A stretch of DNA of 33,495 nt from contig JAFULQ010000027.1 in the NCBI GenBank assembly GCA_017473265.1, positions 1-33,495 on the forward strand. Reading direction: 5' to 3'. Both the position numbers and the translations under genes were made by a program. This DNA is from Erysipelotrichaceae bacterium (GTDB lineage Bacteria; Bacillota_I; Bacilli_A; Erysipelotrichales; Erysipelotrichaceae). The notes under the pieces are model-generated. The model worked only from the letters and a program-made list of their open reading frames with translations, did no database searches and was not told where the DNA came from. Every line of letters starts with the position of its first letter. Positions within the stretch are counted from its first letter, which is position 1. This document shows, piece after piece, positions 1 to 33,495 of the stretch.

Positions 1-115
1 AAAGCATTTTTTGTGTGATTGATGGTGTTTCATTAAAAATTGCACTGGCTGTAACAAAGGTAAACATCAACATGGTCAATATTTCAAGATTATATTTTAT
101 AAGAATTTTTTTCAT
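1..115 (-). CDS. N-terminal fragment of a membrane or secreted protein, cut by the window edge
   Basis: On the minus strand an ATG at 113-115 is preceded by a GGAGG at 126-130 with 10 nt spacing, and the frame stays open for 38 codons to the window edge. The peptide begins MKKILIKYNLEILTMLMF and continues into a hydrophobic stretch, so it has either an N-terminal membrane segment or a signal peptide. The family cannot be recognised from this length. It runs opposite to the recombination genes to its right and may or may not belong to the same mobile element. Confidence 0.5.
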   Translation of the reverse strand, partial: MKKILIKYNLEILTMLMFTFVTASAIFNETPSITQKML

Positions 116-512
116 ATAGGCAATACCTCCGTAAACTTCAAATTTTTCTAATTGTATTGTACCAATCAAATGTGAAAATTTCTACATAACAACAATTAGC
201 CAAATTCTAATTTTCCTAGCAAAATACATACTAGTTAGATATATACATTTTATCACAAAGATATATTGAATACTTTAAATCTTACAAAATAATCACAATT
301 GATGTCATATCAGTTAAACTCCGCTACAATGCAACTTATTACATAAATAAACATTTTATTATGTCTTTTTTGTAATTTCGACTGATTTCGACTTAAAAAT
401 ATGGTAATGGTAAAATTTGTATGAGTTATGTGTTAGATTTGCATGACTTAAAAATTATAATCATTACACTTTTGCACTATCTAATACATATTCATTAGCA
501 AAGGAGAATTGT
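116..512. other. Intergenic region between divergent genes
   Basis: This 397-bp AT-rich stretch holds no ORF with a credible ribosome binding site. It should contain the promoters of the partial minus-strand gene on its left and of the leader ORF on its right. A direct repeat ATTTCGACT occurs at 375-383 and 385-393, one helical turn apart, upstream of a TATAAT at 456-461. That arrangement is what a repressor or activator site would look like, but no protein can be assigned to it. Confidence 0.4.
433..461 (+). promoter_or_regulatory. Candidate sigma-A promoter for the leader ORF and sigma-like operon
   Basis: A perfect -10 hexamer TATAAT (456-461) lies about 50 bp before the leader ORF start. 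The sequence 17 bp upstream, TTAGAT (433-438), is only a weak -35. The -10 is convincing in sequence, but in DNA this AT-rich chance matches are common. Confidence 0.35.
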
Positions 513-581
513 ATGGATAAAGTGCGTCCACCTCCAAATAAAGTTTCTTTTAACAAATTAGAACTTTATGGAGGTATTTAA
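513..581 (+). CDS. 22-codon leader ORF overlapping the ribosome binding site of the next gene
   Basis: ATG at 513 follows AAAGGAG (500-506). The encoded peptide is 22 residues, beginning MDKVRPPPNKVS and ending LELYGGI, with its TAA at 579-581, one base before the ATG (583) of the sigma-like gene. Its last codons run through the GGAGG (570-574) of that gene, and its early codons contain the complementary sequence at 530-543. Translating ribosomes would therefore open or block the stem that hides the downstream Shine-Dalgarno. A run of three prolines (PPP) lies at the start of the complementary arm and could slow ribosomes. This looks like a translational-attenuation leader (inference), and it could also be a simple coupling ORF. 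Confidence 0.55.
   Translation: MDKVRPPPNKVSFNKLELYGGI
530..575 (+). promoter_or_regulatory. Stem-loop that can sequester the Shine-Dalgarno of the sigma-like gene
   Basis: ACCTCCA (530-536) plus TAAAG (539-543) pairs with CTTTATGGAGGT (564-575), giving 12 base pairs with a two-base bulge (537-538). Within the loop, TTCT (545-548) can further pair with AGAA (560-563). The right arm contains the whole GGAGG used by the gene at 583. The left arm lies inside the 22-codon leader ORF. Pairings were read by eye and no energy was calculated. Confidence 0.55.
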
Positions 582-582
582 A

Positions 583-1038
583 ATGAAAGATTATAAGTTC
601 GACTATGGAAACGATAGCTTTAGAATTGATAGGGGTTTAGATGGGGATAGATACTTTATTAAAGTCAATAATGATTACATTGAAGTTAATGAAGAAGTGT
701 TCAAAATATGCAGAAGTAGTTACGATAAAATTAGATATACATATAAACAAGAAGTAGCTAGATCAATTATCTATTACGAAGATATTGATTCAGCTACTTT
801 TTTTGTTAATTCTGCATCATATCACAAAGAAGATCAATTCATAAAAGAACTGGCACAAAGAGCTAAAGAAGAAATTAACTTACTATCTGGAAAGGATAGA
901 TTAATAGCCATTTGCTTGTTCATCAAACAAATGACACTACAAGAAACTGCCGAGTATTTAGGTGTATCTATTACAGCTGTTTTTAAACGAAAGAAGAAAA
1001 TTCAAAAAAACTTACAAAATATACTTCGCAATGGTTAA
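583..1038 (+). CDS. Sigma-70 region 4-like helix-turn-helix protein
   Basis: This is a 151-residue protein. Residues about 118-142 (LQETAEYLGVSITAVFKRKK) form a helix-turn-helix of the sigma-70 region 4 type found in small sigma-like regulators of conjugative elements. The N-terminal 100 residues show no recognisable region 2, so it probably acts as an accessory regulator and not as a full sigma factor. I place the start at ATG 583, 8 bases after GGAGG (570-574). An in-frame ATG at 568 overlaps that site and has none of its own. It is the first main gene of a three-gene set with 1086 and 1499, is preceded by a leader ORF, and has an occludable ribosome binding site. DNA-binding function is inferred from the motif. 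Confidence 0.7.
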   Translation: MKDYKFDYGNDSFRIDRGLDGDRYFIKVNNDYIEVNEEVFKICRSSYDKIRYTYKQEVARSIIYYEDIDSATFFVNSASYHKEDQFIKELAQRAKEEINLLSGKDRLIAICLFIKQMTLQETAEYLGVSITAVFKRKKKIQKNLQNILRNG

Positions 1039-1085
1039 AAAAACTCTTTCAACTTTCAAGTCAATGGGTGAAGGAGGAATTCATC

Positions 1086-1430
1086 ATGAAGAAAAAATTA
1101 AATGTTTTTGTTTACTGTAAGGTTTATTCAAAAGAACTAGAACACTTATTACATTTTCAAGAAAAAGTACTCTGTGAGTTTGCCAAAGATAATGACATGG
1201 AAATTATCGGTGTAATTCGAGATTTTTCACCACATGAAGATCTTTCATCCAAACACATGAGAAATCTTATGGACAAAATGTATGAACAAATTATTGATGC
1301 TGTTCTTTTCTATGATCAAAGCAGAATCACACCATTCAATCATCTATATACGGAGTTTGAATTATTTGCACATGAATGCGAAGTATATTTGATTCCATTC
1401 AAAAAGATATTTGATGAAAAAACACAGTAA
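1086..1430 (+). CDS. Serine recombinase (resolvase) N-terminal-like protein lacking catalytic residues
   Basis: The 114 residues follow the resolvase N-terminal fold pattern: a first strand FVYCKVYSKE, then the LxxQ helix, a middle strand EIIGVIRDF, and IIDAVLFYDQSRI near residue 75. In active serine recombinases the first strand reads YxRxS with the nucleophilic serine. Here the arginine is Lys and the serine is Tyr, and the usual second arginine after SRI is missing. There is no C-terminal DNA-binding domain. I infer a non-catalytic, protein-interacting or regulatory relic. The start at ATG 1086 follows AAGGAGGA (1071-1078); a GTG at 1068 in the same frame is less likely. It lies 47 bp after one sigma-like gene and 68 bp before the other. 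Confidence 0.6.
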   Translation: MKKKLNVFVYCKVYSKELEHLLHFQEKVLCEFAKDNDMEIIGVIRDFSPHEDLSSKHMRNLMDKMYEQIIDAVLFYDQSRITPFNHLYTEFELFAHECEVYLIPFKKIFDEKTQ

Positions 1431-1465
1431 TGATGGTTGTATTGCCTCAATGTAGAGGTCCTCCA

Positions 1466-1492
1466 CTCCTTTTCTTAATTCAAGGAAAGGAG
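1466..1492 (+). promoter_or_regulatory. 11-bp stem-loop covering the Shine-Dalgarno of the second sigma-like gene
   Basis: CTCCTTTTCTT (1466-1476) pairs along its whole length with AAGGAAAGGAG (1482-1492), with one U-G pair and a five-base loop AATTC. The right arm contains most of the AAAGGAGG that serves ATG 1499. No T-run follows, so it is not a typical terminator. It looks like a translational control hairpin. Confidence 0.6.
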
Positions 1493-1498
1493 GAGCTT

Positions 1499-1915
1499 AT
1501 GAGTTACAATCATAAAAACGAATCAAAAAAATGGAAAGAATGGAAGCAAGAAGAGGAACGCTTATTAAAAGAATTAAATGTTGAAGAACAAGTAATCCTT
1601 GATTTAAGAGAATACGATAAAAAAGACTTCAATAAGGAACGCAGATTTAGAGAGCGAGAAAATGTGACTGATATCGCTTTCTTTAGAATGCAACCTCACT
1701 ATGATAAAAAATCGATTGATAATGTCGATGACATGTTAAGTTCGATTGAAAATGAAGTTCTTTACAAAATTCTTGAAAAGCAAGACATGACAACATTACG
1801 AATTCTTTTCTTAATGACTCAAGATTATTCCATCAAGGAAATCGCAAGTCTATTAAAAATAAATGAAAGCACCATTTTTAGAAGAATGAAAAAACTTAAA
1901 AATTTATTCAAATAG
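1499..1915 (+). CDS. Second sigma-70 region 4-like helix-turn-helix protein
   Basis: A 138-residue, highly charged protein whose C-terminus (residues about 108-136, YSIKEIASLLKINESTIFRR) is a helix-turn-helix of the sigma region 4 type, ending in a basic tail. It resembles the product of 583 in layout but not closely in sequence. The N-terminal 50 residues are rich in Lys and Glu and likely helical. I chose ATG 1499 because AAAGGAGG (1486-1493) lies just upstream. The open frame extends back to 1430 but has no other site. Expression is probably gated by the hairpin at 1466-1492. A strong hairpin 26 bp after the stop ends the set. Role inferred as an element-borne transcription regulator. Confidence 0.65.
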   Translation: MSYNHKNESKKWKEWKQEEERLLKELNVEEQVILDLREYDKKDFNKERRFRERENVTDIAFFRMQPHYDKKSIDNVDDMLSSIENEVLYKILEKQDMTTLRILFLMTQDYSIKEIASLLKINESTIFRRMKKLKNLFK

Positions 1916-1940
1916 ATGCACGATTTTACTAGTTTTCGTC

Positions 1941-1982
1941 GGCTATATAGTGAAGCCCCCTTTTGGGGTTTCACTCATAGCC
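1941..1982 (+). terminator. Long hairpin ending the three-gene set
   Basis: GGCTAT (1941-1946) pairs with ATAGCC (1977-1982) and AGTGAAGCCCC (1949-1959) pairs with GGGGTTTCACT (1965-1975), giving about 17 pairs with a small internal loop. Only a short CCTTT follows, so it may be a weak terminator or an RNA-stabilising structure. Confidence 0.6.
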
Positions 1983-1984
1983 CT

Positions 1985-2309
1985 TTGAAAACTAAATACT
2001 AACTATCATATACGTTCTTTTGCATAAGAGCTGATGACTGGTGCGCCGTGATCATTTAATGTAGCGAATCACACCACAGATTAAGATAACTTTGCAATTA
2101 TCTGCGATGACTATGTAAAAGGGATAATGATACACTCGCACGTCGATTACGTGAGATACCACGTAGGGGTGAAACTCCCGTGATAGGTAGCTAAACCTAG
2201 TATGATAGGATTCCCAATTGCTTCGGGTAATCAGAGATAAATAGAAGCATAGGTTCATATATATGGCCAGGCATTCCATTGTCTGGCTTACATAGTGAGG
2301 TGAAACACA
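1985..2309 (+). ncRNA. Candidate structured leader or non-coding RNA upstream of mazF
   Basis: This 325-bp gap has no supported gene on either strand but carries a series of local hairpins, read by eye. CACGT (2139-2143) pairs with ACGTG (2149-2153). C2160-C2162 plus GGGG (2166-2169) pairs with TCCC (2176-2179) plus GTG (2180-2182). TAGGT (2184-2188) pairs with ACCTA (2195-2199). GATTCCC (2209-2215) pairs with GGG and AATC (2225-2232). An 8-bp stem joins 2265-2272 and 2281-2288 just before the mazF ribosome binding site. It matches no riboswitch class that I recognise. It could be an mRNA leader for mazF, a small RNA, or the remnant of a structured site of the element. Confidence 0.35.
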
Positions 2310-2690
2310 ATGAAAATTCAACGAGGTGACATCTTCATTGCTGACCTTAATGAAACTGAAGGATCAGAGCAAGGAGGTGTAAGACCAGTCTTGATTATTC
2401 AAAATAATCGAGGCAACAAACATAGCCCAACAACAATAGTAGCGTCCATTACTAGTAGAGCATACTCTAAAGCTCCTCTGCCTACTCACTACTATTTACC
2501 ACCAATCAAAGGCATGAAAAAACAATCACTTGTAATGCTTGAGCAAATTCGTGTTGTAGATAAGTCACGCCTACAAAAGAAAGTTGCTCATCTTACAAGA
2601 AAACAAATGATACCAATCAACAAACGAATCTTAATTAGTTTAGGTGTAACTATAAGCTCATTGAAAAAAACTGTTAGAAAGGCGATGTAG
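2310..2690 (+). CDS. mazF: MazF/PemK-family endoribonuclease toxin
   Basis: The 126-residue product matches the length and fold pattern of the PemK/MazF family: an opening RGDIFIADLNETEGSEQGG, the conserved RPVLIIQNN, TTIVASITS, and LEQIRVVDKSRL. Family members cleave mRNA at short sequence motifs and are held inactive by an antitoxin. No antitoxin gene is visible directly upstream: 1916-2309 is non-coding and structured. The toxin is therefore either solitary, controlled by RNA, or paired with a distant antitoxin. GAGGTG precedes ATG 2310. The gene ends in its own terminator, before the excisionase. Its place in a recombination module suggests element stabilisation (inference). Confidence 0.8.
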   Translation: MKIQRGDIFIADLNETEGSEQGGVRPVLIIQNNRGNKHSPTTIVASITSRAYSKAPLPTHYYLPPIKGMKKQSLVMLEQIRVVDKSRLQKKVAHLTRKQMIPINKRILISLGVTISSLKKTVRKAM

Positions 2691-2710
2691 TCACAGCATC
2701 GCCCTCTTTT
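2681..2710 (+). terminator. Rho-independent terminator after mazF
   Basis: GGCGATG (2681-2687) pairs with CATCGCC (2697-2703), followed by CTCTTTT. The left arm abuts the mazF stop codon at 2688-2690. Confidence 0.75.
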
Positions 2711-2782
2711 AAAACAAGTAGATTTGTACATTGGTATTTTTATAGTCAAATATCTATGATTATCACGAAAGGAGAAAAGACT

Positions 2783-2965
2783 ATGAAACCAGTTATATGT
2801 GAAAAAAGAACCTACTCGGTTCAAGAAATTATGAAAATATTAAACATTGGTAAAAATTCTGCCTATAAGTTAGTAGCATCCAATGCTTTTAAAACGATAC
2901 GAATTGGTAAAACAATACGTGTTTCTAAAGTATCATTTGATAATTGGCTCAACAGTCAAATTTAG
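2783..2965 (+). CDS. xis: Excisionase-family helix-turn-helix DNA-binding protein
   Basis: The 60-residue protein has the compact winged-helix layout of the MerR-like excisionase family: YSVQEIMKILNIGKNSAYKL, then a short hairpin with IRIGKTIRVSK and a closing FDNWL motif. Such proteins bend DNA at attachment sites and direct the integrase toward excision. ATG 2783 follows AAAGGAGA; the in-frame ATG at 2756 lacks a site. The stop at 2963-2965 lies 4 bp before the first integrase-like gene, so the two are co-translated. This xis-int order is the standard arrangement at the end of Tn916-like elements. Confidence 0.75.
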   Translation: MKPVICEKRTYSVQEIMKILNIGKNSAYKLVASNAFKTIRIGKTIRVSKVSFDNWLNSQI

Positions 2966-2969
2966 TGAT

Positions 2970-4280
2970 ATGGCAATCATTACAAAAAGAAGAAAGGCTT
3001 TTACTGTAGTTCACCAAGTGATTGATGAAAACGGACATAACAAACAAGTGCATGAAACATTTTATGACTACAATCAAGCTCTAAAAAGAAAAAAGCAAAT
3101 AGAAAACGATTCAGATATGATCAATATTGATTCAGAATCTACTATCGTAGACTTTTTCTATCAATATACTTCAATTGTTGGCATTAAAGAATGGAGTATT
3201 ACACGTTATGAATCCACAATGGGAATCATTAATAATTATCTAGAACCAGTATTGAATAGTATGAAAATTAAGGATATTAATGATGATTTTGCGAGTTGGA
3301 TAATAAAAGAAATGAGTAAAACCAAAGCAATTGGAAAAAGACATCAAAGAGCAACGCTTTATATGCCTGCATCCATGCAATATGCTGCGTATCTATTTTT
3401 TAAAAAAAGCTTTGACTATCTTATTAGCCAAAAGTTAATAGAAACTAATGGATTTCATGATTGTATTGTTATCAAACCTTCTTCTAATAAAAGAAAGCAA
3501 GAATGGAACATAAGCATTTTAGATCAAATATTAAAGCAATGTGAACGTGTCTCACTCTTTCTATTTATACATTTAGTTTTTGCGACTGGATTCGATATAA
3601 AAGAAGTATTGGCACTTAACTGGGACAATATTTCAAACGAACAAGACAATTTTTATATTCAATCCAATACACTGATAGAACGTATGAATATTAATTCCTC
3701 AGATAGAATTCAGAAAAAAAGAATCATCGAAAATTATGGCTCTCACGGCTTTAATAACACGAACACTACAACAATACTTTATCTAAAAGAAAAAGGCGTA
3801 AAAACGGCTAAAATTCATCCAAAACTATATAATCTACTGATGCTTTGGAAAGAAAAGCAATCTAAAGGTATAAGTGAACATGAAAACCAGCACAGGTTGA
3901 TATTTACATATTTTGATGGAAGGCCCATTGATAGTAGAACCATGAGTAAATACTACGATCAAATTATTAAACAGATGAATACTTCTAAATTATCAATTGC
4001 TACTCTTAAGAACTTTGGAGTTTCAAAAAGAAAAAATGGCATAGGAACCATTGCAGATCTTTATTACGATTGTTATCAAACAGATAACTTACCTGAAAGA
4101 AAACAAAATGGTGAAATTCAAAAAAAAGAAATTGAATCATTAACTGTTCAATCAGAAAGAATTAAAAACTACTTGCCAAAGCAAAGTTCTGTAGATGTAT
4201 CAATATTAATCCATGAACTTAATAGCAATCCAGAATTGAAAGCAGCACTAATAAAGAAACTCGAAGCAGAACAACAATAA
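2970..4280 (+). CDS. Tyrosine integrase paralogue with a destroyed active site
   Basis: The 436-residue protein is a full-length relative of the integrase at 4362. It shares the N-terminal arm-binding domain (ITKRRKAFTVVHQV), the SAM-like core-binding region (KEWSITRYES) and the same kind of C-terminal tail (IHELNSNPELKAALIKKL). The catalytic domain has lost its chemistry. In the box I segment ATGFDIKEVLALNW the arginine is Asp (residue 209), and no HxLRH, GH or YGH block can be found in the C-terminal third. The frame is intact over 1.3 kb, which argues for a retained function such as arm-site binding or regulation of recombination (inference). Start ATG 2970 is 4 bp after the xis stop; the reading frame is open further upstream inside xis. 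Confidence 0.7.
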   Translation: MAIITKRRKAFTVVHQVIDENGHNKQVHETFYDYNQALKRKKQIENDSDMINIDSESTIVDFFYQYTSIVGIKEWSITRYESTMGIINNYLEPVLNSMKIKDINDDFASWIIKEMSKTKAIGKRHQRATLYMPASMQYAAYLFFKKSFDYLISQKLIETNGFHDCIVIKPSSNKRKQEWNISILDQILKQCERVSLFLFIHLVFATGFDIKEVLALNWDNISNEQDNFYIQSNTLIERMNINSSDRIQKKRIIENYGSHGFNNTNTTTILYLKEKGVKTAKIHPKLYNLLMLWKEKQSKGISEHENQHRLIFTYFDGRPIDSRTMSKYYDQIIKQMNTSKLSIATLKNFGVSKRKNGIGTIADLYYDCYQTDNLPERKQNGEIQKKEIESLTVQSERIKNYLPKQSSVDVSILIHELNSNPELKAALIKKLEAEQQ

Positions 4281-4293
4281 TGTTCTGCTTTTG
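4264..4293 (+). terminator. Terminator between the two integrase genes
   Basis: AAGCAGAAC (4264-4272) pairs exactly with GTTCTGCTT (4282-4290), followed by TT. The stop codon of the dead integrase lies in the loop. It implies that the active integrase has its own promoter in 4294-4350, where only a weak TACAAT -10 is visible. Confidence 0.65.
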
Positions 4294-4361
4294 ATAATTT
4301 TGTACATTCGATTTAGCAATCAGAATTAAATACAATAGTCACGAAGAAAGGAAGTGAAGAA

Positions 4362-5723
4362 ATGGCATCAATACAAAAAAGAAATAACAAGTATAGCGTT
4401 GTTTATACCTATCAGGATAACGAGGGAAAGAAAAGGCAAAAATGGGAAACATTTACCACATACAGTGAAGCTAAAGACAGAAAAATAGAAATAGAAAGCG
4501 ATCAAAAGAATGGTGTATTTATTCCTCCACATGCCACAACAGTTGCTGAATTTCTTGAACTATTCGTTAGTCTATATGGTGTTAAAAACTGGTCAATGTC
4601 CAGTTATAACCGTAACACTAAATTAATCAAAAACTATATCAATCCAATGATTGGGAAGATTAAACTTTTAGATGTTACTCCATTAATGATAGAAAAATAC
4701 TATCAGCAGCTTTCAAAAACACGACAAAAAAACAGTAAACACCATAAATCAAAAGAATGTGTTACAACTGGCACCATTAAACAAATACATAAATTGTTGA
4801 AGTGTGCATTTGGTGTTGCAGTGAGATGGGATTTACTTGCTATTAGCCCATTTAACAAAGTGACAACACCAAAACATGTATATAAAAAAAGGGATATCTG
4901 GACATCGGAAACGATTGTTAAAGCTCTTGAAGTATGTGAAGATCCAAAAATAGCAATTGCGATTCATCTAGCATTTGCTTGTTCAACGCGAGTTGGTGAG
5001 ATCTTAGGTCTTCAATGGAAAAACGTTCATATAACTGATGAGGATATTGATAATGACGATGCACATATTGTCATTGAACAAGTTTTAGAAACAGTATCTA
5101 AAGTTGCAATCGATGCATTAGAGAGTAAGGATATCTACTTTATCTTCCCTAATTATGCCGGTCATGAAAGCACAAAAACTTCTCTTGTATTCAAGAAACC
5201 AAAGACGAACACAAGTATTCGTAAAATATGGCTCCCTCGCACTCTTGCTTACATTTTGCGTGAATGGAAAAAGCAGCAGGAAGAATACAAAGAATTTTTT
5301 GGAACAGAATACAAAGATTTTGATTTAGTCATTTGCTATGAAGATGGAAGACCTTGCACACACAACACAATCCGTACAGGATTCAATTATTTGATAAACA
5401 AGAATAATCTTCCTAAAGTTGTCTTCCATTCATTACGACATTCAAGTACAACATACAAGCTAAAACTAAACCATGGGGACATCAAAGCTACACAAGGTGA
5501 TACAGGACATGCGCAAGCAAACATGGTAACTGAAGTGTATGGACATATTCTAGATGAAGATAGAAAAATTAATGCCCAAAAATTTGATGATACTTTCTAT
5601 ACAATGCAAGGTAATGGTGTTGATCGTAAAAGGAAAAAGGAACTGAATATAGATTCACTGGTAGATGCATTGAAAAATGAACCTGAGCTTCTTAATCAAC
5701 TCTTAAGCGCACTGAAACAATAA
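4362..5723 (+). CDS. int: Tyrosine site-specific integrase (Tn916-type), apparently active
   Basis: The 453-residue protein has an N-terminal AP2-like arm-binding domain (residues about 1-50), a core-binding SAM-like domain (60-160) and a complete catalytic domain. Visible catalytic residues are Arg210 (ACSTRVGEILGLQW), Lys281 in the beta-hairpin before NTSIRKIWLP, His356 and Arg359 (HSLRH), His383 (TGHAQ) and the nucleophile Tyr393 (EVYGHI). It would catalyse integration and, with the excisionase, excision of the element. GAAAGGAAGTGA precedes ATG 4362. Two terminators follow it. Its 3' end lies about 370 bp from a tRNA-Arg gene and about 490 bp from a broken tRNA-Arg, the likely attachment site. 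Confidence 0.9.
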   Translation: MASIQKRNNKYSVVYTYQDNEGKKRQKWETFTTYSEAKDRKIEIESDQKNGVFIPPHATTVAEFLELFVSLYGVKNWSMSSYNRNTKLIKNYINPMIGKIKLLDVTPLMIEKYYQQLSKTRQKNSKHHKSKECVTTGTIKQIHKLLKCAFGVAVRWDLLAISPFNKVTTPKHVYKKRDIWTSETIVKALEVCEDPKIAIAIHLAFACSTRVGEILGLQWKNVHITDEDIDNDDAHIVIEQVLETVSKVAIDALESKDIYFIFPNYAGHESTKTSLVFKKPKTNTSIRKIWLPRTLAYILREWKKQQEEYKEFFGTEYKDFDLVICYEDGRPCTHNTIRTGFNYLINKNNLPKVVFHSLRHSSTTYKLKLNHGDIKATQGDTGHAQANMVTEVYGHILDEDRKINAQKFDDTFYTMQGNGVDRKRKKELNIDSLVDALKNEPELLNQLLSALKQ

Positions 5724-5768
5724 CAATACTGGCTGTAATTATAAATAGTTTACAGTTAAATGAATAAA

Positions 5769-5804
5769 GTAACCAATATTTTTCCTTTCGATTGGTTGCT
5801 TTTA
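5769..5804 (+). terminator. Terminator after the integrase
   Basis: GTAACCAAT (5769-5777) pairs with ATTGGTTGC (5791-5799), one U-G pair included, followed by TTTTA. Confidence 0.75.
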
Positions 5805-5832
5805 CTGTCTTATTTCATTTATTAAATTACAT

Positions 5833-5862
5833 AGCCAGTTGAGCATTTTCGGCTGGCTTTTT
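5833..5862 (+). terminator. Second terminator-like hairpin after the integrase
   Basis: AGCCAG (5833-5838) pairs with CTGGCT (5853-5858), followed by a T-run to 5862. It is in tandem with the terminator at 5769-5804, with no gene between. Confidence 0.6.
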
Positions 5863-5874
5863 CATTCAAAATCC

Positions 5875-5945
5875 TGCTAATTTTTAGGCACCCGTTTTTT
5901 CTTGCTAATTTGAGTGATTAGCAGGAAGGCAAATTTGATTAGCAG
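5875..5945. repeat. Cluster of TGCTAAT motifs, candidate integrase arm sites
   Basis: Four copies of one motif occur within 71 bp: TGCTAATTT at 5875-5883 and 5903-5911 on the plus strand, and its inverse GATTAGCAG at 5916-5924 and 5937-5945. A fifth copy, TTGCTAATC, lies at 6182-6190 close to the broken tRNA. Repeated short motifs of mixed orientation beside an integrase gene and on the element side of the core are typical of arm-type binding sites. The assignment is inference. Confidence 0.5.
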
Positions 5946-5970
5946 AATGGGGTAAAAATGTTCGAGTCAG

Positions 5971-6004
5971 AAAAAAAAACAATCCGCTGAATTAGCCGAT
6001 TGTT
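5971..6004 (-). terminator. Minus-strand terminator downstream of tRNA-Arg
   Basis: On the minus strand AACAATC and GATTGTT (5998-6004 and 5978-5984) pair, with three more inner pairs after one mismatch, followed by a run of nine T (5971-5979). It would stop transcription arriving from the tRNA-Arg side. Confidence 0.7.
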
Positions 6005-6059
6005 CCCTCCCTTTATTTAAAAAGGATCTATATTGAGTTAAAGGGATAAAACGTAGCCA

Positions 6060-6078
6060 AAAGGCTCAAAAAGCCTTT
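6060..6078 (-). terminator. Hairpin just after the tRNA-Arg 3' end
   Basis: AAAGGCT and AGCCTTT (6060-6066 and 6072-6078) pair perfectly around a five-base loop, and on the minus strand TTTT follows. It probably ends the tRNA transcript or guides 3' processing. Confidence 0.55.
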
Positions 6079-6091
6079 AATTAAGCAAGAT

Positions 6092-6169
6092 TGGCGCCCC
6101 CGATGCGATTCGAACGCATGCAAAACCGGCCTTAGGAGGGCCGTGCTCTATCCCCTGAGCTACGGGGGC
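6092..6169 (-). tRNA. tRNA-Arg(CCT), complete, with encoded CCA
   Basis: On the minus strand the gene starts GCCCCCGTA and folds fully. It has a 7-bp acceptor stem (GCCCCCG with CGGGGGC), a D-stem GCTC/GAGC, an anticodon stem CGGCC/GGCCG with loop CTCCTAA (anticodon CCT), a T-arm ATGCG-TTCGAAT-CGCAT, then G and an encoded CCA. The 12 bp before it show no promoter. Its expression most likely depends on the promoter of the broken tRNA 45 bp upstream. Short inverted sequences flank it (6083-6091 and 6179-6188), which could pair leader with trailer. It may be carried by the integrative element as a replacement copy (inference), or it may be the chromosomal copy. Confidence 0.95.
6130..6140. repeat. 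Copy of the tRNA anticodon-loop core inside the intact tRNA-Arg
   Basis: CCTTAGGAGGG here is identical to 6213-6223 in the broken tRNA. It covers the anticodon loop. It is either simple tRNA-Arg conservation or the recombination core. Confidence 0.6.
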
Positions 6170-6212
6170 ATGTTAAAGATCTTGCTAATCAATTGGTCAC
6201 AAGTTGAAGGCT

Positions 6213-6223
6213 CCTTAGGAGGG
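6213..6223. other. Proposed attachment-site core at the right end of the element
   Basis: CCTTAGGAGGG marks the point where tRNA sequence (right) changes to unrelated sequence (left). Tyrosine integrases are known to use anticodon-loop cores in tRNA genes. The integrase, excisionase and motif cluster all lie to the left. The matching core should reappear at the other end of the element, outside the window. Confidence 0.5.
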
Positions 6224-6252
6224 GCTTGTTATATCCATTTAACTAAGGAGGC
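6213..6252 (-). pseudogene. 5' half of a second tRNA-Arg(CCT), broken at the anticodon loop
   Basis: Read on the minus strand from 6252, the sequence opens GCCTCCT (acceptor), TA, GTTA/TAAC (D-stem) around AATGGATA with the invariant GG, then A, AGCCC and the loop CTCCTAA with anticodon CCT, then GG. Up to this point every tRNA feature is in place. The expected GCT that would complete the anticodon stem is absent, and no T-arm or AGGAGGC acceptor 3' strand follows. The break falls inside the 11-bp sequence shared with the intact tRNA-Arg. This is what integration into an anticodon loop would leave behind. Confidence 0.75.
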
Positions 6253-6266
6253 AAATTTGCTAGTAC

Positions 6267-6272
6267 ATTTTA
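6267..6272 (-). promoter_or_regulatory. -10 element of the original tRNA-Arg promoter
   Basis: TAAAAT on the minus strand lies 15-20 bp before the first base of the broken tRNA, the normal distance for a tRNA promoter. No clear -35 is seen. Transcription from here would pass through the broken half-gene into the intact tRNA-Arg. Confidence 0.4.
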
Positions 6273-6339
6273 ACACGAAATACAAAAGAATGGTAGATTT
6301 CCTGAAATATATGGTAAACTAATAAAGCGAGGTGAGAAT

Positions 6340-6876
6340 ATGCGCAAGCTTTATAACAACCAAATTATTGACTACAATGAAGGACAAACCGAATTTGTAG
6401 AAGAATTTAACGAACAAATTAGCTATGGTGCAATTGTATATAACCATGACTACAATAGTTATCAATACATTACATCATTTGAACAAATTGATTTTAAAAA
6501 GGAAGTATTACCAGACTACTTCAAAGTAACAACTAGCAAACTACCAAATGCTATGGAAATCCTAATGCACTATGAATTTCATCCAGAAGATGAAGAAGAT
6601 GAAGAAGTATTAGCCATTTGGAAAGAACTATCACAAGAAGAACTTCCAACCTATGCTTACGATGAAGATGGTGAAGTATATGCCAATGGATACATCAAAA
6701 TGAATCCTAAACCAAGCAAACACTCTATCTGGATTTTAAACCAACAAGGTCAAGACTATCTATATCAACAAGATATGTTATTAGTACAACCAATTATTAA
6801 GTATATGCACATTGTACAAGAAGTATTAAGAAAACATACTGTACAACCATTTGAAGAAGAAAAAATTTTACACTAA
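6340..6876 (+). CDS. Hypothetical acidic protein
   Basis: This is a 178-residue soluble protein with no signal peptide or membrane segment. It is rich in Tyr, Glu and Asp, with an acidic stretch (EFHPEDEEDEEVLAIWKEL) near the middle and a C-terminal helix. I do not recognise a family. GAGGTGA precedes ATG 6340 at good spacing. It stands alone, between the tRNA-Arg junction and a bidirectional terminator. As the first gene beyond the proposed insertion point it should be a stable chromosomal neighbour of the tRNA in relatives without the element. Confidence 0.75.
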   Translation: MRKLYNNQIIDYNEGQTEFVEEFNEQISYGAIVYNHDYNSYQYITSFEQIDFKKEVLPDYFKVTTSKLPNAMEILMHYEFHPEDEEDEEVLAIWKELSQEELPTYAYDEDGEVYANGYIKMNPKPSKHSIWILNQQGQDYLYQQDMLLVQPIIKYMHIVQEVLRKHTVQPFEEEKILH

Positions 6877-6877
6877 A

Positions 6878-6910
6878 AAACTCATATCCATCGATATGAG
6901 TTTCTTTTTA
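6878..6910. terminator. Bidirectional terminator between convergent genes
   Basis: AAACTCATATC (6878-6888) pairs exactly with GATATGAGTTT (6893-6903) around CATC. T-rich sequence follows on the plus strand and the A-run 6875-6880 gives a T-run on the minus strand, so it serves both converging genes. Confidence 0.85.
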
Positions 6911-8623
6911 TTTTTTCATTTTGATATATGCATCTACTTGTTGTTCTAAATAATCAAAGGAACAATCACCAGCATTCAATACCACTTCATGGAACTCTTT
7001 TGCTTGATACTTCTTACCCAACGCTTTTTCCACCTTTTGTTGTAAAGCTCTCATTTGCAAATATCCCATACCATATGGCAAATAGGTTCCCGCCTCTTGT
7101 AAAACAACTTCATAGATATACGCACCATCCATACCATATTGATACATATAATCTTCTACTTCATCTACAGTAGCACCTTCATAATGCACCATAATATCTG
7201 CTAAACATACTAAATAATGAGATAAATACGTATTCATTTGAGCTAAGGCAATCGCATCCTTACTTAACTTCACATCCATCATGTTGTAAGAATCCATTTC
7301 TACATACACTGCCCATCCTTCAGTATAGCCAATATAATTTAATACATTCGCAATTGGATGATAATTATGCTCTAACGCATAGGTATTTTGATATAAATGC
7401 CCTGGATACCCTTCATGAGCTAATGTACTATATAAATCTGTACAACTAGGATTTACACGAATGACATTTTCTTTATAGTTATCAACTGGAGGAATCAAAT
7501 AATACGCTACAATATATTCTCCCGCAATTGAAGGATCTAAATAATCAACAATATACTTCACATCCGCCGCTTTAGGATAATTCTCTTGAATCTTTTCTTG
7601 CAAATCCACTAACGCTTCATCGGCATCCATATCCAAAGTATAATACAACTCATCATAAGCACTTGGATTCTTTTGCATAATCTTAATCATTGTACCAATC
7701 GCATCATCAATAGCATCTTCCAACAATTTCTTCGCTTCTTTAACTGTAATATCCGCACTACAATTATCTTTTAATAAGACTTCATAATACTTCTTACCAT
7801 CATTCCAATTACACAAAGCACCATTGTTTTTTTGTGTTCCTTTCAATGCAGTAAAATACTTTACCACATCTTGATAAGCAGGAATAACAGAAGTATTTAC
7901 TGCATCCCTAACTTGTTTTTTATAAACCTGTTTCTTATCATATGACAATGGTTCAAAGGCATCAATACGATTCGATACGACTTTAATAATTTCATTTTCT
8001 TTCGCATCTAAAAAACGATTGCATTGATCAATAATCGCATCAATAGCATAATCAGATTGAATAATACCCTTATCCACATGCTTTTGTGTCATAGACAAAC
8101 ATTCCCCAAAATATGAACGCGTTTCATTTAAATACACAATCAAATCTTGAATATCTTCTTCACTACGTAATACATACTCTGTAAAAATCGTAATCAAATT
8201 CGCATTAATTCCACTATTTACAGAAAAGATAAAAGCAAAATCTTCCAAACCCTCATATTCCGCATTTAATTCTAACATCCATAAATAACGATCATAATAA
8301 CTCTTTTGATTCTCCGTTAACAAATCACGATTAAAACTCTTCATAGTTGAAATTGATGTTTTCAACGCATCAAAATCATACGCTTCCACTGTCCCCAAAG
8401 ACACTTCCATATCTTCTAAGCCATACGCACCTAAATCCTCAACTGAGAAATGAGCACTAATTTTACTACCTGCTAAAGTATCCGTAAATTCTTGTTTTAA
8501 GAATTCATCAAACTTTGTTTGTTCTACAACTGCTTTTTCACTACTTAAATCTATAACTTCTTTATGAAAACAACCACTAAGCAATAATCCAATTGTTAAA
8601 AAACAAACGAGAATTTTTCTCAT
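6908..8623 (-). CDS. DUF885-family lipoprotein, putative zinc metallopeptidase
   Basis: The 571-residue product begins with a signal peptide ending in the lipobox LLSGC (Cys18), so it is exported and lipid-anchored. The DUF885 signature HEGYPGH (His403, Glu404, His409) is present, followed about 30 residues later by TEGWAVYVE with a further conserved Glu. Together these match the metal-binding pattern of this peptidase-like family. Length is normal for the family. Its substrate is unknown; a role in peptide or wall turnover is inferred. TAGGAGG precedes ATG 8623, and only 9 bp separate it from the stop of the FemAB-like gene upstream, so the two form an operon. Confidence 0.85.
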   Translation of the reverse strand: MRKILVCFLTIGLLLSGCFHKEVIDLSSEKAVVEQTKFDEFLKQEFTDTLAGSKISAHFSVEDLGAYGLEDMEVSLGTVEAYDFDALKTSISTMKSFNRDLLTENQKSYYDRYLWMLELNAEYEGLEDFAFIFSVNSGINANLITIFTEYVLRSEEDIQDLIVYLNETRSYFGECLSMTQKHVDKGIIQSDYAIDAIIDQCNRFLDAKENEIIKVVSNRIDAFEPLSYDKKQVYKKQVRDAVNTSVIPAYQDVVKYFTALKGTQKNNGALCNWNDGKKYYEVLLKDNCSADITVKEAKKLLEDAIDDAIGTMIKIMQKNPSAYDELYYTLDMDADEALVDLQEKIQENYPKAADVKYIVDYLDPSIAGEYIVAYYLIPPVDNYKENVIRVNPSCTDLYSTLAHEGYPGHLYQNTYALEHNYHPIANVLNYIGYTEGWAVYVEMDSYNMMDVKLSKDAIALAQMNTYLSHYLVCLADIMVHYEGATVDEVEDYMYQYGMDGAYIYEVVLQEAGTYLPYGMGYLQMRALQQKVEKALGKKYQAKEFHEVVLNAGDCSFDYLEQQVDAYIKMKK

Positions 8624-8632
8624 AATAGCCTC

Positions 8633-9706
8633 CTATTGTGTTTTTTGCTCTTTCGCAATTCTTCTTTGAACAATTGCTCTACGAACACGTTGTAAAATCT
8701 TATACGAAACATTAAATCCTAAATAGCATAAACCATTTATTGGATAATCCATTTCTCCAATATATTCATCCATCTTATCTTGTATACAGAATCCAATTTT
8801 AAATAAATACAAACCATCTTCTTCACTTTCTTTAATAATTCCACCCATATCATAGACATCACATCCACTCTTACAAGCCCAATCAATTAATTCATATTGG
8901 ATACGATAGTTTGGTAATAAGTTACGCTTAACATTTGAACTACCAGAATGATAATACATCATTCTTCCACCATAGTTTACCCCCAAAGCACCAGCTAAAT
9001 AATCATCTTCGTGTTTGACTAAATATAAACGAACTTCATCATGACTAAAGTTATCACGAATATTTTCAAAGAATTCTCTAGGACGATGCTCAATTCCATC
9101 ACGAATAGCGGTAATCTTCAACAACTCCATAAAAATATCTAACCTTTCATCACTAAAATCATCAATTAACACCAACTCATTACGTAATGAACGTTTTAAA
9201 CTATAACGTGTCATTTTCTTAAATTGTGGTAACAATTCCTCTATTGTTTTTCCATGCAAATGTAAAACCATAGAACGACGAGATAAAATTAAATCCAATT
9301 TACTATATCCCTTACCACGAATCTTGAAACCTAATTTCTTATACATTGTAATTAACTTTTCATCATCTTGCACATTTGGATCAAACTTAATCATAAATGC
9401 ATGATACTTCTTAATTAAAGGTTTCATTTCCTTAATTAGTTTCATTACCATATCTGGATTATACAAATCACAAATAGGTCCTCTTTGTGCATACAAAATA
9501 CTTAAACCCATCGCAATCGGACGCACATAAATTGTACATGCGGCTACAATCTTCCCATTTTCTTCTACATATACACATTCACACTCTAAATTATTTTTAA
9601 CATTTGACCAACGATAATCTTGGTAATAGTGTGCATTTGGATAATTTTTTGTAAAATCTATATATTTTTGTACTTCGACTTGATTCTTTTTATCTAATAT
9701 CGGCAT
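8633..9706 (-). CDS. FemAB/MurM-family peptidoglycan aminoacyltransferase
   Basis: The 357-residue protein has the double GNAT-like fold of the FemABX family: an N-terminal WSNVKNNLECECVYVE segment, AQRGPICD, a central helical arm (MTRYSLKRSLRN), and a second domain with AGALGVNYGGRMMYYHSGSS, LPNYRIQYELIDWA and YDMGGI. Family members add amino acids from aminoacyl-tRNA to the lipid II side chain to build peptidoglycan cross-bridges. Which amino acid is added cannot be told. GAGGAG precedes ATG 9706. It is transcribed from its own promoter (9733-9760) and followed closely by the DUF885 lipoprotein gene, which suggests a shared envelope role. Confidence 0.85.
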   Translation of the reverse strand: MPILDKKNQVEVQKYIDFTKNYPNAHYYQDYRWSNVKNNLECECVYVEENGKIVAACTIYVRPIAMGLSILYAQRGPICDLYNPDMVMKLIKEMKPLIKKYHAFMIKFDPNVQDDEKLITMYKKLGFKIRGKGYSKLDLILSRRSMVLHLHGKTIEELLPQFKKMTRYSLKRSLRNELVLIDDFSDERLDIFMELLKITAIRDGIEHRPREFFENIRDNFSHDEVRLYLVKHEDDYLAGALGVNYGGRMMYYHSGSSNVKRNLLPNYRIQYELIDWACKSGCDVYDMGGIIKESEEDGLYLFKIGFCIQDKMDEYIGEMDYPINGLCYLGFNVSYKILQRVRRAIVQRRIAKEQKTQ

Positions 9707-9732
9707 ACGAACAACTCCTCACTATATGTATT

Positions 9733-9760
9733 ATTATACCTATTTTTAACATCTAACAAA
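9733..9760 (-). promoter_or_regulatory. Promoter of the FemAB-like/DUF885 operon
   Basis: On the minus strand a perfect TATAAT (9738-9733) is preceded by TTTGTT at 16 bp or TTGTTA at 15 bp. It lies between the NAD kinase terminator and ATG 9706. Confidence 0.6.
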
Positions 9761-9785
9761 AGAGTAAACGAATCGTTTACTCTTT
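9759..9785 (-). terminator. Terminator of the mgtC-like/NAD kinase operon
   Basis: A perfect 12-bp stem joins 9759-9770 (AAAGAGTAAACG) and 9774-9785 around a three-base loop. TTTTG follows on the minus strand. It overlaps the NAD kinase stop codon. Confidence 0.85.
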
Positions 9786-10574
9786 AATTAATTTTTCTCT
9801 AATTTTTGTAGCAGTATCAATCTTACGATAATAAATACAACTCAACTTTTCTTTCAAAATCTCAACTTCTACTTTGCATACATGATCAATCACCGTATTT
9901 TGACCATCTACAGTAATAACCAAAGATTCATCATCAATGGTATACATAATTTTCTTAGTATCTGGAAGTACTAAACTATTTTGTAAATTGTGATAATGAC
10001 AATTAATCAATGGTGCAATTGGCGTCAATTGCATTGTTTGTAAACTAGAATCAACCAAACTTCCACCAAAACTCATGTTATAAGCAGTAGAACCCACAGA
10101 AGTAGATACCAACAACCCATCTCCAGCAAAGAATTCTAACAAATGATTATCAATATATACATTCGCTTTCAATGCCTTAAGATTCGATTTACGAACCACT
10201 ACTTCATTAATGGATAACAAAGTATGTGTTTCCCCATGAATATCTGTAATGACTGTCTTTTGAATATCCATCGGATAACTATAATACTCTCCACATTTGA
10301 TACAATCTAAAAATGTTGGAATTTCATCGACACTTAACTCTTGCAAAAAGCCCAAAGTCCCCGCATGTAATCCCACATACATACAAGATGTGTCAAAATT
10401 GGTTTGATGAATCATATGTAAGAAACTACCATCTCCACCAATCGCAATGCATAAATCCGCATTCTCACAAACTTCAATTTGTTTTTTATTTAATTCTTTT
10501 AACAATTGTTCTTTAATCTTTTCACTTTTTGCAGTTGGATTCGCAAACAATTGTACACTTTTGATTTCCTTCAT
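9777..10574 (-). CDS. nadK: NAD kinase
   Basis: The 265-residue protein, of normal length for Gram-positive NAD kinases, has the GGDGS phosphate-binding motif (residues 46-50, variant of GGDGT), SINEVVVRK, GDGLLVSTSVGSTAYNMSFGG with the conserved GSTAY, and TPIAP. It phosphorylates NAD to NADP in the cytoplasm using ATP or polyphosphate. It lies 8 bp after the MgtC-like gene and ends in a strong terminator. The start at ATG 10574 has AGGTATAGAT upstream, a modest site compatible with translational coupling. Confidence 0.95.
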   Translation of the reverse strand: MKEIKSVQLFANPTAKSEKIKEQLLKELNKKQIEVCENADLCIAIGGDGSFLHMIHQTNFDTSCMYVGLHAGTLGFLQELSVDEIPTFLDCIKCGEYYSYPMDIQKTVITDIHGETHTLLSINEVVVRKSNLKALKANVYIDNHLLEFFAGDGLLVSTSVGSTAYNMSFGGSLVDSSLQTMQLTPIAPLINCHYHNLQNSLVLPDTKKIMYTIDDESLVITVDGQNTVIDHVCKVEVEILKEKLSCIYYRKIDTATKIREKLIKE

Positions 10575-10582
10575 ATCTATAC

Positions 10583-11056
10583 CTAACCTACATTCTCTTC
10601 ATCAACACTTGGTTTTTTAATTCTCGTCTCAAATTTAGACAATATATGTGTAATCAAATAATAACACACTCCAGCAGGAATACACATCCACATATAGGCA
10701 GAACCAATACACAACCCCATACAAGCAGCTAACCATAGACCCGCCGCAGTCGTTAACCCTTTAACTTCACTACGATTAGTAACAATAATCACACCACCAC
10801 ACAAAAAACCAATTCCAGATACCACTTGTGCAGCTAAACGTGTTGGGTCAGAATAACCCGTTTCAGTTGCAGTTAATGTTCCAATTATCATCAAAATACA
10901 AGAACCTAAACACACCATCGCATGCGTCTTAACTCCAGCAGGTTTTCCAAACTTTTCACGGTCATACCCTATTACTGCACCAAAAATCGTCGCCAACAGC
11001 ATTTGACAACAAATCATAAAATACGATGATTGTATAATCATTTCAAACATATGCAT
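10583..11056 (-). CDS. MgtC/SapB-family membrane protein
   Basis: The 157-residue protein has several membrane helices and the MgtC-family motifs IGYDREKFGKPAGVKTH, GIGFLCGGVI and the GLTTAAGLWLAACMG segment. The cytoplasmic C-terminal domain of long MgtC proteins is absent, as in many short Firmicutes homologues. Members are tied to magnesium limitation, membrane potential and, in pathogens, survival in phagocytes; the exact role here is unknown. It is the first gene of a two-gene operon with NAD kinase. ATG 11056 has AAGAAGG upstream; ATG 11050 is an alternative. Confidence 0.85.
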   Translation of the reverse strand: MHMFEMIIQSSYFMICCQMLLATIFGAVIGYDREKFGKPAGVKTHAMVCLGSCILMIIGTLTATETGYSDPTRLAAQVVSGIGFLCGGVIIVTNRSEVKGLTTAAGLWLAACMGLCIGSAYMWMCIPAGVCYYLITHILSKFETRIKKPSVDEENVG

Positions 11057-11119
11057 CCAACCCTTCTTAATATATACTATCTTATACTCTTTTTGTGAGA
11101 TTTCAACTAATCTTTCTTA

Positions 11120-11147
11120 TTGCATCAAAAATTATATTTGATAAAAT
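11120..11147 (+). promoter_or_regulatory. Promoter of the acyltransferase gene
   Basis: TTGCAT (11120-11125) and TAAAAT (11142-11147) are separated by 16 bp, about 22 bp before the start codon. A divergent promoter for the MgtC-like operon is expected in the same 113-bp gap. Confidence 0.5.
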
Positions 11148-11169
11148 AAATTATCTAAGGAGGTATTCT

Positions 11170-12216
11170 ATGACAAACACTTCTAAATCAACACGTATCC
11201 TTGCTTATGATATGATACGAATAGCCGCAATATTTGCAGTTGTTATGATTCATTCTTCTAGTGCATACATTTCAGCACCAGTTCATACACTTGATTTTTT
11301 TCTTGGTGATATTATGGAAAGTCTATCTAGAATTGGTGTTCCATTATTCATCATGCTTTCTGGTGCACTTTTATTAAATGAAAACAAAGAATTCAATTTC
11401 CAAAAAATGAAACAATACTGTATTCGCATTTTTATATTACTTTATATTTGGTCATTTCTGTTTGCGATATTTTATGAAATTTTAATTCCTTTGGTTGGTA
11501 ATCATCCAATCTCTATAAAAGAATTTCTATATTCCTTTATTTTTGGACAATACCACCAATGGTATTTATTTATGATTATCGGATTGTATTTAATTACACC
11601 AATATTGAAATTATTCATTAAACAAGAAAATAGAAAATACATCGAATGGTTTATTCTATTATCCATTGTTTTCCGATTCTCAGTACCAATTATGAATCTA
11701 CTAAGTAATACATTAACTAACACTACAGATATCATGGCAAACTATGTAAACCAATATAGTTTACAATTTGTAGATCCAAATTTAACTTACTTTTTCCTAG
11801 GATGGTATTTTACCAATTGCAGTTTATCTAAAAAACAAAAAAACACAATCTATGTGCTTGGATTCCTTGCACTAATGACAACTATTCTAGGAAATTACCT
11901 ATTACCTACAGCTTCTAGCGTATTCTATTCAGGCGTATCTGCAAATACATTATTCTATGCAGCCGCATTATTCTTATTTCTTTATACACGAGAATGGAAA
12001 AACGTCCCAACTAAATGGGTAAATCTTTTATCAAAGATGTCCTTTGGAATCTATTTAGTACACCCAATTTGGCTAACCATTTTAAAGCAACTACCAATTA
12101 GTGAAGCTGCAATTATTCGCATTCCATTCAACTGGATTGGCAGCATGGTATTATCACTAGTAACTGTTTATATAATGTCTAATATTCCAGTCATTAAAAA
12201 ACTAGTTAAAATCTAA
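11170..12216 (+). CDS. Membrane acyltransferase family 3 protein
   Basis: The 348-residue polytopic protein shows the acyltransferase 3 layout of about ten membrane helices, beginning YDMIRIAAIFAVVMIHSSSA with the family's early histidine (His in VMIHSS), followed by SRIGVPLFIMLSGALLL and, at the end, SKMSFGIYLVHPIW. Members O-acylate wall polysaccharides, peptidoglycan or other surface glycans using an acyl donor from inside the cell; the substrate here is unknown. The extracellular SGNH domain of OatA is absent. ATG 11170 follows AAGGAGGT; the longer frame from 11095 crosses the promoter and is not used. It stands opposite to its neighbours. Confidence 0.85.
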   Translation: MTNTSKSTRILAYDMIRIAAIFAVVMIHSSSAYISAPVHTLDFFLGDIMESLSRIGVPLFIMLSGALLLNENKEFNFQKMKQYCIRIFILLYIWSFLFAIFYEILIPLVGNHPISIKEFLYSFIFGQYHQWYLFMIIGLYLITPILKLFIKQENRKYIEWFILLSIVFRFSVPIMNLLSNTLTNTTDIMANYVNQYSLQFVDPNLTYFFLGWYFTNCSLSKKQKNTIYVLGFLALMTTILGNYLLPTASSVFYSGVSANTLFYAAALFLFLYTREWKNVPTKWVNLLSKMSFGIYLVHPIWLTILKQLPISEAAIIRIPFNWIGSMVLSLVTVYIMSNIPVIKKLVKI

Positions 12217-12246
12217 AAAAGAATATCTTCAAAGATATTCTTTTTT
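12215..12246. terminator. Bidirectional terminator
   Basis: AAAAAAGAATATC (12215-12227) pairs with GATATTCTTTTTT (12234-12246) around TTCAAA. It has T-runs on both strands and serves the acyltransferase and the converging wall-polymer genes. Confidence 0.9.
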
Positions 12247-12247
12247 G

Positions 12248-13357
12248 TTATTTTCTCAAACAAAGTTTTGCTAAACGAGAAGTTACACTACCGTCTGTAT
12301 ATGCCAAATACTTATGTTTAAAGGCTAATAAAGCATCCATTGGATATTCTTTATCCAAACAAGCAATCAAAGAATCCGCATCCATACAAACACAATCCTT
12401 TAATTCCTCTTTTAATTCAATATTAACACCAACATCAGATGTATACTCATCATAATCATATAAATACAAATACAACGGTTTATCTAAAGCACAAACCTCA
12501 ATAGAAATTGCAGAATAATCTGATATTACCTTATCCGCAACTGTAACCAAATCCAAACTAGAAAACTCAGGAATTGTTAAAATACGAGAATCTGTAATTG
12601 GCGTCTTAAACAATGGATGATGCTTAAACACTAAATGATATTTATCATAATCAAACTTCTCAAAAAATTCATTCACATGTAAACCACGATTTCTTCTAAA
12701 CGTAGGTACATACAATACCACTGGTTTTTCTTTTAATTGTGGATATTTAGCATAAATCTTTTCTTGTAATGATTTTTCATTATGAATTAAATAATCAATT
12801 CTAGGCAATCCAATACTAACAAATTGTTCTTCTCTACATCCAAATGCTTTCGCAAAATGCGGAATCATTGCATCACTACTAGACACAATCACATCATAAT
12901 TTTGATGCATACGCATAGCTTTAGAAATGGTTGCACCTCTTCCACCAGCACTACCTGTTGTCTGCAAGCCAAACTTCTTAATCGCTCCTGCAGAATGCCA
13001 AATTTGAATTACTTTCGTATCTTTTTGATGCTTAAACATCGAAACCGGAATACAATACGTATCCACAACAATTGTATAAGCATTGCTCATATGAAATAGT
13101 TGTGTATACATATGCAAATAAAATCCAATAATACTCTTTACATTCTTATGTAACATCTTATTCAACATAACCACTTCTGCTTGTGGATTTTGTTTTAAAA
13201 TTTCATCCTTCAACATTAAGAAATCCATACTAGGTTTCTCTGATTGTCTAGAAAGCATAACAATTTTATTCACATTCACTTTGCGAAATTTCATAAAGAA
13301 ATATACAATTCGCAAATGCAAAAACATAATATCAACAATAAATTTCACGTTCTTCAC
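12248..13357 (-). CDS. CDP-glycerol glycerophosphotransferase family protein (shorter)
   Basis: The 369-residue protein has the signatures of the TagB/TagF-type family: IQIWHSAGAIKKFG, GLPRIDYL, VLYVPTFRRN, FKHHPLF and ISDYSAISIEVCALDKPLYLY. Such enzymes transfer glycerol phosphate (or another polyol phosphate) from CDP-linked donors to a lipid-bound teichoic acid or capsule chain on the cytoplasmic face. The start is GTG 13357, one base after the glycosyltransferase stop; a second GTG at 13348 has slightly better spacing to AGATAGGG, so the start is uncertain by three codons. It is the last gene before a bidirectional terminator and is probably co-transcribed with the glycosyltransferase. 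Confidence 0.8.
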   Translation of the reverse strand: MKNVKFIVDIMFLHLRIVYFFMKFRKVNVNKIVMLSRQSEKPSMDFLMLKDEILKQNPQAEVVMLNKMLHKNVKSIIGFYLHMYTQLFHMSNAYTIVVDTYCIPVSMFKHQKDTKVIQIWHSAGAIKKFGLQTTGSAGGRGATISKAMRMHQNYDVIVSSSDAMIPHFAKAFGCREEQFVSIGLPRIDYLIHNEKSLQEKIYAKYPQLKEKPVVLYVPTFRRNRGLHVNEFFEKFDYDKYHLVFKHHPLFKTPITDSRILTIPEFSSLDLVTVADKVISDYSAISIEVCALDKPLYLYLYDYDEYTSDVGVNIELKEELKDCVCMDADSLIACLDKEYPMDALLAFKHKYLAYTDGSVTSRLAKLCLRK

Positions 13358-13358
13358 C

Positions 13359-14327
13359 CTATCTCTTTAATAATTCTTTAACATATGGTTGTAACATCCA
13401 ATACCAAACCGTTTTATAAATAAACTTATCTCTTTTTCTACGCTTAAAGTACACATTATTTTTCCAATCAGGATCATACACATCTAAAAAGGCATACGTA
13501 TTCACAATATACTCATGTTTTAAACCCAACGTCTCTTTACCTACATTCATTTTAAAACGAAGATACGCATGTCGAATCGCTATATAAGTCAAATACTCTT
13601 GATCAATCTTACCCTGATATAACTCCTTTAAATCTTGCATAACTGGATACAAATCATAAAACTTTTCATTCATTTTACCAGTTACAGAAGTATTTTCTCT
13701 ACGAATATAGTGATAAAATGGTTTATCCACTTTTTCAACTTTATTCGCCACTAACATAGCGCTATAAAAGAATAATAAATCTTCAAAAATACGATATTTC
13801 TTAAAACGAAGTTGATGTTCATCAATCATTTTTTTAGAAAACAATTTTGTACAAGAATAGGCATTCGTATGAAAAATCATTTCCGGATTCTCTTGTAAAG
13901 AATGAGAAAATGCTTCAACATTTCCTAACCCTTTAATACTATATTTACCATTTTCTTCTTCATAATAATGCCCAGATACTACAATATCCGCACCAGTTGA
14001 TGTAGCCTTATTATATAATTCTTCAAACATGTCCAAATCAAAATAGTCATCACTATCACAAAAAGTAATATACTCTCCACAAGCATGATCTAAAGCAATA
14101 TTTCTAGCATTAGCTACACCACCATTAGGAATACTAATGTATTGAATCATACCTGGATATTTATCCATATATGATTGAATGATTTGTTCACTAGCATCTT
14201 TACTACCATCATTCACAATGACAAGTTCCTTCTCCAATAGTGTTTGATTCACCAATGTATCTAAACATTTCTCAAGAAAGTTCTCAGAATTATATACTGG
14301 AACAATTGCACTCACTTTAACTACCAT
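13359..14327 (-). CDS. Family 2 glycosyltransferase
   Basis: The 322-residue protein opens with the GT2 pattern VSAIVPVYNSENFLEKCL, then ELVIVNDGSKD, GGVANARNIALDHA and the metal-binding CDSDDYFD, the usual inverting GT-A core. A C-terminal 100 residues rich in aromatic and basic amino acids may rest on the membrane. It probably transfers a sugar onto a wall polymer or capsule. GAGGTG precedes ATG 14327. It lies between two CDP-glycerol transferase genes; a terminator separates it from the upstream one, so it may have its own promoter (a TATACT at 14350-14355 is seen, without a good -35). Confidence 0.85.
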   Translation of the reverse strand: MVVKVSAIVPVYNSENFLEKCLDTLVNQTLLEKELVIVNDGSKDASEQIIQSYMDKYPGMIQYISIPNGGVANARNIALDHACGEYITFCDSDDYFDLDMFEELYNKATSTGADIVVSGHYYEEENGKYSIKGLGNVEAFSHSLQENPEMIFHTNAYSCTKLFSKKMIDEHQLRFKKYRIFEDLLFFYSAMLVANKVEKVDKPFYHYIRRENTSVTGKMNEKFYDLYPVMQDLKELYQGKIDQEYLTYIAIRHAYLRFKMNVGKETLGLKHEYIVNTYAFLDVYDPDWKNNVYFKRRKRDKFIYKTVWYWMLQPYVKELLKR

Positions 14328-14370
14328 AAACTACACCTCATTTGTAATTAGTATATCATTTTCTAAACAA

Positions 14371-14399
14371 AAAAAGAGTAAATATTTACTTACTCTTTT
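14371..14399 (-). terminator. Terminator between the long glycerophosphotransferase and the glycosyltransferase
   Basis: AAAAGAGTAA (14372-14381) pairs with TTACTCTTTT (14390-14399); on the minus strand a long T-run follows. It overlaps the stop codon of the gene ending at 14386. Confidence 0.75.
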
Positions 14400-15636
14400 C
14401 AAATACGCATTGAACTACACGCTTAGATGCATTTCCATCATCTAAATATGTATATGTATCATTGAATTTCTTATATTTTTCATCATATGTTAATTCACCT
14501 ACATTATGTAAAGCATCAATTAATGCATCTTCAGTTTCAACAATTTTACCAGGTAAATCATCCAATGAAATATAGAAATCACGCAATACATGTTGATACT
14601 CTTCTAAATCATACATATAATAAATGATTGGTCTTTTCAAAATAGAATAATCGAAGAATACACTCGAATAATCTGTAATCAAAATATCACTGATAATGTA
14701 TAAATCATTAATATCATCATATAAACTAGCATTATAAACAAAACCAGCATATTTACTAAAATCAAACTTATTCGCAACAAAATAATGTGCTCTAAATAAA
14801 ATTACATATTCATCAGACAATTCATTTCTTAATCTATCAAAATCAACTTCTGTTTTATATGTATAGCCTAATCCACTTTGATGTTGATTATCTCTCCAAG
14901 TAGGTGCATATAAAATAATCTTCTTATTTTCAGGCAATCCCAATGCTTTCTTTACTCTTTGAACATCTTCGTCTGTATAATTGACTAAGTCATCATTTCT
15001 TGGATAACCTTTTTCAATAATAATATTTTCTTTACCCACTGCCTTTAAATTAAATGCTGAAGTAAATTTTTCTGTACAAAAAGCAGATGGAGATAACAAA
15101 TATGTATACTTTTTAGAATCCACTTGATACTTATAATGAATATCTTTGATAGAATTCATTGCATTACCACTCTCAACCTTAATATCAAATCCCAATTTCT
15201 TTAATGGAGTACCATGCCAACATTGTAAATATACTTGATTCTTTCTTTTAAGAATAGCATCAGAAATACGAGAATTTGTAACCCAGTACTTACTAGTTGC
15301 ATAATATTTGTAATACTCCAAAGATCCATGTTTAACAACTTTTGTACGAGGATTCTTTGCTATAGCAGTTTGTTGCTCAGGATTCACAAAAAACCAAACA
15401 AACTCATAATCTTTATAATCTTCACTATTTAATAAATATTCATAAATAGCCTTTGGACTATCTGCATATTTGCGACCAACAAATGATTCAAATAATACTC
15501 TTTTTGTATTTACTTTACCAAAACTAAATATTAAATATTGACATCTTCTTACACAAAACATACCCATACGTAAGATAGATCTTACTAAAGTACTCTTCTT
15601 TGCCATATTAACAAGCAAAACTCTTAATTTTTGCAT
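14386..15636 (-). CDS. CDP-glycerol:poly(glycerophosphate) glycerophosphotransferase-type protein
   Basis: The 416-residue protein carries the full family pattern: KYWVTNSRI, LQCWHGTPLKKLG, GYPRNDDLV, ILYAPTWRDN, LFRAHYF and ILITDYSSVFFDYSILKRPI. The two conserved histidines (in CWHGTP and RAH) belong to the active site of TagF-like polymerases. It should extend a poly(glycerol or ribitol phosphate) chain of wall or lipoteichoic acid. I place the start at ATG 15636 after GGAGG; an earlier in-frame ATG at 15711 lies upstream of the promoter. An excellent promoter (15665-15693) drives it, and a terminator follows it. Confidence 0.85.
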   Translation of the reverse strand: MQKLRVLLVNMAKKSTLVRSILRMGMFCVRRCQYLIFSFGKVNTKRVLFESFVGRKYADSPKAIYEYLLNSEDYKDYEFVWFFVNPEQQTAIAKNPRTKVVKHGSLEYYKYYATSKYWVTNSRISDAILKRKNQVYLQCWHGTPLKKLGFDIKVESGNAMNSIKDIHYKYQVDSKKYTYLLSPSAFCTEKFTSAFNLKAVGKENIIIEKGYPRNDDLVNYTDEDVQRVKKALGLPENKKIILYAPTWRDNQHQSGLGYTYKTEVDFDRLRNELSDEYVILFRAHYFVANKFDFSKYAGFVYNASLYDDINDLYIISDILITDYSSVFFDYSILKRPIIYYMYDLEEYQHVLRDFYISLDDLPGKIVETEDALIDALHNVGELTYDEKYKKFNDTYTYLDDGNASKRVVQCVFEKSK

Positions 15637-15664
15637 ATTCATACCTCCAATAATAACCTGTATC

Positions 15665-15693
15665 ATTATACCAATCCTGTTACTTTTACGCAA
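15665..15693 (-). promoter_or_regulatory. Strong sigma-A promoter of the wall-polymer gene
   Basis: On the minus strand TTGCGT (15693-15688) and TATAAT (15670-15665) are 17 bp apart, about 30 bp before ATG 15636. Confidence 0.75.
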
Positions 15694-15722
15694 TAATGAT
15701 TCTGTGTACATATAAAAAACTC

Positions 15723-15751
15723 TTTACAATTATTTAAAAGGCATATATAAT
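15723..15751 (+). promoter_or_regulatory. tRNA promoter
   Basis: TTTACA (15723-15728) and TATAAT (15746-15751) are exactly 17 bp apart, 13 bp before the first base of tRNA-Leu. Confidence 0.8.
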
Positions 15752-15764
15752 ATATCGTGCAAAT

Positions 15765-15851
15765 GCCCGAGTGGTGAAATCGGTAGACGCAGTGGACTCA
15801 AAATCCACCGGTAGCAATACCATGACGGTTCGAGTCCGTCCTCGGGCACCA
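15765..15851 (+). tRNA. tRNA-Leu(CAA), with encoded CCA
   Basis: It has the acceptor GCCCGAG/CTCGGGC, anticodon stem GTGGA/TCCAC around loop CTCAAAA (anticodon CAA), a long variable arm as in class II tRNAs, T-loop GTTCGAGTC, discriminator A and encoded CCA. Length is 87 nt. Confidence 0.95.
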
Positions 15852-15860
15852 TTTAAATTG

Positions 15861-15885
15861 ATCTCTGGTTCAGAGATTTTATTTT
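15861..15885 (+). terminator. Hairpin with T-run between two tRNA genes
   Basis: ATCTCT (15861-15866) pairs with AGAGAT (15872-15877), followed by T-rich sequence. No promoter is visible before tRNA-Ser, so this may be a leaky terminator or a processing signal. Confidence 0.5.
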
Positions 15886-15890
15886 TTATT

Positions 15891-15979
15891 GGAGGATTGG
15901 CCGAGTGGTTTAAGGCACCATCTTGGAAAGGTGGCGAAGTGAAAGCTTCCGTGAGTTCGAATCTCATGTCCTCCGCCAT
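15891..15979 (+). tRNA. tRNA-Ser(GGA), with encoded CCA
   Basis: It has the acceptor GGAGGAT/GTCCTCC, anticodon stem CCATC/GGTGG with loop TTGGAAA (anticodon GGA), a class II variable arm, T-loop GTTCGAATC, discriminator G and encoded CCA. Length is 89 nt. It is probably co-transcribed with tRNA-Leu. Confidence 0.95.
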
Positions 15980-15990
15980 AGCCTAAAATA

Positions 15991-16016
15991 AGCATCCCAA
16001 AGGATGCTTTTTTATT
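15991..16016 (+). terminator. Terminator after tRNA-Ser
   Basis: AAGCATCC (15991-15998) pairs with GGATGCTT (16003-16010) around CAAA, followed by TTTT. Confidence 0.85.
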
Positions 16017-16017
16017 G

Positions 16018-16165
16018 ATATTATTAGAATTTGTGCAGTTATCAACTGCACAAATTATACATTTAAATAAACGCTTAAGTATTTCTTTCGAAAAGAAAAC
16101 ACCTTGTTGTAGGAGCTTTCACTATTTAATTTTTTTGTCCAACTTTTTGGGTTCAGTACATAATG
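16018..16165. mobile_element. Probable remnant of an IS3/IS150-type insertion sequence end
   Basis: On the minus strand 16160-16136 reads TGTACTGAACCCAAAAAG then TTGGACA, which resembles the terminal inverted repeats of IS150-group elements as I remember them. No transposase ORF remains and the opposite end is not recognisable. The stretch is bracketed by two copies of GGATGCTTTTTTATT (16003-16017 and 16166-16180), too long to be a normal IS3 target duplication. It is probably a deletion scar. Confidence 0.35.
16028..16056. repeat. Perfect 13-bp inverted repeat
   Basis: AATTTGTGCAGTT (16028-16040) and its exact complement (16044-16056) flank ATC. No T-run follows on either strand, so it is not an ordinary terminator. 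It lies in the stretch bracketed by two copies of a terminator-derived repeat. Confidence 0.6.
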
Positions 16166-16189
16166 GGATGCTTTTTTATTACATATAAA

Positions 16190-16537
16190 TTATTCTTTAT
16201 TTCCTCCATTGGAATCAAAAGGTCTAAATGGTTCTTCTTGTGACTCTAAAACTTTTCTTACACCTTCAAGTCCTTCAGGACCACAAAAGGCATCCATTAT
16301 CTTATTAAAATCTTCATTATCACTAGGTGCCAATGCTACTTTACGAATTTGAAGTTGTTCAATAAATGACCAAACCAAATCAATCACTAGAATGCCTAAA
16401 CCAATCCATAGACATGTCTTCACCCAATTTCCTATAATACACAAAATAATTCCAGGAATAAAAAGATAAAAATGCCTTGAAATAAAATTCATCAAAACAA
16501 AGAATATAAACATTTTTGTTGGATATTTTCTTTTCAT
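16190..16537 (-). CDS. Small membrane protein of unknown function
   Basis: The 115-residue protein has two to three hydrophobic segments (MFIFFVLMNFI, YLFIPGIILCIIG, CLWIGLGILVIDLVW) followed by a cytoplasmic-looking tail with KIMDAFCGPEGLEGVRKVL. I recognise no family. The start ATG 16537 overlaps the stop of the upstream gene in the arrangement ATGA (16537-16534) and has GGAGG eight bases upstream. An in-frame ATG at 16552 contains that very site and is less likely. The two genes are therefore translationally coupled and probably work together, as toxin-immunity or sensor-effector pairs often do; no function is claimed. Confidence 0.7.
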   Translation of the reverse strand: MKRKYPTKMFIFFVLMNFISRHFYLFIPGIILCIIGNWVKTCLWIGLGILVIDLVWSFIEQLQIRKVALAPSDNEDFNKIMDAFCGPEGLEGVRKVLESQEEPFRPFDSNGGNKE

Positions 16538-17292
16538 TTTATTTTCCTCCATTTAAGACTCAAAGCTTTAATCAAACTACCCTCATATGTTTCATTTGGG
16601 GCATCCATGAACGAATCAGCCCAAAATACACACTCATCCTTTACTATCAATGATGCTTCATATAGTTCTTTTGTATAATTTTCAGGTGCAGGCACAATTT
16701 TCAAGATTTGAACACCTTCAAAACATAATTCAACAACTCCAAACCATCCGCTATTATCAAAAATCGCATTAACTGTAGTTGCAGAATAAGAGTCCGAATA
16801 AGACAGTTTATCTAATATACTATCATGGAAATGTGCAAATTTATGCATAAAATCATCAGCATCTTCTTGTGAAAGAATATAGTTCCACTCTGATGTGTCT
16901 TCAAGATTACGAATAGGAATACTATATTCATCAAATGGAACAGAACGATTAATTAGTATATTTGCAAGAAATGCATTATTATCAATAACTTCTTGATAAC
17001 CCTTCATTTCAAATTTAATTTCAACATATTCATATCCATTATCCTTACAAAAGAGTTTGTATTTAAGCAAATTATCATCTTTATAAACCACAAAATTTTC
17101 TTCATTCAATTGGATTTTTTCAACAAGTGGTTTAGCAGGATTCGTTTGTTTATCTAAATAATCAACTAATTCAAAATTTCGTGTATTAGGATTTAAAACA
17201 ATATACTGTTCATACCAACCTTTACCAAGTATTGCATAGACAATTGATTTGTAATATATATTATTTTCTTTATCAAAAACTCTAACAAACAT
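16534..17292 (-). CDS. Hypothetical cytoplasmic protein
   Basis: The 252-residue soluble protein has no signal peptide. A middle segment FMHKFAHFHDSILDKLSYSD begins a beta-rich stretch with VNAIFDNSGWFGVVELCFEG, a pattern I have seen in small uncharacterised Firmicutes proteins but cannot name. The open frame begins at a GTG (17304), but ATG 17292, with AGGTGG upstream, is the better start. It overlaps the next gene by four bases. It is bounded by non-coding DNA on its 5' side. Confidence 0.65.
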   Translation of the reverse strand: MFVRVFDKENNIYYKSIVYAILGKGWYEQYIVLNPNTRNFELVDYLDKQTNPAKPLVEKIQLNEENFVVYKDDNLLKYKLFCKDNGYEYVEIKFEMKGYQEVIDNNAFLANILINRSVPFDEYSIPIRNLEDTSEWNYILSQEDADDFMHKFAHFHDSILDKLSYSDSYSATTVNAIFDNSGWFGVVELCFEGVQILKIVPAPENYTKELYEASLIVKDECVFWADSFMDAPNETYEGSLIKALSLKWRKIK

Positions 17293-17304
17293 AAACCTCA
17301 CCAC

Positions 17305-17524
17305 CTATGTTTAATTTACTTATAAATATTCTATCACAAACAATATTTTCTTGTATAATTTAGCTCTCATAAATCTAATTTACTTTTGGGGGTAAAAATG
17401 TGGGGGTAAATTTCAAAAATGACAAAAATCCTTTATTTGTAGGCATTTTTCACAAGTTAACTAGCCTCTCATGTCCTTTGCCTTATAGTAAATCTAGCAC
17501 TCATTTGTGTACTTTTTTTATACA
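17305..17524. other. Intergenic region, mostly unexplained
   Basis: This AT-rich gap holds the promoter of the minus-strand gene starting at 17292 (a TAGAAT-like -10 around 17330 without a clear -35). A pair of GGGGGTAAA repeats lies near 17386 and 17403. I see no ORF or RNA gene. Confidence 0.4.
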
Positions 17525-17530
17525 AACAAA

Positions 17531-17552
17531 AAAGGTAGCTTACACTACCTTT
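17531..17552 (-). terminator. Terminator of the OLD-like/CcdA-TlpA operon
   Basis: AAAGGTAG (17531-17538) pairs with CTACCTTT (17545-17552); on the minus strand TTTTTTG follows. It lies 10 bp beyond the last stop codon. Confidence 0.85.
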
Positions 17553-17561
17553 ACAAAGTAA

Positions 17562-17858
17562 TTATAATAAGAAGAATGCTTGTAATACATCTTTAAGAAA
17601 TGTAATTGAAACTAATTGTAAGATAACAACTAATAACATCAAAATCGTATTTAACCATAATGTACTTAATGTATCTTGATATGTTAAAACAATTGTTGAA
17701 AACATATAACAAATGATTATACAAATTCCAAATATTACACTTAATTCTATTTGTGAAAATCCCCATGCTTTCATTTCAAAGCAAAATAGAATTCCCATTA
17801 AAATACTTAAACTTAATACAAATAAGCTTAAAAATGAACTAAATCTACGCCATAACAT
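17562..17858 (-). CDS. Small three-helix membrane protein
   Basis: The 98-residue protein is almost entirely hydrophobic with three predicted membrane helices (LSLFVLSLSILMGILF, LSVIFGICIIICYMF, TILMLLVVILQLVSI). No family is recognised. The preceding gene's TAG (17870-17872) shares its last base with a GTG, but ATG 17858 with GGTGA upstream is the more likely start. It is the last gene of an operon with the CcdA-TlpA fusion, which suggests a role beside that redox protein (inference). Confidence 0.6.
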   Translation of the reverse strand: MLWRRFSSFLSLFVLSLSILMGILFCFEMKAWGFSQIELSVIFGICIIICYMFSTIVLTYQDTLSTLWLNTILMLLVVILQLVSITFLKDVLQAFFLL

Positions 17859-17869
17859 ACAATTCACCA

Positions 17870-19012
17870 CTATTCTACGATTTTCGCTTGTTCAATTACA
17901 TCCAAAAGAACATCTTTTGAAACATACCCTGGAATATATCCTAACATTTCATAATTTGGTTTAATCACAAATGAACGTGGGTATGAATTTACACCATATT
18001 GACTAGCGACTACACCATTATGGTCAATTAATACTGGATAAGGCAAATCTTTTTCTTTTAGGAATGTTTTAAGTTCTTCCTCTGTCTCATCTGTCACAAC
18101 CAAAATAGATAAAATTTGTAAATCTTTATCATTCATATTATGAATTTCTTTTAACTCTTCAACTTCCATTTGGCAATAGCCACACCAAGTAGTCCAGAAG
18201 TTCATAAAAATTACTTTGCCATCATAATCGTATAGACTATACTCTTTTCCATTAAGTGTTTCCAACGTAAATTGTGGAAAGCTTGCGTCACTATATTGTT
18301 CTGCTTTTTGTTGTTTACTATAAGTTTGAACTCCTTGGTATAAAGAATAACTTCCCATAACCAATAAAATAATAGCTCCAATTTTAACAACCGTTGGTAA
18401 TACCTTTTTACGATCTTTTAAGAAATTTAATACTTGAGAAGTAAATAAACCTAATAGTAAGAAAGGCACTACAAAACCAATCGCATAAACCAACACATAT
18501 AAATAACCAATACTACTTGTAGAAGTTAATAGTAAAATACTAGTTAAAGCAGGACCTACACATGGTGTCCAAGTAAAACTAAATAAAAATCCTAGCAAAA
18601 ATGCGATGAATGGATTCATTTTATCTACTGGCAAATCCACATTGATACGTTTTTCTTGATTCAAGAAATTCAATTTCAAAATTCCTAATTGATATAATCC
18701 TAAAACAATAATCATTACCCCAGCAACAATTTGAAAGATCACTTCATAATCTTCTAATAATTGTCCCAAAGAAGTAAATGCCAATCCTAGAATTACAAAT
18801 GACAAAGAAATCCCTGCCATAAAACATAAAGTTTGTAATAATACAACTCCACGATTATATACAATCTTTCCATCAGAAAGCACTGTTTTTGCATTACCAC
18901 TTAAATATCCCATATACAAAGGCAATAGAGGCACTACACAAGGTGAAAAGAATGACAACAACCCTTCTAATAACACTGCAACTATGGACAATTGTTCCAT
19001 ATCTAAATTCAT
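17870..19012 (-). CDS. CcdA-TlpA fusion: membrane thiol-disulfide exchange protein with a thioredoxin-like domain
   Basis: Residues 1-235 form a CcdA/DsbD-beta type membrane domain with six helices and the paired redox cysteines Cys25 (FFSPCVVPLLP) and Cys151 (TWTPCVGPA). Residues about 240-380 are a TlpA/ResA-like thioredoxin domain outside the membrane with WCGYC (Cys277, Cys280) and the cis-proline segment NSYPRSF. The membrane half would bring reducing power from cytoplasmic thioredoxin to the outer thioredoxin half, to reduce exported proteins, peptide methionine sulfoxide reductase or haem-binding sites. AAAGGAGG precedes ATG 19012. One base separates it from the stop of the ATPase gene upstream. 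Fusions of this kind are known in Firmicutes. Confidence 0.9.
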   Translation of the reverse strand: MNLDMEQLSIVAVLLEGLLSFFSPCVVPLLPLYMGYLSGNAKTVLSDGKIVYNRGVVLLQTLCFMAGISLSFVILGLAFTSLGQLLEDYEVIFQIVAGVMIIVLGLYQLGILKLNFLNQEKRINVDLPVDKMNPFIAFLLGFLFSFTWTPCVGPALTSILLLTSTSSIGYLYVLVYAIGFVVPFLLLGLFTSQVLNFLKDRKKVLPTVVKIGAIILLVMGSYSLYQGVQTYSKQQKAEQYSDASFPQFTLETLNGKEYSLYDYDGKVIFMNFWTTWCGYCQMEVEELKEIHNMNDKDLQILSILVVTDETEEELKTFLKEKDLPYPVLIDHNGVVASQYGVNSYPRSFVIKPNYEMLGYIPGYVSKDVLLDVIEQAKIVE

Positions 19013-19013
19013 T

Positions 19014-20252
19014 TTATTCCTCCTTTTCCATCTTATCGAATAATGCTTTAATTACATCAGATAATTTAGAAACTTTATCTTTGATATTATCTGTCGCAAA
19101 AGTATTATGATAAATATTCACCGGCTTCTCTATTGATAATAACTTATAATTTGGAACAATGTCTAATACATGCTCCAAATCCGGATTTAAAGCCATTTTC
19201 GCATATAAATGACTATTTTCTTTTTCATATTCAGCAAATGCCTTCGCATATGATGCATGCACAGGATTTGTGTTCTTATCCGCATCATACAAGCACACAG
19301 TCTTAATGCCCAAATGATTTAAGAACAAGAAATAAAATGGCATCGTATTTTTACCTAAACAACCCATATATTGGATACGATAATCGCGCATCCACTCTGG
19401 ATGAATAACTAAATCAAGATAATCAAATAAGACATCTTCACTACTTCCTTCACCCAAAATAACACCATCCGCATGCAATAAGTTAAACATAGTATTTCTA
19501 AAAATACTGGATAAATATACTCTAGTATAATTCATTAATACATTATTTAATCCTTTATCTAAATATTTAGAATTAGAAAACTGTCTTAGTAAATATATAT
19601 CCTTTTTAAAGAACGTAAGAATTTCATTCTCTAACTTCTTTATATCTACTTGAATAATCCCCGTTTTCTTCTCTAAACGAACCAACTGCTCAATATCTTC
19701 AAACAACTTAGACACCACAGTTTCTGAATTCGTCGCAACAATTACAATATTTCCTTTTTCTTGTAATTGACGTAAAGCAATACAAATATCTCTAACAATC
19801 ATTGGATGTCCTGCTAATTCAGGTTCATCAATAACGATTGCCATTTTATCAGAAATACATAATAGCATCTCAATAATAATTAAACGTTTTACAACAAACA
19901 ATTCATTTACAACATTTGGTAATAAATCAACCGCATTAGGAATACGACTCAAAATACTCTCAGCTTCTTTTTTACTATAATGCTTACGAATATATGCAGG
20001 ATAAGACTCTGTCCAATTTTCTTCATCACCCAATACTTCATTTAAAATTGTAGTCAAAGTAACAAACGTATTTGTTAATAATAATGGTACGATACGATAT
20101 TTTTTATCACTAATAATACGATACTCTTTATTAATAACCGAATTTAAAAATTCTGTTTTTCCAGCTCCATGATTACCAACAACCATCAATAATCCCTCAT
20201 AAATATGAATATCTTTATTCGGAGTATATAATGTTTCAAGTCTAGTACGCAT
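19014..20252 (-). CDS. AAA ATPase with C-terminal TOPRIM domain, OLD-family-like
   Basis: The 412-residue protein has a Walker A motif GNHGAGKT (residues 26-33) close to its N-terminus, a Walker B MAIVIDEPE (Asp142, Glu143) followed by a D-loop-like LAGHP, and IVATNSE. A TOPRIM-like segment follows with GVILGEGSSED (Glu268) and LYDADKN (Asp323, Asp325). This order is that of OLD-type ATP-dependent nucleases, known in phage P2 and in Gabija-type defence. The protein is shorter than classic OLD proteins. ATG 20252 lies about 16 nt after the expected transcription start; the in-frame ATG at 20270 would be leaderless. It heads an operon with the CcdA-TlpA fusion, which is an odd pairing. Nuclease activity is inferred. 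Confidence 0.75.
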   Translation of the reverse strand: MRTRLETLYTPNKDIHIYEGLLMVVGNHGAGKTEFLNSVINKEYRIISDKKYRIVPLLLTNTFVTLTTILNEVLGDEENWTESYPAYIRKHYSKKEAESILSRIPNAVDLLPNVVNELFVVKRLIIIEMLLCISDKMAIVIDEPELAGHPMIVRDICIALRQLQEKGNIVIVATNSETVVSKLFEDIEQLVRLEKKTGIIQVDIKKLENEILTFFKKDIYLLRQFSNSKYLDKGLNNVLMNYTRVYLSSIFRNTMFNLLHADGVILGEGSSEDVLFDYLDLVIHPEWMRDYRIQYMGCLGKNTMPFYFLFLNHLGIKTVCLYDADKNTNPVHASYAKAFAEYEKENSHLYAKMALNPDLEHVLDIVPNYKLLSIEKPVNIYHNTFATDNIKDKVSKLSDVIKALFDKMEKEE

Positions 20253-20274
20253 ACCATCACCACCAATCATAGAT

Positions 20275-20303
20275 ATTATAACATGCTATTGAGAAGAATG
20301 AAA
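20275..20303 (-). promoter_or_regulatory. Promoter of the ATPase/CcdA-TlpA operon
   Basis: On the minus strand a perfect TATAAT (20280-20275) with a weak TTCATT 17 bp upstream, about 23 bp before ATG 20252. Confidence 0.5.
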
Positions 20304-20337
20304 AAAAAGTAGCCTAAGCATAAATCTTAAGCCACTT
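20301..20337 (-). terminator. Terminator of the surface-protein operon
   Basis: AAGTAGCCTAAG (20307-20318) pairs with CTTAAGCCACTT (20326-20337) with two wobble pairs; a run of eight T follows on the minus strand. Confidence 0.8.
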
Positions 20338-20345
20338 TCATTTCT

Positions 20346-23300
20346 TTATTTTTTAACAATCGATGCACTATTATTTAAGCCAAAAATCTTACGAGTTGTA
20401 TTATCAGATACGAGTCCTGCTCCACCCAATACAACACCACTAGCAATCTTTCTTGTTGTTGTAAACGCTACTGCATCCGCTGCTTTACTATTTTCAGTTA
20501 AGATTAATGGTGCTTCCATTGCATATGCTAATGGACCTCCACATAATCCATCTGGGAAGTTTCTTCCATATGCCACTACTGCACTTGTTGCATTATTGAA
20601 GAATGTTTCAGCTACCATTACACTTGTTTGATAACGTGTACTTCCTCCAATACGTTTTACTTCGCCATATGTCTTAACTTCATTTTCTAATGCCGTACTT
20701 ACTGCACTTGTTCCACCAACTACATAGTATTGTTTTGTTTGAACAGTTGCTAAATAAGCCTTTTGTTGCTCACTTAGTTTCTTTCCTACTAATAAAATTG
20801 GTTTTCCACTTGCACTAGCACTTAAACTATCCGCAAATCCTGTTCCTGTTGCCACAATGATTTCTTCATTTGTCACACCAGCTTCTTTTAAGATTTCTAA
20901 ATTTGTTGCATAGCGATTATCACCAGCTAAACGTTTGATTTTATATCCAGCCAATCCACTTAATACACTATCATCAACCGCAGCAGTTCCACCTAAAATA
21001 TATACAACACCATTTGCGGTAACATTTTTTCTAATGTAATTACGAATCGCAGCACCATTCTTACCATCTGTCATTAAGATAGGAGCATTTTTCTTAGCAG
21101 CTAAATATGAACCAGCTAAAGCATCTGCGAAATTTGTACCACTTGCAACAATAATAGAATCTACTTTTGATCCATTTAGTTCCACTACTGCATCCGCAAT
21201 TTCCATAGACGTTTCATAACGTGTATTTCCAAACACACGATATACATTCGCTTCACTAATATTTACAGTTACATACTTTCTATTTGCTACAGAAGTATTA
21301 TTACCTTGAGCCATAATCGTAACTGTTACAGTACCCGTACTCTTTGGTAAAATTGTGCCATTTTGAGTAACTGTCGCAATTGAAGCATCACTTGAACTAT
21401 AAGTTAATTCTGCATTATCACTAGTCTTAGCTTCTAAGTTAACCGTTTGTTGATCTTGAGAAATGTTATATACCTCTTTAGAAGTTGTAATTTCATTTCC
21501 TTGTACTACATAAGCAGCCCCAGGAATGAATAAATTATTCTCAACATCTCTACCTAATAAAACAATCTTATCTTCATACACTTTAATATAGTAACAATGA
21601 GAACCTTTTTCAAATTCACCGCCAATGACATTGTAACTAGACCATAAGTAACCTACAGAAGCCGTATTAAATGTTGTTGGTAATTCAGTTGTTCCAGCAA
21701 ACATATTTGCTTCAGAGTTCATTTCCCAGTGACTATGACCATTGAATAAAATAATTTGTCCATATTTCTTTAATACACGTCTAAATGCTGATTCATTCGC
21801 AACACCATTCCAACCTTGACCAGGTAAAGAACCAGATACAGTGTTATATAAAGATTGGTGTAACAATACAAATACTGGTTTATTAGGATCTTCTTTAGTA
21901 ATTTCAGCCATACGTTGATCAAACCAATTCAATTGAGTTGCTGATAAGTATGCATGTAAATGATTTTGTTCTCCACCTAAATAAATGAAATGATATCCAC
22001 CAATTTCTTCATCATAATAAACTGTCTTAGGTTGTTTTTCTAAATTACGATTGAAAATCTTCACATATTTTTGGAACTGATTATCAGGATTACCCTTCAT
22101 CCAGTCATGGTTACCAATAGACATATGAATTTCAGGGAAATAATCTACAGTATTAGCAACTGAATAGTACATGCTATATACTTTCTTAAACTCAGCTTCA
22201 CTACCTGTATTAGCAATATCCCCATTAATAAAGATACCTAAAGACTCAGGACTATTTGCTTTAATATCATTTAACATCATCAAGAAATGTTCATTTGATT
22301 TTGCAACATCACCTGTAGCACCAGCATCAGTAGTAACGTGAACATCACTCATCATTTGGAATTCAACAATAGGTTTACCTAATTCTGCATAAGCAGCATT
22401 AGCAGGTAAATCCACTGAAACATATTTTTCAGATAAACTAGCACCATCAGAAGCATAAGCAATTAATTTCTTAGCTCCAGCAGGAATAATTGTATGAGAA
22501 ACCATTTGATGTGTTGTCTTTGTATCATTAAGTTTAAACTTACCTAAAGAAGTATAACCTTCTAATGGTTTACCATTTTCATCAGCCCAATACATAATAC
22601 AATCAGTAGCTGAATCATTTTCAATATCTTTTGTAACAGTAACTACACCATTCGCAAAACCATCTGTGTCATTTTCTAATATATATGTAATACCAGTTAA
22701 AGCATCAACTGCTGCACCTTCTACACTAATTTCAACAGATTCTACAACATTGTAATCATTACCATTTGAACCATCAAACAAGTAAACAATGTATTCACCT
22801 GGAGCAATTCTTGTACCTGGATTACTACTATCTGTGTTATGAATTGTTGTTTGTAAAATTGTAGGTTTACCACTTAAATGACCATTAGCTGGTTCATTTA
22901 CATAGTACCAATAGATAGAAGTTGTGTTACCAGAACCATATTTATCATTTTTACCATACAATCCTACCCAAGTCTTACTATTACCACTCGCAGTAACAAT
23001 AATCTCTTCACCAGTCTTATATACTGTCTTGTTAGTAGCTAAAGATAAATTTGTACTACCATATTTGTAATCACTAGTAATCTTAATATTTTTAATAACT
23101 GTAGAACCATCTACACCAGAAGTTAATACTAATTTATAGTCACCAGCTTTTAATGCTGCTTCATCATTTCTAAACAATGAAACTTCACCAAATGCGATTA
23201 AATCATAAGTCTTACCAGATCTATACTTAACAGATCCATTAGAGCCTTGTACAGGATAAGAATAAATAGCTTCAGTTGTAAGAATATCATCATTTGCTTT

Positions 23301-25703
23301 ATACAATCCTACAAAATCACCAATATCACCAGTTGCAGTAACTAAAATTGGTTCATTACCAGCATATGTATCTTTATCAGACTTAAGCGTTCTTTCAACA
23401 TCCTTAGATTCAATCGTTCTAACCATGATTTTAGATTCATCCCACATTAAATCCCAGTTAAAACCAGATTTTGTACATTTCATAATATCTAACCATGTAC
23501 CATTAGTAATATATTTCAAATACTTTTGGCTATAGTTAAATGTTTTATTTGTATCAACATATTTCCATACATCATAAGCAGGCTTCTTAGAACCATCATC
23601 TTGTAATAAACCTAATTTATAACCAGTTTGATCATGTAATTGGAAATATGCAATTTCATCAATACAATCAATATGTGCAGCACGATAATAATATTGTGCA
23701 ACAGAAGCTGCTTGTTCATAAACAGAAGTTAAATATTTATCTGCAGAAACAGAATCTTCATCTAAGTTACAAATACTTGTTTCTGTTAATGAAACTGTAC
23801 GCATTTCTGTACCATTATATTTATTTTCAGGTTGTTCAAAATATAATTGGTATAATTCTAAATTAGCAGCTGTAATCCATGGAGAAGTCTTCCAATCACC
23901 TGTAATAGGATCCGGATTTCCATTTTTCCCACTCCAACTTGGGTCAGTTTTTGTTGGATTACTAGAAGTTGTTCCAATTGGATATGGATGGACTGCAATA
24001 CCCCAGTCATAATCCCCACGAGCTTTTTCGTATTTACTAATCCAGTCCAAAATATGTTTTGGCGCATATGAATTTTTACGAATAGAATTTCCAGTATTGT
24101 TATAACTATCATAACAATCTGTTGCCCAGTTATGAGTTAAAGAAACAACAACTTTAGCACCAGAGTTATATTTTTTAACAGCTAAGTTTGCTAAACGTAA
24201 TGTACGAGCAAATTCTTCCATGAATATGTTAAATTCAACTCTTTGATAATCACCATTTTTATCTTTATTAGGTTGTAATAAATACCAGTCATATGTATAG
24301 TCAATTTCATTACCAACAATAAACTTATTAACAATACCTAATGTAGAAGATTGAGAATAACGATTCGCCATGAATTCCATAGCCGCAATCCAATAATCTC
24401 TACCTCTTTCAGTAGAAGTATTGAAAGCCATTGTTTGTCTATTTTCTTTCGCATCCATATACAATAATGCACTTGGATAATCTTCAGTATATGTTTTAGC
24501 CCAAGAAATAAGCACTAAGCTTACATTCATACCTGCTTTTGTATAAGCAGAAATCAAACCATCTTGAGAATACACATAATCCGCATTGAAATAGAAAGTT
24601 TCACCATTACTTTCAAATTCAATAACATCCCCACGATTTGAATTATCAATAGGATTACCATTTTTATCTTCATTCGCAAGAATTAATGAACACAAGTCCA
24701 TATTAATTACAGTGTTAGAAACACCCATTTCAATTGCTTCATTAATAGTTGTATGATCTTCAAGAGTTAAACCCTTTTTAGTATGTACTTTAAAAGGTTG
24801 TTTATTACGCAATGAACTAATTTCAGATGCATAATAAGGACCAGCTAACACTTTACCATCTTGAATAATATAGTATTTAGAATACAAATTATCAAAACCA
24901 TCTTTATCATAACGATTTAATGTAACAGTTGTACTTGTCCCACAAGTATAATCAGCAACGGCAATACCCTTTTCAGAAACAAACTTACTCATACCGTTCA
25001 TAGAATCATCACTAGGATATTCTTCAGCATTAAAACGATATAATTGAGCAACACCACTCTTACCAACTGCATTTACACTAATTTTAATTTCACTACGATC
25101 AACACTAACAACAACTTGTGGTCCATCAACATCAGCTAAAGACAAATCAGGTTCTACATTCATCAATTCGACTAATTCCTCTTCAACTGTTTCATCAACA
25201 ATAGTTTCTTCATCCACCACAGTTTCATCTTCAACTACTGTTTCTTCCTCAACAGTAACTTCATCTTCGACAACAGTTTCATCTTCCACAACTTCTTCAA
25301 TAACAGTAATTTCATGTTGTTCAACTACTTCTTTATTTGCATTCAATAATACGACTTTATACTCTCCAACAGCTAAAAATAAGTTATCTGTTCTATCAGT
25401 TGTATTTCCATCGAAAATATTGAATGCAACACCACTTACAACTCCATCTGCACCATTTACTGCATACCAATAATATGGAGTTGCTTGTTCTTCAACAGTT
25501 ACTACATCATCTTTAGCAAATACAGCTACATATGCTTCTTCTTCATATGTTGCAGTAACCATTACACTTTCACCATATGTATATTCTGATTTATCCGTCG
25601 TTAAATAATTTTCACTTGCGAAAACACCTAATGATAAATTGCCAATACACATTGTGACCGCTAATACAAATGTTAATACTTTACTAAATAATCTATTTTT
25701 CAT
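20346..25703 (-). CDS. Giant cell-wall protein: Ig-like, DUF5722, metallophosphoesterase, CWB2 repeats
   Basis: This 1785-residue secreted protein is numbered from ATG 25703, which follows GTGAGG. A signal peptide (1-29, ending GVFAS) is followed by an Ig-like module (33-135), an acidic Val/Glu/Asp linker (136-182), and a DUF5722 domain (about 195-765). In DUF5722 the segments IVGNEID (Glu466) and VSLTETSIC (Glu641) resemble acid/base and nucleophile of clan A glycosidases. Two further Ig-like modules (775-993) and a short beta-rich domain follow. Next is a calcineurin-like phosphoesterase (1112-1390) with SDVH, NGDIANTG, GNHDW, LLHQS and GHSHW, so the metal ligands are complete. A Big_2-like Ig domain (1405-1484) and three CWB2 repeats (1488-1780) end the protein. 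It would be held on wall polymer and act on an external glycan or phosphorylated substrate (inference). It is the last gene of the operon. Confidence 0.85.
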   Translation of the reverse strand: MKNRLFSKVLTFVLAVTMCIGNLSLGVFASENYLTTDKSEYTYGESVMVTATYEEEAYVAVFAKDDVVTVEEQATPYYWYAVNGADGVVSGVAFNIFDGNTTDRTDNLFLAVGEYKVVLLNANKEVVEQHEITVIEEVVEDETVVEDEVTVEEETVVEDETVVDEETIVDETVEEELVELMNVEPDLSLADVDGPQVVVSVDRSEIKISVNAVGKSGVAQLYRFNAEEYPSDDSMNGMSKFVSEKGIAVADYTCGTSTTVTLNRYDKDGFDNLYSKYYIIQDGKVLAGPYYASEISSLRNKQPFKVHTKKGLTLEDHTTINEAIEMGVSNTVINMDLCSLILANEDKNGNPIDNSNRGDVIEFESNGETFYFNADYVYSQDGLISAYTKAGMNVSLVLISWAKTYTEDYPSALLYMDAKENRQTMAFNTSTERGRDYWIAAMEFMANRYSQSSTLGIVNKFIVGNEIDYTYDWYLLQPNKDKNGDYQRVEFNIFMEEFARTLRLANLAVKKYNSGAKVVVSLTHNWATDCYDSYNNTGNSIRKNSYAPKHILDWISKYEKARGDYDWGIAVHPYPIGTTSSNPTKTDPSWSGKNGNPDPITGDWKTSPWITAANLELYQLYFEQPENKYNGTEMRTVSLTETSICNLDEDSVSADKYLTSVYEQAASVAQYYYRAAHIDCIDEIAYFQLHDQTGYKLGLLQDDGSKKPAYDVWKYVDTNKTFNYSQKYLKYITNGTWLDIMKCTKSGFNWDLMWDESKIMVRTIESKDVERTLKSDKDTYAGNEPILVTATGDIGDFVGLYKANDDILTTEAIYSYPVQGSNGSVKYRSGKTYDLIAFGEVSLFRNDEAALKAGDYKLVLTSGVDGSTVIKNIKITSDYKYGSTNLSLATNKTVYKTGEEIIVTASGNSKTWVGLYGKNDKYGSGNTTSIYWYYVNEPANGHLSGKPTILQTTIHNTDSSNPGTRIAPGEYIVYLFDGSNGNDYNVVESVEISVEGAAVDALTGITYILENDTDGFANGVVTVTKDIENDSATDCIMYWADENGKPLEGYTSLGKFKLNDTKTTHQMVSHTIIPAGAKKLIAYASDGASLSEKYVSVDLPANAAYAELGKPIVEFQMMSDVHVTTDAGATGDVAKSNEHFLMMLNDIKANSPESLGIFINGDIANTGSEAEFKKVYSMYYSVANTVDYFPEIHMSIGNHDWMKGNPDNQFQKYVKIFNRNLEKQPKTVYYDEEIGGYHFIYLGGEQNHLHAYLSATQLNWFDQRMAEITKEDPNKPVFVLLHQSLYNTVSGSLPGQGWNGVANESAFRRVLKKYGQIILFNGHSHWEMNSEANMFAGTTELPTTFNTASVGYLWSSYNVIGGEFEKGSHCYYIKVYEDKIVLLGRDVENNLFIPGAAYVVQGNEITTSKEVYNISQDQQTVNLEAKTSDNAELTYSSSDASIATVTQNGTILPKSTGTVTVTIMAQGNNTSVANRKYVTVNISEANVYRVFGNTRYETSMEIADAVVELNGSKVDSIIVASGTNFADALAGSYLAAKKNAPILMTDGKNGAAIRNYIRKNVTANGVVYILGGTAAVDDSVLSGLAGYKIKRLAGDNRYATNLEILKEAGVTNEEIIVATGTGFADSLSASASGKPILLVGKKLSEQQKAYLATVQTKQYYVVGGTSAVSTALENEVKTYGEVKRIGGSTRYQTSVMVAETFFNNATSAVVAYGRNFPDGLCGGPLAYAMEAPLILTENSKAADAVAFTTTRKIASGVVLGGAGLVSDNTTRKIFGLNNSASIVKK
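25170..25310 (-). repeat. Low-complexity acidic linker coding repeat
   Basis: The DNA codes for irregular units of the form VEDETV or VEEETV, with about ten near copies, in the giant protein between its first Ig-like module and DUF5722. It is a flexible, acidic spacer and a likely site of length change by slippage. Confidence 0.7.
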
Positions 25704-25720
25704 ATTGTACCTCACAATCA

Positions 25721-28435
25721 TTAATAGATAGTAATTTCTGTTTTACTATCAAGACCGAAAATATTTCTAACAGTTTTATCTGAAACTAAACCAGCTCCAC
25801 CTAAAACTGCTCCGTCTTTAATACTTCTAATTGATGTATATGCTATTGCATCAGCTTCCTTACCGTTTTCCGTTAAAATTAATGGAGCACTTAAAGAATA
25901 TGCTAATGGGCCACCACATAATCCATCCGGGAAGTTTCTACCATACGCAACAATAGCACAAGTTGCATTAGGGAAGAATTCACTTGCAACCATCGCACTT
26001 GTTTGATAACGGTTTGCACCACCCAAACGTTCTACTGAACCATACGTTTTTAATTCAGCTTCTGTAGCTGCACTTACAGCACTCACACCACCAATAATGT
26101 AATATTGACTAGAAGAAACTGTACTTAAATATGCTTTTTGATCTGCAGTTAAGCCTTTATTCACAAGTAAAATAGGTTTTCCACTTGCACTTGCACTCAA
26201 ACTATCCGCAAATCCATTACCAGTCGCAACAATAATTTCCTCATTTGTTACAACAGCTTCTTTTAAAATTTCTAAGTTCGTTGCATAACGATTATCACCA
26301 GCTAAACGCTTAATTTGATAACCTTCCAAATTAGAAACAACTGCACCAGGTAAAGCTTTAATTCCACCTAGTAAGTAAACCATACCACCAGCATTCACGT
26401 TTTCTCTAATAAATGCTTGAATATCTGCACCATTTTTACCATTTGACATTAAAATTGGTGCACCTTTTTTAGCAGCCAAGTAACTACCAGCCAATGCATC
26501 TGCAAAACCAGTACCACTAGCAATAATGACTGTATCATACTTATTGCCTCCAGTAACCTCTTTCATATTCTTAGCAATTTGATAAGAAGTTTGATAACGA
26601 GTTGCCCCAGCAACACGTTTTACACCTTCAGCACTCACAATATTTCTCTTAATGATGTTATCTTTATTCCACTTGGCATCCCAATTGAAATCAGACTTCA
26701 CCGTTTTCATAACATCTAACCAATCAGACTCTTTAAGATGATTTAAATATAAATTAGAATACGTAAAAGACTTATTCGTATCAATATACTTCCAAACATC
26801 ATAAGCAGCCTTTTTAGTTCCATCTTTTTCAACTAAACCTAAACGATACGCATCTTGGTCATGCAATTGGAAATACGCAATTTCATCAATACAATCAACA
26901 TGCGCTGCACGATAATAGAACTGCGCAATAGACGCTGCTTGTTCATAAGTAGAAGTTAAATATTTACTATTAGAAACATCTTCCTTCTTTTCAGAACAAA
27001 TACAAGCTTCAGTAATAGAAACAGAACGCATTTCTGTACCGTTGTACATATTTTCAGGTCTTTCAAAATACAATTGATACAATTCTAAGTTTGCTGCAGT
27101 AACCCATGGAGAAGTCTTCCAATCACCAGTAACAGGATCAGGTTCCCCTTTACCTGTATACGAAGGATCAGTTACCGTAGGCAAACTAGCTACAGTTCCA
27201 ATAGGATATGGATGCACAGCAGCACCCCAGTTATAGTCACCACGAGCTTTTTCATATGTATTTAACCAATCTAACATTGCTTTTGGTGCATATGAATTAA
27301 TACGGAAACTATTACCACTATTGTTATAACTATCATAACTATTTACTGCCCAGTTATGAGTTAAAGAAACCATAACTTTCGCATCTGAATTATACTTCTT
27401 AACAGCTAGATTCGCTAAACGAAGCGTTCTAGCATATTCTTCCATAAAAGTATTAAATTCTACTCTTTGGTATTTACCATTTGCATCCTTATTTGGTTGC
27501 AACAAATACCAGTCATAAGCATAGTCAACTTCATTACCAACAATAAACTTATTAACAATACCTGTATTCACATCTTTAGAATAACGATCTGCTAAAAATT
27601 CCATTGTCGCAACCCAATACTTCAAGCCATCACCAGAAGTATTGAAAGCCATAGTTTGACTATTATCCTTAACATCAACATACATCAATGAAGAAGGATA
27701 TGTTTTTGTATATGTCTTAGCCCAAGAAATTAGGACTAAATTAACATTAATTCCCGCTTTAGAATAAGCAGAAATCAATTGATCTTGCATACTAATATAT
27801 CCACTATTGAAATAGAAAGTTTCACCATTACTCACAAAAGGAATATAGCTACTATTACCACTATTATCAACAGGAATACCATTTACATCTTCATTCGCAA
27901 TAACGAATTCACTTAAATTCATATTAATAACTGTATTAGATACACCCATATCAATTGCATCAACAATTGTAGAAGCATCTTCAAGAGTTAAACCCTTTTT
28001 ACTAACTGCTTCAAATGGTGCAAAACTACGAACAGACTCAATTTGACTTGCATAATAAGGACCAGCCACCAAATTACCATTTTCAACAATATAGAATTTA
28101 GAGAATAAGCGATCCTTACCATTTGCATCATAACGAGCAAATTCAACTATTTTACTATCTAAATCAGCTACAACTTCACCAGAATTTGAAGTTTTATTAC
28201 TCATACCAACCATTGTATCGGTTGCATAATAAGCATTCGCATCTAAACATACAACTTGTGCACCACTAGAAATGTCAACTCCTTCAACATTTACTACGAT
28301 TTTTGAAGAGTTAGCACTTACTTGAACAACCGTATTAGCGCCATTAGACGCAAATACGGTTGTAGGAAGTTGAGTTAAGCACATAGTTACTGTAAGAGCA
28401 AATACTACTAATTTTTTTATAATTGCCTTACCCAT
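25721..28435 (-). CDS. Cell-wall protein: DUF5722 domain with three CWB2 repeats
   Basis: The 904-residue secreted protein (numbered from ATG 28435, after GAGGGT) has a signal peptide (1-30, ending TVFAS), a DUF5722 domain (about 36-600) and three CWB2 repeats (606-900) with the typical GATRYQTSYQIA, SGTGFADALAGSYLA and GGIKALP motifs. It is the minimal version of the protein encoded downstream, without Ig, linker or phosphoesterase modules. The putative catalytic glutamates are Glu302 (IVGNEVD) and Glu476 (SITEACIC); AAVHPYP (His408) may add a substrate-binding histidine. The preceding gene's TAA and an in-frame ATG overlap as TAATG (28449-28445), 12 nt before the chosen start, so translation is probably coupled. 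Confidence 0.85.
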   Translation of the reverse strand: MGKAIIKKLVVFALTVTMCLTQLPTTVFASNGANTVVQVSANSSKIVVNVEGVDISSGAQVVCLDANAYYATDTMVGMSNKTSNSGEVVADLDSKIVEFARYDANGKDRLFSKFYIVENGNLVAGPYYASQIESVRSFAPFEAVSKKGLTLEDASTIVDAIDMGVSNTVINMNLSEFVIANEDVNGIPVDNSGNSSYIPFVSNGETFYFNSGYISMQDQLISAYSKAGINVNLVLISWAKTYTKTYPSSLMYVDVKDNSQTMAFNTSGDGLKYWVATMEFLADRYSKDVNTGIVNKFIVGNEVDYAYDWYLLQPNKDANGKYQRVEFNTFMEEYARTLRLANLAVKKYNSDAKVMVSLTHNWAVNSYDSYNNSGNSFRINSYAPKAMLDWLNTYEKARGDYNWGAAVHPYPIGTVASLPTVTDPSYTGKGEPDPVTGDWKTSPWVTAANLELYQLYFERPENMYNGTEMRSVSITEACICSEKKEDVSNSKYLTSTYEQAASIAQFYYRAAHVDCIDEIAYFQLHDQDAYRLGLVEKDGTKKAAYDVWKYIDTNKSFTYSNLYLNHLKESDWLDVMKTVKSDFNWDAKWNKDNIIKRNIVSAEGVKRVAGATRYQTSYQIAKNMKEVTGGNKYDTVIIASGTGFADALAGSYLAAKKGAPILMSNGKNGADIQAFIRENVNAGGMVYLLGGIKALPGAVVSNLEGYQIKRLAGDNRYATNLEILKEAVVTNEEIIVATGNGFADSLSASASGKPILLVNKGLTADQKAYLSTVSSSQYYIIGGVSAVSAATEAELKTYGSVERLGGANRYQTSAMVASEFFPNATCAIVAYGRNFPDGLCGGPLAYSLSAPLILTENGKEADAIAYTSIRSIKDGAVLGGAGLVSDKTVRNIFGLDSKTEITIY

Positions 28436-28446
28436 GTTTACCCTCA

Positions 28447-31400
28447 TTATTTTTTAACAACGATTTCATTAGCATTTGCTAAGCCGAAAATCTTTTGAGT
28501 AGTCTTATCAGATACTAATCTAGAACCACCTAAGATCATACCAACTTTAATATCTCTAGTAGATGTATATTCTACTGCATCAGCTTCTTTTCCATTTTCA
28601 GTTAAGATTAATGGTGCACGTAATGTGTAAGCTAATGGACCACCACATAATCCATCTGGATAATTGCGTCCATATGCTACCACTGCACTTGTCGCATTAT
28701 TGAAGAATGCTTCCGCAACCATTACACTAGTTTCATAACGAGTTTTTCCTCCAATACGACTAACAGCACCAAATGCTTCTACTTCTTTTGCTAAAGCAGC
28801 ACTAACTGCACTTGTACCACCAATTACATAATATTGTTTTGTTTGTACACTAGCTAAGAACGCTTTTTGTTCTTTACTTAGTTTCTTACCAACTAATAAA
28901 ATTGGTTTTCCACTTGCACTAGCACTTAAACTATCCGCAAAACCTGTACCTGTAGCAATAATAATTTCTTCATTTGTTACACCAGCTTCTTTTAAGATAG
29001 CTAAATTTGTTGCATAACGATCTTTACCATCTAAACGTTTTACAGTATAACCTGTTAAACCGCTTAATACTTTATCACTTACCGCCGCAGTTCCACCTAA
29101 AACATATACAGTTCCACCAGCAGTAACATTATTTTTAATATATGTCTTAATAGCAGTTGAATTCTTACCATCTGTCATTAAGATAGGTGCATTTTTCTTA
29201 GCTGCTAAATAAGAACCAGCTAAAGCATCCGCAAAATTCTTACCACTTGCAACAATAATAGAATCGAATGTTTCACCATTATTTAATTCTTTCATTGTAT
29301 TAGCAATTTCATATGAAGTTTCATAACGAGTATTACCAAATACACGATTCACTTTGTCAATAACAGGTTTTTCAGGTTTAGATGTAACAACATATTGACC
29401 ACCACAAACAGTACATGTATAAACAACATCACCATCTCCAGTAATACCACCATTATCGAATGTACATTCTTCTCTTACTTCTTCACCACATCTAGAACAT
29501 ACAGAATAGTGTTCTTTATGCTCAGGATCAAATGTTAATGTACCAGTTACATCATGTCCCAATGGTTCAATTGGAACTAATTCTTCTGTTCCATCTTCAT
29601 ATTTAACATATTTTTGACCCCAATCAGTACATGTAGGTTGCATTAAAATTTCCTCAAACGCTGCAGTTTTTACAATTGAGAAATATGCAATATGACGAAC
29701 ATTAGAATATCCAGCATCACCATATACAACAACCGTATAATCACCAGCATCAAGATCAATGTAATCACCTAATTTAACATCTACACCATTTCGATTTTCT
29801 TGGCCGTCTTTAGCATCAACCCAATACCAGTAATCAGATGTTGGAACACTACTTGCATCACCATCACCACTAATCTTGCCGTAGTAAATACCTACCCAAG
29901 AATCACCAACAACACCATCAGCAGAAACATTTACTACTACATCTTGAATTTCTTTTTCATTGAATTCAACTGAGGCCTTATTCGCAACATCCTTACCATT
30001 AAGCTTCATGCCATATTCTGTTTCATCAGTTTGAGAAGTAATATGAACTTCAACTTCAGACAATACATTAGAATAACCACTATCACCGAACAATACAACT
30101 TTATATGTTCCAGTAGTTAAAGAATCAAAACGCTCTATATTTCTGAAATCGAACAAGTTAACTTCAACACCATTACGATTATGACCATCACCAACTACAT
30201 AGTACCAATAGAATGATACAACACCACCTCTATTAGGGTCATATTTATCATTTTCAGCATATAAACCAACCCAAGAACCATCATTTGCACAATTAGCTGT
30301 AACATTTAATGCTTCACCAATAGAAATGTCAGTATCTTCAACTACTAAATACTTAATAGTATAAACTCCTTGGCAAACCTTACATGTATAAACGGTTTCA
30401 CCCTTGTCATTTGTACCTGTCTTTTCATAATCACAGTATTCAACTTGCTTATGATTTTCATCATGAGCACATACTTTTGTATGTTGATGAGATGCAGGTA
30501 AATATGTCCAAGCATCTGGATACTTATGACCTAAAGCAGGAATATTAATCGTTGCTGTCTTACCGTTTGCATAAGTAACAACTTTAGTACCCCATTCTTC
30601 ACAAGTAGCAGCCTTCGTTACTTGTTCACTTACTACAGTGTCATTATAGAACTCTTCTGTATATGTTCCTTTACATACAGAACATGTATATGTCTTAATA
30701 CCAGCTTCTGCACCATTTGGTTGTTTAGTAACTACAGCTTCACCAAATGTACATTCTGCTTCTTCAACATGTGTTGCATCATTTGCACACACATGACTAT
30801 GAGACTTAGTAGCTTCATCAAATACCCAAGCACCATACTTATGGCCTAGAGCTTTTAATTCAGGGAATACGTCGATACCTTCTACCAATGTAGAACCATC
30901 ACTGTAATATGTAGTCTTATAACCATCTTTATCACAAGTAGGTTGTGTAACTACCGTATTTAATACCTTAGAAGTAACTTTAATATCAATTTCTTCAATA
31001 ACGCGAGAATACTCACCATCACCAAATAATACAACCTTAAAGTCACCAGCTTTATATTCTCCACCACGTCCATTTTCATCACGTGTATCTAAGATATTAA
31101 CCGTTGAATCTTCTTCAGATAAGTAATACCAGAAAATAGATTTTACTCCACCAGCTTCAGGATTATAAGATTCACCTTTCTTATATAAACCAACCCATGC
31201 ACCATCACCAGTAAAGTTACCAGTTACATAAATAGGTTCACCATATTCGAATGTTGTTTTATTAACAACTAAATTATCTTCAGAAGTATATGTTCCTCCA
31301 CAAACTTCACACTTGAATGTAATTGTAGTCATTGCAATTGAAGAAGAAGTGAATACACAATTTTCAGTAATCTTATGACTAGTATCATTAGCACAGATAT

Positions 31401-33495
31401 GACTATGTGTCTTAGTTGCTTCATCATATGTCCAAGTTTCAGGATAATTATGTCCTAACTTAGTAATTGGAGTATCAATATGAGAACCATCTGAATAATG
31501 TGTACGTAATGTACCATCTTCTTCACATGTTGCCTCTTTAATTGTTTCAGTACGAACAACTTCAATACCTAATTTAGGTAATTCTTCATTATATGTACCT
31601 TTACATGCACTACATGTATATGTCTTAATACCAGTTTCTGTATAAGAAGGTTCTTTAGTTACTACACCAGCATCAAACGTACATTCATCCGTTACCACAG
31701 CATCTACACATCCACAAGATTCATTACATGCAGAACATGTCTTACTATGAGATTTATCTTTTGCATTATAAACCAACTCACCATAAGTATGACCTAAAGC
31801 TTTTAATGTTTCATCTTCATCAACACCAATCACTTTAGTTGTGTTATCCGCATAAGTGATAATAATCATACCATCTTTTTCACATGTAGGTTCCGTTCTA
31901 ACTCTACTTACTTCAGCAGCAGGAGTAAGAACAATATCAACAGTAGCTAAAATATCATATCCACCACTACTGAATAATACGACTTTATAGTCACCAGCTA
32001 CATATTCTGGCCAACGAATAAATGCAGCATCAGTAGCAGCATTACCAGATGTATTCAATACAAATCCATCCAATGTTAATGCACTTAAATAATTCCAATA
32101 GAATGATTCATTATATTGTTGTCCAGGAACATCATTTCTCTTATATAAACCAACCCATTGTGTTCTATTTTCAATATTTCCTGGGTAATTAATTGTTACA
32201 ACAATATCTTCACCCATTGCATATTCAGCCTTATTTGTAGCTAAAATAACTACTTCATGAGTACCACCACAAACTTTACATGTAGAAACACTCACACCAT
32301 TTGTAATAACACTATCAAATTCACAATTACCCTTTTCAACATGATTAGCATCATTAGCACATACTCTACTATGAGACTTAGTTGCTTCATCATATGTCCA
32401 AGTTTCAGGATATTTATGTCCAGTCGCAGGAATTACAACACCTTCAACAACCTTACCTGTACTATACGTAACATTCTTAACACCATCTTTTTCACATGTT
32501 GCAGGAGTTACAATTTCTTCACTTACAACAGTTCCAATAGATACTGTTTCTGTATAAGTACCATTACATACTTTACATGTATATGTCTTAACGCCATCTT
32601 TTTCAACTGTAGGTTCTTCAGTCACTACACCTTCATTAAATTCACAAGTTCCATTTTGAACATGAGTTGCATCATTAGCACATACTTTGCTATGTGTCTT
32701 ATTCGCTTCATTATATGTCCATGTTTCAGGATATGCATGACCTAAAGCCTTTAACGCTTCATCTTCAGCAGCTGTAATTTTCTTTGTTGTACCATCTGTA
32801 TAAGTATATGTGATGCTACCATCAGTTTCACAAGTAGGTTCAACTTTTACAGTTTTACTTTCATCAATATCAGCAACGACAGTAATATTAACTGTTGTTG
32901 TCGCATCATAGAATGTACCTTCATCAAATAATACAATCGTATATTCACCAGCTACAAACTCAGAACCACGGCTATTTTCATCTCTTGTTGTACGAATATC
33001 AATAGGATTTGATTCCACTTCATTTAAATAATACCAATAAATAGATTTAACTCCACCAGCTTCTGGATTATAAGTTTCACCTTTCTTATAAATACCTACC
33101 CAAGAAATATCATGACTTGCACGGTTAGTTGTAACCATAATTGGTTCGCCATATTTATATTCAGTTTTGTCAGTACCTAAAATTACTACTTCTTTACTTC
33201 CATTACATACTTTACATGTATAAGTAATCTTACCATTTACTACTCCACTAGATTCATAAACACAATCTTCAGTAATAACCTTATGTTCGCATTCGCAGTT
33301 TTCTTCATTAGCACATATTGTACATTGTTTATAGTGTTTATCAGATTCTCCACCAGCATATTCCCATGTTTCAGGATATTTATGTCCAGTCGCAGGAATT
33401 ACAACACCTTCAACAACCTTACCTGTACTATACGTAACATTCTTAACACCATCTTTTTCACATGTTGCAGGAGTTACAATTTCTTCACTTACAAC
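28447..33495 (-). CDS. Giant cell-wall protein of alternating Ig-like and Cys-rich modules with CWB2 repeats, 5' end outside the window
   Basis: The frame is open to the window edge (119 further codons beyond the internal ATG at 33138), so at least 1682 residues are coded and the signal peptide is not seen. Five Ig-like modules are marked by WVGLY or WVGIY, an FYWYYL-like turn, and AGDYKVVLF. At least eight cysteine-rich modules are marked by GHKYPETWTYDEATKSHS, VCAND..H, an ECTF or NCEF strand and a YTCKVC knuckle. The cysteine and histidine spacing suggests metal binding, an inference. Three CWB2 repeats close the protein. Ig-like modules match those of the other giant protein of this operon. 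A long adhesive or spacer stalk is the likely role. It is the first gene seen of a three-gene operon. Confidence 0.85.
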   Translation of the reverse strand, partial: VVSEEIVTPATCEKDGVKNVTYSTGKVVEGVVIPATGHKYPETWEYAGGESDKHYKQCTICANEENCECEHKVITEDCVYESSGVVNGKITYTCKVCNGSKEVVILGTDKTEYKYGEPIMVTTNRASHDISWVGIYKKGETYNPEAGGVKSIYWYYLNEVESNPIDIRTTRDENSRGSEFVAGEYTIVLFDEGTFYDATTTVNITVVADIDESKTVKVEPTCETDGSITYTYTDGTTKKITAAEDEALKALGHAYPETWTYNEANKTHSKVCANDATHVQNGTCEFNEGVVTEEPTVEKDGVKTYTCKVCNGTYTETVSIGTVVSEEIVTPATCEKDGVKNVTYSTGKVVEGVVIPATGHKYPETWTYDEATKSHSRVCANDANHVEKGNCEFDSVITNGVSVSTCKVCGGTHEVVILATNKAEYAMGEDIVVTINYPGNIENRTQWVGLYKRNDVPGQQYNESFYWNYLSALTLDGFVLNTSGNAATDAAFIRWPEYVAGDYKVVLFSSGGYDILATVDIVLTPAAEVSRVRTEPTCEKDGMIIITYADNTTKVIGVDEDETLKALGHTYGELVYNAKDKSHSKTCSACNESCGCVDAVVTDECTFDAGVVTKEPSYTETGIKTYTCSACKGTYNEELPKLGIEVVRTETIKEATCEEDGTLRTHYSDGSHIDTPITKLGHNYPETWTYDEATKTHSHICANDTSHKITENCVFTSSSIAMTTITFKCEVCGGTYTSEDNLVVNKTTFEYGEPIYVTGNFTGDGAWVGLYKKGESYNPEAGGVKSIFWYYLSEEDSTVNILDTRDENGRGGEYKAGDFKVVLFGDGEYSRVIEEIDIKVTSKVLNTVVTQPTCDKDGYKTTYYSDGSTLVEGIDVFPELKALGHKYGAWVFDEATKSHSHVCANDATHVEEAECTFGEAVVTKQPNGAEAGIKTYTCSVCKGTYTEEFYNDTVVSEQVTKAATCEEWGTKVVTYANGKTATINIPALGHKYPDAWTYLPASHQHTKVCAHDENHKQVEYCDYEKTGTNDKGETVYTCKVCQGVYTIKYLVVEDTDISIGEALNVTANCANDGSWVGLYAENDKYDPNRGGVVSFYWYYVVGDGHNRNGVEVNLFDFRNIERFDSLTTGTYKVVLFGDSGYSNVLSEVEVHITSQTDETEYGMKLNGKDVANKASVEFNEKEIQDVVVNVSADGVVGDSWVGIYYGKISGDGDASSVPTSDYWYWVDAKDGQENRNGVDVKLGDYIDLDAGDYTVVVYGDAGYSNVRHIAYFSIVKTAAFEEILMQPTCTDWGQKYVKYEDGTEELVPIEPLGHDVTGTLTFDPEHKEHYSVCSRCGEEVREECTFDNGGITGDGDVVYTCTVCGGQYVVTSKPEKPVIDKVNRVFGNTRYETSYEIANTMKELNNGETFDSIIVASGKNFADALAGSYLAAKKNAPILMTDGKNSTAIKTYIKNNVTAGGTVYVLGGTAAVSDKVLSGLTGYTVKRLDGKDRYATNLAILKEAGVTNEEIIIATGTGFADSLSASASGKPILLVGKKLSKEQKAFLASVQTKQYYVIGGTSAVSAALAKEVEAFGAVSRIGGKTRYETSVMVAEAFFNNATSAVVAYGRNYPDGLCGGPLAYTLRAPLILTENGKEADAVEYTSTRDIKVGMILGGSRLVSDKTTQKIFGLANANEIVVKK
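28450..29350 (-). repeat. CWB2 coding region nearly identical to that of 20346-21240
   Basis: The C-terminal third of this gene and of the 20346 gene share long blocks of identical DNA, for example around 20792-20837 and 28893-28940 (the region coding ASASGKPILLVGKK). The 25721 gene has a more diverged copy. Recent gene conversion or duplication between the paralogues is likely. Confidence 0.65.
32402..32529. repeat. First copy of a 128-bp perfect direct repeat
   Basis: This stretch is identical, base for base, to 33368-33495 at a distance of 966 bp (322 codons). The identity runs to the window edge and may continue. It codes for the end of one Cys-rich module and the beginning of the next. 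Confidence 0.85.
33368..33495. repeat. Second copy of the 128-bp perfect direct repeat
   Basis: See 32402-32529. The repeat keeps the reading frame, so recombination between copies would add or remove 322 residues without a frameshift. Confidence 0.85.

Follow-up and report, generated by a model that had tools for sequence, protein, structure and literature searches.

The locus analyzed here lies on a stretch of 33,495 nucleotides from an Erysipelotrichaceae bacterium (assembly GCA_017473265.1, contig JAFULQ010000027.1), hereafter the window, which makes up an entire contig (G000:C26). Read along the minus strand, it presents the 5' half of a host tRNA-Arg(CCT), 44 bp of intervening sequence and a whole tRNA-Arg(CCT), followed by a region encoding a tyrosine integrase (Table 1). 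The broken half, GCCTCCTTAGTTAAATGGATATAACAAGCCCCTCCTAAGG, can be parsed as GCCTCCT TA GTTAAATGGATATAAC A AGCCC CTCCTAA GG, with the acceptor 5' strand, the D-arm, the anticodon stem 5' strand and the anticodon loop in succession, and is followed directly by non-tRNA sequence. This bears out the proposal, made in an earlier note on this DNA, that a tRNA-Arg(CCT) stops here within its anticodon loop. The same note had placed a whole tRNA-Arg(CCT) 45 bp beyond the break; ARAGORN does identify such a gene at 6169-6092, behind a spacer of 44 bp instead. The fold predicted for this tRNA (-34.8 kcal/mol) is a perfect cloverleaf: all four stems (acceptor, D, anticodon, T) are fully paired, the variable loop is somewhat long, and position 73 is a G. 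Its Rfam score of 56.8 bits was obtained when the short stretch was searched alone, and it is absent from the Rfam listings of both the whole window and the whole genome; tRNA surveys that use fast filters may miss genes of this kind. Both tRNA sequences contain the 11-mer CCCTCCTAAGG (6213-6223 and 6130-6140), which occurs at only these two sites in the 1.80-Mb assembly. The 11 bp shared by the two genes were thus read correctly, even if the functional core is shorter (8-9 bp; CTCCTAAG). The hairpin that follows the tRNA in the window, similar to those found in several relatives, was not reported by the terminator scan (6060..6078), and the stability predicted for the precursor fold does not exceed expectation (z -1.1).

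Table 1. Features of the window, and extents of single elements that could be read at both ends in relatives.
Feature	Coordinates	Strand	Evidence or remarks
Sigma-70-region-4-like proteins, element cargo	568-1038, 1430-1915	+	
Resolvase/IS607-like fragment, element cargo	1068-1430	+	
pemK RNA RF02913	2124-2183		Rfam
PemK/MazF-type toxin, element cargo	2310..2690	+	PF02452 1.4e-31
Second tyrosine-recombinase-like protein, catalytically degenerate, upstream of integrase	2883..4280	+	PF00589 1.2e-06; residues lost
Tyrosine recombinase (integrase)	4362..5723	+	PF00589 1.3e-13; R-K-H-R-H-Y present by alignment
Hairpin AAAGGCTTTTTGAGCCTTT, possible terminator, just 3' of replacement tRNA	6060..6078	-	sequence
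Whole replacement tRNA-Arg(CCT), CCA encoded	6092..6169	-	ARAGORN, Rfam 56.8 bits, fold
44-bp element arm, from core to replacement tRNA	6170..6213	-	sequence; without consensus sigma-70 promoter
Crossover core CTCCTAAG, anticodon loop and position 39	6214..6221	-	limits from two-ended relatives and from shared arm beside three host halves
5' half of host tRNA-Arg(CCT), attL side	6213..6252	-	sequence and comparison with intact relatives
Extended -10-like TGTTAAAAT, likely host tRNA promoter, 5' of broken half	6267..6275	-	sequence; shuffle p=0.13, weak alone
Chromosomal neighbour gene, host-flank marker	6340..6876	+	homologues beside intact tRNA-Arg(CCT) in G002, G028, G007, G025
Element in G110	484923-531127		single element, both ends; 46 kb
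Element in G248	214860-276770		single element, both ends; 62 kb
Element in Monoglobus NZ_OY725736.1	418705-468937		single element, both ends; 50 kb

The part of the element that lies in the window amounts to 6.2 kb. As the earlier note had it, an intact integrase stands on the side of the whole tRNA, and its catalytic residues are in place. The recombinase-like protein upstream of it has an intact frame, in which Arg-I has become D/N, the HxxR motif T/A/MxxK, and the Lys and His-III are gone; it is possibly an accessory or directionality subunit. Pairs of a dead and an active recombinase also occur in G156, G023 and the second element of G009. Because the window is a whole contig, the far end of its element cannot be read there. 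When the assembly was searched for that end with the 11-mer core, a T-arm/acceptor pattern for the host 3' half and an anticodon-loop-to-T-loop pattern, the only real tRNA matches were the two known sites or the replacement tRNA, and searches of the same assembly found no gene from the other side of the G002 tRNA and no PF02534 or TraG-type coupling protein. The window element may be incomplete in this assembly, mobilizable only, or different in kind. With its far end and bulk absent from the assembly, its type and size have to be taken from relatives, and by that comparison it is probably an ICE or a relative of one. Elsewhere in the window, three very large adjacent genes for surface-protein-like products of 1791, 908 and 1563 aa occupy positions 20346-33138 of the minus strand; they have repeated similar C-terminal regions, and the first combines a match to a clostridial S-layer protein model with a phosphodiesterase-like stretch.

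Homologues of the integrase were detected in 18 other genomes of the order, with 42-62% identity over the matched part. The layout of a host 5' half, CTCCTAAG, an arm of 32-85 bp and a whole tRNA-Arg(CCT) was found, accompanied by integrase homologues, in another 14 genomes or records, namely G248, G247, G067, G083, G062, G141, G056, G107, G095, G009, G110 and G023, together with annotated records of two members of the class Clostridia, Monoglobus pectinilyticus and Subdoligranulum variabile. These 14 cases are not all independent, the arm of G248 being also that of G247 and a second arm being common to G056, G107 and G095; their recurrence indicates that the arrangement in the window is not due to chance. 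In the latter three genomes a single arm and tRNA stand behind three different host 5' halves, with identity starting at CTCCTAAG, and this set is the cleanest proof of the element boundary. The integrase lies beside the whole tRNA in some elements, such as that of the window, and at the opposite end in G110 and Monoglobus; whichever end the integrase occupies, attL is the side of the whole tRNA. One more locus (L042 of G156) has the arm and the tRNA and was left out of the count, its outer side being without a tRNA half. Around positions 3228-3250 of this locus, outside the replacement tRNA, the core sits in a perfect inverted repeat (GACCTCCT-AAGC-AGGAGGTC), an arrangement that may correspond to an attP or circular form, or to another site. 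In G248 the arm that follows the core (L087 4860-4925; G248:C3:214860-214925) consists in part of an inverted copy of a tRNA 5' half, GGTTGTGCTCTACCAGCTGCCTTACGGGG, and could pair with the host half; a similar stretch is found in OY725843. Scans of viral contigs with three integrases yielded no relatives; among human faecal 'Bacteriophage sp.' records with related integrases, two hold the core and a tRNA 3' half, and none a whole tRNA.

Relatives that can be read at both ends reveal what becomes of the host gene. In addition to the single elements of Table 1, G009 and G023 have outer halves separated by 85 and 141 kb, with two integrases between them. Joining the host 5' half to the far 3' half produces a tRNA-Arg(CCT) recognized by ARAGORN in five out of five two-ended loci, and the program finds no tRNA at any single junction, attL or attR, of the same five loci (the window contributes attL only to this junction test). 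The far end, which the earlier note had singled out for inspection, hence consists, in these relatives, of the core and, attached to it, the host 3' half that was missing. The attL and attR of the single elements have 8-9 bp in common, and this core covers the 7-nt anticodon loop plus one or two adjacent positions.

As for the nature of the carriers, the G110 element encodes a relaxase, a coupling protein, a TrbL/VirB6-like protein, a topoisomerase, ParB and RepA_N, and that of G009 a coupling protein and a TraG-like ATPase. The Monoglobus element bears VirB4 CD1110, VirD4 CD1115, a relaxase, MobC, tet(O/32/O), tet(40), sigma-70 factors and PemK, and in G248 a Mob_Pre relaxase was the only hit among ten proteins tested. 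Judging from this gene content, the elements readable in full look like conjugative elements. The 50-kb Monoglobus element, with its CD1110/CD1115-type transfer genes, is one that we take to be a Tn1549-like ICE; the window shares with it a related integrase and a similar order of sigma-70, PemK and integrase genes, whereas the part of the element in the window is without transfer genes. The Monoglobus pectinilyticus record itself (NZ_OY725736.1; L132/L129) is labelled a plasmid, yet contains many housekeeping genes. ICEs inserted at an anticodon loop in Acidithiobacillus have reportedly been the subject of an earlier paper.

The reading that we favor, with a probability of about 90%, is that an integrative element has split the host tRNA-Arg(CCT) and supplies a whole foreign tRNA-Arg(CCT) behind the break. 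It would bring together the broken half, the foreign tRNA, the integrase, the empty sites and both element ends seen in relatives, the selection apparent on the cloverleaf and the lack of another copy in the assembly, all of them read from sequence. The earlier note had further proposed that the whole tRNA is transcribed from the host promoter. For the window this is plausible: TGTTAAAAT precedes the broken half, no convincing promoter is present in the 44-bp arm and the G141 arm measures only 32 bp, which together make read-through from the host promoter, with release by RNase P, the likely mode of expression. When both sides were compared with the promoter consensus, the host TGTTAAAAT reached a shuffle p of 0.13, weak on its own, and the arm returned no consensus promoter, its best match abutting the tRNA start and being no better than shuffles. 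As a general rule the proposal does not hold, since the arms of Monoglobus (TTGACA-17-TAAAAT) and G110 (TTGCAG-17-TATAAT) possess promoter-like sequences of their own. Those two arms argue for an alternative in which the arrangement is as described and the replacement tRNA is driven by a promoter of the arm or element. We consider it unlikely, albeit worth keeping in mind, for the shortness of the window and G141 arms and the shuffle-level match in the former speak against it.

A more radical departure would be ordinary restoration of the gene by an element-borne 3' part, which is the usual scheme of tRNA-targeting islands (Islander, PMC4383910) and would make the broken half a displaced fragment of another tRNA. 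We reject this explanation as highly improbable. The host half adjoins the likely host promoter and the flanking gene, and what comes next is no tRNA 3' half; none of the five attL junctions folds as a tRNA, and the same whole tRNA stands beside three different host halves. Moreover, the whole tRNA of the window differs from the broken half in its 5' part as well, with 30/40 identical positions overall and 21/31 before the core, in keeping with the view of the earlier note that a whole tRNA is supplied rather than a 3' part. The identity of the native gene can be established from relatives. G002, a member of the same genus labelled Erysipelotrichaceae, has one intact tRNA-Arg(CCT) beside an orthologue of the 6340 gene (73% identity), and a single intact tRNA-Arg(CCT) likewise adjoins the 6340 homologue in G028, G007 and G025. 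The broken half matches the 5' part of the intact tRNA at 34/40 positions in G002 and 36/40 in G028, against the 30/40 of its match to the whole tRNA of the window. This and the position of the 6340 homologues identify the broken half as the native gene and assign the whole tRNA to the element.

These relatives also provide the unoccupied sites that the earlier note had envisaged, and none of them has both tRNAs, the pattern it had named as contrary to its proposal. Tandem tRNA genes and tRNA pseudogenes are common, and the locus could accordingly be seen as two native tandem tRNA-Arg(CCT) genes, one now a pseudogene, with an integrase nearby by coincidence. In the element-free relatives examined, the site holds a single tRNA; the layout follows the integrase family across many genera, and missing 3' halves located 46-62 kb away in relatives complete the 5' halves. 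We therefore discard this possibility as having almost no probability. An assembly chimera of two unrelated contigs joined at the core, which the fragmented assembly and a contig end inside the element might suggest, is just as implausible and is rejected, the junction type being present in many independent assemblies, among them a named complete record and the single-contig genomes G009 and G110.

With the insertion of an element carrying its own tRNA as the preferred reading, the number of tRNA-Arg(CCT) genes in the host becomes relevant. The gene had been described as often single-copy, and one whole Arg(CCT) gene was indeed found in the assembly of the window, which is ~95% complete, so that another could be missing. 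A whole-genome search with a pattern for intact Arg(CCT) genes had the element copy as its only match in this assembly, and the same is true of G110, G248, G247, G056, G107, G141, G095, G083, G067 and G062. The native gene is the sole match in G002, the other two matches in G009 are broken halves, and G023 has a second tRNA in the element region. The pattern is strict and missed G156, where the T-loop differs, making this good but not absolute evidence for a single copy. Across 12 element tRNAs, 252 of 252 stem pairs are kept, and changes on both sides of the pair are seen at 17 of 21 positions. This conservation by compensation points to selection for a functional cloverleaf, as expected of working tRNAs.

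In the mechanism put forward here, recombination through the 8-9 bp core would join attP to the host tRNA-Arg(CCT) at its anticodon loop, and neither junction would rebuild the host tRNA. The whole tRNA of the element, 44 bp inside the crossover and codirectional with the host gene, would come to lie immediately behind the broken 5' half and the host promoter that precedes it. There it would be transcribed (in the window, mainly from the host promoter), released by RNase P and charged, and would sustain AGG decoding. A host that lost it would die, so that host and element would be tied together, with the former probably dependent on the latter for an essential molecule. Because the replacement tRNA retains the core, it should itself constitute a new attB at which later elements can stack. 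The order in G009 is a host 5' half, an arm, the 5' half of the element's own tRNA, the same arm again and the whole element tRNA; farther in, at a distance of 32 kb, comes a 3' half from another element, with CGAGGAC as its acceptor strand, and at 85 kb the original host 3' half, whose acceptor strand reads AGAGGGC. The second copy of the arm and the element-tRNA 5' half in front of it imply that the replacement tRNA has served as attB in this genome, and the simplest reading of the whole would be repeated integration at the replacement tRNA with loss of short inter-core segments.

Whole tRNAs that stand in for a split host gene have been documented in the tRNA-dependent lysogeny of actinobacteriophages (Guerrero-Bustamante and Hatfull, mBio 2024, PMC10865867), where genetics showed the whole cognate tRNA to be required for lysogeny, cores span 8-17 bp and the tRNA is rebuilt at neither junction. 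The worked example of that study is phage Fionnbharth, whose tRNA has been demonstrated to possess a promoter of its own and overlaps a separate gene of the phage (PMC10865867). The elements described here have in common with that system a tyrosine integrase, a tRNA attB, a short core, the lack of reconstruction and a whole tRNA of the same isotype as substitute. They differ from those temperate phages in being, so far as their gene content shows, ICE-like elements of Bacillota and not phages, in the position of the tRNA 32-85 bp inside the crossover and codirectional behind the host promoter, in the use of the tRNA-Arg(CCT) anticodon loop, and in that the replacement tRNA can be a landing site for stacking. 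In a passage of the same paper (PMC10865867), its authors suggest that tRNA-dependent integration occurs elsewhere and cite prophage Lj965 of Lactobacillus johnsonii as a possible case outside Actinobacteria. As that citation presents it, Lj965 is likewise from Bacillota, leaves the split tRNA not rebuilt and encodes a cognate tRNA, while being a prophage, unlike the ICE-like elements here. Substitution of host tRNA genes by element tRNA genes is also described for Sinorhizobium meliloti prophages and likened to tRNA-dependent lysogeny (PMC11476347), again with prophages, and Alphaproteobacteria, in place of ICE-like elements of Bacillota. Islander-type islands (PMC4383910) share the tyrosine integrase, the insertion inside a tRNA gene and ends made of tRNA fragments, but use element sequence to make the split gene whole again. 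In the present elements the host gene remains split and a separate whole tRNA is provided; at neither junction does element sequence complete the split tRNA, as it would in a canonical island. The limited literature collection searched contained no report of tRNA-dependent integration by ICEs. Known from phages, this mode of integration appears to be new in its carriage by ICE-like elements of Bacillota and in having the tRNA built into the attachment region.

The comparative analysis conducted here thus extends tRNA-dependent integration to ICE-like elements of gut Bacillota, one of them with tetracycline resistance genes, and explains how a single-copy tRNA gene can be used with a core of only 8-9 bp. 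Having no need to match the 3' half of the host tRNA would give such elements a broad host range, as exemplified by the same element in three very different host tRNAs. It also yields a simple rule for locating element ends, which boundary-mapping tools based on tRNA restoration could miss, and predicts that loss of the element without precise excision would be lethal. We suggest, tentatively and at slightly less than even odds, that a conjugative lineage of gut Bacillota might practice an obligate takeover of this tRNA, in which integration places the tRNA behind the host promoter and each replacement becomes the next landing site. If so, the only tRNA-Arg(CCT) of the host would be repeatedly overwritten, and addiction to the element would be exerted through an essential RNA instead of a toxin. 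More generally, elements of this kind would provide a route for the horizontal replacement of bacterial tRNA genes.
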